Positions 1 through 64,000 of a stretch of 64,000 bases of DNA are shown one piece after another. The notes below the pieces were generated by a model. The model did no database searches, was not told the DNA's origin, and saw only the letters and a program-made list of their open reading frames with translations. The first letter of the stretch is position 1, and the number at the start of each line of letters is the position of its first letter. This DNA is from Cohaesibacter marisflavi (GTDB lineage: Bacteria; Pseudomonadota; Alphaproteobacteria; Rhizobiales; Cohaesibacteraceae): the NCBI RefSeq assembly GCF_900115225.1, contig NZ_FOVR01000001.1, positions 434,001 to 498,000 of the forward strand. Direction: 5' to 3'. A program made the translations under genes and the position numbers.

Positions 1-1165
1 CATCCAGAAAGGCGATGCGCTCCTGGTCGTCAACAGATCCATTCACCAGCTTATCATTGTTGGCCATGCCATTTTCCGTAATGGCCAGAGGCAGATCGCC
101 CGTATAGGTGTCCTTGATCCAATTGAGAAGATAGCCGAGACCTTCCGGATAGACTTCCCAGTCCATCTCTGTGCGCGGAAGAGGGCCCTTGTTGCCAATC
201 ATCTCTGGCAGGCCGGCGTCGTCTTCAGTCTCTCCGGCAGAGACGAGATTACGCGTATAATAGTTGATGCCGAGCCAATCGAGCGGTGCCTTGATGGATT
301 CCATATCCTGCTGCCAGCCTTCTGGCAGGTGCGGTTCGAGATAGGCCAGCACATCGTCGGGATAGGCTCCCTTGAACAGGCCTCCAAGGAACCAGCGATT
401 ATATATGCCTTCGGTCAGTTTGGCCGCCGTTTTGGAGGCGTGGCTTTCGTCAAACGGGCTGACATGCTCAAAGTTGAGAACGATGCCCAGATCCTTCTGC
501 CCCAGAGCACGTAAAGCGGCGAGGGCCTTGCCATGGGCAACGGGTACAAGATGGGCTGCCCGGCTGACTGCACGTATGTCGCGTAGTCCGGGAGCATGGG
601 CACCATGAAAGTGGCTATACCAAGTGACGCACCAGGGCTCATTGAAGGTAACCACGCTGGAGAGCCGGTCGCCGAGGCGTTTGACCACGATTTCGGCATA
701 GTCGGCAAATAGGTCGGTTACATCCCTGTTACGCCAGCCGCCAATGTCGGAAAGCGCATTAGGTAGCTCCCAGTGATACAGCGTCAAGTTTGGCTGAAGA
801 CCGCGTTCAAGCATGCCGTCCACCAGCTTGTCATAAAAATCGAGCCCTTCCTCATTCACCTGCCCACGGCCTTCCGGGAGAATGCGGGCCCAAGAGGTGG
901 AGAAGCGGTAGGCTGAAACGCCCAGTTGCTGCATCAGGTCCAGATCACCGTCCCAGCGGTGATAATGGTCGCACGCCTTTGAGCCATTTTCATAGCGGAC
1001 AACATTGCCCGGAGCTGCGGCGAAGCTGTCCCAATGGCAGGGGCCGCAGCTACCAAAGGCGCTGCCTTCAATCTGATAGGCCGAGGTGGAGGTGCCGAAG
1101 GTGAAGTCTTCGGGAAAGTCAGACCGTTTGACAGTAAAATGCGGCTGTCTTGGTAATGCTGGCAT
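1..1165 (-). CDS. GH1 beta-glucosidase, C-terminus cut by window edge
   Basis: Glycoside hydrolase family 1 enzyme, expected to cleave beta-glucosides such as cellobiose. Translation from the ATG at 1163-1165 begins MPALPRQPHFTVKRSDFPED and continues with the GH1 N-terminal signature FGTSTSAYQIEG. The acid/base glutamate lies in TFNEPWC near residue 170, followed by HAPG. The nucleophile glutamate lies in ITENG near residue 365, just before the edge. About 388 of the usual ~450 residues are visible. It lies 79 bp downstream of aglR on the same strand, so the two are probably co-transcribed. A beta-glucosidase beside an alpha-glucoside locus suggests broader glucoside use. Family assignment is firm; substrate is inferred. 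Confidence 0.93.
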   Translation of the reverse strand, partial: MPALPRQPHFTVKRSDFPEDFTFGTSTSAYQIEGSAFGSCGPCHWDSFAAAPGNVVRYENGSKACDHYHRWDGDLDLMQQLGVSAYRFSTSWARILPEGRGQVNEEGLDFYDKLVDGMLERGLQPNLTLYHWELPNALSDIGGWRNRDVTDLFADYAEIVVKRLGDRLSSVVTFNEPWCVTWYSHFHGAHAPGLRDIRAVSRAAHLVPVAHGKALAALRALGQKDLGIVLNFEHVSPFDESHASKTAAKLTEGIYNRWFLGGLFKGAYPDDVLAYLEPHLPEGWQQDMESIKAPLDWLGINYYTRNLVSAGETEDDAGLPEMIGNKGPLPRTEMDWEVYPEGLGYLLNWIKDTYTGDLPLAITENGMANNDKLVNGSVDDQERIAFLD

Positions 1166-1244
1166 GAAGAAATCCCATAAGGTTGCTTGAGCCGGGGAGC
1201 GGGCTCATCAGGTAAAAGCGGTGTGGTTGTTAGGTGCACTTCTG

Positions 1245-2276
1245 TCAGACGCGGCGCGGGCCGGTGGATTGACCTACCACCAGATCCGTTTCCCAGAGTT
1301 CCTGCACCGGTGGCTTGTCCGGATTGTCAATCTGGTCGAGAAGAATCTCGGCCAATCGTCGTCCGGCATTCATGATGGAAGACCGTACCGACGTGAATAG
1401 AGGCACACCGGGATATTGCAGGAAGGACAGCTCATCGTCAAAAGTGACGACGGAGAGATCCTTGCCAATCTGCAGGCCGCATTCCTGAGCCGCACGCACA
1501 ACGCCGAGCGCAGTCAGAACTGAAGAGGTGACGAGACCTGTAGGAGCATTTTCCCTTTGGAGCAGAGACTTGGTGACGTCGTATCCATAAGGCTCGATCA
1601 TGTCGGAAGAGAAAATGAGGCCAGAGTCCACCTCAATGCCACGCTGGGTGAGAGCGGCTTCATAGCCAAGCCGTCTGCGATAGGCAAAATCCATCTCTTC
1701 AATACCATTGAGCAGAGCAATCCGCTCATGGCCGAGATCGAGCAGGAAGTTGGTCGCGCGTTTGAAGCTGCTACGGTTGTTCACATCGAGCCAGGAATAG
1801 TCGATATTGCTTTCTTCGGTGCGGCCATGCACCACGAAGGGTAATTGGAGACTTTGCAATAGCCCGATGCGCGGGTCTTCTTTATATGGGCCGTGGACGA
1901 TAACGCCATCCACGCGCTTGGAGCGTGCCAGCTCGCGATAGCATTTTTCCTGCTCATCATAAGGCACAACAGAAATCAGCATTTCAAAGCCAAACTTGGC
2001 GTAGGTTGATCCCGCGCCGGCGATAAAGTCGGAGAAATGCGGGTTGATCATGGAATGCTGCGGGCTTTGGGGCACGACATGTGCGACTGCATGGGACTTG
2101 CCCATGGCAAGGCGCTTGGCCGAGTAGGAGGGATGATAATTATATTTACGAGCCGCTTCGATGACGCGCGCACGCGTTTTCTCTCCAACCTCGGGATACC
2201 CGTTAAGGGCCCGACTGACCGTGGTTTGAGACAGGTTTAGTTTGTTGGAAAGTTCCTTAAGATTCACAGTCGTCAC
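1245..2276 (-). CDS. aglR: LacI-family regulator of the alpha-glucoside operon (AglR-like)
   Basis: A 343-residue LacI/GalR repressor. The N-terminal helix-turn-helix is classical (VNLKELSNKLNLSQTTVSRA, residues 4-23), with the hinge helix around SAKRLAMGKS. A periplasmic-binding-like sugar-sensing domain fills the rest. It is divergent from aglE, and the intergenic region holds two AACCGGTT-like palindromes of the kind LacI proteins bind. Position and family match AglR of Sinorhizobium agl loci, which represses in the absence of alpha-glucosides. The symbol rests on synteny as well as family, so regulon identity is inferred. Confidence 0.88.
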   Translation of the reverse strand: MTTVNLKELSNKLNLSQTTVSRALNGYPEVGEKTRARVIEAARKYNYHPSYSAKRLAMGKSHAVAHVVPQSPQHSMINPHFSDFIAGAGSTYAKFGFEMLISVVPYDEQEKCYRELARSKRVDGVIVHGPYKEDPRIGLLQSLQLPFVVHGRTEESNIDYSWLDVNNRSSFKRATNFLLDLGHERIALLNGIEEMDFAYRRRLGYEAALTQRGIEVDSGLIFSSDMIEPYGYDVTKSLLQRENAPTGLVTSSVLTALGVVRAAQECGLQIGKDLSVVTFDDELSFLQYPGVPLFTSVRSSIMNAGRRLAEILLDQIDNPDKPPVQELWETDLVVGQSTGPRRV

Positions 2277-2412
2277 CTCGAACTCAAGCTACCTACAGTC
2301 GATAGTATGAGCTTATTCAACTTTATGCGCTTGCCCAGCCTGTGCTACGATAGGCCGAGGCTGGTCCTCCGCAAGCCAAAGCCCTTTGAAAATTTGACAG
2401 CATCTTAGGCAC

Positions 2413-2523
2413 AAACCGGTTGAAACCGCAATCCTGTTGTCAAACATTGCGGCATTTTTTACAATCACATGCCCAAAGAGCACGCTTGAAAGTGTAGAAA
2501 AACCGCCGGATTTTACCGGTTTG
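2413..2523. promoter_or_regulatory. Twin LacI-type operators in the aglR-aglE intergenic region
   Basis: The 383-bp gap between aglR and aglE contains AAACCGGTTG at 2413-2422 and TTACCGGTTTG at 2513-2523. The second is essentially the reverse complement of the first, and both centre on CCGG as LacI-family operators do. Their centres are 100 bp apart, compatible with a repression loop. A weaker related half-site (AAACCG) lies just upstream of the second. Binding by AglR is inferred. The rest of the gap shows no gene. Confidence 0.55.
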
Positions 2524-2659
2524 CATTAAATTCATCCTTGACTCTTGTATGCAACCAAAGCATGCTCAGCTCATTCAAAGCGCTTTGGATAAAGCGCAAC
2601 TTTTGTTTAATAACGATAGGGTGTCGTGTGCGAAGTCGGCATTCTTGGGAGGTTCGCAA

Positions 2660-4015
2660 ATGTTGAAAAAACTTATGCTCGGTGCAGCCCTTGCCGCTCT
2701 CTCTGTTGGGAGCCTTCAGGCCGCAGAGCTGAAATTCAAGCCAGGGGAAGACGCGAAGTTCAACTGGGCTTCTTATGAGGAATTCAAAAAGAATGTAGAC
2801 CTGAGCGGCGAATCCATGACCATTTCCGGTCCGTGGCTCGGTGTCGACAAAGACCTTTTCATGAGCGTCGTTGCTTATTTTGAAGAAGCAACTGGCGTTA
2901 AAGTGCAGTATGCTGGCTCAGACTCTTTCGAGCAGCAGATCGTGATTGACACGGGCGCTGGCTCTGCACCAAACGTTGCAGTTTTTCCGCAGCCCGGTCT
3001 GGCCGCTGATCTCGCAAGCAAAGGCTATCTGACTCCGCTTGGTGATGAAACGCGCGACTGGCTTGCTGAGAATTACGCAGCTGGTGAATCCTGGGTTGAT
3101 CTGGGTAGCTACCAAGATAAAGACGGCGAATCCAAATTCTTTGCTTTCCCATACAAGGCCGACGTGAAATCACTGGTCTGGTATATCCCTGAAAACTTCG
3201 ATGATGCTGGCTACGAAGTGCCGGAGACCATGGAAGACCTCAAGGCGCTGACAGAACAAATCGTGGAAGATGGTGGCACTCCGTGGTGCATCGGTCTTGG
3301 TTCTGGCGCTGCGACCGGTTGGCCTGCAACCGACTGGGTGGAAGACCTGATGCTGCGCACCGCTAGCCCGACCACCTACGACAAATGGGTCTCCAACGAC
3401 ATTCCGTTTGATGATCCTGCTGTCGTCAATGCCATTGAAGAATTTGGCTGGTTCGCTCGCAATGATGATTTCGTTGATGGTGGAGCAGGGGCCGTTGCTA
3501 CGACCGACTTCCGCGATAGCCCGAAAGGTCTCTTTGCTTCCCCGCCGAAATGCTACATGCATAAACAGGCTTCCTTCATTCCTTCCTTCTTCCCTGAAGG
3601 GACGCAGTTGGGTGTCGATGCCGACTTCTTCTACTTCCCGGCCTATTCTGACAAGGATCTGGGGACACCGGTGCTCGGTGCTGGCACGATGTTCGCCATC
3701 ACCAAGGACTCCAAAGCAGCTGAAGCGTTCATCGATTTCCTGAAAACGCCAATCGCGCACGAAATCTGGATGGCTCAGTCCGGTCTGTTGACCGCATTTA
3801 AAGGTGTTAATCTCGATGCCTATGCCAACGACTCCATGCACAAACAGGGTGAGATTTTGCTCAACGCAACGACCTTCCGCTTTGATGCATCTGATCTGAT
3901 GCCAGGTAAAATCGGCGCTGGTTCCTTCTGGACCGGTATGGTCGATTACACCGGTGGTAAAGACGCCAAAGAGGTTGCCGGAGAAATCCAGAAATCCTGG
4001 GATGCTCTGAAATAA
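2660..4015 (+). CDS. aglE: Alpha-glucoside ABC transporter substrate-binding protein
   Basis: Family 1 extracellular solute-binding protein of 451 residues that would capture alpha-glucosides (maltose, sucrose, trehalose type) in the periplasm and hand them to AglF/AglG. The ATG at 2660 is preferred to one at 2549: it follows GGAGG at 2649-2653 and opens a typical signal peptide (MLKKLMLGAALAALSVGSLQ) ending near AELKF. The mature protein has the MalE-like GPW and TGVKVQY stretches. It is first gene of aglEFGAK. A 403-bp gap with a strong hairpin separates it from aglF, which could protect the aglE transcript. Confidence 0.92.
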   Translation: MLKKLMLGAALAALSVGSLQAAELKFKPGEDAKFNWASYEEFKKNVDLSGESMTISGPWLGVDKDLFMSVVAYFEEATGVKVQYAGSDSFEQQIVIDTGAGSAPNVAVFPQPGLAADLASKGYLTPLGDETRDWLAENYAAGESWVDLGSYQDKDGESKFFAFPYKADVKSLVWYIPENFDDAGYEVPETMEDLKALTEQIVEDGGTPWCIGLGSGAATGWPATDWVEDLMLRTASPTTYDKWVSNDIPFDDPAVVNAIEEFGWFARNDDFVDGGAGAVATTDFRDSPKGLFASPPKCYMHKQASFIPSFFPEGTQLGVDADFFYFPAYSDKDLGTPVLGAGTMFAITKDSKAAEAFIDFLKTPIAHEIWMAQSGLLTAFKGVNLDAYANDSMHKQGEILLNATTFRFDASDLMPGKIGAGSFWTGMVDYTGGKDAKEVAGEIQKSWDALK

Positions 4016-4043
4016 GTGTGCAGAGACATCTTCCATCAACACG

Positions 4044-4068
4044 CCGGTTCCCGTTTTTCGGGGGCCGG
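4044..4068 (+). terminator. Strong hairpin between aglE and aglF (attenuator or mRNA stabiliser)
   Basis: Arms CCGGTTCCCG (4044-4053) and CGGGGGCCGG (4059-4068) pair over ten positions, two of them G-U, around a TTTTT loop. There is no T-run after it, so it is a poor classical terminator. It lies 28 bp after the aglE stop and may cause partial termination or block 3' decay, giving more binding protein than permease. The remaining 350 bp to aglF shows no convincing gene. Confidence 0.55.
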
Positions 4069-4418
4069 TAAACTATAGGCGATCGTTCCTGTTTCATTTG
4101 CCGAGTGCTGTGAAAGGTCGATCGTGACTTAAATCGAATTCTAAAATGCTTCGATCAGGCTAAGTCAGGCCTTAAGGAGAATGTCTGGGGCCTCGCTTCA
4201 TGTGGCAATCGCGTTTCGGAACCTTTTGCGGTTTCAAGACGTTGTCCCGAAGAGTGGCTGTTCTAGCCGTCTTGTTGACGTTTCCAAGCAAATATCGGCA
4301 AGGGTCGTGAAACTCAAACCAAAGAACCGGGGAATGGTAGCCTCCACGCAGACGGGCGCAACGATCCGTACGTACCTTCTATCAATTTCCGGGCAATATT
4401 AAGGTGGAGCGTGACTAA

Positions 4419-5429
4419 ATGGAGCAATTAGCATCGGCACTGGGGACCGTTATCGTCGGGGTCCTTGCGTGCGTGGCGTATTTTTATGGCTCGAACTGGC
4501 TCCTGGATCGTGTCTTTCCAGCAAATGCGGCGTCTGCCGAAAAGGGCATCAAGAATCTGCAGATTGCACATGCAGTCCGTCCATGGCTGTTTCTTGGTCC
4601 GGCACTGCTGACATTGGGCCTTTATCTTGTCTATCCCGCCCTCGATTCTGTGCGACTGTCCTTTTACAATAGCGACAGCACCCAGTTTGTCGGTTTGGAC
4701 AATTATGTGTGGCTGTGGTTTGACGACGGGTTCCGTCAGTCCATGTTCAACAACATGCTCTGGCTTATTTTTGTGCCGGCCATGTCGACTTTCTTCGGCC
4801 TTGTGATCGCGGCGCTGACCGACCGGATCTGGTGGGGCAATATCGCCAAGTCACTGATCTTCATGCCAATGGCCATTTCCTTCATCGGCGCGTCTATCAT
4901 CTGGAAATTCGTCTACGAATATCGCGGTGAAGGCTCCGCCCAGATTGGTATTCTCAACGCCATTGTTGAGGCCTTGGGGGGCGATCCTCAGGCGTGGATC
5001 ACAATTCCCTTCTGGAACAACTTCTTCCTGATGATCATTCTAGTCTGGATTCAGACCGGCTTTGCCATGGTCATCCTGTCTGCGGCCCTGCGCGGCATCC
5101 CAGAAGAAACGATCGAAGCAGCAACGATTGATGGCGCCAATGGCGTGCAGATCTTTTTCCTGATCATGGTCCCTCAGATCTGGAAAACAATCGCCGTTGT
5201 CTGGACGACCATCACAATCACCGTGCTCAAGGTCTTCGATATCGTGTTCGCGATGACAAACGGGCAATGGGATACGCAGGTGCTCGCCAACTATATGTAT
5301 GACTGGATGTTCCGCGGTGGCGGCGATTTCGGTCGCGGTGCCACAATCGCAGTCATCATCATGTTGCTCGTCGTTCCGATCATGATCTGGAACATTCGTT
5401 CAGCTACTAGAGATTCCAAAGGGCACTAG
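4419..5429 (+). CDS. aglF: Alpha-glucoside ABC transporter permease (MalF-type)
   Basis: Inner-membrane permease of 336 residues. It has an N-terminal membrane segment (ALGTVIVGVLACVAYFYG), a second near residue 55 (PWLFLGPALLTLGLYLVYPA), and four or more further helices. The conserved EAA loop reads IPEETIEAATIDGANGVQIF, the contact site for the ATPase AglK. It ends two bases before the aglG start, so translation is probably coupled. AGGTGGAG precedes the ATG at 4419. Assignment follows family plus the aglE-aglF-aglG-aglA-aglK order. Confidence 0.92.
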   Translation: MEQLASALGTVIVGVLACVAYFYGSNWLLDRVFPANAASAEKGIKNLQIAHAVRPWLFLGPALLTLGLYLVYPALDSVRLSFYNSDSTQFVGLDNYVWLWFDDGFRQSMFNNMLWLIFVPAMSTFFGLVIAALTDRIWWGNIAKSLIFMPMAISFIGASIIWKFVYEYRGEGSAQIGILNAIVEALGGDPQAWITIPFWNNFFLMIILVWIQTGFAMVILSAALRGIPEETIEAATIDGANGVQIFFLIMVPQIWKTIAVVWTTITITVLKVFDIVFAMTNGQWDTQVLANYMYDWMFRGGGDFGRGATIAVIIMLLVVPIMIWNIRSATRDSKGH

Positions 5430-5431
5430 AA

Positions 5432-6589
5432 ATGATCTCAGGATCCAAAACAAAATCGCCCTTGATGTGGGTAGTTCATCTGTCCGTCCTCATGCTGGTT
5501 CTTCTATGGACCTTACCGACAATCGGCCTTTTCGTTTCCTCTATCAGGGACAAGGACCAATTGGCGGTTTCTGGCTGGTGGACAGCGCTATTTTCTTCCG
5601 AACAGAATGTGATAGGACGGTCCGTTGACCCTGAAGATCAGGTGTTCAAGGATGGCCTTTATGTTCTGCAAGGCAATGTCCTTGAGCAGGATGGAAACTC
5701 GGGCACGATCAAGGCCTTTGGCTGGCGTGCTCAGGAGCCTGCTGCGTTCAAGGTCGGTGAAACGGCTGACATGCGACGGGATCGCAAGATGACCGTTGAA
5801 AGTGATGGCAGCTATACCATCACTCAGCCGGAGGAATGGACCGGAAAACGTGGTAAGCGCATTTTCTACACCATCGAGACTCCTCCCATTTTTACACTCG
5901 ATAACTATCGAGAGGTTCTGACAGCCGAGGGGATTGGCCAATCCTTTGTCAACTCCTTGACGGTGACCATTCCTTCTACGGTCATCCCGATCCTGATCGC
6001 CGCTTTTGCTTCTTATGCTTTGGCATGGATGCATTTTCCCGGTCGAGCGGTGTTGATCGCGGTGGTTGTCGGCTTACTTGTCGTCCCTCTCCAGATGTCG
6101 CTCATACCATTGTTGCGGCTCTATAACGGTGTAGGATCATTCTTCGGCGTTCCCGCAAAGACATATCTGGGCATATGGCTAGCGCATACAGGCTTCGGCT
6201 TGCCCTTAGCGGTCTATCTGTTGCGCAACTATATCTCGGAATTGCCAAGAGAAATCATCGAGTCAGCCCGTGTCGACGGAGCCAGCCATTTTGACATTTT
6301 TGTCAAGATCATTCTGCCTCTGTCCTTCCCGGCGCTCGCCTCCTTTGCGATCTTCCAGTTCTTGTGGGTCTGGAACGATTTGCTCGTGGCCATGGTGTTC
6401 CTTGGCAACACGGAGGATCAGTTGGTGCTGACTGGACGCCTGCGCGAAATGCTGGGCTCCCGCGGCGGCAACTGGGAAATTCTCACGGCATCCGCTTTCA
6501 TAACGATCATCGTTCCACTCGGCGTCTTCTTTACGTTGCAGCGCTATCTGGTGCGTGGTCTGCTGGCCGGTTCGGTCAAGGGCGGTTAA
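5432..6589 (+). CDS. aglG: Alpha-glucoside ABC transporter permease (MalG-type)
   Basis: Second permease of the alpha-glucoside importer, 385 residues. One membrane segment near residues 12-32 is followed by an unusually long extracytoplasmic region of about 130 residues, a feature of AglG proteins, and then a five-helix permease core. The EAA motif reads LPREIIESARVDGASHFDIF near residue 270. It ends GSVKGG, a MalG-like C-terminus. Tight spacing to aglF shows they are one transcript. Partner is AglF; ATP hydrolysis is provided by AglK. Confidence 0.92.
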   Translation: MISGSKTKSPLMWVVHLSVLMLVLLWTLPTIGLFVSSIRDKDQLAVSGWWTALFSSEQNVIGRSVDPEDQVFKDGLYVLQGNVLEQDGNSGTIKAFGWRAQEPAAFKVGETADMRRDRKMTVESDGSYTITQPEEWTGKRGKRIFYTIETPPIFTLDNYREVLTAEGIGQSFVNSLTVTIPSTVIPILIAAFASYALAWMHFPGRAVLIAVVVGLLVVPLQMSLIPLLRLYNGVGSFFGVPAKTYLGIWLAHTGFGLPLAVYLLRNYISELPREIIESARVDGASHFDIFVKIILPLSFPALASFAIFQFLWVWNDLLVAMVFLGNTEDQLVLTGRLREMLGSRGGNWEILTASAFITIIVPLGVFFTLQRYLVRGLLAGSVKGG

Positions 6590-6651
6590 GTCGGAACCAT
6601 AAAGCCGACTTTCCCAAACAGTGACATACAAGCAATTGAACTGGAAATTCT

Positions 6652-8295
6652 ATGATTGGAAAAGAAATTGACAAGGACTGGTGGCGTGGTGGTGTGATCT
6701 ATCAGATCTATCCCCGGTCCTATCAGGATACCAATGGAGACGGTGTGGGTGATCTGAACGGGATTACCAGCCGCTTGCCTTACATCGCCTCTCTGGGCGT
6801 GGACGCAATCTGGATCTCTCCATTCTTCACATCGCCAATGCTCGACTTCGGCTACGATGTCTCGGACTATTGCGATGTTGACCCAATGTTCGGGAATCTG
6901 GCCGATTTCGACAAACTGATTTCTGCGGCTCACTATCTGGGGCTCAAGGTCATGATCGACCTTGTGCTGTCCCATACCTCTGACCAGCATCCGTGGTTTG
7001 TGGAAAGTCGGCGCGACCAGACCAACCACAAATCAGACTGGTATGTCTGGGCGGATGCCAAGCCCGATGGAACCGTACCCAACAACTGGCTCTCCATCTT
7101 CGGTGGGTCTTCATGGCAATGGGATAGTCGCCGCAAACAATATTATCTGCATAACTTCCTCAAGTCGCAGCCAGATTTGAACTTCCACAATCCGGACGTT
7201 CAGGATGCTTTGCTTGATGTTACCCGCTTCTGGCTGGATCGCGGTGTTGACGGTTTCCGCCTGGATACGATCAACTTCTATTTCCATAGTCAGACGCTGA
7301 GGGACAACCCGGCTCTGCCTCCGGAATTGCAGAACTATAATACAGCGCCAAGCGTCAACCCCTATACTTATCAGTCTCACCTCTATGACAAGAGCCAACC
7401 GGAGAATCTGGAATTCTTGAAGCGGTTCCGGGCCTTGCTGGACGAATATCCGGCAGCTGCGGCCGTGGGTGAAGTGGGGGATGACGAGCGCGGTCTGGAA
7501 ATTCTGGCTGATTATACGTCCGGTGGCGACAAGATGCATATGTGCTACGCCTTCGACTTTCTCGGACCTGATGCACCAACACCGCAGAATGTCTACAAGG
7601 CATTCACGTCGCTGCAATCCGAAGCTCCAGATGCTTGGGCCTGCTGGGCTTTCTCCAACCATGATGTCGTGCGCTATTGCACCCGTTGGCCGGTGAAGCC
7701 CGACTTGCAAGATACCGTCAACCGTCAGCGCATTGCGCTTCTGCTCTCGTTGCGAGGGTCTGTTTGCCTCTATCAGGGCGAAGAACTCGGGCTGCAGGAA
7801 GCTGATGTGCCATATGAGGAATTGCAGGACCCTTACGGCATCGAATTCTGGCCGGACTTCAAGGGCCGCGATGGATGTCGCACGCCGATGGTCTGGGAGT
7901 ATGAGCATACCAACGCTGGTTTCTCTGAATCCAAACCATGGTTGCCGATCCCAGAAGATCATGCTGCCACGACCGTCGATATTGAAGAACAGAACGAAAC
8001 ATCGCTACTCAATCATTATCGCGACATGCTGGCCTTCAGGAAACTCCATCCTGCCTTGTCAAAAGGGGCCATTCATTTCGTGACGAATGACGAAGAGGGG
8101 GATGTGCTGATCTTTATTCGCGAAAGTGAAGAAGAACGTCTCCTTTGTGTCTTCAACCTTGTTGCTGAAGAGCGCGAAGTGCCGTTTGATTTCGAAAATG
8201 TCGAGGCACTTGAAGTCGCCGGCTTTGAAAGCTTCATGATGGATAACTCCCTGCATCTGCCCGCTTATGGTGCTTATTTCGGGGTAATGAAGTGA
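6652..8295 (+). CDS. aglA: GH13 alpha-glucosidase
   Basis: Cytoplasmic alpha-glucosidase of 547 residues that would hydrolyse imported alpha-glucosides to glucose. It has the (beta/alpha)8 GH13 start WWRGGVIYQIYPRSYQDTNG, conserved region I DLVLSHTSDQHPWF, and region II GFRLDTINF carrying the nucleophile aspartate. The acid/base glutamate is in AVGEVGDDERG, and region IV FSNHDVVR carries the third carboxylate. No signal peptide is visible, as expected for an enzyme acting after uptake. It lies between permease and ATPase genes in the agl operon. GH13_23-like by appearance; exact substrate preference is not determinable here. Confidence 0.93.
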   Translation: MIGKEIDKDWWRGGVIYQIYPRSYQDTNGDGVGDLNGITSRLPYIASLGVDAIWISPFFTSPMLDFGYDVSDYCDVDPMFGNLADFDKLISAAHYLGLKVMIDLVLSHTSDQHPWFVESRRDQTNHKSDWYVWADAKPDGTVPNNWLSIFGGSSWQWDSRRKQYYLHNFLKSQPDLNFHNPDVQDALLDVTRFWLDRGVDGFRLDTINFYFHSQTLRDNPALPPELQNYNTAPSVNPYTYQSHLYDKSQPENLEFLKRFRALLDEYPAAAAVGEVGDDERGLEILADYTSGGDKMHMCYAFDFLGPDAPTPQNVYKAFTSLQSEAPDAWACWAFSNHDVVRYCTRWPVKPDLQDTVNRQRIALLLSLRGSVCLYQGEELGLQEADVPYEELQDPYGIEFWPDFKGRDGCRTPMVWEYEHTNAGFSESKPWLPIPEDHAATTVDIEEQNETSLLNHYRDMLAFRKLHPALSKGAIHFVTNDEEGDVLIFIRESEEERLLCVFNLVAEEREVPFDFENVEALEVAGFESFMMDNSLHLPAYGAYFGVMK

Positions 8296-8347
8296 TGATG
8301 AAAAGTTTGCATGTAAGAGCAAGTAACTTGTTTCTCGGGAGGGCAGG

Positions 8348-9460
8348 ATGGCAAGCCTGAAGCTTACAGATATCGAAAAGGCCTATGGCGTCACCAAGGT
8401 CCTCAAGAATATCAATCTGGAAATCGAGCAAGGCGAGTTCATCGTCTTCGTTGGGCCTTCTGGCTGTGGTAAATCCACCCTTCTACGCATGATAGCGGGG
8501 CTGGAGAGCATCACCGGCGGCGATTTGCAGATTGACGGACAGCGCATGAACGAAGTGCCACCGTCCAAGCGCGGCATTGCCATGGTGTTCCAGACATATG
8601 CGCTCTATCCGCATATGACGGTTTATGACAATATGGCCTTCGGCATGAAGATCGCCAAAGCTTCCAAGGAAGAGATCCATGAGCGGGTCTCCAAGGCAGC
8701 AGACATTCTGCAGTTGACCCCGTTTCTGGAGCGTCTGCCCAAGGCGCTTTCTGGTGGCCAGCGCCAGCGTGTTGCTATTGGTCGCGCCATTGTGCGTGAT
8801 CCCAAGGTCTTCCTGTTCGATGAACCTCTGTCCAACCTCGATGCTGCCTTGCGTGTCGCAACCCGCATCGAGATCGCTCAGCTCAACGAGAGCATGCCGG
8901 ACACCACGATGATTTATGTGACCCACGACCAGGTGGAAGCCATGACGTTGGCGGATCGCATTGTCGTGCTTTCCACGCGCGGTATCATTGAGCAGTGTGG
9001 GGCGCCCATGGAGCTCTATGAAAACCCGAAGAATGTTTTCGTGGCGCGCTTCATCGGCTCTCCGGCCATGAATGTCTATGACTGTAAGGTCATGGAAACC
9101 GGCGAGAAAACCCGTGTCGCCTTCGAAGAGGGCGGGCATAGCTTTACGGTGAACGTGCCCAGCACACCAGATCAAAAAGGCAAGCCAGCCAAATTCGGCG
9201 TTCGTCCTGAAGATCTGCGTCTCTGTGAAGATGGCGATGAGCCACTTTACAAATGCGAAGTGCGCATCGTTGAAAAACTCGGTGAAGTGACCTTGCTCTA
9301 TCTGGAACCACCGCATGAAGGGGAAGAAGCCCTGATTGCCAAGATTCCGGGCACCCATGACTTCAAGCGGGGCGAAATGGTAACCCTGACCGCAGACGAC
9401 GAAAAACGCCATCTCTTCAATGAAGAGGAAATTTCCTTCCGTTGGATTGGCAAGGAATAG
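8348..9460 (+). CDS. aglK: Alpha-glucoside ABC transporter ATPase (MalK-like)
   Basis: A 370-residue ATP-binding subunit of the MalK/UgpC class. Walker A is GPSGCGKST near residue 38, the signature is LSGGQRQRVAIGRA, Walker B is VFLFDEPLSNLD, and the switch histidine is in YVTHDQVEAM. A C-terminal OB-fold regulatory domain (about residues 240-370) is present. It starts after CGGGAGGGC and is the last gene of the operon, followed by a strong terminator. It powers AglF/AglG. Confidence 0.93.
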   Translation: MASLKLTDIEKAYGVTKVLKNINLEIEQGEFIVFVGPSGCGKSTLLRMIAGLESITGGDLQIDGQRMNEVPPSKRGIAMVFQTYALYPHMTVYDNMAFGMKIAKASKEEIHERVSKAADILQLTPFLERLPKALSGGQRQRVAIGRAIVRDPKVFLFDEPLSNLDAALRVATRIEIAQLNESMPDTTMIYVTHDQVEAMTLADRIVVLSTRGIIEQCGAPMELYENPKNVFVARFIGSPAMNVYDCKVMETGEKTRVAFEEGGHSFTVNVPSTPDQKGKPAKFGVRPEDLRLCEDGDEPLYKCEVRIVEKLGEVTLLYLEPPHEGEEALIAKIPGTHDFKRGEMVTLTADDEKRHLFNEEEISFRWIGKE

Positions 9461-9488
9461 ACTTCGGTCTTCGATTGAGAAGAGTAAT

Positions 9489-9524
9489 GCAAAGGCCTTC
9501 ATGCAATCGCATGGAGGCCTTTGC
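9489..9524 (+). terminator. Terminator hairpin after aglK
   Basis: Near-perfect inverted repeat: GCAAAGGCCT (9489-9498) pairs with AGGCCTTTGC (9515-9524), extended inward by TCATGC/GCATGG around AATC. It lies 28 bp after the aglK stop and closes the agl operon. Confidence 0.75.
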
Positions 9525-9546
9525 TGTATCAGCGTTGGATAATAAA

Positions 9547-9574
9547 AAGGCCAGCAGAAGAGTTTGCTGGCCTT
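9547..9574 (-). terminator. Intrinsic terminator of the aminotransferase gene
   Basis: Ten-base-pair stem AAGGCCAGCA (9547-9556) / TGCTGGCCTT (9565-9574) with an 8-nt loop. On the minus strand it is followed by TTTTTATTA, the expected U-tract, 16 bp after the stop of the minus-strand aminotransferase. Confidence 0.8.
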
Positions 9575-9590
9575 GGGTTTCTGCTGTGGC

Positions 9591-10919
9591 TTATTCGATT
9601 TCCGCGATGACCTCTGCCACAACACTGAAGAGCTGATCAATATGGCTCTTCTCGACGATGAGCGGTGGTGAGAGCGCGATGATGTCGCCGGTGACACGGA
9701 TCATGGCACCTTTCTCCCAGGCTTTGATCATGGCTTCCATGCCACGAGAACCCGGTGCGCCTGCGCGTGGTGCAAGCTCAATACCGGCCACAAGCCCGAG
9801 GTTGCGCAAGTCGATGACATTGCGTCCGCCCTTAAGGCTATGCACCGCATCTTCCCAGTAGGAAGAGAGAGCGGCGGCATTCTCGAATAAGCCTTCTTCG
9901 GCATAGGTATCAAGTGTCGCAAGGCCTGCAGCAGCAGCCATCGGATGACCCGAATAGGTATAGCCGTGGAACAGCTCGATGGCCGCATCGGCATGGTCCA
10001 TGGCGGACTGATAGATCTCGTTAGAGACGATTACGGCCCCAGCAGGGATGACGGCGTTGGTCAGGCCCTTTGCGGTGGTGATGATATCCGGGGTGACACC
10101 GAAATATTCCGAAGCGCTCGCCTTGCCCAGACGGCCATAGCCGGTGATGACCTCATCAAAGATCAACAGGATACCATATTGGGTGCAGATCTCGCGCAGA
10201 CGCTGCAGATAGCCCTTGGGCGGCATCAATACGCCCGTAGAACCAGCCATAGGCTCGACGATGACGGCGGCGATGGTTGAGGGATCATGCAGGGCGATGA
10301 TGTCAAGCAGCGCATTGGCTTTCTCGATGCCGCCATGTTCCGGGCAGCCGCGCGAGAAGGCATTCTTGGCAATGTCATGGGTATGAGGCAGATGGTCAAC
10401 GCCCGTCAGCAGGGAGCCGAAATGCATGCGGTTCTTTGAGATGCCACCAACAGAGATGCCACCAAAGCCAGTGCCGTGATAGCCGCGCTCACGACCGATC
10501 AGACGGGTGCGTGCTGCGTCGCCTCGGGCACGATGATAGTGCAGGGCGATCTTGAGGGCTGTATCAACTGATTCCGAGCCAGAGTTGGTAAAGAACACAT
10601 GATCCATACCTTCAGGGAATAGATCGGCCACGCGAGAGGCGAATTCAAAGGCTTTGGGATGACCAAACTGGAAGTTCGGCGCATAGTCCATCTCGGCGAC
10701 TTGCTGCTGCACTGCTTTGACAATCCGCGGCGCATTATGGCCCGCATTCACACACCATAGCCCGGCGGTGCCGTCCAGAATATCGCGTCCGTCTGCACTC
10801 TTGTAGAACATGCCGTCGGCAGAAACCACCATGCGCGGATCTTCCTTGAAGCCGCGATTGTGCGTGAAAGGCATCCAGAAACTGGATAAATCATTTGGCA
10901 TTTTGCTTTGGTTGTTCAT
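9591..10919 (-). CDS. Class III omega-amino acid:pyruvate aminotransferase
   Basis: PLP-dependent class III aminotransferase of 442 residues, closest in appearance to beta-alanine/omega-amino acid:pyruvate transaminases. Visible motifs are FFTNSGSESVDTALKIA (phosphate-binding), RGYHGTGFGG, the DEVITGYGRLG aspartate that contacts the PLP ring nitrogen, and the Schiff-base lysine in ITTAKGLTN. It would move an amino group from an omega-amino acid or amine to pyruvate. It is divergent from an XRE-cupin regulator of the PuuR class, which fits control by an amine or its product. Substrate cannot be read from sequence. Confidence 0.9.
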   Translation of the reverse strand: MNNQSKMPNDLSSFWMPFTHNRGFKEDPRMVVSADGMFYKSADGRDILDGTAGLWCVNAGHNAPRIVKAVQQQVAEMDYAPNFQFGHPKAFEFASRVADLFPEGMDHVFFTNSGSESVDTALKIALHYHRARGDAARTRLIGRERGYHGTGFGGISVGGISKNRMHFGSLLTGVDHLPHTHDIAKNAFSRGCPEHGGIEKANALLDIIALHDPSTIAAVIVEPMAGSTGVLMPPKGYLQRLREICTQYGILLIFDEVITGYGRLGKASASEYFGVTPDIITTAKGLTNAVIPAGAVIVSNEIYQSAMDHADAAIELFHGYTYSGHPMAAAAGLATLDTYAEEGLFENAAALSSYWEDAVHSLKGGRNVIDLRNLGLVAGIELAPRAGAPGSRGMEAMIKAWEKGAMIRVTGDIIALSPPLIVEKSHIDQLFSVVAEVIAEIE

Positions 10920-11093
10920 CTGGACCTCATTGGGAAAGTGATTTTGTTATCGGGCAAGTGTGCTGTGCCAGTGCAAAATGAACAAGTCTTTATTTTTGTA
11001 TCCATAACTTATTGAAAATACGTACGCCGATAGTAAAGTGTTTGGAATATTGAACAGCTGAACGGGTGTGCTTAGCGCCAGAAGAGGAATAAA

Positions 11094-11702
11094 ATGGTTG
11101 AGCCCCATTTGCCTCATACCGATTTGCCGCAAATGGGCGAAACCGAAGAGGATGTCGGCGCTGATATCGGCGAGCGCTTGCGTCAGGTCCGATTGGCTTA
11201 CGGCCTCTCCCAAAGAGCGCTGGCCAAGAAAACAGGCGTTGCCAATGCCACCATATCACAAATCGAAAGTGGGCAGTCCAACCCTTCCGTCGGCGCGCTC
11301 AAGCGGATACTGGATGGCGTGGATATGGATCTAGCCCGTTTTTTCTCGTTCGAGCTCAGCGCAGAAGGGCGATATTTCTATAAGTCGAGTGATTTGAAGG
11401 AGATCGGGCGCGGTAAGTTGTCTTTTCGACTTGTCGGCGCAGACAGGCCAGAGAAGAGCATTCAGATGCTCCATGAACGCCTCATGCCTGGGGCGGACAC
11501 TGGCCGTGTCGCTCTTAGCCACAAGGGCGAGGAATGCGGTATCGTACTTTCAGGAAGCCTTGAGGTAACGGTGGGTGACGAACGCCAGATCTTGCGACCC
11601 GGTGATGCGTGGTATTTCGAAAGCGCTCTGCCTCATCGTTTCCGCAACACGGGAGCAGAACCCTGTGTCTGTATAAGCGCCTGTTCACCGCCGACCTTCT
11701 GA
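11094..11702 (+). CDS. XRE-family regulator with C-terminal cupin domain (PuuR-like)
   Basis: A 202-residue transcription factor. The helix-turn-helix at about residues 25-80 (RLAYGLSQRALAKKTGVANA, then TISQIESGQSNPSV) is followed by a cupin fold in the C-terminal half, including KGEECGIVLSGSLEV and LRPGDAWYFESALPHRF. This architecture is typical of regulators of amine and amino acid catabolism such as PuuR. It is divergent from the omega-aminotransferase with a 174-bp shared gap, so it most likely controls that gene and itself. Effector unknown. Confidence 0.87.
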   Translation: MVEPHLPHTDLPQMGETEEDVGADIGERLRQVRLAYGLSQRALAKKTGVANATISQIESGQSNPSVGALKRILDGVDMDLARFFSFELSAEGRYFYKSSDLKEIGRGKLSFRLVGADRPEKSIQMLHERLMPGADTGRVALSHKGEECGIVLSGSLEVTVGDERQILRPGDAWYFESALPHRFRNTGAEPCVCISACSPPTF

Positions 11703-11746
11703 AAGGGTTTTAATCTCGCTAAGCTTGCGGATTGAGGATGCAAAAA

Positions 11747-11783
11747 CGGCGGGAGGTTAACGCCTGCGCTAACTCACCCGCCG
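11747..11783 (-). terminator. Terminator of the BASS transporter gene
   Basis: Imperfect inverted repeat: CGGCGGGAGGTTA (11747-11759) against TAACTCACCCGCCG. On the minus strand the stem is followed by TTTTTGC. It lies between convergent genes and serves the minus-strand transporter best. Confidence 0.65.
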
Positions 11784-11821
11784 GAATTGTTTCTATCATA
11801 GGGGCTCTTACGAGTGTCCCC

Positions 11822-12712
11822 TCATTGCTCGCTGTGTGCTTCGCTCTTGCTATCGGAAAGCTTGTTGCCGACAGCAATGAGGATGAGCACGGATACATTC
11901 ATGACCAGCGCATAAATGGACGAGGGGACCATGAAGCGTCCATTGCCCATGAATTGCGCGATCACCAGAGCCAAGGCCACATTCTGCAAACCACATTCGA
12001 TGGCAATCGTCAGGGCCTGCTTAGCGCTCAGTTTGAACAGGCGGCTGAACAGCAGAGCGGAGCCAATCGCTGCCAGATTGAGCAGAATGACCGCAGGCCC
12101 AACCGTGCTCCAGTGGGCCATGATGCTGTTCCACTCGCTATAGAAGGAGTTGACAACAATGGCTGCAAAGATTGCCGATGCGACAAATTTGGCAGGTTTT
12201 TCAATGCGGCTGGCAAAGTTTGGCAGAAAGCGGCAAATCGCCATGCCGATTGCCAGGGGCAAAGCAGAAATAGCCAGAACTTTCAGAGCGGTTTCGCCGA
12301 ATGGCAGGGCATAAAGCTCGCTGCTGCTCGGGCCATCCACGCCCGAGCCGCTAAAGACGATGAAGGCAATGGAAAGCACCGTCGGGATGGTGATGAAAGC
12401 AACCAGATTGGTAAGGATCGTCAGTGAAATGGACAACGCTGTTTTGCCGCGAGCCAAAACCGTGAGCAAGTTGGAAGAAATTCCACCCGGTGCCGACGCC
12501 AGAATGATGAGGCCGATGGCATAAACGGTATCAAGGCGCGTAACCAGAGCAACGCACAGGGCGATCAACGGCAGAAAAACTAGCTGAGCAAGCAGACCTG
12601 CACCGACAGCATTCCATTGGCGTGGCAACGCCTTGAAGTCAGACAGGCGAACCGAAAGACCGACTGTCATCATGATGAGAGCCAGACCGATGGGAATAAG
12701 GGGTGTATTCAC
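11822..12712 (-). CDS. Bile acid:sodium symporter (BASS) family transporter
   Basis: Integral membrane protein of 296 residues with about nine hydrophobic helices. The BASS-family core appears as LASAPGGISSNLLTVLARG (sodium-site helix) and IECGLQNVALALVIA (the second crossed helix). Bacterial BASS members move organic anions such as pantoate, keto acids or bile acids with sodium; the cargo here is unknown. It stands alone between a terminator and the PCu(A)C gene. A 40-codon reading frame opens on the other strand 5 bp from its start (12717-12838), too weak to call. Confidence 0.85.
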   Translation of the reverse strand: MNTPLIPIGLALIMMTVGLSVRLSDFKALPRQWNAVGAGLLAQLVFLPLIALCVALVTRLDTVYAIGLIILASAPGGISSNLLTVLARGKTALSISLTILTNLVAFITIPTVLSIAFIVFSGSGVDGPSSSELYALPFGETALKVLAISALPLAIGMAICRFLPNFASRIEKPAKFVASAIFAAIVVNSFYSEWNSIMAHWSTVGPAVILLNLAAIGSALLFSRLFKLSAKQALTIAIECGLQNVALALVIAQFMGNGRFMVPSSIYALVMNVSVLILIAVGNKLSDSKSEAHSEQ

Positions 12713-12995
12713 AGGATGACCTTTTCTTTTTATTGGCCAGAAGAGATGGATCGTTGGGCGCTGCGCTATCGGGATATGCTGGTTGATAGAGGCGACTGGT
12801 TTGCCCGTGCGACCTTGGAAATACTCACAATGACCTAAGGTGTCTCACTTAGTTGCATAGTTTAATGAACAAGAGCGCATTAATAAAGTAGGTGAGAGAG
12901 ATAAAATTCGCATTTCCGTAGGAACTGACTTAATGGAAAAATCAGCCACTAAGGATGCGTAAGAGAGTTACACCTAGGTAAAAGTGGGAGACATC

Positions 12996-13454
12996 GTGAA
13001 AAAACTGATTATTGGCGCAATGGCCATGGGCCTGTCATGTTTGGCTGCAGAGGCTGCTGAATGGAAAGTGGGAGATATTACGGTTTCCGCTCCCTTTGCA
13101 CGTGCGTCTGCCGGAATGGCAAATGCGGGCGGTGGTTTCATGCAGATCACCAACGAAGGGGATGCTGATCGCCTCATTGCAGCCAGCGCAGATGTTGGAA
13201 AAATGACCGAACTGCACACGCATATCAAGGATGGCGATGTGATGCGCATGCGTCAGGTGGAAGCAATCGACGTGCCAGCTCATGGAGAAGTGGCGCTTAA
13301 GCCGGGCAGCTATCATGTGATGTTCATGAAGCTGAAGGCCCCGCTGAAGAAGGGCGAGACATTCCCGCTGGAGTTGACATTCGAGAAGGCTGGCAAGGTT
13401 ACAATTGAAGTGCCTGTTGCTGGCGTCGGCGCAAAGTCCGCACCACAGATGTAA
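12996..13454 (+). CDS. Periplasmic copper chaperone PCu(A)C
   Basis: Copper(I) chaperone of the PCu(A)C family (DUF461), which delivers copper to cytochrome oxidase. The GTG at 12996 follows GGGAG and opens a signal peptide (MKKLIIGAMAMGLSCLAAEA), so it is preferred to the GTG at 12984. The conserved copper ligands read MTELHTH, then MRM, and later HVMFM, matching the H(M)X10MX21HXM pattern. About 152 residues. It stands alone without SCO or oxidase genes nearby. Confidence 0.88.
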   Translation: MKKLIIGAMAMGLSCLAAEAAEWKVGDITVSAPFARASAGMANAGGGFMQITNEGDADRLIAASADVGKMTELHTHIKDGDVMRMRQVEAIDVPAHGEVALKPGSYHVMFMKLKAPLKKGETFPLELTFEKAGKVTIEVPVAGVGAKSAPQM

Positions 13455-13476
13455 ATTTGCCTTGAACGGATAAAGG

Positions 13477-13504
13477 GCTGCAGCGACACCATTGTTGCTG
13501 CAGC
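13477..13504 (+). terminator. Possible terminator between PCu(A)C gene and the MenA-like gene
   Basis: GCTGCAGC (13477-13484) is repeated as its own reverse complement at 13497-13504, giving a stem with a 12-nt loop between two convergent genes. There is no clear T-run, so activity is uncertain. Confidence 0.4.
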
Positions 13505-13519
13505 TCCAATGGCGTCCGC

Positions 13520-14488
13520 TTAGCTTAGCAGCATGATGAGAAGAAAGGCGAACAGCCACTGCAACTGGAACATGGATGTTCCCAGCAGACACTGATTCTG
13601 CAACGGAGCCGTTTCTGCCAGAAAGAACCGGCGAATGGGCATCGCCAGAGCATAGATCATCAGCAACCCGGCGATAATCAGACTGACAAGGCTCAGTGTG
13701 CCCAGGTGGATCATGCTATTGACGTGCACCAGCCCAACACAGGAAAATAGCATCAGGATGGCATAGAGGCGCCTTGCGGCGTGCGGTCCGATCTGAATAA
13801 CCAGCGTGTGGCGCCCGCCTTCCGCATCGCCGATGCGATCTCGAAAATTGTTGACCACAAGAACCGCAGCAGCAGGCAATCCGATATAGAAACCGGCCCA
13901 GAAGCTCTCGACAGTCCATGTTCCTGTGAGCAGATAGGCGCTGCCCATAACCGACATGATGCCAAAAAAGCAGATGACAAAGACTTCCCCGAATGGAGAA
14001 CCGGAGATCGGGTAGGGGCCGGAGGAATAGCCAAAGGCGCAAATGATGCCCACAATGCCGATAAGCAGAATGGGCCAGCCGCCCACATAGACCAGATAGA
14101 GGCCACAAAGCGCTGCGAGCAACAGAAACAGAAAGGCCGCCAAGCGCACCTGCCAGGGTTTGAGCAGCCCTAGAGAAGTCACGCGGGGCGGACCGAGCCG
14201 TTCGCTTGCCTGATCAAGGCCCGATGAGGCGTCGGCTGCGTCATTCCACAGGTTGGTTGCAATCTGAATGCTGACAGACGACAGAATGATGATGGGAAAG
14301 ACAATCCAGTCTGCAGAGAGCTGCGCGCCAAATACAATAAGGCCAGCCAGCAAAACGGGGCTGAGGGATAGAATAAGCGTTTTGGGTCGCATCGCCATCA
14401 GCCACACCGATGACCAACTGACATTATTCTGAAACCGCTCAGCCATATTCATATCTGTACGAGCCAAAAGGAACCTCTCAGGGCGCAT
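13520..14488 (-). CDS. menA: UbiA-family prenyltransferase, MenA-like
   Basis: Membrane prenyltransferase of 322 residues with about eight or nine helices. The first aspartate-rich motif is IATNLWNDAADASSGLDQ and is followed by RLGPPRVTSLGLL, a pairing characteristic of MenA (1,4-dihydroxy-2-naphthoate polyprenyltransferase) rather than UbiA. The second motif is NNFRDRIGDAEGGRHTL. MenA makes demethylmenaquinone. No other men or mqn gene is in the window. Most alphaproteobacteria rely on ubiquinone, so the enzyme may serve another aromatic acceptor. The start could be an internal ATG (MNMAERF) 36 bp in. Family is firm, substrate less so. Confidence 0.75.
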   Translation of the reverse strand: MRPERFLLARTDMNMAERFQNNVSWSSVWLMAMRPKTLILSLSPVLLAGLIVFGAQLSADWIVFPIIILSSVSIQIATNLWNDAADASSGLDQASERLGPPRVTSLGLLKPWQVRLAAFLFLLLAALCGLYLVYVGGWPILLIGIVGIICAFGYSSGPYPISGSPFGEVFVICFFGIMSVMGSAYLLTGTWTVESFWAGFYIGLPAAAVLVVNNFRDRIGDAEGGRHTLVIQIGPHAARRLYAILMLFSCVGLVHVNSMIHLGTLSLVSLIIAGLLMIYALAMPIRRFFLAETAPLQNQCLLGTSMFQLQWLFAFLLIMLLS

Positions 14489-14684
14489 TGATCAAGTGTA
14501 GACGAAACCTTCTTCAGGCGTTGCTACACTACTTTTGGTCTAAATAAAATTCCTGAATCGAAATTCGTCTTAGGAATCGCAAGCTTTGCGCCAAAAAGTG
14601 AATAAAGGTTACAAAACGGCAACCTGTACTCGTATTCGGGCGTAAATGCCTACCCAAGCCTTGAAAGCTTGCCTGGCTGCGCGG

Positions 14685-15320
14685 TCAATCCAGATAAACA
14701 ATGGACTTTTTCTCAACACTGATGTCCTGACGAATGGATTGTAGCGTCTTGATCAACACTGGATCATTCATTTGGTCGATGGCATGATAAAGCGCCTCGT
14801 CACTCATACCTGACAAGCAATCGGTCAGAATTGGCGCCAATTGCTCAGCGGGATAGAGTTTGAGGAGATCAACGGCATGGAATTGAATGAATACCAGCCC
14901 GTTGAGATCTTCCAGCAATTGCGCCCGGCCAGTTTCATCTTCGCTCTTGCCAAGCACAAGGTCTCGGACGATCGCACAATCTGCTTCATCATACCCATTG
15001 GCGGCCATAATTTGAGAAATTCTCTTGGCGCTGTGTTCGCGTTTGCGGCCTTCTATGACGGCTACATTTTCTTGTGGAGGCGTTCCGTCCGCTTCTTCAA
15101 ACTGCCAGCTTTCCAGCGTTTGGGCCCGAGCTGCAATCTTGACCAGATCATCAGCCGTAGGGGCGAACTCTTCGCACACGAGACTTAGTCTGAAACCGCG
15201 CAGTAATTCGGTAGGCACAGCGGCAGTTCCTTGCGGAGCCGTCATGCGGGGATCTTGCGCGTTGGTCTGATCAATAATTTCAAAAATATCTTCAAGCGGT
15301 GTCTTTTCAAGCGGTGTCAT
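14685..15320 (-). CDS. DUF4202-like protein
   Basis: Soluble protein of about 211 residues. The pattern resembles DUF4202: an opening DIFEIIDQTNAQDPR, then IAARAQTLESWQ (family RAQHIRRWE), REHSAKRISQIMAANGYDEA, and LLEDLNGLVFIQFHAVDLL. Several of the family's usual aromatic and histidine positions are changed, so this is a divergent member. Function of DUF4202 is not known. The start is uncertain: ATG at 15320 is taken; a TTG at 15362 would add 14 residues. It stands upstream of and divergent from a hybrid histidine kinase. Confidence 0.65.
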   Translation of the reverse strand: MTPLEKTPLEDIFEIIDQTNAQDPRMTAPQGTAAVPTELLRGFRLSLVCEEFAPTADDLVKIAARAQTLESWQFEEADGTPPQENVAVIEGRKREHSAKRISQIMAANGYDEADCAIVRDLVLGKSEDETGRAQLLEDLNGLVFIQFHAVDLLKLYPAEQLAPILTDCLSGMSDEALYHAIDQMNDPVLIKTLQSIRQDISVEKKSIVYLD

Positions 15321-15604
15321 GGGGGGACTCGTTGCGTGAAAGGAAAGGGAATGGAACGGCAAAGGTTTGATGTCGAGATTGCCCTTGGAAAAATCAAAGG
15401 GCGTTGCAATTTACAACTTCAGCCTATCTATAAAGTCAAAAAGACGCAAACTTTCTTCGAAATACGAATTAGTACTTATCTAATAACTGATTTAAACTAT
15501 TGAAATATATGCATAACTAGTGACAATATGAGATGATTGGGACCATTCGCAGAAAGCGGCCAGCCGCCGCAGTAGCGACGACGAGCGCAAGACGTGTGAG
15601 CACT

Positions 15605-17407
15605 ATGTATCTTCTCGATGCCTTCAGGAAACCGCTTCCCGAGAACAGCGTGCATGAACATGTCAATGTTTTCCTGAAAACACCGGATTCCATCTATCTT
15701 GGGCATATAGCAAGTGCTGCAGTCCTCATTTTTATTGCCAGCAGCAATGCTTCTGTACCTACATGGTTTCTGATCCTTTGGGGTATTTTGGAAATCATCT
15801 TCTACCCACTGCTGATGGAGGTCTGGCGGCGTACTTATATGCGGATTAGGCCTAGCAAACGCACGCCTTATCTCTGGATAGGCCTGATGGATTATCTCAG
15901 CCTTGTTGTGGGGGCCAGTTGGGGCGTGATGACCTTTGTCAGCCTCAATCCTGATAATGTTGCGCACTTTGCGATCCAGATGTCCATTGCAGCCGGAGCG
16001 ACGGCTGCGGCCGTTCGTTCACTGGGCGTTTTTCCGCGATCCTTCGCCCTGTATGCTGTGCCTTATCTGGGGCTATTGTCCTTGCGGCTCATTCTGCTAG
16101 GAGACGAATTCATTCTCCTCGGCGGGCTTGTGCTCGTTTTCCTCTCCATGATGCTGCGCTTTGGCCATGACACGCTGGAATCCGTGTCGCAATATATTCA
16201 AATCAGCAACGAGAATCTCGACCTAGCTCAGCGCTATCGGGAAGCGGCCGAGGCAGCACGTCACGCCAACCGTGAAAAGACACGCCTCCTGGCTGCCGCT
16301 AGCCATGATTTGCGCCAACCATTGCATGCCATCGGTCTGCATATCGAGACATTGCCCCTCAAGACAATGGATGAAAAAAGCCGAGAGACGCTTGGCCGTA
16401 TCCGCTCCTCTTTGCAGACACTGTCCAAGCTTTTCAACTCGGTGCTGGATGTCAGTTTGCTTGACAGTGGCAAGGTGCAGGTGCGTCCTTCGCTTTTTGA
16501 TCTCGAAGATATGCTCAACCATGTGCTTGATGACTACGAGCCATTGGCTGAGATTGCCCACGTCACCTTGATGCTCGAATGCCCCAAGGTCGGAATTCTG
16601 GCTGACGGTATATTGGTGCGGCGCATGGTGCAAAATCTGCTGTCCAACGCCATTCGTCATTCCGGCGGAGGCTTTGCGCGCATTCTTGTCGAGCAGGCGG
16701 GAGAGGATCTGAGCATATCTGTCTGCGATGACGGTCCGGGCATTCCGGCAGAGCATCAAGCTGTCATTTTCGAAGAATTTACGCAGATTAAAAAAAGGCG
16801 TCAACGGATCATGCCCAACATGGACACGTCCGATCAGGTCGAGAAGGGGCTCGGGCTGGGATTGGCGATCGTCCGGCGGCTTGCCGACCTCCAGAATATC
16901 GCGCTTGATCTTGATACAAGCCCGTCGGGCACCAAGATCACGCTTAGGGGCTTTAAAAGCGCACCCCTGTCACAGAAAAGAAAGCCATCCAAAGGGGCGT
17001 CAGATCGCATTGGGGCAGTCTTCGGTTACAAGAGGATCCTTGTGGTGGATGATGATGAAGGAACGCGGCAGGCAACGGCTAGTTTGTTGCAAGCGTGGGG
17101 GTGCCAGTTGGCAACTGCTGAAAGTCTGGAAGCTCTGGATGACATCGAAGGGCCAATTGACCTCATCATCTCGGACTTTTCATTCCCAGCCCGATATACC
17201 GGTCTTGACATCATTAAGAAGGCTCGGATGCGTTATGGCAAAGACCTGAAAGCGCTTGTTATATCGGGAGATCTTTCTGACGAGGTGCATCAGCGCGTCA
17301 GCCGGGAAAAACTGCTTCTCATCCATAAACCGGTTCAGCCGGTTCAGCTGCGATCCGCCATGCTCGGCTTGTTTTCCAGTGATAGCGACGCGCAAGTCAT
17401 CTCGTAA
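15605..17407 (+). CDS. Membrane-bound hybrid histidine kinase with C-terminal receiver
   Basis: About 600 residues. The N-terminal 190 residues hold five or six membrane helices with short loops, suggesting sensing in or near the membrane. A coiled segment leads to the HisKA domain, with the phospho-accepting histidine in AAASHDLRQPLHAIG. The HATPase domain follows, with the N-box near LLSNAIRHS, DDGPGI (G1) and GLGLGLAIVRRL (G2). The receiver at the end has DDDEGTRQA, phospho-aspartate in LIISDFSFPA and lysine in HKPVQPVQL. It faces a LuxR response regulator 53 bp away in convergent orientation, its likely partner. An ATG at 15533 would add 24 basic residues. Confidence 0.88.
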   Translation: MYLLDAFRKPLPENSVHEHVNVFLKTPDSIYLGHIASAAVLIFIASSNASVPTWFLILWGILEIIFYPLLMEVWRRTYMRIRPSKRTPYLWIGLMDYLSLVVGASWGVMTFVSLNPDNVAHFAIQMSIAAGATAAAVRSLGVFPRSFALYAVPYLGLLSLRLILLGDEFILLGGLVLVFLSMMLRFGHDTLESVSQYIQISNENLDLAQRYREAAEAARHANREKTRLLAAASHDLRQPLHAIGLHIETLPLKTMDEKSRETLGRIRSSLQTLSKLFNSVLDVSLLDSGKVQVRPSLFDLEDMLNHVLDDYEPLAEIAHVTLMLECPKVGILADGILVRRMVQNLLSNAIRHSGGGFARILVEQAGEDLSISVCDDGPGIPAEHQAVIFEEFTQIKKRRQRIMPNMDTSDQVEKGLGLGLAIVRRLADLQNIALDLDTSPSGTKITLRGFKSAPLSQKRKPSKGASDRIGAVFGYKRILVVDDDEGTRQATASLLQAWGCQLATAESLEALDDIEGPIDLIISDFSFPARYTGLDIIKKARMRYGKDLKALVISGDLSDEVHQRVSREKLLLIHKPVQPVQLRSAMLGLFSSDSDAQVIS

Positions 17408-17460
17408 CATATCCATCATGGTATGATGCCAATGCATCGAGGGACATGATGAACAGGCTA

Positions 17461-18084
17461 TCAATTCAGTCCATAGCTCGCCGCAATGGCCGACGCCGCG
17501 GCCCGGTTCGAGACGCCCAGATTTTTCATCAGGGCTGAAACATGACTGCGGACCGTGAAGGGCGATAGATCCAGCTCGCGAGCGATTTCCTTATTCGAAA
17601 GGCCGTGGCGCAGCAGCTTGAGAATCTCGATCTGGCGTGGTGTCAACTCATCCAGTGCAGGTTTGATCAGGCCGTTGACGTCAGGCGAAAGCCCCTCATC
17701 GCTCAGGCGAACCTCGATATTGCCCTTCATGACGCTTTCCACCGCTTGGAGCATTTGATCGGAAGAAACGGATTTCGAGACGTATCCATTCACGCCAAGC
17801 GCCATGATATGATCAACCTCGGCGGGGTCATTCATCATCGAAACCGCAATGATCGGGCAAAGGGAAAAGGTCTGCCTGAGCCGTTTCAGGTCGCGCATAT
17901 AGTCAAAGCCGGGAAACAGCAGGTCAGAGATGATCAGATCCGGATCGGGTGCGGCAGAAATCTGCGCATTGAGATCACTGGCGTCGCCTGCCTCGTCAAT
18001 GCTTGCCTCCGGAAACAGACCGGACAACAATTGCTTCATGCCGGTTCTGTATAAAGGATGGTCGTCTGCCAGAATGATCCGCAT
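17461..18084 (-). CDS. LuxR/NarL-family response regulator
   Basis: A 207-residue two-domain regulator. The receiver has ILADDHPLYR at the start, phospho-aspartate in LIISDLLFPGFD and lysine in YVSKSVSSDQM. The C-terminal LuxR helix-turn-helix reads LTPRQIEILKLLRHGLSNKE and IARELDLSPFTVRSHVSALM. It is convergent with the hybrid histidine kinase; family and proximity suggest they act together. Target genes are not evident. Confidence 0.9.
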   Translation of the reverse strand: MRIILADDHPLYRTGMKQLLSGLFPEASIDEAGDASDLNAQISAAPDPDLIISDLLFPGFDYMRDLKRLRQTFSLCPIIAVSMMNDPAEVDHIMALGVNGYVSKSVSSDQMLQAVESVMKGNIEVRLSDEGLSPDVNGLIKPALDELTPRQIEILKLLRHGLSNKEIARELDLSPFTVRSHVSALMKNLGVSNRAAASAIAASYGLN

Positions 18085-18217
18085 AAGGAATCCTCCCCGA
18101 TAATCAAAAGGGTTGAATGAAGAGCCGGGGCCAAAAAGAGTGGTCTATGAGGATAAGTGTCCAATGAAGGTGCCGAACTGTCCAGAGCTACATCTGTACA
18201 AGCCCGGCGACCGGTCA

Positions 18218-18556
18218 TTAGTGGTCTGATTTCGCGAGGAAATGGTGATCAAGGCCAGTGTCATAATCGAGCCCTTCACGGGTAAGGACGATTGGCGGCA
18301 CGTCCTTGTCGTTGACAAGCCCTTTACGCGCAAGCGCTGTCCAAACGGCCCGGTTGTTGAAGCCCGTTGCATCGGCGCTGTTTACGACATACTCGCCAAC
18401 ATGCAGATGGTCACCATGGGCATGCGGCAGGCGGAGAATGGTAATCGTGCCATCGGTGTTCCATGCCTCATCCGGCTGAGAGCGCGCCAGAATCTGGGTC
18501 AGGACAAGGGTCTTCAATTGCAGTTTATTGAGTTTAAGCGGATTGACGCGCTTCAT
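18218..18556 (-). CDS. Small conserved hypothetical protein
   Basis: Protein of 112 residues starting MKRVNPLKLNKLQLKTLVLT at the ATG 18554-18556; a longer frame upstream to 18703 lacks a plausible start. It contains a histidine-rich LPHAHGDHLHVGEYVV segment and a following winged-helix-like stretch (TGFNNRAVWTALARKGLV). I do not recognise a characterised family. The histidine cluster could bind metal. It is upstream of and on the same strand as the response regulator. Confidence 0.6.
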   Translation of the reverse strand: MKRVNPLKLNKLQLKTLVLTQILARSQPDEAWNTDGTITILRLPHAHGDHLHVGEYVVNSADATGFNNRAVWTALARKGLVNDKDVPPIVLTREGLDYDTGLDHHFLAKSDH

Positions 18557-18714
18557 GAGGACGAAACCTTTCACAAAAAACAAGAACGGAGCAGCAATCT
18601 GTTGGCCGCGGCCGCTTTCGGTGCCCTGAGGCGAATGGTCGGACGCATCGGCCCGACCAGAATTGATGTCTTTAACAAACCACAGCTGAGGCGTAAACGC
18701 CAATGGCTTGCTTG

Positions 18715-19179
18715 TCAGCCGTTGTTTTTAAAGAGGCCAGTGATGCTGGCGGATGCAAGCTGATTGCGCATGATATTGAAACGCACATAGGCTCCGGTCA
18801 TGCCGTCCGGTTCGATTTCATCCAGACTCAGGGCATGAAGCGTAAAGATATAGCGATGGGCAGGATCATCCGGCGGCGGATAAGCGCCCGTGAAATTCTC
18901 TGTTCCTGCGTCATTGAGTGCGCTTTTGGCACTGGCCGGCAGGGTGGCGCTGGAAATCTCACCAGACTCGGAAACAGGAATGTTGGTGATGATCATGTGC
19001 CAGAAACCCGATCCGGTTGGGGCGTCCGGATCATAGCAGGTCAGGGCAAGGCTTTTGGCCTCTGCCGGAACGCCGCTCCACTGAAGGGTAGGGGAAAGGT
19101 CTTCTCCACCTAGGCCTTGTGAAACGCTCTTTTGGGGTAGCGGATCGCCATTTTTAAAGTCGGGACTGATAAGCTGCAT
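18715..19179 (-). CDS. YbhB/YbcL-type PEBP (Raf kinase inhibitor-like) protein
   Basis: A 154-residue phosphatidylethanolamine-binding-like protein. Motifs are LQWSGVPAEAKSLALTCYDPDAP with DPDAPT forming the ligand pocket, FWHMIITNIPVS, and GAYPPPDDPAHRYIFTLHAL. Bacterial members are small cytosolic or periplasmic proteins of unclear role; no signal peptide is visible here. RBS is GAGGAT near the start. Single gene. Confidence 0.9.
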   Translation of the reverse strand: MQLISPDFKNGDPLPQKSVSQGLGGEDLSPTLQWSGVPAEAKSLALTCYDPDAPTGSGFWHMIITNIPVSESGEISSATLPASAKSALNDAGTENFTGAYPPPDDPAHRYIFTLHALSLDEIEPDGMTGAYVRFNIMRNQLASASITGLFKNNG

Positions 19180-19441
19180 GGATTATCCTCCTGAAGAACT
19201 TCTGTGCTCTGACCAAACGTAAGAGCACGCGCAAAGACTAAAATGAAATCAATAGCCTGTACCGGCATTCTGTCGGCACCATTTTCCGACCTTGCCCTGA
19301 AGTGAGGGCATGAGGTCTGTTTCCAGACTAGGCAAATTTCACGAGATTACAAGAAGGCCGCACAAGGCGAGGAGTATTTGGGCAAGGCTGTGGCTTCTCA
19401 ACTTTCTCCCCTTGTGGACAGAAAAGACGTTTCACAAGGCA

Positions 19442-20200
19442 TCATGAAAGAGGGGCATGCTCGACCTGCAAACTCACACGATCTGCAGCAAAGCGGGTCT
19501 TGGAATATTGCACCGGTCGTCCTTCGAGATCGGCATTGATCGCAAAGGTCACCAATACTATCGAGCCTGGTGACAGGCGCAAGATCTCCACATCATCCAG
19601 CGTCGCGTGATAGGCCTCGATGCGCGTTGATATGCGCACATAATCATCCAGCCCGCAGGCGGCAAATGCTCTGGTGACAGAATTAAAGCGCAGCAGATTG
19701 TCCGCCATATCGGGAAAGCGCGCATGCTCGAACCATGCTGTCGCACGGCTGACCGGAGTATCATCGCCAACACCGACAGACCGGACCTGAAGCACCGGCG
19801 CTCCGACATCCAGCTGCAGGGCCTGCGCAACCTCTTCCGGCGCAGGCATCACATCGTGCGACATCATGCGGGATTCGCCCCTCTGGCCTTGTTCAGCCAG
19901 ACTGGCCGAAAAGCGGGTGCGCTTGGAAATGGGATAGGTCAGACGGTCTGGCTGAATGATAAAAGTGCCACGTCCCTGTTCTGCGCGCAGAATGCCTTCG
20001 CTGACAAGGGCTGAGATGGCAGAGCGCACCGTGTGGCGGTTGACCCCGAATAGCTCGGCCAGCTCCATTTCTGGCGGCAGTTTTCCATGCTTGTCTCCCA
20101 GCCCCGAAGTAATACCTGCCCGGATTGCGTCGGCAATTTGTCGCCACAAGGCAATGCCTGTGCGACGTCCTATGCCACTTCTGATGATGTCCGAAGCCAT
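19442..20200 (-). CDS. phnF: GntR/HutC-family phosphonate regulator
   Basis: Repressor of the phn locus, about 252 residues. Winged-helix domain: LWRQIADAIRAGITSG, then PPEMELAELFGVNRHTVRSA, ISALVSEGILRAEQGRGTF. A UTRA effector domain follows (about residues 110-250). The ATG at 20200 sits nine bases after GAGGAG and is preferred to a longer frame from 20341. It is divergent from phnG. PhnF in other bacteria represses C-P lyase or phosphonate transport genes. Confidence 0.9.
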   Translation of the reverse strand: MASDIIRSGIGRRTGIALWRQIADAIRAGITSGLGDKHGKLPPEMELAELFGVNRHTVRSAISALVSEGILRAEQGRGTFIIQPDRLTYPISKRTRFSASLAEQGQRGESRMMSHDVMPAPEEVAQALQLDVGAPVLQVRSVGVGDDTPVSRATAWFEHARFPDMADNLLRFNSVTRAFAACGLDDYVRISTRIEAYHATLDDVEILRLSPGSIVLVTFAINADLEGRPVQYSKTRFAADRVSLQVEHAPLS

Positions 20201-20413
20201 AACGCCGTGCTCCTCTGGGCGATGGGACAGGGGAACTGCCATCGTGGCCTGATTCGCATCATAACGGCTATCTTTATGCGCCCAGCTGCCCATATCTTTG
20301 TTTCCCGCTGCCGCTTTGGCGGCTCTTTGCGCCTCTGCCATTTGGAAAATTTAAAAGTCATGCGGATGTCATAGGGGCGTCATTATCTGGCTGTATCTCA
20401 TGCATAAGTTTAC

Positions 20414-20433
20414 TTGTCTATATGAATATACAA
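20414..20433. promoter_or_regulatory. Putative PhnF operator between phnF and phnG
   Basis: Interrupted palindrome TTGTCTATATGAATATACAA: TTGTCTATA and AATATACAA are inverted with seven of nine matches. HutC-subfamily GntR regulators use such GT..TA..AC symmetrical sites. It lies 214 bp from the phnF start and 147 bp before phnG, so it could control both directions. Confidence 0.5.
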
Positions 20434-20579
20434 ATTTGCAAGCGTGAGCCAAGATTCATGGGAATATGGCGCAAAGACCAAAGGCTTTCTCGTCATGGAC
20501 GAGATGCGGCCCAGCTCTTTTCCCTGAAAGAAGGCTTTTTGCAGCAACCAGCTCAAACCGGATTTGACCCCAAACTGGA

Positions 20580-21116
20580 ATGACCATCATGCAACACACC
20601 CAATCATCACAGGCCGAGGCAGCCTATGCTGAAAAGGCCCAAAGCAATGAAAAGGCACGGGAAGCCCTCTCGCCACAGCAAAAAGCACGGCAAGAGCGCA
20701 TGTCTGTTCTGGCTCATGCCCAAATGGCGGAACTGATCCGGCTCTGGAAGACGCTAGAGCTTGACCCCGGCTGCGAACTGCTGCGCGGGCCAGAAACCGG
20801 ATTGGTAGCCTTGCGCGGACGCATCGGAGGAGGCGGGGCACCCTTCAACTTTGGTGAAGCCACCATGACGCGCGCCACAGTGCGTATGGAAAATGGTGCC
20901 ATCGGCCATGCGCTCATGCTCGGACGCGATCATGGCAAGGCAAAGCTGGCCGCTGTGATCGACGCGATGGCAAGCGATCCCGAGATGGAAGTGCGGATCG
21001 AAATGTCCATACTTGCTCCCCTCAAAAAACTGGCAACGGACAAAGATAAGGGCAGGGCGGCACAAACGCAGGCCACCCGCGTCAATTTCTTCACAATGGT
21101 CAGAGGAGACGACTGA
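20580..21116 (+). CDS. phnG: C-P lyase core subunit PhnG
   Basis: A 178-residue subunit of the PhnGHIJ core complex, which moves a phosphonate onto ATP ribose C1'. The family segment SVLAHAQMAELIRLWKTLEL and GLVALRGRIGGGGAPFNFGE with EATMTRATVRM are present. It opens the phnGHIJKL run and overlaps phnH by one base. Expression should require derepression of PhnF. The ATG at 20589 three codons in is an alternative start. Confidence 0.93.
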   Translation: MTIMQHTQSSQAEAAYAEKAQSNEKAREALSPQQKARQERMSVLAHAQMAELIRLWKTLELDPGCELLRGPETGLVALRGRIGGGGAPFNFGEATMTRATVRMENGAIGHALMLGRDHGKAKLAAVIDAMASDPEMEVRIEMSILAPLKKLATDKDKGRAAQTQATRVNFFTMVRGDD

Positions 21117-21781
21117 TGGCTGAAATGATGTCTAACAATCCAGCCACAGGGGCGAATCTGGATGCGATGATCGGCGGGTTAGGAGACCCCGTTTTTCAAA
21201 CCCAACGCCTTTTTCGCTCTATCATGGATGCCATGGCTCGCCCCGGTACAATTCATCCGCTAAAAACCGACGCGCAGCCTCCAGCGTCCATCTATCCATT
21301 GACGGCAGCGGTTCTGGCGACATTGGCCGATGCGGATACATCGGTATGGCTGGAAGAGGCTCTCGCAGACAACAGCGCCCTTGTAAATTGGTTGACCTTC
21401 CATATCGGCGCGCCATTTGCCGCCGAGCCTTCAGAGGCGTCTTTCGCTGTGTTGAAAGGTGGCAAGGAGATGCCCGCGCTCGATGGCTTCGCCAAAGGGT
21501 CACAGGATTATCCGGATCGCTCCGCCACATTGATCATCGAGGTAGAAGCATTAAGCGACAAGCCGCAATGGTGTCTTTCCGGTCCCGGCATCAAGGATCA
21601 GAATAGCCTGACGGTCTCGGTGCTTTCCTCTTTGTTTGTGTCCCAGTGGCAAGACAATCACGCGCTCTTTCCTCGCGGTGTCGACATCATTTTCGTCTCT
21701 CCCGACGCAATTGCCTGTTTGCCGCGCACAACGCGCATTGCCCTTGCAAATCCCAACGCCTCTGACAAGCAGGAGCACTGA
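21116..21781 (+). CDS. phnH: C-P lyase core subunit PhnH
   Basis: A 221-residue PhnH. Recognisable features are GLGDPVFQTQRLFRSIMDAM and ARPGTI near the N-terminus and FPRGVDIIFVSPDAIACLPRTTRI at the C-terminus. PhnH is a structural dimer within the PhnGHIJ complex. It overlaps phnG and precedes phnI by one base, indicating coupled translation. Confidence 0.93.
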   Translation: MAEMMSNNPATGANLDAMIGGLGDPVFQTQRLFRSIMDAMARPGTIHPLKTDAQPPASIYPLTAAVLATLADADTSVWLEEALADNSALVNWLTFHIGAPFAAEPSEASFAVLKGGKEMPALDGFAKGSQDYPDRSATLIIEVEALSDKPQWCLSGPGIKDQNSLTVSVLSSLFVSQWQDNHALFPRGVDIIFVSPDAIACLPRTTRIALANPNASDKQEH

Positions 21782-21782
21782 T

Positions 21783-22922
21783 ATGTATGTTGCTGTAAAG
21801 GGCGGGGAAGCCGCCATCAAGGCCGCGCACGAGCTGCTGGCAGATCGCCGCCGGGGAGACAGAGCGCTGCCTGCCATCTCGCTGGAGCAGATCTCCGAAC
21901 AAATGGCTCTTGCTGTGGATCGGGTCATGAGCGAAGGCGCTCTTTATGACAGGGAATTAGCGGCCCTTGCCATCAAGCAGGCTCGTGGAGACATGATCGA
22001 AGCGATCTTCCTGTTGCGCGCCTATCGCACAACGCTTCCGCGCATGGGATATTCCAAGCTGGTGGATACCAGCGCGATGCAGATCCATCGGCGCATCTCG
22101 GCAACCTTCAAGGATTTGCCCGGCGGGCAGATCCTCGGGCCGACCTTTGATTATACCCACCGCTTGCTTGATCCGTCGCTGGCGACGGATGAAGAGGTAC
22201 CCGCACCAGAAGCGGTCAATCCTTCAGATGATCAGACTGATGAGCCTATGCCGCGCGTATCGGATCTGATTGCGGGGGAAGGTTTGATGGAAGCCGACAG
22301 TGAGGAACCGGAGAGCGGCTGCGATTGGGACGAGCCGGGTGACTTGACGCGCAAGCCGATGCAATTCCCCATGAGCCGAGATCTGCGCCTGCAGGCGCTC
22401 TCCCGTGGTGATGAAGGCTTCCTTCTCTCGCTTGGCTATTCCACCCAGCGCGGCTTTGGGCGCAGTCACCCGTTCGCCGGAGAAATCCGGATTGGCGAGG
22501 TTGATGTGGAAGTGGAGGTTCCGGAGTTGGGCTTTGCCGTGTCCGTTGGCCGCATTCAGGTGAGCGAGTGCCAGATGGTCAACCAGTTCAAGGGCTCCAA
22601 AACCGTGCCGCCGCAATTCACCCGAGGCTACGGGCTGGTGTTCGGCCAATCAGAGCGCAAGTCCATGTCCATGGCGCTGTGTGACCGAGCCTTGCGGGCC
22701 AAGGAGCTGGAAGAGGACATTCTCGCGCCCGCGCAGGACGAGGAATTTGTCATTTCCCACGCAGACAATGTGCAGGCAACCGGCTTTGTTGAGCATCTCA
22801 AACTGCCGCACTATGTGGATTTTCAGGCCGAGCTGAAGCTTGTGCGCCAGATGCAATCGGAATTCTATGAGTCAAGTCCGCAAACAGCAGAGGCGGATGA
22901 TACGCAGGAGGCGGCACAATGA
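21783..22922 (+). CDS. phnI: C-P lyase core subunit PhnI
   Basis: A 379-residue PhnI, the nucleosidase-like subunit that, with PhnGHL, couples phosphonate to ATP ribose. The true start is the ATG at 21783 (MYVAVKGGEAAIKAAHELL); the frame extends upstream inside phnH but without homology. The conserved LALCDRALRAKEL-like segment and HADNVQATGFVEHLKLPHYV near the C-terminus are present. It overlaps phnJ by four bases. Confidence 0.93.
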   Translation: MYVAVKGGEAAIKAAHELLADRRRGDRALPAISLEQISEQMALAVDRVMSEGALYDRELAALAIKQARGDMIEAIFLLRAYRTTLPRMGYSKLVDTSAMQIHRRISATFKDLPGGQILGPTFDYTHRLLDPSLATDEEVPAPEAVNPSDDQTDEPMPRVSDLIAGEGLMEADSEEPESGCDWDEPGDLTRKPMQFPMSRDLRLQALSRGDEGFLLSLGYSTQRGFGRSHPFAGEIRIGEVDVEVEVPELGFAVSVGRIQVSECQMVNQFKGSKTVPPQFTRGYGLVFGQSERKSMSMALCDRALRAKELEEDILAPAQDEEFVISHADNVQATGFVEHLKLPHYVDFQAELKLVRQMQSEFYESSPQTAEADDTQEAAQ

Positions 22923-23875
22923 CATCCGCACCTTTCAGCTCAAGCGAGGCGCAATCGGGCGCCATTGCCGACTATAACTTCGCCTATCTCGATGAGCAGA
23001 CCAAACGCATGATCCGCCGTGCGATCCTCAAGGGCATTGCCATTCCCGGCTATCAAGTGCCCTTTGCCAGCCGCGAAATGCCCATGCCCTATGGGTGGGG
23101 TACCGGCGGCGTGCAGGTAACCGCCTCCATCATCGGACCGGACGATACCCTCAAGGTCATCGATCAGGGGGCTGACGATACCACCAATGCGGTGTCTATC
23201 AGGGCCTTCTTTGCCAAAATGGCAAAGGTCAAGACGACCACCCACACCGGTGAGGCGTCCGTCATCCAGACCCGTCACCGCATCCCCGAAGAGCAATTGC
23301 ATGAAGGGCAGGTGATTGTCTTTCAGGTGCCGATCCCCGAACCCTTGCGTTTTCTGGAGCCGCGCGAAACCGAAACCCGCAAGATGCATGCGGTCGAAGA
23401 CTATGGCCTCATGCATGTGAAGCTCTATGAGGATATCGCCCAGAAGGGCCATATCGCAACCAACTATGCCTATCCGGTGAAGGTGAAGGGGCGTTACATC
23501 ATGGACCCGTCGCCAACCCCGAAATTTGACAATCCGAAAATGAATCAGAGCGAAGCTCTCCAGCTTTATGGGGCGGGCCGCGAAATGCGCATCTACGCCA
23601 TTCCGCCCTATACCGATGTGGTAAGCCTCGATTTTGAGGACTACCCCTTTGAGGTGCAGACCTTCGAAGAGCCTTGCGCTCTATGTGGTGGAACGGGCGT
23701 GTTTCTTGATGAAGTCATTCTCGATGATCAGGGCGGGCGCATGTTTGTCTGCTCTGACAGCGACTATTGCGAAGACCGCCGCGCCAAAGGCCATCGCGGA
23801 GCCCTGTCTCCGGATATTTATGAAAGTGAAGAGAGCCTCTCCGCACAAATCAGTCAGGAAGGAGCGGACGCATGA
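22919..23875 (+). CDS. phnJ: C-P lyase radical SAM subunit PhnJ
   Basis: Catalytic subunit (318 residues) that cleaves the carbon-phosphorus bond of ribosyl methylphosphonate by radical chemistry. The unusual PhnJ iron-sulfur cysteines are visible in PCALCGGTGVF and later VCSDSDYCEDRRAKG. The GYQVPFASREMPMPYGWGTG segment is the family hallmark. Overlaps phnI and phnK by ATGA junctions. All expected cysteines are present, so it should be active. Confidence 0.95.
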   Translation: MTSAPFSSSEAQSGAIADYNFAYLDEQTKRMIRRAILKGIAIPGYQVPFASREMPMPYGWGTGGVQVTASIIGPDDTLKVIDQGADDTTNAVSIRAFFAKMAKVKTTTHTGEASVIQTRHRIPEEQLHEGQVIVFQVPIPEPLRFLEPRETETRKMHAVEDYGLMHVKLYEDIAQKGHIATNYAYPVKVKGRYIMDPSPTPKFDNPKMNQSEALQLYGAGREMRIYAIPPYTDVVSLDFEDYPFEVQTFEEPCALCGGTGVFLDEVILDDQGGRMFVCSDSDYCEDRRAKGHRGALSPDIYESEESLSAQISQEGADA

Positions 23876-24726
23876 CCAGACATATGGATATGACTCATGC
23901 CGGTGATCATCTGCCCAAGACATCTCTTGTTGCGCCGCGCCCCATGGACCTCAGTGAAAAGCCGCTGCTCCAGGTGCGCTCTGTAAGCAAATATTACGGT
24001 CGTCGTATCGGCTGCGAAGATGTGAGCTTCGATTTGTGGCCCGGTGAGGTGCTTGCCATTGTCGGGGAATCCGGCTCAGGCAAGACAACGCTTCTGGATT
24101 GCATCTCCACGCGCATGACCCCGACCTCCGGCATGGTCAACTATCGTATGCGCGATGACACAATGCGCGAAGTTTTCCGCCTGAGTGAAGCCGAGAAACG
24201 CTTCCTGATGCGCACAGATTGGGGCTTTGTACATCAAAACCCGGCCGATGGCCTGCGTATGACGGTTTCAGCCGGAGCCAATGTTGGCGAGCGTCTTATG
24301 GCGATTGGCGAGCAGCATTATGGTGATATCCGGCAGACGGCGTCCGACTGGCTTGAGCAGGTGGAGATCGCCAAGGACCGCATCGATGACCAGCCCCGTG
24401 CCTTCTCGGGCGGCATGCGTCAGCGATTGCAGATCGCGCGCAATCTGGTAACCGGTCCGCGCCTTGTCTTCATGGATGAGCCAACCGGCGGTCTTGATGT
24501 CTCGGTGCAGGCCCGTTTGCTCGACCTGCTACGCAGCCTCGTTGCCGAATTGGGGCTCGCCGCCATCGTTGTCACGCATGATCTGGCGGTGGCGCGCCTG
24601 CTTTCCCATCGCATGGTGGTTATGAAAGAGGGCCGCATCATCGAAACCGGCCTGACGGATCGCGTGCTTGATGATCCGCAAGCGCCCTATACCCAGCTTC
24701 TCATCTCATCCATTCTTCAGGTTTAG
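23872..24726 (+). CDS. phnK: C-P lyase ATPase PhnK
   Basis: ABC-type ATPase of 284 residues that docks on the PhnGHIJ core. Walker A is GESGSGKTT, the signature is FSGGMRQRLQIARNL, Walker B is RLVFMDEPTGGLD, and the H-loop is VVTHDLAVARL. It begins in a four-base overlap with phnJ. A 25-residue N-terminal extension precedes the usual start; an internal ATG (MDLSEKPLL) is an alternative. Confidence 0.93.
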   Translation: MTRHMDMTHAGDHLPKTSLVAPRPMDLSEKPLLQVRSVSKYYGRRIGCEDVSFDLWPGEVLAIVGESGSGKTTLLDCISTRMTPTSGMVNYRMRDDTMREVFRLSEAEKRFLMRTDWGFVHQNPADGLRMTVSAGANVGERLMAIGEQHYGDIRQTASDWLEQVEIAKDRIDDQPRAFSGGMRQRLQIARNLVTGPRLVFMDEPTGGLDVSVQARLLDLLRSLVAELGLAAIVVTHDLAVARLLSHRMVVMKEGRIIETGLTDRVLDDPQAPYTQLLISSILQV

Positions 24727-24735
24727 GAGCGTCAG

Positions 24736-25518
24736 ATGGAAAACACACTTTCGTCCTCCAATACACTGTCATCGATAGTCAAGACGACACCGGTTATTCT
24801 GACGGATGTCGCCAAGAACTTCACGATGCATTTGCGTGGCTCTGTGTCCATTCCGGTCGTTGCGGGTGTCAATTTTGCCCTGCGCGCAGGGGAATGCGCG
24901 GTGTTGGGCGGTCCGTCCGGCGTTGGCAAAAGCTCCATCCTGAAGATGATCTACGGTAATTACAGCGCCAACTGCGGACAGATCATGGTGGCCTATCGCG
25001 AGACAATGGTGGACATCGCAACGGCAGATCCGCGCACAGTGCTCGCCGTGCGGCGCGAAACGGTGGGCTATGTAAGTCAGTTCCTGCGGACTATGCCGCG
25101 CGTTCCCGCGCTTGATGTCGCCGCAGAAGCCCTGGTCGAGCAGGGCGAAGAGGTAACAAGCGCACGTGATAAGGCAGGCTCCATGCTGGCGCGGCTTAAT
25201 CTGCCAGAAAAGCTCTGGCAGTTGCCGCCCGCAACTTTCTCTGGCGGAGAACAGCAAAGGGTCAATATTGCCCGAGGCTTTCTAACCAATCATCCCGTCC
25301 TGCTGCTTGACGAACCAACAGCGTCCCTTGATGCCGCCAATCGGGCGGTTGTCATTGACCTCATCAGGGAGAAGAAGAAGCAGGACGTGGCGCTTCTTGG
25401 CATCTTTCATGATGAGGATGTGCGCGAAGAGATCGCGGATGCCATTATCGATGTTGCCCATTTTGCGCAAAGTGCCAAGCTGACTGGTGAACGCAATGCA
25501 ACGCAAAGAGCAGGCTAG
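24736..25518 (+). CDS. phnL: C-P lyase ATPase PhnL
   Basis: ABC-type ATPase of 260 residues, second ATPase of the C-P lyase machine. Walker A is GPSGVGKSS, the signature is [15 protein letters not shown], Walker B is [12 protein letters not shown] and the H-loop is [10 protein letters not shown]. PhnL works with PhnI, PhnG and PhnH in the first nucleosidation step. It lies nine bases after phnK. Confidence 0.93.
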
Positions 25519-25522
25519 AGAC

Positions 25523-26203
25523 ATGAGTAACGAGCAGAATAACAATGCGCCCGAAGGTACTGAGGTCACCAAACGACCACACAAGTTGGGCGTTAAGCCA
25601 ACCATTCATCCCACAGCAACCGTGACCGACTCCGAGCTGGGCCGCTACACGGAAGTGGGCGACAGAACGATGATCATAGAAAGCACCATGGGGGATTACT
25701 CCTATATTGAGCGGGACGGCAATATCTGGTGTGCCACCATCGGCAAATTCGCTAACATCGCCCAGTCTGTCCGTATCAACGCGCCCAACCATCCATATTG
25801 GCGGGCAACCCTGCATCATTTTACGTATCGAGCAAATGCCTATTTCGATGATTGCGAGCAGGAAGAGACCTTCATCAACTGGCGGCGCGATCATCGCGTC
25901 GTCATCGGCCATGATGTCTGGATCGGCCATGGCGCCACCATTCTGCCAGGGGTGACTATTGGTGATGGCGCCATCATCGGAGCTGGGGCCGTGGTTAGCC
26001 ATGATGTGCCCGATTATATGATCGTCGGTGGCGTACCTGCTAATCCAATTCGCTCGCGTTTCTCCCCTGAAATAGCAGAGGGACTCAAGGCGTTGGCCTG
26101 GTGGGATTGGCCTCATAAAGCCCTGCGTGCCGCGCTAGACGATTTTCGGAATCTGGAAGCGGAAGCCTTTCTTGAGAAGTATAAAGACACACAATTTCAA
26201 TGA
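25523..26203 (+). CDS. Phosphonate-locus hexapeptide-repeat transferase
   Basis: Protein of 226 residues with left-handed beta-helix hexapeptide repeats: [20 protein letters not shown] and [20 protein letters not shown] followed by [14 protein letters not shown]. This subfamily is found specifically in phn operons of alphaproteobacteria and is probably an acyltransferase. In E. coli the acetyltransferase PhnO (different fold) modifies aminoalkylphosphonates, so an analogous role is plausible but inferred. The ATG at 25523 follows the phnL stop by four bases. It ends the first phn block. Confidence 0.85.
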
Positions 26204-26260
26204 TATAGAAGGGAATATTGACTTTGTAATAAGGTTACAATTTTCTTTGTAAAACACAGC

Positions 26261-26278
26261 TTGTCATGGAACTGAAAT
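26261..26278 (+). promoter_or_regulatory. Putative Pho box upstream of phnC
   Basis: TTGTCATGGAACTGAAAT matches the PhoB-binding pattern CTGTCAT-N4-CTGTCAT at six of seven and five of seven positions. It lies 112 bp before phnC in the 186-bp gap after the transferase gene, where a new promoter is expected. Phosphate-starvation control of the transport block is inferred. Confidence 0.5.
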
Positions 26279-26389
26279 GGTCGAGACAAGCACATGTCAC
26301 ATAAGATGCGTAATCCTTCGCGGGTTAGAGATTGAAACCCGAACCAAGATTTTTGGCTTGTTCAGTTCAAGCCGCGAAGGAGATACCAA

Positions 26390-27235
<846 letters not shown>

Positions 27236-27329
27236 ATGGCTCTGATTTGAAGACAACCAATCGATAATCCACTCAAAAGCTCACATTGAATGAAGCCGGT
27301 TAAAACCGGCTGATATCTGGAGACGTCAA

Positions 27330-28244
27330 ATGTTCAAGAAAATTGTTCTGGCCGCTGTTTCTGTGGCTGCTCTCGTTGCTGGTGCTGCTGCTCCTTCCGT
27401 CGCTGCTGAAAAAGAATTCCGCATTGGTATCCTTGGCGGCGAAAACGAAGCCGACCGTCTGCGTAACTTCCAGTGCATGGTCGACAAACTGCCAGAAGCT
27501 CTGGGCGTTGAAAAAGTATCCCTGTTCCCATCTGCTGACTATGATGGCACCATTCAGGGCCTGCTCGGCGGCACGCTTGACTATGCCGAGCTGGGCGCTT
27601 CTGGTTATGCCAAAACCTACCTGACCAACCCGGATGCTGTTGAACCAATCCTCACCACGGTGCAGATGGACGGCTCCACCGGTTATCACTCCGTGATGGT
27701 GGCGCGCAAAGATTCCGGCATGACCGATGTGAAGGACATGAAAGGCAAGAAACTCGGTTTTGCCGATCCTGACTCCACCTCAGGTTTCCTTGTTCCTTCC
27801 GTTACCCTGCCAGAAGCTGTTGGCGCTCCGGTAGAAGAATTCTTCGGTTCCACCGGCTTTGGCGGCGGCCATGAGAACCTCGTTCTCGAAGTTGTCAAAG
27901 GCACCTTTGATGCTGGCACCACCTGGGCTTCAGGCGTTGGCAAATTCGAAGACGGCTATTCCTCCGGCAACCTGCGCAAAATGGTCGACAAGGGCATTCT
28001 GGACATGAACGATCTGGTTCAGCTCTGGATTTCTCCGTTGATCCCGAACGGCCCGGTCGTTGTGCGCTCTACGCTTGATCCTGAAGTGAAAACCAAATTC
28101 AAAAACTTCATGATGAACATGCCTGAAGCCGATCCAGAGTGCTTCTCTGCCATTCAGGGCGGCAACTACAAGGGCTTCACCGAAGTCAATGTTGATTTCT
28201 ACAAAGCCATCATCGCTGCTCGTAAAGCAAAGATTGGCTCATAA
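27330..28244 (+). CDS. phnD: Phosphonate ABC transporter substrate-binding protein
   Basis: Periplasmic binding protein of 304 residues. The signal peptide MFKKIVLAAVSVAALVAGAA ends near SVAAEKE. The mature protein has PhnD-type segments GILGGENEADRLRNF, FPSADYDGTIQGLLGGTLDY, and KLGFADPDSTSGFLVPSV carrying the phosphonate-contacting serine/threonine cluster. It lies 95 bp after phnC and is followed by a hairpin. Confidence 0.93.
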   Translation: MFKKIVLAAVSVAALVAGAAAPSVAAEKEFRIGILGGENEADRLRNFQCMVDKLPEALGVEKVSLFPSADYDGTIQGLLGGTLDYAELGASGYAKTYLTNPDAVEPILTTVQMDGSTGYHSVMVARKDSGMTDVKDMKGKKLGFADPDSTSGFLVPSVTLPEAVGAPVEEFFGSTGFGGGHENLVLEVVKGTFDAGTTWASGVGKFEDGYSSGNLRKMVDKGILDMNDLVQLWISPLIPNGPVVVRSTLDPEVKTKFKNFMMNMPEADPECFSAIQGGNYKGFTEVNVDFYKAIIAARKAKIGS

Positions 28245-28276
28245 TCGGGCTTTTGGTTCTTTGAATTGAAGCACGG

Positions 28277-28299
28277 ATGACCCGGTCGCGCCGGGTCAT
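28277..28299 (+). terminator. Hairpin between phnD and phnE (partial terminator)
   Basis: Nine-base-pair GC-rich stem ATGACCCGG (28277-28285) / CCGGGTCAT (28291-28299) with a TCGCG loop, followed by TCTCTTTTCTC. It lies 33 bp after the phnD stop and 122 bp before phnE, so it probably lowers read-through into the permeases or stabilises the phnD message. Confidence 0.65.
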
Positions 28300-28420
28300 T
28301 CTCTTTTCTCTCAGTCAAGGCAAACACGGCCAATTCTCTTGTCACTGATCTGAACATGAAGGGAAGTTCCTTGCTGATGTTCAGTTCACTGACAATGGGA
28401 CAGGGCGCTATGGAAGAAAG

Positions 28421-29389
28421 ATGAAAGACATGAAACCACCCGTCGAAATGTCTCCTGCTTGCGCGGCAACAGAACGGCATTGGCAGGAACTCAGCCGCAA
28501 GAGGCGCCGCTATACCCTTCTTTCCGTTGGCATTCTACTTGTTGCGCTGTTCGGTTCGCTCTGGTTTGCCAATGAGACCAACGCGGGCAAATTTTTCGAT
28601 CGACTTCCCTATTTCTTCGACTTTTTCGGCGACATGATCCCGCGCGACGGATGGGAAATCTGGCGTGCCCTGTTTGATTTGCCCTCGCCCTATTTTGACG
28701 GCAGCCTGAAGTTCAATTATCCGGACGGTCGGGTCTATCTCATCGGTTCGCTCTACATGCCCGAATATGTCTACAAGATGCTTGAGACGATCAATATCGC
28801 GATTTTCTCAACGCTTATTGGCTTTTTCCTGGGCTTTATTCTCTGCTTCCTTGCAGCAAGCAACCTGACGACGAAAAAATGGCTGCGCTTTGTCGTGCGC
28901 CGCATCCTTGAAATACTGCGTGCCTTCCCTGAAATCGTAATTGCCGGTTTCTTTGTGGCTGTGCTGACAATCGGGGCTGTGCCAGCGATGATCGCGGTTG
29001 CTATCCATACCATCGGGTCGCTGGGCAAGATGTTCTTCGAAGTGGTCGAGAATGCCGACATGAAGGCCGACGAGGGGCTTCAGGCCGTGGGCGCCAATTG
29101 GGTCGAGCGCGTCTGGTTCGGCATCGTGCCGCAGGTGCTGCCAAACTTCCTGTCCTATGCTTTGCTGCGGTTGGAAATCAATGTGCGTGCCTCCACCATC
29201 ATTGGTGCTGTTGGCGGCGGCGGCATTGGCGAGGCGCTGCGTCTCTCCATCTCGCGTGGCCATGAAGCAAAGACGCTGGCAATCGTCCTGCTGCTCTTTG
29301 TTACGATCATCGCCATCGATCAGTTCTCTGCCTGGCTGCGCAAAAAGATTGTCGGCAATCAGGCCTTTGCCTTTGGCGCAAGCGCGTAA
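28421..29389 (+). CDS. phnE: Phosphonate ABC transporter permease, first PhnE
   Basis: Inner-membrane permease of 322 residues. It has one N-terminal helix (YTLLSVGILLVALFGSLWFA) and five more in the C-terminal two-thirds. The conserved EAA-type loop with the PhnE end GAVGGGGIGEALRLSIS is present. It pairs with the second phnE, 14 bp downstream. Two PhnE proteins per system is common in alphaproteobacteria. Confidence 0.92.
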   Translation: MKDMKPPVEMSPACAATERHWQELSRKRRRYTLLSVGILLVALFGSLWFANETNAGKFFDRLPYFFDFFGDMIPRDGWEIWRALFDLPSPYFDGSLKFNYPDGRVYLIGSLYMPEYVYKMLETINIAIFSTLIGFFLGFILCFLAASNLTTKKWLRFVVRRILEILRAFPEIVIAGFFVAVLTIGAVPAMIAVAIHTIGSLGKMFFEVVENADMKADEGLQAVGANWVERVWFGIVPQVLPNFLSYALLRLEINVRASTIIGAVGGGGIGEALRLSISRGHEAKTLAIVLLLFVTIIAIDQFSAWLRKKIVGNQAFAFGASA

Positions 29390-29403
29390 CGGGAGATTTC
29401 ACC

Positions 29404-30972
29404 ATGAACACGATTGCTGCCTCACCCATGCAACCTGATATGCAAGAGATGATCGCGCGTTATCCGGCGGTCTTCAAGCCGAGTTTTTTCAAGCGGTTCC
29501 GTGGTCTGATCATATTTATTGCCGTGATCATCTATGCCTTTGTCGGCTCCAGCTTTCTGCATATCGGCAAGGTGATTTCCAATGGCAACTGGGATATCGC
29601 CGGTGCTTATCTCGCCGACTGGATCTCTTATGAAGCCCGACCTGATATCAAGTTCGAGAACGACTATCTCAGCATCGAATTTCCGCGTTTCTCCGCTTTA
29701 GGCAAGGACCCGCATCCTGACTGGATCGTCGAATCCCAAGAAACAAAGGAGATCATGCCTGAGGTGGAACAGTATGAATCTGCCGCTCCTGCGCAGGCTT
29801 TCTCCTTTATGGCTCCGGATGCACCAACGGCGGAAAAACCCGCCGAGCCCGCCAAGCCAGCGTCAAGTTTCAGCTTCATGGCTGCGGATGCCCCGACGGC
29901 CGAGAACCCATCTGATGTCGGTGGAGCAAGTCAAGAGGCCAAGGCCGAGATCAAGACAGTGACCACCAAGGCCGAGGTTTCCATCGGCCCGGCCCATGTC
30001 ACTGTGATACCGGGTTTGGTGACCATCACCAAGGGTGATGAGACGTTGGTCATCGATGTGGAGCGGGACAAGGCTGTTCATCCGCGCGGCCAATTGCCCA
30101 GCTGGGCCCAGCAGAAATATGAAAATGAAAAGGTCGTCGCCCGTTTCGGCTTTGATGGCCGCGTCGAAGTGCAAGACTATAAGGTCAAGGTGCATCACCG
30201 CTTTCTGGGGTGGGAAAATTTCATCTTCGATACCAATTCGCCCTTCTGGAAGAAGAGTGCGGGGGAGGTGTTCAGCCTTATTATGTCCGGCGATCGGATC
30301 GACCCAGAGCAATCCAACTTCATGCTGGCTATAGACAATATCCTCAACAATGGCGAGTGGCAGCATGGGGATGTCTGGCTCAAACTGATGCAGACCATAG
30401 TCATGGCCTTTGTCGGTACGCTCTTTGCTTCCATCATTGCCTTTCCCCTGTCGTTTCTTGCGGCTAGAAATGTCACGCCGAACCGCTTTCTCAATCAGGT
30501 CATCAAGCGCTTTTTCGACTTCCAGCGCTCGGTTGATATGCTCATCTGGGCTTTGTTCTTCACCCGTGCTTTCGGACCGGGGCCGCTGGCTGGCATCTCG
30601 GCAATCTTCTTTACCGACACCGGAACATTGGGCAAACTGAACGCGGAAACTCTCGAGAATATCGACGACAAGCAGCGCGAGGGGATCAAGTCGCTTGGAG
30701 CCAGCCCGGTTCTGGTGCAGCGTTATGGTGTTGTGCCTCAGGTGCTGCCGGTGTTCCTGTCCCAGTCGCTCTATTTCTGGGAATCCAACACCCGCTCGGC
30801 CACGATCATCGGCGCGGTCGGCGCAGGCGGCATCGGCCTCAAACTCTGGGAAGCCATGCGCACCAATCAGGATTGGGAGAATGTGTTCTACATGGTCATT
30901 CTCATTCTGATTGTGGTCTATGTGTTCGATACCATCTCCAACAAGCTGCGCACCAAGCTGACGAAGGGCTAG
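29404..30972 (+). CDS. phnE: Phosphonate ABC transporter permease, long second PhnE with repeat insert
   Basis: PhnE-family permease of 522 residues, well above the usual length. After one N-terminal helix (LIIFIAVIIYAFVGSSFL, about residues 35-52) there is a long, probably periplasmic, region to about residue 310. It includes two copies of a 14-residue repeat, FSFMAPDAPTAEKP (133-146) and FSFMAADAPTAENP (156-169), joined by a proline/alanine linker. The permease core follows, ending in GAVGAGGIGLKLWEAMR. The insert is absent from the partner PhnE. The core supports transport; the role of the insert is unknown. Confidence 0.9.
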   Translation: MNTIAASPMQPDMQEMIARYPAVFKPSFFKRFRGLIIFIAVIIYAFVGSSFLHIGKVISNGNWDIAGAYLADWISYEARPDIKFENDYLSIEFPRFSALGKDPHPDWIVESQETKEIMPEVEQYESAAPAQAFSFMAPDAPTAEKPAEPAKPASSFSFMAADAPTAENPSDVGGASQEAKAEIKTVTTKAEVSIGPAHVTVIPGLVTITKGDETLVIDVERDKAVHPRGQLPSWAQQKYENEKVVARFGFDGRVEVQDYKVKVHHRFLGWENFIFDTNSPFWKKSAGEVFSLIMSGDRIDPEQSNFMLAIDNILNNGEWQHGDVWLKLMQTIVMAFVGTLFASIIAFPLSFLAARNVTPNRFLNQVIKRFFDFQRSVDMLIWALFFTRAFGPGPLAGISAIFFTDTGTLGKLNAETLENIDDKQREGIKSLGASPVLVQRYGVVPQVLPVFLSQSLYFWESNTRSATIIGAVGAGGIGLKLWEAMRTNQDWENVFYMVILILIVVYVFDTISNKLRTKLTKG

Positions 30973-31090
30973 TCCGGCCTCTTCATCACCCGCAAGCAAA
31001 CAACACGCGATTTGGGCAATCGGAAAATCGCCCCAATCGACCTTCAGAGTCGCTTCTCTGATCCAATACCCAGCCTAAGGAAGATGTCCC

Positions 31091-31780
31091 GTGCCACGCT
31101 ACGCCATTTTTTTTGTTCCCCTCGCAGAAGATCCTCTCAACAGCGCCGCCGCCGACTGGCTGGGCAGGGACGTGTTCTCCGGTGCGAGCGTGGCGCGCCC
31201 TTCGCTGGTGGATGGCATAGACCTTGAACAATTCGACGCACTGACCGCATCGGCCAGACGCTACGGCTTCCACGGCACGCTCAAGGCTCCGTTCGCGCTG
31301 GCCGAGGGCAAAAGCATCGAAGAGCTGGAAACGAAGTTGGAGGCCTACTGCAAGACACTGAAGCCCTTCACCTTACCCAGATTTGAGGTTGGCCAACTGG
31401 GGGCTTTCTTTGCCCTGCGCCCCAGTGAGCCTTCCGAGCCGCTCAAGAGACTTGCTTCCAATCTTGTGCAGGATTTTGACGCCTTTCGTGCGCCTCTTGA
31501 AGAAAAAGACATTGTACGCCGTAATCCCGACAAGCTGACAAAAAGTCAGCGCGACAATCTGTTTTCATGGGGCTACCCCTACATATTCGATGATTTCCGC
31601 TTTCACATGACCCTCACCAATCCTGTGCCCGATGCCCTTGCGCCCGCATTCCATTCTGCGCTCGTGGCGCATTTTGCCTCCCATATCGAAGAGCCAAGGG
31701 AAGTGCTCTCGCTGGCACTGTATGAAGAACCGGAGCAGGGCGGCTTCTTCACGGTTCGACGACAAATACGGATTGGCTAG
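31091..31780 (+). CDS. DUF1045 phosphonate-operon protein, 2H phosphoesterase superfamily
   Basis: A 229-residue protein of the DUF1045 family, found almost only in phn operons. Two H-x-T motifs of the 2H phosphodiesterase fold are visible: FHGTLKAPF near residue 60 and FHMTLTNPV near residue 177. PhnP, the cyclic phosphate phosphodiesterase of the pathway, is not in this locus, so DUF1045 probably opens the ribose 1,2-cyclic phosphate instead (inferred). It starts at GTG 31091 after AAGGAAG. Confidence 0.87.
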   Translation: MPRYAIFFVPLAEDPLNSAAADWLGRDVFSGASVARPSLVDGIDLEQFDALTASARRYGFHGTLKAPFALAEGKSIEELETKLEAYCKTLKPFTLPRFEVGQLGAFFALRPSEPSEPLKRLASNLVQDFDAFRAPLEEKDIVRRNPDKLTKSQRDNLFSWGYPYIFDDFRFHMTLTNPVPDALAPAFHSALVAHFASHIEEPREVLSLALYEEPEQGGFFTVRRQIRIG

Positions 31781-31816
31781 ATCTGCCGCAGGTTTGCTGC
31801 CAAAGGAATTTTGCAA

Positions 31817-32971
31817 ATGAAGAACGAATTGCTTTTGAAGAATGCCACGATCGTCATGCGCGACGAGATCGTCAAAGGGTCCGTGCATGTCAAAGACGGC
31901 ATGATTGATGATATCGCCGAAGGAGCGCTGAGCGCCGCATTGGACAGAACCGCTGAAGATATGGAAGGTGATTTCCTGCTGCCCGGTTTCGTCGAATTGC
32001 ACACGGATCACGTCGAGGGCCATTATGCCCCACGTCCGAAAGTGCGCTGGAGTGCCATGGCGGCGGTGCTCTCTCATGATGCGCAAATCGCAACATCCGG
32101 TATCACCACGGTGTTTGATGCCTTGCGCGTTGGTATCGATCATGATGCCGATCTTTCCTATGACGACATGAAGACCATGGCTGATGCCTTTCAGCGTGGC
32201 GTGGAAGAAGACACCTTGAGGGCGGACCACTTTATCCATCTTCGCTGTGAAGTCTCTGCCGATGATTGCCTGACCGCCTTTCACCAGTTTGACAAATATG
32301 ACCTGATCAAGCTGGTCTCCGTTATGGATCATGCCCCCGGTCAACGCCAGTTTGTCGATATCGAGCAATATGCTGTCTATTACAAAGGCAAACTGAAGAT
32401 GTCCGATCAGGACTTCCGAGAGATGTGCGAGCGGCGCTCGGCCGCTTCCGAGCGCAATTCTGATCGCCATCGCACGGAAATCGCCGATATTTGTCGTGAG
32501 CGCGGCGTTATTCTGGCCTCCCACGATGATGCAACCATCGCACATGTAGAAGAGTCCGTGCGCCATGATGTGCATGTGGCGGAGTTCCCCACCACGATTG
32601 AGGCCGCCAAGGCTTCCCATCAGGCCGGGCTTGCCGTATTGATGGGCGCGCCCAATATCGTGCGCGGCGGCTCTCATTCGGGAAACATCGCTGCAAGCGA
32701 TCTGGTTGATCTGGGGGTGCTCGATATTCTGTCTTCGGACTATATCCCATTCTCACTGGTGCAGGCCGTGTTCCGTTTGGCCGATCAGGACAAGAAGCTG
32801 AGCCTGCCCGAGGCAGTCCGTCTTATCTCCGATACGCCCGCCAAGGCTGTGGGGCTCGATGATCGCGGGGCACTTGAAGTCGGCAAGCGGGGCGATATGG
32901 TGCGCGTGAAAAAGTCGCGAAACACGCCTGTCATCCGTCAGGTCTGGCGCACGGGATCAAGAGTTGCCTGA
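31817..32971 (+). CDS. phnM: Ribose triphosphonate diphosphohydrolase PhnM
   Basis: Amidohydrolase-superfamily enzyme of 384 residues that removes pyrophosphate from alpha-D-ribose 1-alkylphosphonate 5-triphosphate. Metal-binding HTDHVEGH (ELHTDHVEGHYAPRP), ILASHDDATIAHVE and the aspartate in ILSSDYIPFSL are all present. The ATG at 31817 follows AAAGGA and is preferred to TTG 31811. It lies between DUF1045 and phnN. Confidence 0.94.
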   Translation: MKNELLLKNATIVMRDEIVKGSVHVKDGMIDDIAEGALSAALDRTAEDMEGDFLLPGFVELHTDHVEGHYAPRPKVRWSAMAAVLSHDAQIATSGITTVFDALRVGIDHDADLSYDDMKTMADAFQRGVEEDTLRADHFIHLRCEVSADDCLTAFHQFDKYDLIKLVSVMDHAPGQRQFVDIEQYAVYYKGKLKMSDQDFREMCERRSAASERNSDRHRTEIADICRERGVILASHDDATIAHVEESVRHDVHVAEFPTTIEAAKASHQAGLAVLMGAPNIVRGGSHSGNIAASDLVDLGVLDILSSDYIPFSLVQAVFRLADQDKKLSLPEAVRLISDTPAKAVGLDDRGALEVGKRGDMVRVKKSRNTPVIRQVWRTGSRVA

Positions 32972-33015
32972 GCGAAATATGGTCAGCGAGACGAATAAGA
33001 CATGGGGGAGTGGCA

Positions 33016-33624
33016 ATGGTGATCCAAGATAGCAAAGAGGTGACCTCTCATTCTGCTGGCGCTCTCGTTCTGCTCGTCGGCCCGAGTGGATCGGGCAAGG
33101 ACAGCCTTCTGGCCTATGCGCGCGAAAAGCTTCTGGATGATCCCCGTATTCTTTTTGTACGACGTTGCATCACCCGCAAGGACGGAGATCCAAGCGAAGA
33201 ACACGAGAGCATGAGTGTAGCAGAATTTCAAAAAGCCGAATTGCAGGGGCGCTTCGTTATCTCGTGGGGCGCTCATGGTCTCTATTATGGCCTGCCAGTT
33301 TCATTACTTGACCACATGGCCGCTGGAGGCGTTGCCATCGCCAATGGATCTCGCAAAACCATCCCGATCTTAAAAGAGCAATTCCCGCAGCTAAGGGTAA
33401 TCAATCTGACCGTTGCACCGGATATCCTTGCCAGACGGCTTGCGCAACGGGGCCGGGAGAGTGCTGAAGAAATTGAAAGACGACTGGCTCGAACCGCAGA
33501 GCTATCCACTGATCCGCTTTTTGGTGATGAGACCACGCATCTGGACAATTCTGGCCCACTGGACATTGCAGGTGATGCACTTGTCACAATGGTCACGCGT
33601 TTGGCCAACGAGCAGAGCGTTTAA
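33016..33624 (+). CDS. phnN: Ribose 1,5-bisphosphate phosphokinase
   Basis: Guanylate-kinase-like enzyme of 202 residues that phosphorylates ribose 1,5-bisphosphate to PRPP, recovering the C-P lyase by-product. The P-loop is LVGPSGSGKDSL. The arginine-rich FVRRCITRKDG and WGAHGLYYGLP segments match PhnN. The ATG at 33016 follows GGGGGAG at 33004-33010. Its last four bases overlap a convergent gene. Confidence 0.92.
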   Translation: MVIQDSKEVTSHSAGALVLLVGPSGSGKDSLLAYAREKLLDDPRILFVRRCITRKDGDPSEEHESMSVAEFQKAELQGRFVISWGAHGLYYGLPVSLLDHMAAGGVAIANGSRKTIPILKEQFPQLRVINLTVAPDILARRLAQRGRESAEEIERRLARTAELSTDPLFGDETTHLDNSGPLDIAGDALVTMVTRLANEQSV

Positions 33625-34235
33625 TCCTGCCCTTGCATGAAGTTTTGCCGGGCTGGAGCTGTCGAAAAATGTTGGCTGATCACGTCTTTTATTGTTTCGG
33701 CATTGTCTAGTGCGCGCAGCATTATGGGGCCCATAGGACGATCAGTATCGCGCCTGTTCTTGTGTTCAAACAGCAATTCAAGATCATGCACCAATCCGTT
33801 GGGCTTGAGGGACGCACGTGACAGCCAGTAGTCGTCCTTTTGAACAAGGAGCCTGTCGGAGCCTCCCGGCAGGACAATAAGCTTCTTGTCGGTCAGAATA
33901 TAGCGAACCTGTCTGGCTGCGAAAGGCGGTGCTTTCAATCGGAAATAACAGCGAGCCAAATGGAGCCACGCATACCCTGTGATCCAGAAAGCAATCGCCA
34001 TGAGGGCGATGGCAATCGGTCGGTCCGATGATCCATCTTTGAGAGATGGGTGCTTGAGAATGAGCAAAATTGAACAGACGCTGGTTACAAAAGTGACTAC
34101 CAGCATGATGCGAAACCAGACCCTGTGGCGTTGTGGGCGTTCGGCAAGATCCCAGTTGGGCGATGCTAGCCATTCAATGCGATCATCCCCGATAAGCGAT
34201 CCGATAACCGGGTCTCCCTTCGACAGTCTATTCAT
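33621..34235 (-). CDS. Membrane protein with bacterial PH-like domain
   Basis: A 204-residue protein. Two membrane helices (about residues 42-61 and 74-95) are followed by a cytoplasmic beta-rich domain beginning VRYILTDKKLIVL, the pattern of bacterial PH (bPH) domains. The tail includes LELLFEHKNRRDTDRPMGP. Function unknown. It is convergent with phnN, overlapping it by four bases, and not part of the phn operon. Confidence 0.7.
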   Translation of the reverse strand: MNRLSKGDPVIGSLIGDDRIEWLASPNWDLAERPQRHRVWFRIMLVVTFVTSVCSILLILKHPSLKDGSSDRPIAIALMAIAFWITGYAWLHLARCYFRLKAPPFAARQVRYILTDKKLIVLPGGSDRLLVQKDDYWLSRASLKPNGLVHDLELLFEHKNRRDTDRPMGPIMLRALDNAETIKDVISQHFSTAPARQNFMQGQD

Positions 34236-34590
34236 TCATTCACTCGTATGGCCCGGTTCATTCTTGCAGCTCGGCGGATCATTAGATCTGGCGTTTCCCG
34301 TATGCAGACTTTCATGCGGCATTGAGCGGGATGAGCATCAGCTGCGAATTCTTATCACTTTGAATTATTACAAAAATTACCATTTTTGTTCGCTAAAGAC
34401 CACAATGTGATGCAATTAATGCTAATATTCATATTTAATATTCAGAAATATTTTAGAGATGATCTAATGTTGATGCTGTATCTTATAATGACGTTGCTTA
34501 TTGGTTGGCAGTTGCAATAAACAACAAACTTGGCGCTGTCAGAAAGACTCTCCCAACCCCTTTTCTATTCCACTCGCTCAGTCAAAGAAA
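34236..34590. other. AT-rich intergenic stretch without a recognisable gene
   Basis: The 355 bp between the membrane-protein start and the next terminator are notably AT-rich (around 34340-34520) compared with flanking genes. Only very short frames are present. Promoters for the minus-strand membrane protein should lie at its left end. No repeat or RNA gene was recognised. Confidence 0.4.
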
Positions 34591-34618
34591 AGCCCTGAAG
34601 CAAGGCTGCATCAGGGCT
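34591..34618 (-). terminator. Terminator of the long minus-strand catabolic operon
   Basis: Stem AGCCCTGA (34591-34598) / TCAGGGCT (34611-34618), 12-nt loop. On the minus strand it is followed by TTTTCTTTG, a good U-tract. It lies 32 bp after the SDR stop, closing the operon that begins near 47.1 kb. Confidence 0.75.
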
Positions 34619-34649
34619 CTTTATCTCATGAGAAATTTGGGGGACAGGC

Positions 34650-35420
34650 CTAGAGGCCCTTGATCATGCCGCCATCAACGCGAAGCATGGAGCCGGTAAC
34701 AAAGCTTGCCTGCTCAGAGCAAAGAAAGGTAACCACGGCGCCGAACTCTTCTGGTTTGCCATAACGGCCCGCCGGAATGGTTGCACGGGAAGCTGCCTTG
34801 ACGGCTTCCACATCCTGTCCGGATTTCTTCGCTTTGCCAGCATCAAGCTCCGCCAGACGGTCAGTTGCGATGCGGCCTGGCAGAACCATGTTGACGGTGA
34901 TACCTGCGGAAGCCACTTCGCTAGCCAAGGTCTTGGACCAGCCCGCAATAGCACCGCGGACACCGTTGGAGAGCGCGAGGTTCGGGATTGGATTGACGAT
35001 ACCTGACGAGCCTATGGTCACAACGCGGCCCCAGCCTTTTTCGCTCATGGCTTCCAGCGCCTTGTCGGTGATGGCAAACATCGGGATTGCCATAGCGTTG
35101 AAAGCTGCCTGCCAGGAGACTGTGCTCTGGCCCTTGGCAGGACCAGCTGCCGGACCGCCACAGTTGTTGACCAGAATGTCGACAGGGTCTTTATCCAGCA
35201 GTGCAATGATGGCAGCGACAGAGGCTTCATCCGTCATGTCGAGCGTAACCGTGCTCACCTTATCCTTAAGCGCGTCTGGCAGGCCCTTTGGCAAAGCGCC
35301 AGAGCGAGAGGCTGCAATGACATCCGCGCCTTCTTCTGCCAGCAAAATGGCAGAGGCTGCACCCAAGCCGCGGCTTGCGCCCAGCACGAGCGCGCGTTTT
35401 CCTGTAAGACCGAAATCCAT
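34650..35420 (-). CDS. SDR-family NAD(P)-dependent oxidoreductase
   Basis: Short-chain dehydrogenase of 256 residues. The cofactor motif is LVLGASRGLGAA, the NNAG equivalent is VNNCGGP, the catalytic serine lies in TIGSSGIVNP, and the C-terminus GSMLRVDGGMIKGL is typical. The usual YxxxK appears altered (LALSNGVRGAIAGWSKTLA): the tyrosine position is replaced by serine/asparagine, as in some 3-oxoacyl-ACP-reductase-like members. Start MDFGLTGKRA overlaps the upstream dapA-like stop. Last gene of the long operon. Substrate unknown. Confidence 0.85.
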   Translation of the reverse strand: MDFGLTGKRALVLGASRGLGAASAILLAEEGADVIAASRSGALPKGLPDALKDKVSTVTLDMTDEASVAAIIALLDKDPVDILVNNCGGPAAGPAKGQSTVSWQAAFNAMAIPMFAITDKALEAMSEKGWGRVVTIGSSGIVNPIPNLALSNGVRGAIAGWSKTLASEVASAGITVNMVLPGRIATDRLAELDAGKAKKSGQDVEAVKAASRATIPAGRYGKPEEFGAVVTFLCSEQASFVTGSMLRVDGGMIKGL

Positions 35421-36346
35421 CAGCCAAGCTCCTTCAATCTTTTTTCCTGCCGAGCGATAATACGATCCACTTCGGCTTTTGCTGCGGCCGTCAAGCCCTT
35501 GCCCGGTTTGCGCATGGCTTCGGAGGCGATGACGCCGCGTTTCTGCAACACATATTTGCGTACAGCGAGGCCAAGGCCCGGCTGTTGTTCGTAGCATACC
35601 AGAGGTAGATAGGCATCATAGATGTCTTGTGCACGGTCTATGTCGCCTTTTTCAGCATAGGCAACCACATCTCTGAGCATTTCGATATAGGCAAAACCGG
35701 TCATGGCACCATTGGCGCCGCGCGCCATGGCTTCCGGCAAGAAGAGGGCGCCATTGCCGCAGAGAATGGAAATCGGTCGGCGTCCACCTTTTTCAGCTTC
35801 CCGCACAGCGGTGACCTTCTCCAGCCCCGGCCAGTCTTCATGCTTGAGCATGACTATCTGTTCATTCTGCGCCAGAATGGTGTTGAGCGTATCAGTGGAG
35901 ATGTTCACACCTGTGGTGTGCGGAAAGTCCTGCAAAACAACCGGTACCCCGGCGCCCGCAGCCTCACAGGCATTGCCATAATAGGCAATGATCTGCTCAT
36001 TGGTCTTAAGGTTGCCCGGAGGTGCGATCATAACGCCCGCTGCGCCCAGATCCATAGCTTTTTTCGACAATTCGGCAACGGCGGCAAGACCGGGTGCGGA
36101 TACGCCGACCACTATGGGGGCACCATTGGCGCGCTTGATCACGCGCTCGGCGATGGTGACTGCCTCGGACTGCACCATTTTGGGAGCTTCTCCCATCATG
36201 CCGAGCACGGTGATGCCGGTGGAGCCTTTTTCGAGGTAAAAATCAGTCGCGCGATCCAGACTATCGAAGTCGATGGCGCCCTGATCATCGAATGGTGTGA
36301 CCGAAATGGCGAAAACACCTTTGGTGTCACTGCTAAGAAGCGTCAT
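35420..36346 (-). CDS. DapA/NAL-family lyase (dihydrodipicolinate synthase-like)
   Basis: A 308-residue class I aldolase/lyase fold protein. Family features are SVTPFDDQGAIDFDSL, ITVLGMMGEAPKM (GxxGE), VVGVSAPGL, and the pocket VVLQDFPHTTGV. The Schiff-base lysine is expected in IVMLKHEDWPG. The tail of about 300 residues ends in KRLKEL. It could cleave or form a keto acid derived from the operon's substrate; lysine biosynthesis is unlikely in this context. The ATG at 36346 follows AAAGGAAG. Overlaps the SDR gene at ATGA. Confidence 0.85.
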   Translation of the reverse strand: MTLLSSDTKGVFAISVTPFDDQGAIDFDSLDRATDFYLEKGSTGITVLGMMGEAPKMVQSEAVTIAERVIKRANGAPIVVGVSAPGLAAVAELSKKAMDLGAAGVMIAPPGNLKTNEQIIAYYGNACEAAGAGVPVVLQDFPHTTGVNISTDTLNTILAQNEQIVMLKHEDWPGLEKVTAVREAEKGGRRPISILCGNGALFLPEAMARGANGAMTGFAYIEMLRDVVAYAEKGDIDRAQDIYDAYLPLVCYEQQPGLGLAVRKYVLQKRGVIASEAMRKPGKGLTAAAKAEVDRIIARQEKRLKELG

Positions 36347-36365
36347 GTTTCTTCCTTTCTGACCA

Positions 36366-37496
36366 TTATTTGACAAAGAGTTTTCGGGGGAAATTGGTCA
36401 GTCTTTCATAGCCCGTTTCCGTGATGGCGATGGTTTCGGACATGCCGTAGCCGCTTGCCAGAAGATAGGTGTGGAAGGTCTGGCCCGGTTCGAATTTCCA
36501 TGTGCAACTTGGTTCTGCCTCAAGAGGTTCGCCACCATTTGGCTGCAACAGAAGGCCGACCGAATAGAAGGTCTTGTTGGTGTAGGTTTCGCGCAGGCCT
36601 GCAGAAAGGATGCCATCGCGATAGATGCTGTCTGGCACTGTTGCTGCCACACCCGGACGCACTTCCGCAAGAGCGGCGTCCTGAATGGCGATCAGTTTCT
36701 CTACGATGGCGTGATCATTATCTTTTGCCGGAGCGATACGGATCGGGCGCATGAAGCGGGCATGATAGTGATGCACGTTCGGCGTCACCTCGATCTGCAC
36801 GATGTCGCCTTCTTCCAGAACTCGGTCAGAATAACCTCCATGCAGGTGGAAGGCACGTTCGCCCGAGGACATCACACCGGGGCCGGGTAGGTCGGAGCCA
36901 GCGCGGATCATGGCTGCGCAAATCTGTGCGGCCATTTCGCGTTCGGAAACGCCGACTTCGGAAGAGTCGATGGCGGCCTGCATGCCCGCTTCAGCGGCCT
37001 TGGCTGCAAGGCGTTGATAGGCGATCTCGGCTGGGGATTTGATGAGGCGCATGGTCGGGGCCAAGGCACTCTCGTCCTGCCAGATGATGCCCGGCAACGC
37101 AGAATTGAGATAGTCAAACCGCCCTGCAGACAGAGGCCATGCAGAAAGCTCGATACCCAGTTTGGCGGTGTCGCCCATGCGGCTCCTGATCGCGTCTGCG
37201 GCCACTTTCATACGGTCGTCACTGTCAGTCCACATTACGCGGTCGGCAAAGACACACGTGGTGTCGAGATAATACTCCTCGACATCGCGACAAAAGAGCG
37301 TTGGCTCGCCGTCCGCCGGGATGATGGCAAATTGCAGCGTTCCATAGGCGCGGGTGAAATAGCCGGTGACCCAGGTGACGGTTTCGGGCAGAAAGGCAAT
37401 GAGTCCGTCCAGATCGCGTCTTTTCAGTTCAGTTTGGACGCGTGCAAGACGGGCGAGATATTCCTCGCGTTCGAACCAATAAGCAGGTGTAGGCAT
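36366..37496 (-). CDS. M24-family (creatinase/aminopeptidase P-like) hydrolase without canonical metal site, copy 1
   Basis: A 376-residue pita-bread-fold protein with the creatinase N-terminal domain (WVTGYFTRAYGTLQFAI). In M24 metalloenzymes two aspartates, a histidine and two glutamates bind metal. Here the first motif reads IVQIEVTPNVHHYHARFMR, giving E and A at the aspartate positions. The GHG motif is replaced by SVGLLLQPNGG. Creatinase likewise works without metal. The ATG at 37496 follows AAGGAG. The protein probably cleaves a C-N bond in a small amide. It is not a close match to copies 2 and 3. Confidence 0.82.
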   Translation of the reverse strand: MPTPAYWFEREEYLARLARVQTELKRRDLDGLIAFLPETVTWVTGYFTRAYGTLQFAIIPADGEPTLFCRDVEEYYLDTTCVFADRVMWTDSDDRMKVAADAIRSRMGDTAKLGIELSAWPLSAGRFDYLNSALPGIIWQDESALAPTMRLIKSPAEIAYQRLAAKAAEAGMQAAIDSSEVGVSEREMAAQICAAMIRAGSDLPGPGVMSSGERAFHLHGGYSDRVLEEGDIVQIEVTPNVHHYHARFMRPIRIAPAKDNDHAIVEKLIAIQDAALAEVRPGVAATVPDSIYRDGILSAGLRETYTNKTFYSVGLLLQPNGGEPLEAEPSCTWKFEPGQTFHTYLLASGYGMSETIAITETGYERLTNFPRKLFVK

Positions 37497-37613
37497 GTAA
37501 AATCTCCTTGAGAGGGCCGAACCCGGCGGATGTGCCACCGGCATCAGATCTCAAATTTGGCAATGAAGTACCCAGTCAGAACAGGGCAAACAATTTCCAG
37601 TTGGCCCGAAGGG

Positions 37614-38315
37614 TCAGCCGTTCAGAACGAGTTCGGTAAAGCGGGTCAGCATGGTCTTGGCTTCATCGGCTTCATGAGCTGAAGCCTTCAGCTCTTCGAT
37701 GTCGGCCCCGTCCAGCTCCATGCGCTCGCGGTTCTGTTCAAACCAGATCGGCGCCTGCGCAAGGGTCACTTCCGGATGGCCCTGAATGCCCCAGATGTCC
37801 TCGTCCTTGTAGCGCCAGACATGGTTGGCGCAATCGTCCGAATAAGCCAGAATGGTCATGTCCGGATGGGCGCCGAGCACTTCGTCATTGTGCCAGACGA
37901 ACATATGGACAGTCTCATGCAGATCCTTGGCGATCTTGTCAGTGCGGGCCGCTTCGGTGACCGGCAAATCCTTGTACCCGATCTCGCAGCTGGTGCGGCG
38001 GAAAACCTGATCCTTGCCACAAAGGGCTGATGCCAGAATCTGGTGGCCGAAGCATACACCAAGCATCGGGATTTTCAGTTCAGCCGCTTTATGGATCAAA
38101 TCATGTTCGCGATGGATGAAGTCGATATCCTCATAGGCACCATGGGGGCTGCCGGAAAGAAAGATCCCGTCATAGCCATCCAGTGATTGCGGAAACTGGC
38201 CGTCAAAGGCCCAGAAGCGATCAACATTGAGGCCCCAGGTTTCGAACCTCTCGTCAAGTTTGGCAACCGACTGCAAGGAGCGGCCATTGCCCAGATATAG
38301 AAGACGTTTCCCCAT
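37614..38315 (-). CDS. Class I glutamine amidotransferase-like protein
   Basis: A 233-residue GATase1 domain protein standing alone. The nucleophile cysteine is in MLGVCFGHQILA, and the histidine/glutamate pair is in IQGHPEVTLAQ, so the triad is intact. An N-terminal LYLGNGRSLQSV and FLSGSPHGAYED resemble stand-alone GMP-synthase-like GATases, which often hydrolyse gamma-glutamyl compounds. In this operon it may release glutamate or ammonia from an imported amide; inferred. Start ATG 38315 is chosen over a longer frame with no homology. Confidence 0.83.
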   Translation of the reverse strand: MGKRLLYLGNGRSLQSVAKLDERFETWGLNVDRFWAFDGQFPQSLDGYDGIFLSGSPHGAYEDIDFIHREHDLIHKAAELKIPMLGVCFGHQILASALCGKDQVFRRTSCEIGYKDLPVTEAARTDKIAKDLHETVHMFVWHNDEVLGAHPDMTILAYSDDCANHVWRYKDEDIWGIQGHPEVTLAQAPIWFEQNRERMELDGADIEELKASAHEADEAKTMLTRFTELVLNG

Positions 38316-38389
38316 TGTAAGGGCATTCCTTGTTGTTGGGCGGGCCCTGCTTTTCAGCCGCAGGGCCACGCTTGAAAGCGGGAAGGGGA

Positions 38390-39607
38390 TCAGCGGCGGA
38401 ACAGCTCGACCGGCAAATCGGAAAAGACCTCGGGTTCCCCCGTTTCGCGAATGACGAAAGTCTGTCCGATGCCGGCAACAAGGCCAGTATCCGTGTCAGG
38501 GATCATGATATGCACAAAGAACACCATGCCCGGCTGCATCACCAGCGGGTTGCCCGAATAGATCATCGGCGGCACGTCCATCCATGTCGGTTTGAAGGTG
38601 CAACCAAGAGCATAGCCACAGGCCGCATAGCGGGCCTTGGCAAAGCCGCCTTTATCCAACACGCGCCGGTGGATGTCATCAAGTGTTCCCAATTCGCGAC
38701 CGGGCAGGGCATTCGCCTTGATCTCTTCGATGGCATCGCGAGCGACGCCCATCTGGCGTTCTTGACGCGGATCGACAGGGCCAACCGTGAGCGTACTTTC
38801 GATGCAGACATGATAGCGACAGTGGGACGCAGCCAGTTCTACCAGAACCTGATCCTGCTCTTCGATATAGTGAGCGATACCGGAATCGCGACCGAACAGG
38901 GCTGCAGCACCAGCATTGACCATAGGGCCGCCAGATGGAGTGTCGCCACCACGGGTTACCATCGCATCAAAAGCGGCTCCAATCAGAGCACTATCAGGGA
39001 TACCCGGTTTCACGCGCTCAATCGTGGCGCTTACGGCCGCATCAGCCAACTTGCCAGCAATACGGACATGCTCCAATTCGGCCGAAGATTTTATGAGGCG
39101 CAGCCCACGAATGATCCATGAGCCATCAGCCGTTTCGCAAAAACCTTCCAGCGCAGTGTCTACCGTGCGGCCGTTAAAAGCGGTAAGACCATAGCTGGCA
39201 TATTCGATGCCGACCTTCTTGCCCTTCAAGCCCTTCTCTTCAAGAATGGCCCGCAAGTCCAGGGCCGGATTAGCGTCTTCAGCATTGAGCCAGATGCGCA
39301 CCTCGTCATAAAGAGAGGCCACTTCAGCCTGCCGCTTGTCCGGCGTGCGGGTGAGAATAACGGTGGAGCTTTCGTCGGCGGTAATCACTCCGGCCTGAAA
39401 GAACACGAAGCCAGCGGTGTCAAAGCCGGTGAGCCAATAGTGGCTTTCCTGCGCAAAAACCAACAGGGCATCAAGCCCTTCCTCGCGCATCCGCTTACGG
39501 GTTGCCGCCAGACGGGCTGCATATTCCTCGGGCGGAAATCTTAGCAGGACGTCCCGTCCGCCTGGTGTTTTGGCGGCATATTCTTTCGGAACAAACATCT
39601 CGGTCAC
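38390..39607 (-). CDS. M24-family hydrolase without canonical metal site, copy 2
   Basis: About 405 residues. N-terminal creatinase domain includes ESHYWLTGFDTAGFVFFQ. The C-terminal domain has YIEEQDQVLVELAASHCRYH, where canonical aspartates are E and V. It ends QPGMVFFVHIMIPDTDTGLV instead of the metal-binding EPG. It shares many blocks with copy 3 (45947-47125), such as TWMDVPPMIYSGNP versus TSMDVPPMIYSGNP, so the two are paralogues. Relatives include creatinase and the ectoine hydrolase DoeA/EutD group. A GTG at 39607 with GGAG eight bases upstream is the probable start. Confidence 0.82.
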   Translation of the reverse strand: MTEMFVPKEYAAKTPGGRDVLLRFPPEEYAARLAATRKRMREEGLDALLVFAQESHYWLTGFDTAGFVFFQAGVITADESSTVILTRTPDKRQAEVASLYDEVRIWLNAEDANPALDLRAILEEKGLKGKKVGIEYASYGLTAFNGRTVDTALEGFCETADGSWIIRGLRLIKSSAELEHVRIAGKLADAAVSATIERVKPGIPDSALIGAAFDAMVTRGGDTPSGGPMVNAGAAALFGRDSGIAHYIEEQDQVLVELAASHCRYHVCIESTLTVGPVDPRQERQMGVARDAIEEIKANALPGRELGTLDDIHRRVLDKGGFAKARYAACGYALGCTFKPTWMDVPPMIYSGNPLVMQPGMVFFVHIMIPDTDTGLVAGIGQTFVIRETGEPEVFSDLPVELFRR

Positions 39608-39612
39608 TTGAC

Positions 39613-40833
39613 TTACTCCATCTCGCAAATATCAGCCATGGTCATCAGATAGACGCGGATCATGTCGAGATACTCATCGATCTCTACGCGTTCATCCGGC
39701 ATGGTGTTGTATTTTCCGCCCGGGCCACAAACGACGCCTTCCATGCCGCCGACGGCCCATAGATGTCCGGCATCGGTGCCGAAATAGGCTGGAGGGGCGA
39801 TGGCTCCGGTGGGTTGGTCTTTTCCGCGTACGGCCTTATAGGCTGCATTGAGCGCGGTGACGATGCGTGCATCCTTGGCCACTTCAAAGGCAGGCATGGT
39901 TGGCTGACCCTTGCGGGTTTCCGGCGTAACCGTAGCCTTGAGACCGGGGAAACGGGCTTCCAGCTCATCAAGCTTCTTGCGCAAGTCATTGACGGCATTC
40001 TCGCGCGTCTGGCCAGGGCCATAGCGGCCAGATCCCTTGATGCGGACATAATCGGCCACCTGCGGCGGGCGCCACTCATGCAGCTCTTTACCAAGCGCAC
40101 CATGCACAACACCGACATGAACGCGGTTCACCGAGCGATGCTCTTCTGAAGGGGCATCCGAGAAGGTCATCTCGTTGAGTTCGGGGATGAGCGCACACGC
40201 GGCCATGATGGCATCGACACCGGCTTCTCGCTTGGAAAGATGGCGTGTGATGCCTTCCAGCTCGATGGTAAAGGTGAAGGCCGCTGCATGCATGGTAATG
40301 GCTTGCAGATCGGAAGGTTCTGAATTGATGAAATAGTCAGCACGCAGACCGGAATTGACTGCCGCCAAGGTGCCAATACCGCCTTGCAATTCCCCGATCA
40401 CATAAGTGAGGATCACATCGCCCTTGAGGCGTTTGCCACTATCGATCAATGTCTTGACGGCACAGAGCGAGGCCATATCACCGGCTTTCATGTTGGAAAC
40501 GCCAATGCCATAGATGAACTCGTCATCAACGAGACCGCCCCATGGATCTACGGTCCAGCCTTCCGTCACCGGGTTGGTGTCCAGATGCCCGTTAAACAAC
40601 AGGCTCTTGCCGCCACCAGTGCCGCGCCAACGCCCGATGGCGTTGACACGGTTGCCCACCACAGGCATCAACTCAACTTCCAGCCCCATCTTTTCCATGA
40701 TGGAAGCCACATGTTCGGCCAGCTTGCGCTCGCCTTCTGTTTCTGAATAGCTCTTGTGGCTGACGACATCAGACAGGATATCAAGGCATTCCGACCGGTT
40801 GAGAGCCTTTGCTAGATCCAGTGCTTCAGACAT
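39613..40833 (-). CDS. M20-family peptidase/deacylase-like protein with altered metal ligands
   Basis: About 406 residues, ArgE/DapE/ACY1 fold. The first ligand motif is normal (LLFNGHLDTNPV). The usual bridging aspartate in SDMKGG is asparagine here (GIGVSNMKAG). The glutamate pair of the catalytic DEE motif reads GELQGGIGT, losing one glutamate. The C-terminal histidine of AHxPDE is threonine (NTMPDERV). Function as a standard di-zinc peptidase is therefore doubtful. The start ATG 40833 has GGAG seven bases upstream and overlaps the ATPase gene end. Confidence 0.8.
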   Translation of the reverse strand: MSEALDLAKALNRSECLDILSDVVSHKSYSETEGERKLAEHVASIMEKMGLEVELMPVVGNRVNAIGRWRGTGGGKSLLFNGHLDTNPVTEGWTVDPWGGLVDDEFIYGIGVSNMKAGDMASLCAVKTLIDSGKRLKGDVILTYVIGELQGGIGTLAAVNSGLRADYFINSEPSDLQAITMHAAAFTFTIELEGITRHLSKREAGVDAIMAACALIPELNEMTFSDAPSEEHRSVNRVHVGVVHGALGKELHEWRPPQVADYVRIKGSGRYGPGQTRENAVNDLRKKLDELEARFPGLKATVTPETRKGQPTMPAFEVAKDARIVTALNAAYKAVRGKDQPTGAIAPPAYFGTDAGHLWAVGGMEGVVCGPGGKYNTMPDERVEIDEYLDMIRVYLMTMADICEME

Positions 40834-42541
40834 TTTCATGCTCCGTTTCATTTACGCCGAGCGACACTTGAACGGGAACAGCGTCGAGTAGGGCTCTGGT
40901 GTAGGAATGGCGATCCGCAGCATCGGCATCATCACGGTCGAACAGATCAACCAGTTTGCCATGCTGCATCACCGCAATACGATGTGCGATCTGGCGGATC
41001 AGATTGAGATCATGGGTGATGAAGATGCAGGCGGTGCCCGTGTCTTTCTGAAGGTTGACGAGCAGCTCTGTCACCGACGCCTGTACGGATACGTCCAGCG
41101 CTGCGGTCACCTCATCGCATATCACCAGATCCGGTTCGGCGGCAAAGGCACGAGCGATGGCAACCCGCTGCTTTTCTCCACCGGAAAGCTGGTGAGGATA
41201 GCGGTCTGCATACTCCGTTGGCAGGCGCACCAGTTCGAGCAACTCCCTGATCCGATCCTTGATCTGATCGCTTGGGACCACATCGTAAAGATGCAGCGGG
41301 CGTGAAAGGATGGTGCCGATTGTCTGGCGGGGATTGAGAGACGCATCCGGATGCTGGAACACGATCTGTACTTTGCGGCGATAATCTCGGGAGATCTGCT
41401 TGCGCCCATTGACTTCGATATCGCCGAATTTGACCTTGCCGGTGAAGTCATTAAGACCCGTCAGGGCCTTGGCAATAGTGGATTTGCCCGACCCACTTTC
41501 CCCGACAATGCCCAAAAGCTCGCCGGGGCGAACGCTGAGGGATACATCCTTGGCTCCCCAGAAAATCTCGCTTTCATCTGGTTTGATCTTGAGCACCTTC
41601 TCCTTGAAGGAGAGGGGGGAATACCGCACGCTGACCGCATCAAGCGAAAGCAATGGCTCTTTGGTTTCCGGCTTCTTGACGCCCAGCCAACGATCAGGAT
41701 GCGGAACCGCACTGATAAGGCGCCTGGTGTAGCTGTCCTGCGGATTGTTGAATACTTCGTCGACCGGTCCATGCTCGACGAGATCGCCATGATGCAGAAC
41801 CGAGACCTGATCGGCGATGCGAGAAACGAGCCCCAGATCATGCGAGATATAGAGCGCCGAAACGTGGGTTTCCTCGCGCAGGCGGTTGAACAGGTCAAGG
41901 ATTTGCCGCGCCGTCAGAATATCGAGCGCCGTGGTTGGTTCATCGAAGATGATCAGTTCCGGTTCACAGGCAAAGGCGGTCGCAATGACCACGCGCTGCT
42001 TTTCGCCACCCGATGCTTCATGCGGATAGCGGCTGAGCATTTCCTTGGGGCGGGTGATGCCGGTGCGCGCAAGGGCGGCTTCGGCTTCTGCGCGCGCCTG
42101 TGCCTTGGTCAAACCGCGATGGGCCATGAGCACTTCGGTGATCTGGTCGCCGATGCGCATGGTCGGATTGAGCGAGGTGGAGGGGTCCTGAAAGACCATC
42201 GAAATGCGCTGGCCGCGAATATCGATCATCTGGCGCGGCGACATTTCGAGCAATTCCTGCCCGGCCAACCGAATTGCGCCATGCTTCTCAATGGCATTGT
42301 CCGGCAAATAGCGCATGATGGACCAGGCCATCGAGGATTTGCCCGAGCCGCTTTCACCCACAAGACCATGGGTTTCGCCCGGAGCGATCTCCAGATTGAT
42401 ATTGTTGAGCGCTTTGACCGGTCCGTTGCTGGTGGCGTAGGAAAGGGAGTAGTTACGAATGGCAAGGCGTGGCGCTTTGGCATCGAACGGGACTGCCTTG
42501 TCCTTGACCGGTGGATGGGTGTTGACATGTGTGGCTGACAT
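40826..42541 (-). CDS. Peptide-type ABC importer ATPase, fused DppD-DppF
   Basis: A 571-residue protein carrying two complete ATPase domains. The first has Walker A GESGSGKSS and signature ASGGEKQRVVIATAF. The second (from about residue 300) has [29 protein letters not shown] and VICDEVTAALD. Each domain is followed by an oligopeptide-type C-terminal segment. Fusion replaces the separate DppD and DppF of E. coli. It overlaps the permease by one base and should power that pair. Confidence 0.92.
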   Translation of the reverse strand: MSATHVNTHPPVKDKAVPFDAKAPRLAIRNYSLSYATSNGPVKALNNINLEIAPGETHGLVGESGSGKSSMAWSIMRYLPDNAIEKHGAIRLAGQELLEMSPRQMIDIRGQRISMVFQDPSTSLNPTMRIGDQITEVLMAHRGLTKAQARAEAEAALARTGITRPKEMLSRYPHEASGGEKQRVVIATAFACEPELIIFDEPTTALDILTARQILDLFNRLREETHVSALYISHDLGLVSRIADQVSVLHHGDLVEHGPVDEVFNNPQDSYTRRLISAVPHPDRWLGVKKPETKEPLLSLDAVSVRYSPLSFKEKVLKIKPDESEIFWGAKDVSLSVRPGELLGIVGESGSGKSTIAKALTGLNDFTGKVKFGDIEVNGRKQISRDYRRKVQIVFQHPDASLNPRQTIGTILSRPLHLYDVVPSDQIKDRIRELLELVRLPTEYADRYPHQLSGGEKQRVAIARAFAAEPDLVICDEVTAALDVSVQASVTELLVNLQKDTGTACIFITHDLNLIRQIAHRIAVMQHGKLVDLFDRDDADAADRHSYTRALLDAVPVQVSLGVNETEHENV

Positions 42542-43359
42542 CAATGGCTCCTGCGGGGGTCAAGGCTGTCGCGCAAGGCATCGCCAAACAGGTTGAAACC
42601 GAGTGCGGACATGGCAATGAAAATGCCGGGAATAGCCACACACCATGGATTGCGGAACATGAATTGGCGTGCTTCAGCAACCATCAGGCCCCATTCCGTG
42701 CTCGGAGGCTGGGCACCAAGACCCAGAAAGCCGAGGGTTGCGCCAATCATGATGGCAAAAGATACGCGAATGGTGGATTCCACTATGATGGGGCCAAGCG
42801 CGTTGGGCAGTACTTCGCGTACCACGATATATATGCCGGATTCACCGCGCGCGACGGCTGCTCGCACATAGTCGCGTGTGCGGACCGAAAGCACTGCGCT
42901 GCGCGAAATGCGAGCCATGCCGGGCGCAAAGGCCACGGCAACCGCCAGCATCGCTTGCCCCATACCGCCGCCAAGGACCGTAACAATCAACAGGGTGAAA
43001 AGCAATTCGGGAACAGCAAGAAGCCCGTCGAGAATGCGCATGATGGCATTGTCGATCTTGCCGCCAGCCACACCGGCGATCACGCCGATAATAGCCCCGA
43101 TGCTCACGCCAAGCAGCGTGGCGAATACACCGAACAGCACCGTCGTTGGGGCGCCATTCAGAATGCGCGACAGAAGATCTCGCCCGAACTGATCCGTACC
43201 CAGAAGATGGGTAAAGGATGGGCCCTGAAGTCGGTTCAAGGCATCGAAAGCCTGCGGATCATAGGGCGCGAGCCACGGACCGGCAATGGCGATGGCTGCA
43301 GTGAACAGCAACAGAAAGATGCCAACGAGCGCATTGGGTGCCAAAAAGCTTTTAGGCAT
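42541..43359 (-). CDS. Peptide-type ABC importer permease (DppC-like)
   Basis: Inner-membrane permease of 272 residues with about six helices. The opening LLGTDQFGRDLLSRILNGAP is diagnostic of DppC/OppC. The EAA loop reads VAVAFAPGMARISRSAVLSV and RAAVARGESGIYIV. It overlaps the DppB-like gene by eight bases and the ATPase by one. Confidence 0.92.
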   Translation of the reverse strand: MPKSFLAPNALVGIFLLLFTAAIAIAGPWLAPYDPQAFDALNRLQGPSFTHLLGTDQFGRDLLSRILNGAPTTVLFGVFATLLGVSIGAIIGVIAGVAGGKIDNAIMRILDGLLAVPELLFTLLIVTVLGGGMGQAMLAVAVAFAPGMARISRSAVLSVRTRDYVRAAVARGESGIYIVVREVLPNALGPIIVESTIRVSFAIMIGATLGFLGLGAQPPSTEWGLMVAEARQFMFRNPWCVAIPGIFIAMSALGFNLFGDALRDSLDPRRSH

Positions 43360-44302
43360 AACGAACCCTCGGATCTAGTATGGCGATGATCACGTCCGAC
43401 AGGAAGTTGGACAGCGCATAGACAGTGGCGAGCAGAAGCGTAACCGCCTGAATGACGGGCAAGTCCCTGTTCTCCAGAGCGTAGATCAACAGACGCCCCA
43501 ATCCGGGCCAGGCGAAGATTTCTTCAACAACGATAATGCCGCCCAGCAGATAGCCGATATCAAGCGAGATAACTGCAACAGCCGGAGCCAGAGAATTTGG
43601 CAGGGCATGGCGCCAGATCACCCGCTTTTCGGTGAGACCCTTAAGGCGCGCCGCACGAACAAAATCTGACGACAGCACTTCGGACATTTCCGAGCGTACC
43701 TGACGGGAAATATGCGCCATCAGCACCAGACCCAACGTCACAGCTGGCAGCACGACGTGAGAAAAGAAGCCCGGTATGCTCTCCCACGGAGCTGTGAAGC
43801 CACCGGCGGGGAAAATCCCGGTTTTGGGCGCGGCAAAAACCACCAGCAACAGGGTTGCTGTTACGAATTCGGGCAAGGCCGAGCCCATATAGCTGAAGAC
43901 AGCCAGAAGCAGATCCATGAGCTTGCCGCGGCTGACTGCAGCGATAGCACCAAGGGGAATGGCAATGATGGTGACCAGCACAAGCGCTGTGCCTGCCAGA
44001 ACGGCGGAATTGACGAATGCTTCGCCAACAACGTCGGAAACTGGCAGGGACAGACGCAATGACATGCCAAAGTCGCCGTGAATGACGCCGCTCACCCAAC
44101 CCGAATACTGCATGTACCAGGGAAGGTCGAGATGAAGCTGCTTCTCCAACGCCGCCACAGCATCAGGCGTAGCATATTCGCCCAAAATCATGATGGCGGC
44201 GTTGCCCGGAAGCACCGCCGTAATCGCGAAAACCGCGAAAGTGACGATGACCAGTACAAGGAGAATAGACAGCAATCGGCGGAATAGATATCCGATTGTC
44301 AT
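43352..44302 (-). CDS. Peptide-type ABC importer permease (DppB-like)
   Basis: Permease of 316 residues with six helices. The N-terminus MTIGYLFRRLLSILLVLVIV and the later DLPWYMQYSGWVSGVIHGDF are typical of DppB/OppB. The cytoplasmic loop is MSEVLSSDFVRAARLKGLTE. It lies 12 bp after the binding protein gene in the same orientation. Confidence 0.92.
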   Translation of the reverse strand: MTIGYLFRRLLSILLVLVIVTFAVFAITAVLPGNAAIMILGEYATPDAVAALEKQLHLDLPWYMQYSGWVSGVIHGDFGMSLRLSLPVSDVVGEAFVNSAVLAGTALVLVTIIAIPLGAIAAVSRGKLMDLLLAVFSYMGSALPEFVTATLLLVVFAAPKTGIFPAGGFTAPWESIPGFFSHVVLPAVTLGLVLMAHISRQVRSEMSEVLSSDFVRAARLKGLTEKRVIWRHALPNSLAPAVAVISLDIGYLLGGIIVVEEIFAWPGLGRLLIYALENRDLPVIQAVTLLLATVYALSNFLSDVIIAILDPRVRYA

Positions 44303-44314
44303 GTCAGTTTATTC

Positions 44315-45865
44315 TCAGGCTTCTTGGTCCAACCAAACATTTTCAAAGTAGAAGTATCGGTTGATCGGAGCCAGATTATAGTCTTCGGTCTTGTCGCTTG
44401 ATGCGGTCAGCAGATCTTCCCAGAACGGGATGATGTAAACCTGATCGTCAAGCATCATCTGCTGTGCTTTAGCGTAGATCTCTGCGCGCTTGGCAGGATC
44501 GAGCGTTTCGCGGCCTTCATCAACCAGAGCATCGAACTCTTTGTTCTTCCAAGCGGAATCTTCATAGGATGCATCGGAAGTCAGCAGAAGGCGGAAGGCT
44601 GCGTCAGCGGTTGGCTGCATACCCCAGTAACCGATATAGAAGTCGCCCTTCATCCAGACATTGGCCAGATAGGTGTCATGCGGCATGGTTTCAACTTCAA
44701 TGTCAAAGCCTGCTGGCAGAGCCATCTGCTTGATGGCAACGGCGACCTGCGCACGAATGGCCGGACGGTTGGACGCAACCATGGTGACCTTGAGGCCGTC
44801 TGGATAGCCCGCTTCAGCCAGAAGGGCTTTGGCGGCTGCCGGATCGTAAGGCACTTCCGGAGAATCGATGACATACTGATATTCAGGCGACAGGATATTG
44901 TCATGAGCCGGACGGCCAAGGCCTTCCAGAATGACGTCCACAAGCATCTGTCGGTCAACAGACATAGCCAGCGCTTTCCGAACGCGGACATCGCTCCAGG
45001 GTTTGGCATCGTGACGCATAACTACGTTGACGAAACGGCCGGACGGGATGCGTTTTGCTTCAATGCCAGCAGAACCGGCGATGCGTTCATAGTCGGCCTG
45101 CTGAACCGTCAGCATGACATCCATCTGACCATTGAGGAAGTTAGCGGTTTCTGCTGCAAGGTCAGGGAAGAGGTGCATCTCGACTGCTTCCAAATAAGGC
45201 TTGCCAGGAATGAAGTAGTTTTCATTCTTGACCAGACGCACCATCTGCGCACTGTCATAGGTTTCCAGCTTGAAGGGGCCGGTGCCATTGACCGTGGTTT
45301 CCAGCGTTGCCGGATCTGCTTCCAATGCCTTGCGCGAAACGATGCGGGCGTTGGCATGTGCGGTAGCCGTTGGCAAGTCAGCGAAAGGAGAGTTGAGCTT
45401 GAAAATAACAGTCAGGTCATCAGCAGCTTCAACGCTATCGATCATGGTCAGGACAGAACGGGCCGAGGCCGGACGATCCGGGTCCAGAATGGCTTCGTAA
45501 GTAGCGACAACGTCATCAGCGGTCAGCGCAGAGCCATCATGGAAGGTCACACCTTCACGCAGTTTGAAGGTAAAGACTGTTGCGCCTTCACTACCTTCCC
45601 AGCTTTCCGCCAGATCGGCCATTGGTTTGTTGTCAACTCCGATGCGGGTCAGGCCGGAATAAAGCATGTCGAGGCATGGATATTCTGCAGGACCGGACAG
45701 GGTCAACGGGTTCAGTGTTGCAATACGCGTGGAGTGGCTGACCTTGAGAATGCCGCCGGCTTTTGGTTCTGCGGCAGAAGCAAGACCGATACCGGTCATC
45801 GGAATAAGACCGGCTGCGGCCATACCCAGCATGACGCCACGGCGGGAAATCGTAAATTTGCTCAT
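44315..45865 (-). CDS. Peptide-type ABC importer substrate-binding protein
   Basis: Family 5 solute-binding protein of 516 residues. The N-terminus ISRRGVMLGMAAAGLIPM has a twin-arginine-like signal, so export may be through Tat. The mature part has GGILKVSHSTRIATLNPLTL, the family-5 signature LREGVTFHDGSALTADDVV and SVDRQMLVDVILEGLG. Family 5 members bind peptides but also nickel, opines, glutathione and other small ligands. It belongs to the long operon headed by the M24 gene at 47125. Confidence 0.92.
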   Translation of the reverse strand: MSKFTISRRGVMLGMAAAGLIPMTGIGLASAAEPKAGGILKVSHSTRIATLNPLTLSGPAEYPCLDMLYSGLTRIGVDNKPMADLAESWEGSEGATVFTFKLREGVTFHDGSALTADDVVATYEAILDPDRPASARSVLTMIDSVEAADDLTVIFKLNSPFADLPTATAHANARIVSRKALEADPATLETTVNGTGPFKLETYDSAQMVRLVKNENYFIPGKPYLEAVEMHLFPDLAAETANFLNGQMDVMLTVQQADYERIAGSAGIEAKRIPSGRFVNVVMRHDAKPWSDVRVRKALAMSVDRQMLVDVILEGLGRPAHDNILSPEYQYVIDSPEVPYDPAAAKALLAEAGYPDGLKVTMVASNRPAIRAQVAVAIKQMALPAGFDIEVETMPHDTYLANVWMKGDFYIGYWGMQPTADAAFRLLLTSDASYEDSAWKNKEFDALVDEGRETLDPAKRAEIYAKAQQMMLDDQVYIIPFWEDLLTASSDKTEDYNLAPINRYFYFENVWLDQEA

Positions 45866-45946
45866 TTTACCCTCATGAGGTTGATTGCTAGTTCGTGTTT
45901 GTTTGGTGAATTGTTCTTATCTGTTCTTTTTGGAAGAGGCCGCCTG

Positions 45947-47125
45947 TCAGGTGATTACAGTCAGATCATCCGGCAATGCGGTCAGTACTTCAGGGGCCCC
46001 CTCTGTGATGAGCAGAGTGTGGCCGACGCCCATGGCAAGTCCGGTGTCGCTGTCACCATTCATGACATGGTAAAAGAGGGTCATGCCCGGCTGGCATTGT
46101 GTCGGATTGCCCGAATAGATCATGGGCGGAACATCCATGCTGGTGGGCGCATAAGTGCAGCCGACCGAATAGCCGGTGGCGCCATAGCGGGCGCGCTTAT
46201 ATCCGCCTTTGTCCAGACCATCGGCATAGAGATCGAAAATCTCGCCCAGAGTTGTGCCCGGGCGGGCAATTTCGGTCATCCGGTGTAGGGTTTCCATACC
46301 TACGTCATACATCTTGCGATGGGCATCCGAGACGTCTCCAAACAGGATCGTCCATTCGGTTTTCACATTGTAATGCCGATAGGCGACCGGATATTCGACC
46401 AGCACCTGATCCTGCGTCTCAATCCGGCGTGGATCGGAAACGCCACGGCCATAAACGGCGCGATTGCCCGAATTGAAGATTGGGGCATTGGGAGGCATAT
46501 CAGCGCCTTGTCCGAGTATGGAGGTCAAATAGGCGGCTTTCAGATCACTATCGAGAACGCCGGGTTTGGCTGCATCGATAACAGCAAGAAGCGAGTTGTC
46601 GAGAATCTCGGCGGCCTTCTTCGTGTAGGCGATTTCTGCGGGGGACTTGATGAGGCGGAGACGGCGAATCAGATGGTCGTCATTTTGCAGCGTGCACCAG
46701 CCTTCCAGCGCGTTTTGCACACGCCAAAGGTTCCATCCTGTCAGGCCGTGGGTATTGAGCTCGATAGCTATATTTTTGCCTTCCAGACCAAGCTCGGCCA
46801 GGATGACTTTGAGATCTTGCGCCGGATCGGCTTCCTCTGAATCCCACCAGATCCGAATGTCGGAAATCGTGCTGGTTTGTCTGGCTTGCACAAGATCCGG
46901 ACGACGGGTGAGGAGGATGGGTTCGCGGCCATCTGCGGGAACAACAAGGCACTGGAAAAAGACAAAACCGCCGGTATCAAAGCCGGTTAGCCAATACATG
47001 CTCTCTTGAGCAAATACCAACATCGCTTCGCAACCCGCTTCACCAATCTTCTGACACAGGCGATTGTGGCGGGCTTTATGCTCCTCTCTGGAGAATGGGA
47101 GGCTTGGTTGAACGAGGCTATCCAC
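45947..47125 (-). CDS. M24-family hydrolase without canonical metal site, copy 3, first gene of long operon
   Basis: A 392-residue paralogue of copy 2. Shared blocks include ESMYWLTGFDTGGFVFFQ, ALEGW and TSMDVPPMIYSGNP. The metal motif reads QVLVEYPVAYRHYNVKTEW, lacking both canonical aspartates. The start is the GTG at 47125, with AAAAGGA about ten bases upstream; the frame extends to 47311, but that stretch contains the operator and would be untranslated. It is first in the operon and divergent from the FCD regulator. Confidence 0.83.
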   Translation of the reverse strand: MDSLVQPSLPFSREEHKARHNRLCQKIGEAGCEAMLVFAQESMYWLTGFDTGGFVFFQCLVVPADGREPILLTRRPDLVQARQTSTISDIRIWWDSEEADPAQDLKVILAELGLEGKNIAIELNTHGLTGWNLWRVQNALEGWCTLQNDDHLIRRLRLIKSPAEIAYTKKAAEILDNSLLAVIDAAKPGVLDSDLKAAYLTSILGQGADMPPNAPIFNSGNRAVYGRGVSDPRRIETQDQVLVEYPVAYRHYNVKTEWTILFGDVSDAHRKMYDVGMETLHRMTEIARPGTTLGEIFDLYADGLDKGGYKRARYGATGYSVGCTYAPTSMDVPPMIYSGNPTQCQPGMTLFYHVMNGDSDTGLAMGVGHTLLITEGAPEVLTALPDDLTVIT

Positions 47126-47173
47126 GAGTGGTTCGTCCTTTTTTGATCGTTGCGTTGCATTGAGCTTAAAGTA

Positions 47174-47183
47174 TGGTATACCA
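47174..47183. promoter_or_regulatory. FCD-GntR operator before the M24/ABC operon
   Basis: TGGTATACCA, a perfect 10-bp palindrome, 49 bp before the GTG of the first operon gene. FadR/FCD-type GntR proteins bind such short TGGTnnACCA sites. An identical palindrome lies before pxpA. A half-site TGGTATAG occurs at 47279-47286 nearer the regulator start and may allow autoregulation. Confidence 0.65.
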
Positions 47184-47349
47184 AAGGTCAACCACATGAA
47201 TTCATATTGTCTCTCAATAAAATACATGCAGTATTTTCGGCTGTTTGAATTGTAAGGATGGGATGAGTATAAGGAGAGTGGTATAGGCTCATCCTTGCCG
47301 ATAAACGGCATCTGTACGTGACTTGTGGAACTAGAAGAGCGAGAAAAGC

Positions 47350-48009
47350 ATGCTGATCGAGACCAGTAAGCGGCTGGCCCAACAGGCTTATGAAAAGATC
47401 CTGGAACTCATTCTCTCAGGAGAAGCCGAGCCGGGGGAAATGTTGACCGAGCGTCGGTTGGCTGAAACGCTGGACATGTCGCGCACCCCCATCCGGGATG
47501 CTCTGTTGATGCTTGAAAGCGAAGGTCTTTTGAAGCGTCATGGCAGCCGTGGGCTTCAGGTCAAGCAGATGCGCATCGAGGATTATATGGAAGTGCTCCA
47601 GATCCGCCTGCTGCTTGAGCCGGAAGCGGCGCGTCTTGCTGCGGGTCATTTGACTGCGGAGACGATTTCAGACCTGCGCAAGCGCTTGCATGACCTGATT
47701 GATGGCGCAGAAAAAGGCGCAACTCGACCTGATCGCGAAGCCGTTCGCGCCGTTGATGATGGTCTGCATGGAGCGATCGCTAACATGGCCGGAAATGCAC
47801 ATCTCGCGCAAATCATCCACTCTCTGAGACGACAAACCCAGATTTTTGACCTGCGCAGCATTCCCGAGCGCTTGACATCGACCTGTCAGGAGCATTTGGC
47901 CCTCATAGATCTTTTGGAACAAGGCAAAAGCGAAGAGGCGGCTGAAGCGATGCGTGAGCATCTCGACCATGTTCGCGCGAGTATTATACGGAGACTTACA
48001 CCGCAATGA
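47350..48009 (+). CDS. FCD-domain GntR-family regulator
   Basis: A 219-residue regulator. Winged helix: AYEKILELILSGEAEPGEML, TERRLAETLDMSRTPIRDAL and LMLESEGLLKRHGSRGLQV. The C-terminal FCD domain (about residues 80-215) has LRIRLLLEPEAARLAAG-type helices and metal-ligand-like residues, usually binding a carboxylic acid effector. It is divergent from the long minus operon and overlaps the downstream hydrolase gene by four bases, so it probably governs both. Confidence 0.92.
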   Translation: MLIETSKRLAQQAYEKILELILSGEAEPGEMLTERRLAETLDMSRTPIRDALLMLESEGLLKRHGSRGLQVKQMRIEDYMEVLQIRLLLEPEAARLAAGHLTAETISDLRKRLHDLIDGAEKGATRPDREAVRAVDDGLHGAIANMAGNAHLAQIIHSLRRQTQIFDLRSIPERLTSTCQEHLALIDLLEQGKSEEAAEAMREHLDHVRASIIRRLTPQ

Positions 48010-49325
48010 CATCGCACTCGGAGGGCGCTGTCGCGCTCGAATTGGAAGGGCGTAACTCACCGCCGGCCGATCTAGACCTTGCTCGCAAACTGTTCGACGA
48101 ATTGGAGCAGCGCACCAGCAATGCCTTTGGCTTTACACGTCCGTCCTTCGGGCTAGGCGAACAGATCGCCCATGATATGGTGCGGCGCGAAGCGCGCAAA
48201 CTGGGCCTTGAAACAAAAATTGATGCCGGTTGTAACCTCTATATGACCCTCAAGGGTCGTAAAAGCGGCCCCGGCTTGATGATTGGTTCCCATCTTGATT
48301 CAGTGCCCCGTGGCGGCAACTTTGATGGCGCTGCTGGCGTTTTGATGGGGTTGGCTGTTGTATCCGGTTTTGTAAAGGCCGGTATCAAGCCGGAGCGTGA
48401 TATCACTGTCATGGCCATACGGGCCGAAGAAAGTGTCTGGTTTGGTGCTTCCTATATCGGCAGCCGCATGGCGTTTGGTCGGTTGGATGGCGACGAGCTT
48501 ACGGCTCTTAAGCGCTCTTCCGATGGCGTATCTTTGCTGTCTGCTATTGACGGAAATGGTGGTGATGCAAAGTCCATTGCAGCCGGAAACGCTTTCCTTT
48601 CGGCTGAAACAGTTGGCATGTTCATCGAACCGCATATCGAGCAGGGGCCTGTTCTTGTGGATAGAAAGATCCCTGTCGGGATTGTCACCGGTATTCGCGG
48701 TTCTTTCCGTTACCGAGCAGCTCGCTGCCTTGGGGAATATGGTCATTCTGGCGGCACCCCACGCGATTGTCGGGCCGATGCGGTGCGCGCTGTTGCCACG
48801 CTGGTTGTGCGCCTTGATGAAGCCTGGATGCAGCTGGCCGACGAAGGTCATGATCTGGTCGTCACCTTTAGCCAGTTTTCCACCAATCCCGATGAGGCTG
48901 CTTTCAGCAAGATTGCTGGTGAAGTCGATTTTTCTCTCGACGTGCGCAGCGAGGAGCCCGAGACGCTGCAGCTAATGCAGGAGAAACTGCACGAGGCCAT
49001 TGCTGTCATTGAGCGCGAGCAGAGTGTTCGGCTCGATATGGGCAAGATATCGACCAGTACGCCCGCCAAAATGCAGCCTTCCATTGTAAAGGGGCTGGAA
49101 AGCTGTGCGCAGGATCTTGAACAGACAACGCTCACCATGCCATGCGGTGCTGGCCACGATGCTGCTGTATTTGCCGCAGCTGGCGTGCCGACTGGTATGA
49201 TCTTCATCCGTAACGACCACGGCAGCCATAACCCTGAAGAGCATATGGAACTGGACGATTTCGCTCTGGCGACCAATCTGCTCTCGGCATTTTGCCTGAG
49301 CGACCCGTTGGAGGTGGCTGAATAG
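48006..49325 (+). CDS. M20-family Zn-dependent hydrolase, N-carbamoyl-L-amino-acid hydrolase-like
   Basis: A 439-residue amidase of the hydantoinase/allantoate amidohydrolase/beta-ureidopropionase group. The metal ligands are retained: MIGSHLDSVPRGGNFDGAAG, RAEESVWFGASYIGS (glutamate pair), FIEPHIEQGPVL, CGAGHDAAVFAAAG and HNPEEHMEL. It should hydrolyse an N-carbamoyl or related amide bond. Translationally coupled to the FCD regulator. Its intact site contrasts with the M20 protein in the neighbouring operon. Confidence 0.87.
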   Translation: MTSHSEGAVALELEGRNSPPADLDLARKLFDELEQRTSNAFGFTRPSFGLGEQIAHDMVRREARKLGLETKIDAGCNLYMTLKGRKSGPGLMIGSHLDSVPRGGNFDGAAGVLMGLAVVSGFVKAGIKPERDITVMAIRAEESVWFGASYIGSRMAFGRLDGDELTALKRSSDGVSLLSAIDGNGGDAKSIAAGNAFLSAETVGMFIEPHIEQGPVLVDRKIPVGIVTGIRGSFRYRAARCLGEYGHSGGTPRDCRADAVRAVATLVVRLDEAWMQLADEGHDLVVTFSQFSTNPDEAAFSKIAGEVDFSLDVRSEEPETLQLMQEKLHEAIAVIEREQSVRLDMGKISTSTPAKMQPSIVKGLESCAQDLEQTTLTMPCGAGHDAAVFAAAGVPTGMIFIRNDHGSHNPEEHMELDDFALATNLLSAFCLSDPLEVAE

Positions 49326-49392
49326 GGGGGGGTGATAAGGCCGGAGGCCTAACGCGCGCACCTTCTAAAGTTCTCTGGAAGCAGCACAAAAA

Positions 49393-49428
49393 AGCACCCG
49401 GCATCACGCTATGAATGATCCGGGTGCT
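49393..49428 (+). terminator. Terminator after the hydrolase gene
   Basis: Stem AGCACCCGG (49393-49401) / CCGGGTGCT (49420-49428) with an 18-nt loop, 67 bp after the stop. No strong T-run on the plus strand; A-run on the other side. Confidence 0.6.
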
Positions 49429-49471
49429 GAAGGTGGGATAAACCGCCCTTGGTGCGGCAACATCTTGTCAA

Positions 49472-49485
49472 GATGGTATACCATC
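49472..49485. promoter_or_regulatory. FCD-GntR operator before pxpA
   Basis: GATGGTATACCATC, a perfect 14-bp palindrome containing the TGGTATACCA core found before the M24/ABC operon. It lies 155 bp before pxpA, which places this gene in the same regulon. Confidence 0.65.
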
Positions 49486-49639
49486 TGTATGCATTAGCTG
49501 AAATGCAAAATCAAGTGTTTCTTGTGCTTGTTATTGTGGATTGAACTGTCTGCTGTACTTCAGTGAGAGCGCGGGTCGTTAATTTGATGCAAGCGCGTCT
49601 TTCCTATATCAAGAAACTCATACAGAAAGGGTTGGTAAC

Positions 49640-50410
49640 ATGACCAAAACAGTCGATTTGAATTGTGATATGGGCGAGGCTTTCGGTGCCTATACCATCG
49701 GTGATGATGCCGCGATGTTGGAAATCATTTCCACCGCCAATGTGGCGTGCGGGTTTCATGCGGGCGATCCCGTCGTGATGCGCGACACGATTCTTGCAGC
49801 CAAAGCGCAGGGCGTTTCCATCGGGGCGCATCCTTCCTTTATGGATCTCTATGGCTTCGGGCGCCGACGCGTCATGGGTGACAAGCCAGAAGATCTTGAG
49901 GCGCAAATTATCTATCAGATCGCTGCAATTGACGGCATGGCACGCGCGCTCGGCTGGCCTATCAGCCATATGAAGACGCACGGGGCACTTGGCAATATGG
50001 CAGCAGAAGATCCTGTATTGGCAGAGGTTTGTGTACGGGCTGTGGTTGCGGTCAATCCCAAGCTGGTGGTCGTGGCGCTTCCTTATTCCGAAATCATGAA
50101 GGCTGCCGAAAAAGCAGGCCTTGAGGTGGTGTGTGAAGTTTACGCAGACCGCACCTACACCGCAGATGGCATGTTGACGCCGCGTTCCCAGGAGGGGGCC
50201 GTGATCAAGGATCATGCCCAGTCGGTCGATCAGGCGCTCGCCATGGTGCGTGATGGATATATTCCCACAACAGCAGGCACAAAGCTTCCTGTAGAAGCTG
50301 GATCTATTTGTGTTCATGGGGATACGCCAGGCGCTGTTGCCACAGCAAAAGACTTGCGTGAGGCCTTCATCAAGGAAGGAATCGCAATCGCCCCATTTGC
50401 CCGCAATTGA
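49640..50410 (+). CDS. pxpA: LamB/YcsF protein, 5-oxoprolinase subunit A
   Basis: A 256-residue PxpA homologue. Signature TVDLNCDMGEAFGAYTIGDD at the N-terminus and STANVACGFHAGDPVVMRDT identify the family. With PxpB and PxpC it opens 5-oxoproline (pyroglutamate) to glutamate using ATP. No pxpB/pxpC is next to it: the gene ends in a terminator and is followed by the integrated element. RBS is AAAGGG before ATG 49640. A role on another cyclic amide such as a hydantoin-like ring is possible. Confidence 0.9.
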   Translation: MTKTVDLNCDMGEAFGAYTIGDDAAMLEIISTANVACGFHAGDPVVMRDTILAAKAQGVSIGAHPSFMDLYGFGRRRVMGDKPEDLEAQIIYQIAAIDGMARALGWPISHMKTHGALGNMAAEDPVLAEVCVRAVVAVNPKLVVVALPYSEIMKAAEKAGLEVVCEVYADRTYTADGMLTPRSQEGAVIKDHAQSVDQALAMVRDGYIPTTAGTKLPVEAGSICVHGDTPGAVATAKDLREAFIKEGIAIAPFARN

Positions 50411-50418
50411 TTTCAGCT

Positions 50419-50450
50419 GGCAGGTGGCGCGAAAAAGACCGCTGCCTGCC
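50419..50450 (+). terminator. Terminator after pxpA
   Basis: Eleven-base-pair stem GGCAGGTGGCG (50419-50429) / CGCTGCCTGCC (50440-50450), two G-U pairs, followed by GTCCTTGTTTCC. It closes pxpA. Confidence 0.7.
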
Positions 50451-50584
50451 GTCCTTGTTTCCTAAGCGGCAATCATTGGACCAAGCGCTTAAGAAAGAAG
50501 GTGAGCTGATTATAGCAAGCTGCAATGATCCAATTGCTTGGATCAAACAACTATCAAATTGCTTTAAGATTTTAAGAGAAATTT

Positions 50585-50638
50585 TGGCTGGGGATCCTGG
50601 ACTCGAACCAGGACCGACGGAGTCAGAGTTCAGACCGC
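50585..50638 (-). other. 3' half of tRNA-Gln(CUG): element attachment site
   Basis: Read on the minus strand, the anticodon loop CTCTGAC (50632-50638) is followed by 3' stem TCCGT, a four-base variable loop, T-stem CCTGG / loop TTCGAGT / CCAGG, acceptor strand ATCCCCA, discriminator G and encoded CCA (ending 50585). The five bases before the loop (CTGAA) cannot pair with TCCGT, so the 5' half is not present. A phage-type integrase gene begins to the right 39 bp away. This is the classic footprint of integration in a tRNA gene, leaving the displaced 3' end as one att site. Confidence 0.85.
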
Positions 50639-50676
50639 GCATATCCTATATAATTGAAATAACTTTATTATTCGAT

Positions 50677-51714
50677 TTAGTCCGTTGCGCCTGTGCCGAG
50701 TTTTGTGCGAGCTACGATTTTGTTTCTTGTCCTTTCCATGTCAAGAAATGCGTATCTTTGCTCTGTGACGACAACGGAACTGTGACCCAAAATCTTGCTT
50801 ACCTCTTCCATGGACAATTCATAGTCCTGAAGCAAGCGACACCCTGCAGTTCGGCGTAAATCGTGCCATTTCAGGTCTGTTATCCTTGCGCGGCGGCAAG
50901 CGCTTTTGAAGCCTTTCTGCATATTTTGCAGGCGTCGTCCGTCATCGTGGCGCAAGACATAAGGGCTTTTAAAGTGGCGAGGATGTGTGCCGAGATTTGT
51001 GCGGGCACGTTGCAGGATCGGAACCTCGCGTGGTTTGCCGGATTTGGTGTTCGTGCCTAATTTGATGACACCTGCCGACAGGTCTATTTGCTTCCATGTG
51101 AGCGAGAATAATTCCTCACGCCTTAGGCCGGTGTCGATTGCCAATTCGATTGCTAGCTGGACAGCAGGCGTGGTGTGCGCCAGCAAGTGCTTTTCTTCAT
51201 AGGCTGACAGATAGCGGGTGCGCGGCGGGCTTTCTCTCAAGCCTCTTCGGCTGCGGGCACGTAAGAAGGTTGGGACTGGATTCACATCAATCCATTCCCA
51301 ATCCATCGCGCTTGTTAGCATGGAAGAAAGGCAAGCCAGATCGCGGCGTACTGTTGCAGCGGTAACGCCATCATTGCGCCTAGAGACTTCAAAATCAGAT
51401 AGCACTGACCGGGTGATTTCGTCGACCATCATATGACCCATTAGGGCATTTAGGTTTTTGATCGAAACGCCATAGCGAATGGCTGATTTGGGTTTAAGGG
51501 TGGGTAGATGTTCGAGGATAAAGCGTTCGGCAAGATCAGCAAAGGATTTGCGGGGCTTTTCACCCCAAGCAATCCGCTCTAATTCGCCTATCCAGTCCTG
51601 CAGGCGCTTTTCAGCAGTGCGTCTATCTTTTGTCTTGAGAGAACGCCTGTATTCTTTACCGGACCGGGTAACTCTTCCCCAATAGCTCGACCCACGTTTG
51701 TAGACATTGGCCAT
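50677..51714 (-). CDS. int: Tyrosine recombinase (phage integrase)
   Basis: A 345-residue site-specific recombinase. It has an N-terminal arm-binding start (YKRGSSYWGRVTRSGKEYRR), a core-binding SAM-like domain (about residues 60-160), and a catalytic domain with the arginine in DTGLRREELFSLTW, lysine region TKSGKPREVP, HDLRRTAGCRLLQ (second R), LGHSS histidine and the tyrosine in VTEQRYAFLD. It lies next to the tRNA-Gln fragment with its 3' end toward it, as expected for an attachment-adjacent integrase. Confidence 0.93.
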   Translation of the reverse strand: MANVYKRGSSYWGRVTRSGKEYRRSLKTKDRRTAEKRLQDWIGELERIAWGEKPRKSFADLAERFILEHLPTLKPKSAIRYGVSIKNLNALMGHMMVDEITRSVLSDFEVSRRNDGVTAATVRRDLACLSSMLTSAMDWEWIDVNPVPTFLRARSRRGLRESPPRTRYLSAYEEKHLLAHTTPAVQLAIELAIDTGLRREELFSLTWKQIDLSAGVIKLGTNTKSGKPREVPILQRARTNLGTHPRHFKSPYVLRHDDGRRLQNMQKGFKSACRRARITDLKWHDLRRTAGCRLLQDYELSMEEVSKILGHSSVVVTEQRYAFLDMERTRNKIVARTKLGTGATD

Positions 51715-51902
51715 TGATTAACACTCCTTTTCCGGGTTTCCCACCAGCGTTCAAAAAGCTTCTTGTCAAATAGCCAATGACCGCCTGGGCCTGATGGCTG
51801 GAACGCTCCGGGAATTTTCCCTTCAGCAGCTTGCCTTATCCAATAGCGGCTCGTGAAACCATGTTTATTTGCGATGGCGGAAGCACGTACATAATCAGGC
51901 AT
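51588..51902 (-). CDS. Excisionase/AlpA-like DNA-binding protein
   Basis: Small protein of 104 residues beginning MPDYVRASAIANKHGFTSRY. The first 55 residues form a MerR/AlpA-type winged helix (IRQAAEGKIPGAF, WLFDKKLFERWW) typical of excisionases. Its C-terminal 42 codons overlap the integrase start by 127 bp in another frame. It is on the same strand immediately upstream of int. A longer frame from 52034 lacks support. Confidence 0.7.
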   Translation of the reverse strand: MPDYVRASAIANKHGFTSRYWIRQAAEGKIPGAFQPSGPGGHWLFDKKLFERWWETRKRSVNQWPMSTNVGRAIGEELPGPVKNTGVLSRQKIDALLKSACRTG

Positions 51903-52021
51903 GGTGCTATTCTCGTTTGATAATGGTGGGCGTGACCAAGCCAGACATGCAGACGTGACAATTCGCTTGGTCATTGGCGTTTGAACAAGTTGAAATAAGA
52001 CTGAAATTGATTGGGCTGGGC

Positions 52022-52456
52022 TTACTCGTTGCACCAGAATTTTGGGCCATCTGGCCAGCGGCGGGCTAGGCGCTGTTGCAGAAGATATTTGCCTGCGTCC
52101 TGTCCATCGACTGAAACCTTGACGAGTGTTCGGCTATAGTAGCCTTCACCATAGGTGCGTAAGCTGATTTCGCCTTTGCTGAGAAAGCTGGATAGGGCTC
52201 TGGTGGCGTTGGCGGCCAAGCGCCGCTCACCGCTGCATTGTCCATTCGTTTCAGGCGTATCAACATCCTTGAGGCGGTATTTGGTGCCTTTGAGCCAGAA
52301 AGTGTCGCCATCGACAACGCAAGAGACGCGTTTGCCGCTGGAGCAAATCGGCATTGAGACCCGGCCATGGTCCGTTGGTGTTGTCTGATTTTCGTTCATG
52401 ACATACAGGCCATAGACTGCGAAAGAAAGCACTGCCCAAATTCCCAGATTTCTCAT
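52022..52456 (-). CDS. Thermonuclease-family (SNase-like) protein
   Basis: A 144-residue protein with an N-terminal hydrophobic anchor or signal (LGIWAVLSFAVYGLYVM) followed by a staphylococcal-nuclease-like OB-fold: SCVVDGDTFWLKGTKYRLKD and VDTPETNGQC. The catalytic arginine/glutamate positions appear as GERRLA and YYSRTLVKV. It would act outside the cytoplasm. Part of the leftward element operon downstream of gapR. Confidence 0.8.
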   Translation of the reverse strand: MRNLGIWAVLSFAVYGLYVMNENQTTPTDHGRVSMPICSSGKRVSCVVDGDTFWLKGTKYRLKDVDTPETNGQCSGERRLAANATRALSSFLSKGEISLRTYGEGYYSRTLVKVSVDGQDAGKYLLQQRLARRWPDGPKFWCNE

Positions 52457-52559
52457 TATGCTTGCCTCTTTGTGTTGAAACTCATTCGGTCTTTGGGCTC
52501 TTGCTTATTGCTATGCACGAACTGGCGCGTGGCATGGCCTCTTGCTTCGGCGTTGAGCG

Positions 52560-52817
52560 CTATGCGCTTGTACCTGCCATTCCTAGCGCATGGAGGTAAA
52601 GGTCTAGTAAGGCTTCCATCTCTTGCCGCTCATTGGCGTCTTGTTTGCGCAAGCGGACGACCTGGCGCATGGCCTTGGTGTCGTAGCCGTTGCCCTTGGC
52701 TTCAGCGTAGATATCCTTGATATCGTCGGAAATGGCTTTCTTCTCTTCTTCGAGCCGCTCGATGCGTTCGATAAATGCGCGCAGCTGATCGGCTGCGACC
52801 CCGCCATTGTTGGTCAT
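52560..52817 (-). CDS. gapR: GapR-family nucleoid-associated protein (DUF2312)
   Basis: An 85-residue GapR homologue. The family core is [40 protein letters not shown] and [10 protein letters not shown]. In Caulobacter GapR binds overtwisted AT-rich DNA and supports replication and transcription. The ATG at 52817 follows AGGAG. It is preceded by a coupled small membrane-protein gene and lies under putative phage operators. A phage-borne copy may adapt DNA topology for element replication. Confidence 0.9.
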
Positions 52818-52972
52818 TGGATTGCTCCTGAAAGAATAAAAAGAGAAAGGAGAAAAGCAGATGTGCTGGCCATCACCCCCAAATATGAAAGGCCTTCCCG
52901 CAAGGCGAAAAAGGTGGCTTTCAAAGCTGGTTTGCAAGAGCGCCGCCGCATTGGAATATAGATCTCTTGCAT
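52814..52972 (-). CDS. Small membrane protein coupled to gapR
   Basis: Short gene of 52 codons: [20 protein letters not shown] and a hydrophobic C-terminus ([20 protein letters not shown]). GGAG lies eight bases before its ATG at 52972, and its TGA overlaps the gapR ATG in an ATGA junction, both of which support translation. No family recognised. Confidence 0.5.
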
Positions 52973-53072
52973 CTGCCTTTCTCCAGTTGGCGCAAGAGAT
53001 GAGGGAGGAATGCTTGTCTCTTGCTGCTTCTCGCTCAAAGGGAGGAGGCCTTGAGCGAATGAAGACAGGTTG

Positions 53073-53119
53073 ATACATAAAATATGTATTGTCAACATAT
53101 AAGTACAATTAATATGTAC
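53073..53119. promoter_or_regulatory. Left operator pair of the phage-like element
   Basis: Two 17-bp near-palindromes, ATACATAAAATATGTAT (53073-53089) and GTACAATTAATATGTAC (53103-53119), share the pattern rTACA-N7-TGTAy and are 30 bp apart centre to centre. The second differs at one base from the reverse complement of the operator at 54171-54187. A minus-strand TTGACA (53095-53090) lies between them. They probably let the element repressor control the leftward gapR/int operon. Confidence 0.6.
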
Positions 53120-53158
53120 AATATTTTTAGAGAATGGGGGTGATTGGACGGTGGAGAC

Positions 53159-53491
53159 TCAGTTTTTGGGAGGGGTAGCTTTGTTTGAGCGCTTTGAAGA
53201 ACGGATTTCTCGTAGCTCCGCTTCAATCATTCGAGCGAAGGTTGGATCTTTAAATGTCTTGGCTTCACGGTAGGCCAAGAGAAGTTTCTGTTCCAGATCT
53301 TGAGGGCCTCTTGCGCGCTTGCTGGCCATGATTGCGTCTTCTGCTGAACGGGTCAAGCGGAGAGGTTTAACGGTTGTGTCTGTGTGTTTTTGTGTTTGAT
53401 GTTTGGCTTTGTCTCTGATGCTCTTTAAGCCGAAGTACCCAATGAGACCGGCGAATATGAGGGGTGCAATAGAGGTGTTGAGGGTGAGCAC
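53159..53491 (-). CDS. Hypothetical membrane-anchored protein
   Basis: A 110-residue protein with one N-terminal hydrophobic segment (TSIAPLIFAGLIGYFGLKSI) and a charged helical tail (RARGPQDLEQKLLLAYREAK, then MIEAELREIRSSKRSNK). No family recognised. A perfect 19-bp palindrome sits 33 bp before its start. Positioned between the left operators and the repressor. Confidence 0.55.
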   Translation of the reverse strand: MLTLNTSIAPLIFAGLIGYFGLKSIRDKAKHQTQKHTDTTVKPLRLTRSAEDAIMASKRARGPQDLEQKLLLAYREAKTFKDPTFARMIEAELREIRSSKRSNKATPPKN

Positions 53492-53523
53492 GGTCGTTGT
53501 TCCGCATTTCGTTTGGTAAATAA

Positions 53524-53542
53524 CTATAGGAAATTCCTATAG
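53524..53542. promoter_or_regulatory. Perfect 19-bp palindrome CTATAGGAAATTCCTATAG
   Basis: CTATAGGAA and TTCCTATAG flank a single central A. The palindrome lies 33 bp upstream of the minus-strand gene starting at 53491 and does not resemble the element's rTACA-N7-TGTAy operators. It is a candidate site for a separate dimeric regulator. The rest of the gap (53543-53749) shows no gene. Confidence 0.55.
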
Positions 53543-53749
53543 AATTGACGAGATTCTCTGTCCGGTTGCGGCGCTTGGTGGCTGACAGTTTCTTTGTGGG
53601 AGTTGGGTTGGTGTTTTGCTGGGCTAATTGAAAGGGATTCTGCGGCTTCAGTCAATTGATCAGCATGTGTAATTTTGTTGGATAGTTAAAAATCCTAAGT
53701 TGCATAGTTCTTGTTTTGTTCTAATAATGAGCGTACGGAAAGGCGCATT

Positions 53750-53965
53750 ATGAGTGAGAATGAGGAGAGACTGCAGATGGTGATTGATGCCTGTCAGGCG
53801 TCCGGGTTCTCGCTAGATATGGCCGAATTGCTTTCGAGAGGTCTGGACATCCAGGCCGTGGCCATCTTCTGTGGCAATGTGTCGACTCTTCCTAGAAACA
53901 GAAAATCCAAAGATGTACCGTATAGGGCGTTGATCTTGAGGGCACCTTGCAGGGAAAGGCGCTGA
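53750..53965 (+). CDS. Possible small ORF overlapping the repressor
   Basis: Frame of 71 codons starting MSENEERLQMVIDACQASGF after GGAAAGG. It overlaps the convergent repressor by about 170 bp. The first 40 residues look protein-like, whereas the rest is antisense to repressor sequence. Possibly a truncated gene remnant. Weak call. Confidence 0.25.
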   Translation: MSENEERLQMVIDACQASGFSLDMAELLSRGLDIQAVAIFCGNVSTLPRNRKSKDVPYRALILRAPCRERR

Positions 53966-54111
53966 GGGCCTTTGATCCAATTGTTGATCGTGGCCTTCTT
54001 CTCACCAATGCTTTTGGCAAACTCGGTCTGTGTCGTTTCGAGATAGATCTCGATCAACCACAGGAGCCTTTCGCCGACATTTTCTTGCGATGATGGATTC
54101 GTGTTTTTCAT
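53794..54111 (-). CDS. XRE-family phage repressor (CI-like)
   Basis: A 105-residue helix-turn-helix protein starting MKNTNPSSQENVGERLLWLI. The HTH reads TQTEFAKSIGEKKATINNWI and continues LSLQGALKINALYGTSLDFL. No peptidase domain is present, so SOS-type autocleavage is not expected. It is divergent from a Cro-like gene, with two 17-bp operators in the 85-bp gap, the arrangement of a lysogeny switch. Confidence 0.8.
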   Translation of the reverse strand: MKNTNPSSQENVGERLLWLIEIYLETTQTEFAKSIGEKKATINNWIKGPQRLSLQGALKINALYGTSLDFLFLGRVDTLPQKMATAWMSRPLESNSAISSENPDA

Positions 54112-54128
54112 AAGCAAAGAATGACATA

Positions 54129-54187
54129 GTACAAAAATTATGGACACTGCGCTTACATTGACTTGACAGGGTACATAATAATTGTAC
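54129..54187. promoter_or_regulatory. Right operators and leaderless promoter of the lysogeny switch
   Basis: Operators GTACAAAAATTATGGAC (54129-54145) and GTACATAATAATTGTAC (54171-54187), centres 42 bp apart. The second overlaps the spacer of a plus-strand promoter: TTGACA (54163-54168), 16 bp, TACTTT (54185-54190). The start of transcription would fall at about 54197, the A of the Cro-like ATG, so the message is probably leaderless. No Shine-Dalgarno sequence precedes that ATG. Confidence 0.6.
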
Positions 54188-54196
54188 TTTTAATGC

Positions 54197-54457
54197 ATGA
54201 GCACAGCAAAATGCATCGTGGGTGATTTGGGGGCTGGGTCCGTTGCCAAGCGGCTGGGCGTTGGCGCGTCTGCTGTTTCCAACAATGTTGTCTTGGGGTC
54301 TTTTCCTGCGTCCTGGTTCGTTCCTCTTTTCCTAATGGGGTTGGAGCAGGGCGTTTCCGTTCCTGTTTCCCTTTTCCGCTGGCGCTCTGTTGATGCTCAC
54401 AGTCTGCAAGGCTGTGAGGTTGAATTCCATGTTTCTGGTGCGGCGGATGGCTCATGA
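54197..54457 (+). CDS. Cro-like helix-turn-helix protein
   Basis: An 86-residue protein. Its HTH GAGSVAKRLGVGASAVSNNV followed by GSFPASWFVPLFLMGLEQG and VPVSLFRW is the pattern of small Cro/YdaS-type phage regulators. Divergent from the CI-like repressor and first in the rightward early operon, it would oppose the repressor. Overlaps the next gene at ATGA. Confidence 0.72.
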   Translation: MSTAKCIVGDLGAGSVAKRLGVGASAVSNNVVLGSFPASWFVPLFLMGLEQGVSVPVSLFRWRSVDAHSLQGCEVEFHVSGAADGS

Positions 54458-55014
54458 GTGGCGAACACAAGCTTTTATGCAATTTCAATGGACGCGATAT
54501 CTATGGTGAACTGCTGGCAGCGAGCAAGCTGGACGTGAAAACCGTTGGCAGTGACGCGCTGGCAGAAGTGACCGGATATCGCAAGCAGAGCATTGACCGT
54601 TGTTTGCGGCGGCGCTCCAGCCAAGACGACATGCGGCAGCAATCGCTTTCGCTCTTCATGTTGGCCGATTTGATTGCCTTCTCCGATGGGGAAGCGCTGC
54701 GGGCGCTGCGGCTTTTGCTGGAACTGGCGGGCCTTCAGGCCGTGCCGCGCTCGGATTGCAATCCGGTGCCAACGGGTGCCGGTGCTGTGGCTGGCGTCAG
54801 CTCTGATTTTGCCGGTCTGTTGGCTGGCATGAGCAAGGCACTGGAAGACGACGCGCAAATCTCGGTTTCGGAAATCCTCGATTATGATCTGATCGAAGCG
54901 GCGGAGCGGCTGCACCTCAATGCGCTATCCCTCAAGGAAAGCTTCAAGGCCAAGGTTGCCGCCGCCAGCGCCCAAAGCCCAAACGGGCAGCAAAGGGGCG
55001 GTGATGGCTGTTAA
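54454..55014 (+). CDS. Hypothetical early phage protein
   Basis: A 186-residue protein. A helical DNA-binding-like segment appears at residues 30-60 (TVGSDALAEVTGYRKQSIDR, CLRRRSS); the rest is helical with a glycine/alanine linker near residue 110. I recognise no family. Overlaps the Cro-like gene by four bases and the DnaA-like gene by eleven, so it belongs to the same transcript. A CII-like or replication accessory role is possible. Confidence 0.6.
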   Translation: MSGEHKLLCNFNGRDIYGELLAASKLDVKTVGSDALAEVTGYRKQSIDRCLRRRSSQDDMRQQSLSLFMLADLIAFSDGEALRALRLLLELAGLQAVPRSDCNPVPTGAGAVAGVSSDFAGLLAGMSKALEDDAQISVSEILDYDLIEAAERLHLNALSLKESFKAKVAAASAQSPNGQQRGGDGC

Positions 55015-55615
55015 ACCCCTTCCACCCTTGCAACTCACCTTTGATGCGCTCGGCTTCGGGCCGGACATGCTGGACAAGGTGCCGCATGTCTTCAAGCGCA
55101 AAAAAGGCAAGAGCAATCCAGAACCAACTGCATGCAGTGCGGACCCTTACAAGCTATGTGCCTTTCGCTGCCAACGTCAGCTTGGCTTTAGGCGCTCTTA
55201 CGCTCTGGGCGAATATGCCTCTTTTGCACTTAAATATACCGAGTTGCCAGAGGGCAAGCGGTTTCGCGATTTTGCTTATTGCATCATTGCGGCTTCGGCG
55301 GTCAGTGAGCGCTATTTCCTGAAGCCTGAAGAGATTTTCGTAGAAAAGCGCGATCACATTGAAATCAGCGGCGCGCGTCACATTGCGCAGCATCTGGCCG
55401 TAGAGATTGGCCGGTGCTCTACTGTGATGGTGGGGCAGGTTTTCGATCGGCACCATGCCAGCGTGCGCAATGCCGTGGACCGCGTTGCCGTGTTGCGGCT
55501 GGCAAGCCCTGCGCTGGAAGCGGAAGTCAGCAATCTTGAAAATGTTGTTCTTGACCTCTGGGCCTTGGCTGACGAGGGCGAAAGCCTTCGCAAGCGCATC
55601 GCCTTGATTGCGTGA
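55004..55615 (+). CDS. DnaA domain IV-like DNA-binding protein
   Basis: A 203-residue protein whose residues about 120-170 resemble the DNA-binding domain IV of DnaA: ARHIAQHLAVEIGRCSTVMV and VFDRHHASVRNAVDRV, the last matching the RDHTTV signature with conservative changes. No AAA+ domain is present. It may bind DnaA-box-like sites to start element replication or act as an anti-initiator for the host. The ATG at 55004 overlaps the preceding gene. Confidence 0.7.
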   Translation: MAVKPLPPLQLTFDALGFGPDMLDKVPHVFKRKKGKSNPEPTACSADPYKLCAFRCQRQLGFRRSYALGEYASFALKYTELPEGKRFRDFAYCIIAASAVSERYFLKPEEIFVEKRDHIEISGARHIAQHLAVEIGRCSTVMVGQVFDRHHASVRNAVDRVAVLRLASPALEAEVSNLENVVLDLWALADEGESLRKRIALIA

Positions 55616-55629
55616 GGGAGGGCAAACGA

Positions 55630-55932
55630 GTGAAACGAGAGTTGACCACGCCAGCGAAAGGTCTTTGCGAAGCAACGAGCGAGAGCATCGTTCATTCAGG
55701 GTGGATTGTTGAGGCTGGGTCTGTGTCTCGGGCTATCCAGTATTTTGACCGGCTGGTGGAGCCGCGCATCGTTGCGGCTGACGACCTCACGGCAACCATT
55801 AGCCATGTGCAAAGCGGGCTAGGAAATCGTGCTTATCGAATGTTCGGATTTTCGATGCTAGGCGAGGTTGAAAGCTTTGTTGACCAGATTGCACAGCGGG
55901 CGATTGAGGGCAGGGGGCGCGCGCGATGCTGA
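55630..55932 (+). CDS. Hypothetical phage protein
   Basis: About 100 residues, starting at GTG 55630 after GGGAGGGC (KRELTTPAKGLCEATSESIV). Contains SVSRAIQYFDRLVEPRIVAA. No family recognised. Overlaps the next gene by seven bases. Confidence 0.55.
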   Translation: MKRELTTPAKGLCEATSESIVHSGWIVEAGSVSRAIQYFDRLVEPRIVAADDLTATISHVQSGLGNRAYRMFGFSMLGEVESFVDQIAQRAIEGRGRARC

Positions 55933-56171
55933 AGACAAAGCGGCGTCCATATCGGCCATCCATCGACAGGTTGGAGACGCGGCGCATTCAAATTAATCTT
56001 ATCGAGCAGCGCGGATTTAATCCGCCAGTTGTGACCATGCACGGGCCATGGAACTCGCCCGACTGGCGAGAGCGCAATCTCTTTTTACATGAAGCAATCG
56101 CGGTGCGGGACCGGCTTAACGAGCTGTTGCCGCAAGAGGCTGCAATGAAGGGCGTGAGTGATGATCAATGA
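55926..56171 (+). CDS. Hypothetical phage protein
   Basis: An 81-residue basic protein (MLKTKRRPYRPSIDRLETRR). Ends in a helical AIAVRDRLNELLPQEAAMKG. No family recognised. Overlaps both neighbours in the rightward operon, which supports it being real. Confidence 0.55.
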   Translation: MLKTKRRPYRPSIDRLETRRIQINLIEQRGFNPPVVTMHGPWNSPDWRERNLFLHEAIAVRDRLNELLPQEAAMKGVSDDQ

Positions 56172-56418
56172 TCGGGGCAATCGCAGCGCACAGCTGCTTT
56201 CTGGCGGTGTTCCTCTGATGGGGCCGACGTTGCGTGCTGAGGCACCGAAGCGGGTGCAAGAGCGCGTCAGGCGCGAGCGTGAGGCTGCAGCGGTAAAGCG
56301 CGACGATAAAGGCCGGGTTCAGCTCTGCTACACCCGCATGCAATGCGGCAATGGAGGTGGGGTGAACCGCGTTACTCTTCCGCGCTTTGTGGCGCTGGAT
56401 CGGGTGAGGGATGTGTAG
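56161..56418 (+). CDS. Hypothetical basic phage protein
   Basis: An 85-residue arginine-rich protein (ATG at 56161; MINDRGNRSAQLLSGGVPLM). No domain recognised. Its 3' end overlaps the antisense pentapeptide-repeat gene by 47 bp, a sign that the latter was inserted into an existing operon. Confidence 0.5.
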   Translation: MINDRGNRSAQLLSGGVPLMGPTLRAEAPKRVQERVRREREAAAVKRDDKGRVQLCYTRMQCGNGGGVNRVTLPRFVALDRVRDV

Positions 56419-57346
56419 AATGCAAGAGACTGTTACGAAATGGATTAATGCATTCGATCAGGAAATAGTCGCCTTTATTAGTGGCTTTCCACATAGTGCG
56501 ATCAAGAGAAAGTGTAGCCAGTGTTTGGTGATCGATGATCATGCATTCCAGTCTCGCGTCATCGAATGTTGCACCACTGAAATTGGTTCTTTTGAAGTCA
56601 GCCCCTCTGAGATCAGATTCGAGAAAGTTGGCGTTCTCAAAGGTTGCACATTCAATCCTCGAATTCACAAAGCAACTTTTAAACAAATCTGCATTCGAAA
56701 AGTTGAGGCGGATCCTGTCTTCATAAAACCGTTTGAAATGTGCTCTTCCCAGTGGAGGTCTCCATCCTATATCTCTGTCTTTTCCCAGATCGTTGCGCAG
56801 TTGCGAAATCACTCTCATAGCGGTTTTAAGGCTGCTGGAGGCATCATATTCACTTTTGTAGCGACGGCTATAGTTCCGAATGAACGAGCAGAGCACGTCT
56901 TGTACGGTTTGGTAGTAAGCTTCTGGGTCTGCGCTGGCAATTTCCCGCAAAGCAAATATTCCGGCTTCCCCGCCTGCTACGTCTTTTTCGGTCAGCATCG
57001 CTGCCGCCTTTGTGAAACGGTCAGCAAGTTGTCCCTGTTGCAGCAATTCAATTTGCTTGGCTGTGTGTTGAGATTGCTTGATGGCTGTTTTGGCTTGGCT
57101 GGAAGCAACGACAGAGCGCCAGATCGCGAGAGGCAAGCCGATGACGCCGAGCAGCAGAAGGCCGAGATTTCTTGCGATCTCGCTAAACTCCTTCCAAACG
57201 CTCGCTTCTGCGCTTGCTACATCGTTGAAAATGAGCCACAAGCCAAAGCCCGAGAAAAGCAAAACAAAAGCGCCCAAGTAGATCAAATGCCTTCTCAGCC
57301 AAATTCCGGCTGGTGTAAGGAACTTAATGATTTCCCTGTCATTCAT
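56372..57346 (-). CDS. Membrane pentapeptide-repeat protein (antisense cargo)
   Basis: A 324-residue protein. Two membrane helices (about residues 20-40 and 62-80) are followed by a helical region and then pentapeptide repeats from about residue 218: LNFSNADLFKSCFVNSRIEC, ATFENANFLESDLRGADFKR and TNFSGATFDDARLEC, each with A/N-(L/F)-x-x pattern. The last 50 residues are degenerate. Opposite in orientation to the early operon. Such proteins occur in phage cargo and defence contexts; function here is unknown. Confidence 0.8.
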   Translation of the reverse strand: MNDREIIKFLTPAGIWLRRHLIYLGAFVLLFSGFGLWLIFNDVASAEASVWKEFSEIARNLGLLLLGVIGLPLAIWRSVVASSQAKTAIKQSQHTAKQIELLQQGQLADRFTKAAAMLTEKDVAGGEAGIFALREIASADPEAYYQTVQDVLCSFIRNYSRRYKSEYDASSSLKTAMRVISQLRNDLGKDRDIGWRPPLGRAHFKRFYEDRIRLNFSNADLFKSCFVNSRIECATFENANFLESDLRGADFKRTNFSGATFDDARLECMIIDHQTLATLSLDRTMWKATNKGDYFLIECINPFRNSLLHSTHPSPDPAPQSAEE

Positions 57347-57450
57347 CGTGCTTTTGCCTTTGCTGATCGTCTTGAACCAGCAAACGACAATCTTGCTATT
57401 TTTGCAACTGCGAGGCGCAGTGCATCACCAGCCTTTTGTGAGGTGGCGTG

Positions 57451-58080
57451 ATGGCTAAAATCATTGTTGCTTGTGAGCGCTTCGGGACAGTGCGCAACGC
57501 CTTCCTTGCGCGCGGTCATGATGCCTGGTCTTGCGATATCGCACCGGCTGCGGATGGGTCTAACAGACATATTCAGGGCGATGCGAGGGACGTTGTCGGC
57601 GATGGGTGGGACGCTCTTATTGTGGCGCATCCACCTTGTACGAGGCTATGCAATAGCGGTGTGCGCTGGCTGAGCAAGCCACCAAAGGGCAAGACACTGG
57701 AACAGATGTGGCAAGAGCTGGAAGAGGGCGCGTCGCTGTTCTCCGACATGTGGAATGCGCCTATTCCTTGCGTTGCCGTTGAAAATCCGGTCATGCACAA
57801 ACATGCAAAGCGGATCATTCGAAACTATGAAGAATTTAGTCAATCTATCCAGCCTTGGCAATTCGGTCATGGTGAAGTCAAGCGCACCTGCCTGTGGTTG
57901 CGCAACCTGCCAAAATTGGAACCTACTAACATTGTAGAGGGGCGCGTTGCGCGCGTGCATCGTATGCCACCGGGGCCAAACAGGGGCATAGAGCGTTCAC
58001 GCTTTTTCACGGGTGTTGCGGACGCTATGGCCGATCAATGGGGGCCTGTGATTGATGAAACGGCAAGGAGGGCGGCGTGA
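57451..58080 (+). CDS. Phage methyltransferase-like protein
   Basis: A 209-residue protein. The N-terminus KIIVACERFGTVRNAFLARG with WSCDIAPAADGSNRHIQGDA resembles a Rossmann SAM-binding motif I/II, and LIVAHPPCTRLCNSGVRWLS resembles the catalytic PPC loop of DNA C5 methyltransferases. The length is short and no target-recognition domain is seen. Phages of alphaproteobacteria often carry this protein. Cytosine methylation is plausible but not shown. Confidence 0.65.
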   Translation: MAKIIVACERFGTVRNAFLARGHDAWSCDIAPAADGSNRHIQGDARDVVGDGWDALIVAHPPCTRLCNSGVRWLSKPPKGKTLEQMWQELEEGASLFSDMWNAPIPCVAVENPVMHKHAKRIIRNYEEFSQSIQPWQFGHGEVKRTCLWLRNLPKLEPTNIVEGRVARVHRMPPGPNRGIERSRFFTGVADAMADQWGPVIDETARRAA

Positions 58081-58082
58081 TG

Positions 58083-58865
58083 TTAAGAGGGATTAACATG
58101 AAGTCGTTGCCAATCTCCGAGGCGACGCTTTTCTTTATTGAGAGCATGCAGGAATTCTTCCTCCAACAGCGAATAGGCGCAAACAAGGTCAACAGGAATC
58201 GCTTGTTCATTTCTTGCCTGGTATTGTTCGGGCGTAACCGGGTCGCGCTTCAGAACCGAAACCAATGTGCTTTCGAACTCAAATATGGATTTGTCGAGGT
58301 ATCTCATTACATCCATTTCATTCTTGAAATCATAGATGCCCATTCCATTCAGTGTCGCAGCGGCAAAATTGCAGGCGCTTTGCATATCCCGAAGGATATC
58401 AGCAAGCTCGTTGGCAAAATTGTACTCTTCAACAATACGCTCATCCTTCGCAGGGGAGCCGTGCAGGGGAAACGATCTATCGTTTTTGCTGGTTATGTGA
58501 GGTCTCAAGGACTTGCTCTGAGCAAAAGTAAAAAGCCACTGCATGCGTGTTCTCGCCTGGCGCAACTGGATTCTGCTTTGATCAATCTTGGCAATCATCT
58601 CCTTGACGTGGCTGTCCTGAGCCTGAACTTTGAGCCAGCGCAAAGTGGGAAAGCCTATGATGATAGCACCCACAGCCGCCACCCAACCGCTCAGAGCGCC
58701 GATCCATTCTCGGACACAGGTGACCGGCGTTTCGGCGGGGCTGCCTGCTGCTTCAAGCTTGCAGAAGCCCATGTTGCCATCCAGCCCATAGCCGATGAAC
58801 AGCATCAGCAAAACAGTCAGGCCAGCGCCAAGGCTGAAGGCGAAGATGTGGGAAGGTTTGAACAT
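58083..58865 (-). CDS. Hypothetical membrane protein (antisense cargo)
   Basis: A 260-residue protein. Helices near residues 8-28 and 58-75 frame a short loop containing two cysteines (GFCKLEAAG and TCVREW). A long cytoplasmic helical domain follows (about residues 85-255). No family recognised. Part of the minus-strand cargo group. A plus-strand frame spanning 58077-60545 covers this region but is a shadow. Confidence 0.6.
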   Translation of the reverse strand: MFKPSHIFAFSLGAGLTVLLMLFIGYGLDGNMGFCKLEAAGSPAETPVTCVREWIGALSGWVAAVGAIIIGFPTLRWLKVQAQDSHVKEMIAKIDQSRIQLRQARTRMQWLFTFAQSKSLRPHITSKNDRSFPLHGSPAKDERIVEEYNFANELADILRDMQSACNFAAATLNGMGIYDFKNEMDVMRYLDKSIFEFESTLVSVLKRDPVTPEQYQARNEQAIPVDLVCAYSLLEEEFLHALNKEKRRLGDWQRLHVNPS

Positions 58866-58891
58866 GGATTACTTGCTCGCTTGGTCTTTAC

Positions 58892-59587
58892 TCACCTAAG
58901 AGCTTGCAGCCAATCGTTTTCTGATACAAGCGCTATCGGAGCGCCCTTTGCCTTCAATTGGCAGGCCTTCTCGATTTTGCGACCATATGAAGACTGGATC
59001 CAGCTTTGCGTTGCGTATGATCCAATGACAAGGAAACGGGTTTTCTTGGTCAGGCTTCCAGCCGTTGCCCCGCGCTCTAAAACGGCGGCTTCACACTCTC
59101 TACGTTTCATGGAAACGAACGTTCCCGTAAATGTGAAATGGCTTCCTTCAAAAAAGATGGGTGGAGTAGGGCGATCCAGCGGCAAGCTTGTCGATTTTAC
59201 GTCTTCACCGATTTCAAAGTCGGAGCCGGTGAATTCAACCAGCGTGTCAAGCAGATCTCTTCTTTCGTCTTCATCGACGACACCATCAGCCAACGTGTCG
59301 CGTATGCGTGCATACAGGATATTGATGAGCGGATTTTCAGTAAGTTCAGCTTGGGAAATAAGCCATTTATGCAGATATTCAATTTCGCCATCATCTAGCT
59401 TTCCATCAGCAAGCAGCCCGCGAGAAATGCCGACCAACTCAGTGACCTGCCGTTCGTCAAGGCGCTTTTTGTTGTATAAATTAAGCATAAAATCAGATGG
59501 TCTTTCTTGCTCTAACAATGTCCTAACTCTCTGTTTTGCGGAGTTTTTTTTCGTCGGGCTCGGTTGTGCAATCGTAAGTAAACTCAT
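58892..59587 (-). CDS. TerB-like/BRCT domain protein (antisense cargo)
   Basis: About 231 residues. The N-terminal half (VGISRGLLADGKLDDGEIEY, LADGVVDEDERRDLLDTL) resembles a TerB-like helical pair of DG/DE motifs. The C-terminal 85 residues form a BRCT domain: HFTFTGTFVSMKRRECEAAV, ATAGSLTKKTRFLVIG, CQLKAKGAPIALVSENDW. BRCT domains mediate DNA-damage and ligase interactions. The start is uncertain; ATG 59587 overlaps the upstream lipoprotein by 65 bp. An internal ATG at 59488 would avoid that. Confidence 0.65.
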   Translation of the reverse strand: MSLLTIAQPSPTKKNSAKQRVRTLLEQERPSDFMLNLYNKKRLDERQVTELVGISRGLLADGKLDDGEIEYLHKWLISQAELTENPLINILYARIRDTLADGVVDEDERRDLLDTLVEFTGSDFEIGEDVKSTSLPLDRPTPPIFFEGSHFTFTGTFVSMKRRECEAAVLERGATAGSLTKKTRFLVIGSYATQSWIQSSYGRKIEKACQLKAKGAPIALVSENDWLQALR

Positions 59588-59918
59588 ATTGCGGCTCAAC
59601 GACAAGGTAGCCTTTTGTGATTTTGCAGTGCGACCGGCCTGTTTGGTCCAAGTAGTCTCTAGCAGCTTGCTCATGGACCTTTTCCGAGGGCATTGTATTT
59701 GCCAAGCCAAGGGTCAAGCCTTTTGCAAAACCGCGTGCAGCAGCGCCTGCGACAGGAGGAGTGGTCATGATAACATTTTCTTTGGGATGCTCAAAAACAC
59801 GATAAGCAGTATCGCCCACGCGAACATGATGCACTTTCGGGTCAAATTGCATAGCTCGGTTCACGCCCGAGCATCCGGCCAAAAAGCAGCAAACGCAAAT
59901 GATAGTGAGCTTTTTCAT
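59523..59918 (-). CDS. Small lipoprotein (antisense cargo)
   Basis: A 131-residue lipoprotein: MKKLTIICVCCFLAGCSGVN with lipobox LAGC near residue 16. GGGGGATACA gives the ribosome site for ATG 59918. The mature part is polar with VRVGDTAYRVFEHPKENV. No family recognised. A role in surface exclusion is a guess. Confidence 0.72.
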   Translation of the reverse strand: MKKLTIICVCCFLAGCSGVNRAMQFDPKVHHVRVGDTAYRVFEHPKENVIMTTPPVAGAAARGFAKGLTLGLANTMPSEKVHEQAARDYLDQTGRSHCKITKGYLVVEPQYEFTYDCTTEPDEKKLRKTES

Positions 59919-60281
59919 TGTATCCCCCGTTGCATTCCCCATTGCTGTCATCATCATGCATTGCAACCAGAGGGGGAGTCGAGTCCAAAACTTCAATATT
60001 TGACAATTCCAAATAATCGCGCCATGATTCCAGAATGCTGGATGTTGTCCAGTGAGTGCGTCGCAAAAGGGCGCGCGGGGATTGGCCTCCCTTCTGGTAC
60101 GAGGCGCTTGAGCTGCGCCACGACACATCTATGTGTACGTGGTGTTTTCGTATGGTCAGGCGTTCAGGAGCACGAAAGTGCGCCGTTCCTCGTAGCGGTA
60201 AGGCCAATCCTGTTCGTCTGGCCGCCCGAGATTGGCCTCTCAGCGGTCAGGTTTGTAAAATCTGATACGAGGAGGCTTGCC
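59919..60281. other. 363-bp gap with repeated GATTGGCCT motif
   Basis: Holds three copies of the 9-mer GATTGGCCT: 60080-60088 direct, 60201-60209 inverted (AGGCCAATC), and 60230-60238 direct. The last two form a 9-bp stem. No convincing gene. It separates the leftward cargo genes from the rightward genes restarting at 60282, so it should hold promoters for both. GAGGAGG at 60271-60277 is the ribosome site of the next gene. Confidence 0.4.
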
Positions 60282-60545
60282 ATGGCTTTGGCGGCAAACA
60301 GGCGGAATCCGCCCACACACCTATCCATATATCTAGACCAGATAGACCTTGCGCTGGAGGCAGAACGCACGCTGATTGATGCGATGCTGTTCGTTGCCAA
60401 TGAAACACTTTGCGATGGCCGTGAAGGCCCAATGCTGCATGGTTTGCTCTATCTTCTAAGCGAGCACCAAGCCAAAACCGAACAAGCCGCCTCTGAAGCA
60501 CATAGAGCCTTGAGAGAGCTAAGAGCTGCGAGGGCTTCGGCATGA
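60282..60545 (+). CDS. Hypothetical small phage protein
   Basis: An 87-residue protein starting MALAANRRNPPTHLSIYLDQ after GAGGAGG. Mostly helical (ALEAERTLIDAMLFVANETL). No family recognised. Overlaps the next gene at ATGA. Confidence 0.6.
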   Translation: MALAANRRNPPTHLSIYLDQIDLALEAERTLIDAMLFVANETLCDGREGPMLHGLLYLLSEHQAKTEQAASEAHRALRELRAARASA

Positions 60546-60775
60546 AGAGCTACAACGCGGGCCTCGTGCAGCGGGCCAATAAAATCGGGATTGTCACCGA
60601 GGCGGCATTTCTGGACGCCTGCCAAGAGTTGCTTGAAGCGCCGACGCTGGTTGACCTTGGCAGCATCTTTTCAGCGCACTTGGGCACGGTTCGCCTGTTT
60701 GGAGGCGATGCCGTGGCGCTCTTTACCGAGGTTCACACCTTCAGGAAAGGAGAGCTGCGATGCACAAGGCTGTGA
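60542..60775 (+). CDS. Hypothetical small phage protein
   Basis: A 77-residue protein (MKSYNAGLVQRANKIGIVTE). No domain recognised. Overlaps neighbours by 4 and 16 bp, consistent with a phage early operon. Confidence 0.55.
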   Translation: MKSYNAGLVQRANKIGIVTEAAFLDACQELLEAPTLVDLGSIFSAHLGTVRLFGGDAVALFTEVHTFRKGELRCTRL

Positions 60776-60981
60776 TTGTGGCCTCTGTGGCGCTGCTGTG
60801 GGGCTTTGTTGCTCTGGTGCTGGTCGGTGTTCCGGCGTTGGCTCTCTTATGCCCTGAAGGGCTTTTGAGCGCGCCTTCATGGGTGGCTGGTGTTGTCCGT
60901 GTGGTTGGCTATGGCGCCTTTGTGCTGTGGCTGGTTGGCACTGAGGTCTATTTGCGCAAGGAGGCCCATAAGCATGACTGA
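60760..60981 (+). CDS. Small two-helix membrane protein
   Basis: A 73-residue protein with two hydrophobic segments (VIVASVALLWGFVALVLVGV and VAGVVRVVGYGAFVLWLVG). The ATG at 60760 has GGAAAGGAG upstream. Function unknown. Confidence 0.6.
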   Translation: MHKAVIVASVALLWGFVALVLVGVPALALLCPEGLLSAPSWVAGVVRVVGYGAFVLWLVGTEVYLRKEAHKHD

Positions 60982-61810
60982 CATTCTCATCCATCGTTCA
61001 ACGCCTTCAGCCAACTATACTGTGTTGCGCAATGAGATCTTCGATGCTGGGCTTGGTATGGAGGCGCTGGGGCTGCTGACTTATCTTATCTCGCGCCCGG
61101 CAAACTGGAAGGTTTCGCAAGGCCAACTTCGCAAGCAATTCGGGATCGGGCGCGACAAGCTTCTTCGTATCTTGAAAGAGCTGGAAGGCGTTGGCTATAT
61201 CGTTCGGCGCAGGCTGCGCGACCCTGAAACAAAGTCTTTCCAGAAGACGGAATTCTGCGTCTATGACCAGCCGGTGACGGATGAAGAGGGCGAGCCAGAC
61301 TGCGAAACCGAAGAGAGTGCAGAGCCACGTCCTGAAAAGCCGTCGCCGGAAAAGCCGGATACGGCTGAGCCGGATACGGGTAAGCCGGAGTCGGCAAATC
61401 CGCACCTAACAAGTAATGATTATATAATAAATAATTATATTAATAACCCTAAATCCCAAGATCCGCCTGACTTCAGCGCCTTGATGGCGATGGAACCGCA
61501 TGAACGGGCCAAGGCGATGAAGCGTTGGGGGCTGACGCCTGCCAGCTTTGGCAAGATAGCGCGAGAGATGGGGCTCAATCCGAGAGCGCTCAAGCAAAAC
61601 CCGAGGGCCAAGGCGAAGGCCGGAACGCCAGTGCCGCCAGAGCGTCAGCGGGTGTTCGTGGTGCAGTATTCGCCTCAGTGGGAGGCTTGGGTCAAACATC
61701 GCGGCAGGGCCATTCCGACCGGCAACTATCGCGATCCTGAGACTGGACGTTTCCTGACCGGATGGTGGTTCGATACCCTCTGGCCTCCGGGCTGGGCTGA
61801 AGGCTCGTAA
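60974..61810 (+). CDS. Phage replication protein O-like, with internal origin
   Basis: A 278-residue protein with an N-terminal winged-helix domain (EALGLLTYLISRPANWKVSQ, LRKQFGIGRDKLLRILKELE) of the type in phage O-like replication proteins. A five-residue repeat, (P)EKPS-PEKPD-TAEPD-TGKPE-SANPH, at about residues 120-144 joins a C-terminal domain with WEAWVKHRGRAIPTGNY. The repeat is encoded by 15-bp iterons followed by an AT-rich tract, which looks like a lambda-type origin inside the gene. The ATG at 60974 overlaps the previous gene. Confidence 0.72.
   Translation: MTDILIHRSTPSANYTVLRNEIFDAGLGMEALGLLTYLISRPANWKVSQGQLRKQFGIGRDKLLRILKELEGVGYIVRRRLRDPETKSFQKTEFCVYDQPVTDEEGEPDCETEESAEPRPEKPSPEKPDTAEPDTGKPESANPHLTSNDYIINNYINNPKSQDPPDFSALMAMEPHERAKAMKRWGLTPASFGKIAREMGLNPRALKQNPRAKAKAGTPVPPERQRVFVVQYSPQWEAWVKHRGRAIPTGNYRDPETGRFLTGWWFDTLWPPGWAEGS
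61331..61446. other. Candidate replication origin: five 15-bp iterons plus AT-rich tract
   Basis: Five tandem 15-bp units run from 61331 to 61405; units 2-4 are ccggaaaagccggat, acggctgagccggat and acgggtaagccggag, and flanking units are more diverged. Immediately after, 61411-61446 is almost wholly A/T. Iterons next to an AT-rich unwinding region inside the replication gene match the layout of lambda ori in gene O. Functional proof is lacking. Confidence 0.5.
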
Positions 61811-61842
61811 GGCTCGGCAAGACAGGGAAAGGGGAAATCACC

Positions 61843-62229
61843 ATGCCAACAGCACCAGGCACATTCAAGGCTCCATGGGCACCAAAGCGAACCAAGCAGG
61901 ACAGGGAACGGTCCAACGACAAGGAACGGCGCAAGCGGCATCCATGGCGCGGTTGGTACAAGCTGGCGGCGTGGAAGAAAATTAGGGCGCGGAGGCTGGC
62001 GAGCGATCCGCTTTGCGTGATGTGCTTGGCAGAAGGCAAGACGACAGCGGCAACTGTGGTTGACCATATCGAGCCGCATCGGGGCAACCGGGATTTGTTC
62101 TTCAGCTATGCCAACACGCAAAGCCTATGCGAAGCGCACCACAACAGAGACAAGCAGCGCATCGAAGCAAACGGCGAAACGCAAAGTCCATCGCCAAGAC
62201 CAAAACCCGAGCCTAATTTCCATTTCTGA
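61843..62229 (+). CDS. HNH endonuclease
   Basis: A 128-residue HNH nuclease. A basic N-terminus leads to PWRGWYKLAAWKKIRARRLA, then zinc-like CVMC, the catalytic VVDHIEPHRGNRD and CEAHHNRDKQ, with the H-N-H positions intact. In phages this gene usually sits just before terminase and assists packaging. Terminase genes are not seen after it in this window. Confidence 0.88.
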   Translation: MPTAPGTFKAPWAPKRTKQDRERSNDKERRKRHPWRGWYKLAAWKKIRARRLASDPLCVMCLAEGKTTAATVVDHIEPHRGNRDLFFSYANTQSLCEAHHNRDKQRIEANGETQSPSPRPKPEPNFHF

Positions 62230-62722
62230 TGGGGAGGGGGGGGCGGTCAAATCTTCCCAACTCCACCCCCTGCGGACCGGCGGGGTAGAACCATTTTTAC
62301 GGGGCTTGAATTTAAAAGAGAAAACCCATTAAGTGTATGAATTTATTTATTTTATTGTCATGAAAAATTATTTTCTGAATAATTTGGAGCGGCGCGAGAT
62401 ACCGTTAGATTGCCAAAGAAGGCGGCGGGAGTAGAGACCTAAGGTCTTTTGCTTAATTCCAAAATTGCAACTTTAATCAGATAAGACATAAATTCGTCTC
62501 CCAAGTCTTCAGATACAAATAGAGCATTTAGAAGATGCTCCTGCAATTGCTGGATTGGCATTTTCTGAGAAGAAGAATGGCAAGCAGATGAGTTTGAGAT
62601 ATTGTACATCATTTACAACCCTGTTGAAAATTTGAGTGGTATTAGATAAAATTACAACTGTTTTAAATTGATCGTATATGGAAATAATCTGGAAAAATTT
62701 TTTATTTAAGGAATTGAATTTT
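62230..62722. other. 493-bp non-coding stretch after the HNH gene
   Basis: Begins with G-rich and GC-rich sequence (62231-62300) and changes to AT-rich sequence from about 62330. No terminase small-subunit frame was recognised. A plus-strand promoter candidate, TTGAAA (62624-62629), 17 bp, TAAAAT (62647-62652), lies before the last gene. The base-composition change hints at a junction between differently acquired segments. Confidence 0.4.
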
Positions 62723-63985
62723 ATGGGTAATTTAAATGCTAGATCCGGTGCCCATCTTAAAAGGCTGGCCATGGCACAGTCAGTGCAGAGCGCAATTGAC
62801 CTGCTCATCGAGGCAAGGGCAGAAGAGAGGGGAGTGGGAAAGTGTGATTTTCTCGAAAATCTGACTGAAGTAGACGCAAGTCATTGGAACAAGATTGTCA
62901 ACGGAAAGGCCACATTGACCTTAAATAAATTCAAATTACTTACTCAGCGTCTTTGCGTGACCGAGGAAGAAGAATATATAATTTTACAACATTATGAAAA
63001 AAATCGCAATTCTATCAAAGAAAATAGATTTCGTAAAAAGTCGTTCAATAATATGAGTCGATCTCAAATCGAAAATACATTTTTTTCATCTGGAGTTTCT
63101 TTCAAAGATTTATGTGATTATAATATTATCTTGAATTATATTAGTAATACTATAGAATTAGAGAGAAAAAAAGGAAACTTGCTAACCACAAGAAAATTAA
63201 TACTTTCGGTTCTGCTAAGCTTGAAACGAAAATATATCACGCTACCAGATTCTGTGATGGAAGATGTCGTCACTGAGTTACTTTCCAATTATGCATATGT
63301 TGGACATATTCAGGCTGACGATATATTGTTCAAAGATGCGCTCGGTGAGCTGGAGAAACCATTTTGGAAACAATGGGATAAAGGTGGATTGAGCGCGCTT
63401 CGTCTACATTTGTATAGGAGATTTTTTGATGAATTTCTTGGGGTCGACAAGAAAAAGATTTATCAGTATCAACTAAAAGCATATAAAATTCTTAAATCAA
63501 GTGACGTTAATGAGATGCGGTATCATCAAGTGATCGTCAATAAGAATAAAATGGATATTGATATTGGTTTTAAAAAAATAGAAGATCAAGAGAAATTGAA
63601 AAGAACTTTATTTATAAGGGATAAAGTTAATTATACTGATGAAGAACTGGCGATGGTGTCAAATATATACGCGATTTATTTGATGCGACAAGGCCGGTTA
63701 GATGATGCAAATGTTGTGCTTGCTCGTGCTATTACGGAACTTGACAAAAATCTCGGGAAATTTTCATGGGGAAGAGCGAATATAAGAGAACGCCAGGGTG
63801 TTTGTGCTCTCACAGAATTCGAACTGACTGGAAATATAGATTTAGCGGAAAGTGCACTTGGCTATTTTGATGATGCACTTCAACTTAGTCGGAGGTTAGG
63901 TAATACTATTTTTGAAGATCGCATTTTTCATGCTCGAATGCAGATTTTAGCGAAAAGCGGCATTTCAGCTAATGTGGCTGGATGA
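62723..63985 (+). CDS. AT-rich hypothetical protein, HTH and TPR-like appearance
   Basis: A 420-residue protein, much richer in A/T codons than the rest of the element. The ATG at 62723 (MGNLNARSGAHLKRLAMAQS) has AAGGA ten bases upstream. Residues about 35-80 (LTEVDASHWNKIVNGKATLT, LNKFKLLTQRL) resemble a degenerate XRE helix-turn-helix. The C-terminal half looks like TPR helices (YAIYLMRQGRLDDANVVLAR, then ALGYFDDALQLSRRLG). Such HTH-TPR proteins can be peptide-sensing regulators, but I recognise no family. It ends 15 bp before the window edge. Confidence 0.65.
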   Translation: MGNLNARSGAHLKRLAMAQSVQSAIDLLIEARAEERGVGKCDFLENLTEVDASHWNKIVNGKATLTLNKFKLLTQRLCVTEEEEYIILQHYEKNRNSIKENRFRKKSFNNMSRSQIENTFFSSGVSFKDLCDYNIILNYISNTIELERKKGNLLTTRKLILSVLLSLKRKYITLPDSVMEDVVTELLSNYAYVGHIQADDILFKDALGELEKPFWKQWDKGGLSALRLHLYRRFFDEFLGVDKKKIYQYQLKAYKILKSSDVNEMRYHQVIVNKNKMDIDIGFKKIEDQEKLKRTLFIRDKVNYTDEELAMVSNIYAIYLMRQGRLDDANVVLARAITELDKNLGKFSWGRANIRERQGVCALTEFELTGNIDLAESALGYFDDALQLSRRLGNTIFEDRIFHARMQILAKSGISANVAG

Positions 63986-64000
63986 AAGATTTTTAAGAGT

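Follow-up and report, generated by a model that had tools for sequence, protein, structure and literature searches.

A recurrent gene cluster of Cohaesibacter marisflavi combining an Opp-type importer, DoeA-like M24 proteins with replaced metal ligands, and a conserved M20 protein, with links to 5-oxoprolinase genes

The window analyzed here, a 64,000-nucleotide stretch of Cohaesibacter marisflavi DNA (contig NZ_FOVR01000001.1, positions 434,001 to 498,000), contains a cluster of 11 minus-strand genes that diverge from a GntR/FCD regulator and an intact amidohydrolase of the carbamoylase type. The ORF list and family scans bear out the coordinates, strands, and family labels that a preliminary description of this DNA gave for the 11 genes and the divergent FCD regulator. 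Positions are those of the window:

49640 to 50410, plus strand: PxpA (LamB/YcsF), 5-oxoprolinase subunit gene pxpA, probably part of the regulon
48006 to 49325, plus strand: AAH, an amidase of the hydantoinase/carbamoylase type within the M20 family, with its ligands intact
47350 to 48009, plus strand: GntR/FCD regulator, divergent, assigned by family match
45947 to 47311, minus strand: M24a, DoeA-like, metal ligands replaced (E, K, Y, and G at columns 1, 2, 3, and 5); its start is probably downstream of the listed ORF start
44315 to 45865, minus strand: family 5 substrate-binding protein (SBP) of the ABC importer, assigned by family match
43352 to 44302, minus strand: ABC permease A, an ORF whose orthologs carry an ABC permease annotation
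42541 to 43359, minus strand: ABC permease B, annotated in orthologs likewise
40826 to 42544, minus strand: fused double ATPase of the ABC importer, which most of the 25 families shown match in two places
39613 to 40851, minus strand: M20′ protein, which keeps His89, Asp91, Glu154, and Glu178 and has Asn120, Leu155, and Thr383 at the other metal positions
38390 to 39628, minus strand: M24b, DoeA-like, metal ligands replaced (E, C, Y, and G)
37614 to 38369, minus strand: class I glutamine-amidotransferase-like protein (GATase) with CFGHQ and HPE motifs, accessory
36366 to 37544, minus strand: M24c, DoeA-like, metal ligands replaced (E, R, Y, and S), accessory
35420 to 36376, minus strand: DapA-family aldolase/dehydratase-like protein with an LKHE lysine motif, accessory
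34650 to 35597, minus strand: SDR with LSNGVR near the position of the usual Tyr-x3-Lys motif

Adjacent listed ORFs overlap at 39613-39628, 40826-40851, 42541-42544, and 43352-43359, consistent with a single operon, and the ABC importer that it encodes is of the Opp type. The SDR probably starts near 35420, because the best family match of the listed ORF sets in only at residue 61. The extent first given for the cluster (34650-49325) holds for the genes listed within it but overlooked pxpA at 49640-50410; the regulon probably reaches to 50410 and takes in this gene.

Whether the arrangement recurs in other genomes had been posed as a question, and it does: the core gene order is found in 73 of 73 complete loci (gene content mapped by tblastn), which excludes a chance arrangement. 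These loci comprise 28 of type A, which resemble the window, and 45 of type B, which share the importer and M20′ with type A; in a Terrarubrum locus (L133), M20′ is missing from an otherwise type A set. The literature searched yielded no description of such a pathway; the cluster is widespread and apparently unstudied. A search for M20′ at E 1e-40 on nine replicons (S. meliloti pSymA and pSymB; R. johnstonii pRL10, pRL11, and pRL12; the R. pomeroyi megaplasmid; P. denitrificans plasmid 1; pNGR234b; and A. fabrum pAt) returned none, although it found the positive control, CP053209; the search covered these plasmids and the megaplasmid.

In metal-type M24 controls from the same genome (four counted, L002, L003, L004, and L006, with L001 left out), ligand columns 1, 2, 3, and 5 are occupied by Asp, Asp, His, and Glu; the three M24 proteins of the window align Glu, Lys/Cys/Arg, Tyr, and Gly/Ser there. 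The ligand set of a metal-dependent M24 peptidase is absent from the window proteins at these four columns, to which the claim of loss is confined, as the alignment of column 4 is unreliable even among the controls. The earlier statement that all three lack the aspartate and histidine metal ligands is correct, both Asp residues and the His being replaced. Judged by sequence, the three proteins are relatives of the ectoine hydrolase DoeA, their nearest characterized relative: among solved structures, DoeA ranks first for both M24b and M24c by sequence, and the M24b model matches 6yo9 (DoeA) in fold at TM 0.86/0.89. Their scores are 112 to 130 bits with the DoeA model TIGR02993 (cut-off, 613) and 146 to 166 bits with NF038259 (cut-off, 575). 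A Glu at the E255 position of DoeA, presumably the nucleophile of that enzyme, is present in 70 of 70 DoeA-like M24 sequences. Metal-free hydrolysis by M24 proteins is as such already known, and we infer that M24a, M24b, and M24c hydrolyze C–N bonds.

In the alignment of M20′, the bridging Asp has become Asn120, the second Glu Leu155, and the C-terminal His Thr383. The protein departs from the di-zinc M20 ligand set at these three positions in 87 of 87 sequences, with Glu154 kept. The loss of three ligands had thus been seen correctly, but the term “eroded” does not fit: substitutions that are invariant across all 87 sequences mark a conserved protein, not a decaying one.

AAH exceeds the cut-off of the hydantoinase/carbamoylase amidase model TIGR01879 (253 versus 204 bits), and its ligand residues are kept in 26 of 26 type A orthologs by column and in 25 of 26 by motif, in agreement with the initial view of an intact N-carbamoyl-hydrolase-like enzyme. 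Substrates without a carbamoyl group may also be within the reach of this family. Two other assignments were rejected: AAH falls under the cut-off for the ergothioneine carbamoylglutamate hydrolase ErtE (288 bits against 520), and the hydrolase of type B loci is not a carbamoylase (motif count, 0 of 41), its alignment being that of an intact DapE/ArgE-type M20 protein.

Next to the cluster in window-like loci there are usually pxp genes and a gene for a D-2-hydroxyacid dehydrogenase (2HADH). The window itself has PxpA without PxpB, PxpC, or 2HADH beside it, and the type A locus L014 has PxpA, PxpB, and PxpC. Among 25 type A genomes searched, 20 have a pxpA on the AAH side of M20′ at a distance of 8.8 to 15.1 kb, mostly placed by coordinates on what is presumably the same contig (13 of these 20 fall at 10.98 to 11.19 kb), and one more has it 9.8 kb away on the opposite side. 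It is seen within fetched sequence in 4 of the 25 (L025, L030, L059, and L083), the remaining placements being drawn from coordinates, and some coordinate matches within 16 kb arise by chance (e.g., L032 and L035). No pxp gene is near L035, L036, or L041. Within fetched flanks, ortholog clusters of 2HADH occur in 21 of 28 complete type A loci and those of PxpB in 19 of 28, and neither occurs in any of the 45 type B loci. At most 1 of 18 type B loci searched has pxp nearby (L051, by coordinates); in L099, also of type B, a PxpA-like ORF lies 3 kb past M20′. The tie to 5-oxoprolinase suggests a lactam or pyroglutamate-type intermediate, but since type B has the importer and M20′ usually without pxp, the imported compound itself need not contain a lactam.

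A sister cluster on the same contig encodes a D-amino-acid transaminase, PxpABC, a 2HADH (only 34% identical to the type A 2HADH of L014), an AAH-like protein, a metal-less M24 protein, two GntR/FCD regulators, and a TRAP importer. The best solved relative of its TRAP binding protein is 6wgm (3.8e-41), for which the search output names no ligand, followed by 2pfy (1.7e-39) and 2pfz (2e-38), which are described as pyroglutamate-bound DctP7 and DctP6, respectively (PMC3454389, PMC13274462). Similar gene sets exist on plasmids, one without a listed 2HADH and another without a listed AAH. In M. radiotolerans, an M24–PxpABC–hydrolase set stands beside Asp/Glu-racemase-family, dihydroorotase-annotated, and hydantoinase/carbamoylase genes; four plasmid clusters with related M24 proteins include a D-amino-acid transaminase; and A. 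fabrum C58 has a muconate cycloisomerase/DgcA-like enolase that scores below both cut-offs.

The reading that we favor, tentatively and with a confidence somewhat short of even, is that the genes form a regulon for taking up and catabolizing a nitrogen-containing compound by way of a pyroglutamate-like lactam acid, with the help of metal-free, DoeA-type M24 enzymes. The substrate and every reaction are putative; gene content and order, ligand loss, kinship with DoeA, conservation, and, in part by coordinates alone, linkage to pxp are observed. Uptake would be by the Opp-type importer. A C–N bond, probably in a ring amide or amidine, would be cut metal-free by M24a and M24b, joined by M24c in the loci that have it, with the Glu standing in for the first metal ligand as the nucleophile, as in DoeA/EutD. 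AAH would take off an N-carbamoyl or N-acyl group, the three Pxp subunits (PxpA, PxpB, and PxpC) would open the lactam at the expense of ATP, and the DapA-like protein, the SDR, and, in relatives, the D-2-hydroxyacid dehydrogenase would handle the carbon skeleton. M20′, a conserved protein, would have no more than one metal site and work together with the importer, and the PxpB, PxpC, and 2HADH of the sister cluster could act in trans. The preliminary description had proposed an unrecognized pathway that opens an imported nitrogen compound by non-metal amide hydrolysis. What stands of this is the import and catabolic cluster, an M24 ligand loss of the creatinase/DoeA kind, and the want of a matching pathway in the literature searched; it is refined by the closeness to DoeA and the tie to 5-oxoprolinase, and hydrolysis by the M24 proteins keeps the putative standing given above. 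A bolder version, which we regard as doubtful, would make M20′ the founder of an M20 group that lacks the second metal site and acts as a one-metal or metal-free hydrolase, and M24a and M24b a metal-free pair (possibly a heterodimer) that, together with AAH and 5-oxoprolinase, follows an undescribed route opening a lactam- or pyroglutamate-containing natural compound.

Other readings draw on parts of the same evidence. The cluster might serve a cyclic ureide (a hydantoin, dihydropyrimidine, or creatinine-like compound), with M24 or PxpABC opening the ring to an N-carbamoyl amino acid that AAH would split into ammonia, carbon dioxide, and the amino acid. The AAH score above the amidase cut-off and the neighbors of the M. 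radiotolerans set speak for such a route, which we nevertheless consider unlikely: the operon and flanking proteins scanned include no hydantoinase-type amidohydrolase, the sister TRAP receptor is nearest to 6wgm and the pyroglutamate receptors, and the AAH family may not be restricted to carbamoyl substrates. Catabolism of D-amino acids or peptidoglycan-type peptides, in which an imported D-Glu or D-amino-acid conjugate would be trimmed by M20′ and M24 for further processing by D-amino-acid transaminase, D-2-hydroxyacid dehydrogenase, and 5-oxoprolinase, would explain the transaminases of the sister and plasmid clusters and perhaps the A. fabrum enolase, a match under both cut-offs; family scans of the window cluster found neither transaminase nor epimerase, and none is named beside the cluster in the type B regions viewed, which makes this quite improbable. 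There is a similarly slim chance that all the chemistry falls to AAH, an intact metallohydrolase, with the M20 and M24 proteins being pseudoenzymes that have decayed or act in regulation only. Most metal ligands are indeed gone from the M20 and M24 proteins, but the invariance of the substituted M20′ residues and of the M24 Glu argues against decay, and DoeA is a precedent for active enzymes among such M24 proteins; M20′ alone may be a pseudoenzyme. A second ectoine or hydroxyectoine pathway, suggested by the kinship with DoeA, is rejected as scarcely credible, given the missed DoeA cut-offs, a true DoeA (L007, 731 versus 613 bits) beside EutC (476 versus 472) elsewhere in the genome, and the lack of a DoeB-type (succinylglutamate desuccinylase/aspartoacylase-type) gene among the ten cluster proteins scanned.

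If our preferred lactam-acid reading is true, it would supply a pathway for the 28 window-like clusters and a likely role for the importer–M20′ module of all 73 complete loci, whose hosts are soil, plant-associated, and marine bacteria, and M20 would be a second hydrolase family to have given up a metal site under continuing strong selection on the protein. The annotated plasmid regions viewed name these proteins Xaa-Pro/aminopeptidase P family or M20/M25/M40 metallo-hydrolases, names implying metals that the proteins seem to have lost. The association with 5-oxoprolinase provides a concrete substrate class to try.

The cluster is a new combination built from known enzyme kinds. Its M24 proteins resemble the metal-free DoeA/EutD in fold, in the Glu at the E255 position, in a Tyr in place of the metal-binding His, and in the loss of the second Asp, but they are only ~25% identical to it, form separate clades in the tree, and fall far below the family cut-offs; the window operon also has three M24 copies and no DoeB was found in it. 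Creatinase, which acts on a C–N bond without metal, has the same fold by Foldseek match but ranks below DoeA by sequence and by Foldseek, the two comparisons made. With the C. glutamicum PxpABC operon, the cluster has in common PxpA in the window, PxpABC in relatives, and a GntR-type regulator; that operon is pxpTABC with a secondary transporter, and the portions consulted of its description mention no M24, M20′, AAH, or Opp importer (PMC13274462). AAH resembles N-carbamoyl-L-amino-acid hydrolases and allantoate amidohydrolases in its above-cut-off family score and intact ligands, and differs from ErtE, whose cut-off it misses. M20′ has the fold of the DapE/ArgE M20 family and of 5-nitroanthranilate aminohydrolase (5NAA-A), with the His, the Asp, and two Glu kept, and shares with 5NAA-A the Asn in place of the bridging Asp; it differs from both in having Leu155 and Thr383 for the ligands of the second metal site, invariant throughout the family.

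The window regulon is best read as serving catabolism via a pyroglutamate-like lactam, with its three M24 proteins, relatives of the ectoine hydrolase DoeA/EutD, as putative metal-free C–N hydrolases. All genes listed in the preliminary description were found, with families as stated: M24, substrate-binding protein (SBP), two permeases, fused ATPase, M20 protein (M20′), M24, GATase, M24, DapA-like protein, and SDR. Their minus-strand ORFs overlap or are closely spaced, fitting one operon, which, as claimed, is divergent from the genes for a GntR/FCD regulator and a hydantoinase/carbamoylase-type M20 amidohydrolase (AAH; above the cut-off of family model TIGR01879). The surrounding genome measures 5.34 Mb; the nearest named relative in the GTDB scan, Cohaesibacter haloalkalitolerans, has a 95% identical M20′.

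34650–35597, minus: SDR
36366–37544, minus: M24c
38390–39628, minus: M24b
39613–40851, minus: M20′
44315–45865, minus: SBP
45947–47311, minus: M24a
47350–48009, plus: GntR/FCD regulator
48006–49325, plus: AAH
49640–50410, plus: PxpA (a 5-oxoprolinase subunit)

Adjoining the regulon are phnM (31811–32971) and phnN (33010–33624), phosphonate metabolism genes above family cut-offs. The SDR has LSNGVR near the place where SDRs usually carry Tyr-x3-Lys, as does its orthologue in locus L049 (among three orthologues looked at), and may be no ordinary dehydrogenase. Among solved relatives of the SBP, AgaA (6hlx), an agropinic-acid receptor, ranks second, and agropinic acid is an N-substituted lactam; this hint is weak, because other family members score alike.

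Scanning the GTDB species collection yielded 294 loci with a relative; the best 80, plus six plasmid loci, gave 86, sorted by best hits into 34 window-like loci (type A), 47 other loci (type B), and 5 in neither. The gene order SBP–permease–permease–ATPase–M20′ recurs in 73/73 loci with all five genes (28 type A and 45 type B). Complete type A loci contain M24a (27/28), AAH (26/28), M24b and GntR (23/28 each), DapA (15/28, some just ~44% identical), GATase (7/28), M24c (5/28), and SDR (3/28); complete type B loci have a different M24 in 26/45 and an intact DapE/ArgE-type M20 in 41/45. In Terrarubrum, the type A set is present but M20′ is missing from it.

Beside AAH in complete type A loci lie a D-2-hydroxyacid dehydrogenase (21/28) and PxpB (19/28), with PxpC and PxpA beyond them; these members were named by family models in L014 and joined by similarity in other loci, and the 10-kb flanks end many type A loci early on the AAH side. 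The search for PxpA covered 25/34 type A and 18/47 type B genomes. By coordinates (contigs unnamed), 20/25 type A genomes have it on the AAH side at a distance of 8.8 to 15.1 kb from M20′, 13 of these 20 places falling at 10.98 to 11.19 kb; some matches within 16 kb (e.g., L032 and L035) must be chance, since the fetched sequence at those coordinates contains no such gene, and PxpA is within fetched sequence only for L025, L030, L059, L083, and L014 (outside the 25). Among these 25, L032 (which has PxpB and the dehydrogenase), L035, L036, and L041 have no PxpA at the usual AAH-side place; L042 has it 9.8 kb from M20′ on the opposite side (by coordinates), and L059 has it also on the other side, inside its locus. 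For type B, PxpA lies within 10 kb in at most 1 of 18 genomes (L051, by coordinates); L099, outside the 18, has a PxpA-like ORF ~3 kb past M20′. In the window, PxpA stands alone after AAH, with a phage-integrase family gene (50677–51714) directly 3′ of it; no tRNA was found at 49300–52500. An insertion may have severed the 3′ side of the regulon, which could be why pxpBC and the 2-hydroxyacid dehydrogenase gene are absent.

Elsewhere on the same contig, a sister cluster (L123) encodes all three 5-oxoprolinase subunits (PxpA, PxpB, and PxpC) together with a D-amino-acid transaminase and a 2-hydroxyacid dehydrogenase. It also has a TRAP importer, a metal-less M24, two regulators of the GntR/FCD family, and an AAH-like enzyme sharing 45% identity with the window AAH. 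The best solved relatives of its TRAP receptor are 6wgm (3.8e-41, no ligand named), 2pfy (1.7e-39), and 2pfz (2e-38), after which matches drop to 4e-20; excerpts of PMC3454389 and PMC13274462 give 2pfy and 2pfz as pyroglutamate-bound DctP7 and DctP6 of Bordetella pertussis. Similar sets occur on Agrobacterium and Salipiger plasmids, as well as on Methylobacterium (no 2-hydroxyacid dehydrogenase listed) and Rhizobium (no AAH listed) plasmids; the gene tables of all these plasmids are incomplete. Together with Terrarubrum, these clusters define a recurring set of metal-less M24, 5-oxoprolinase, and usually M20 amidohydrolase, which is served by different importers. A related cluster on A. fabrum C58 pAt (L132, 459884–479029) holds an amino-acid ABC importer, an M20, an enolase-superfamily protein, a sister-cluster-clade M24, a CTP-synthase-like protein, VOC, GhrA, and a D-amino-acid transaminase.

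The strongest rival to the lactam reading is a cyclic ureide pathway, because of the AAH in the window cluster and the Methylobacterium neighbourhood of the related set. An ectoine pathway is rejected: the M24 proteins score below DoeA cut-offs, none of the cluster proteins scanned is of the DoeB type, and a true DoeA lies beside EutC elsewhere in the genome. Compared with characterised pathways, the cluster had no published match or description in the literature searched, whose coverage excludes most subscription journals.

The M24 alignment comprised 75 sequences: the three window proteins with 63 orthologues, DoeA, and 8 ORFs taken from further M24 loci in this genome. Beforehand, a length filter of 340 to 480 residues had removed 24/87 orthologues (M24a went from 27 to 20, M24b from 28 to 22, M24c from 5 to 3, and type B from 27 to 18). 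In all four same-genome metal-type controls (L002, L003, L004, and L006; L001 was left out), ligand columns 1, 2, 3, and 5 hold Asp, Asp, His, and Glu, column 4 being out of register in two of them. In the DoeA-like set (the 67 DoeA, window, and orthologous sequences plus L005, L007, and L008), column 1 is Glu and column 3 is Tyr in 70/70, and the second Asp ligand is present in 0/70, bearing out the ligand loss proposed for the three window proteins. By our own count, the column-1 Glu corresponds to residue 255 in the chain of 6twk, which Mais et al. 2020 reportedly identified as the covalent nucleophile of EutD. The five best solved matches of the M24b model (pLDDT 85.7) are all DoeA structures. 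In the tree, the M24a sequences form a single clade, as do those of M24b, and both group with the L008 M24, with no set order among the three; type B M24 and M24c fall together, and DoeA forms a separate clade, deep joins being unsure because of long branches. A further metal-less M24 (L124:9142–10326, G000:C24), 41% identical to M24a, lies outside any obvious catabolic cluster by eye. DoeA itself is classed in an excerpt of PMC3187862 with the M24 peptidases and likened to creatinase.

The three ligands reported lost from M20′ are indeed replaced, by Asn120, Leu155, and Thr383, and these substitutions are invariant in 87/87 sequences, as are His89, Asp91, Glu154, and Glu178; "eroded" is thus the wrong word. 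The scan for M20′ relatives selected on two peptide patterns, YNTMPDE and KSLLFNGH, so conservation of the motif around Thr383 and of residues beside His89 is selection-biased; Asn120 and Leu155 lie outside these patterns. The M20′ model (pLDDT 84.3; low confidence at 94–101 and 381–384) matches DapE, ArgE-type deacetylases, and 5-nitroanthranilate aminohydrolase. M20′ might still be a pseudoenzyme. A one-metal enzyme is plausible: 5-nitroanthranilate aminohydrolase, solved with Mn and Zn by its structure entry titles, likewise has Asn at the bridging position.
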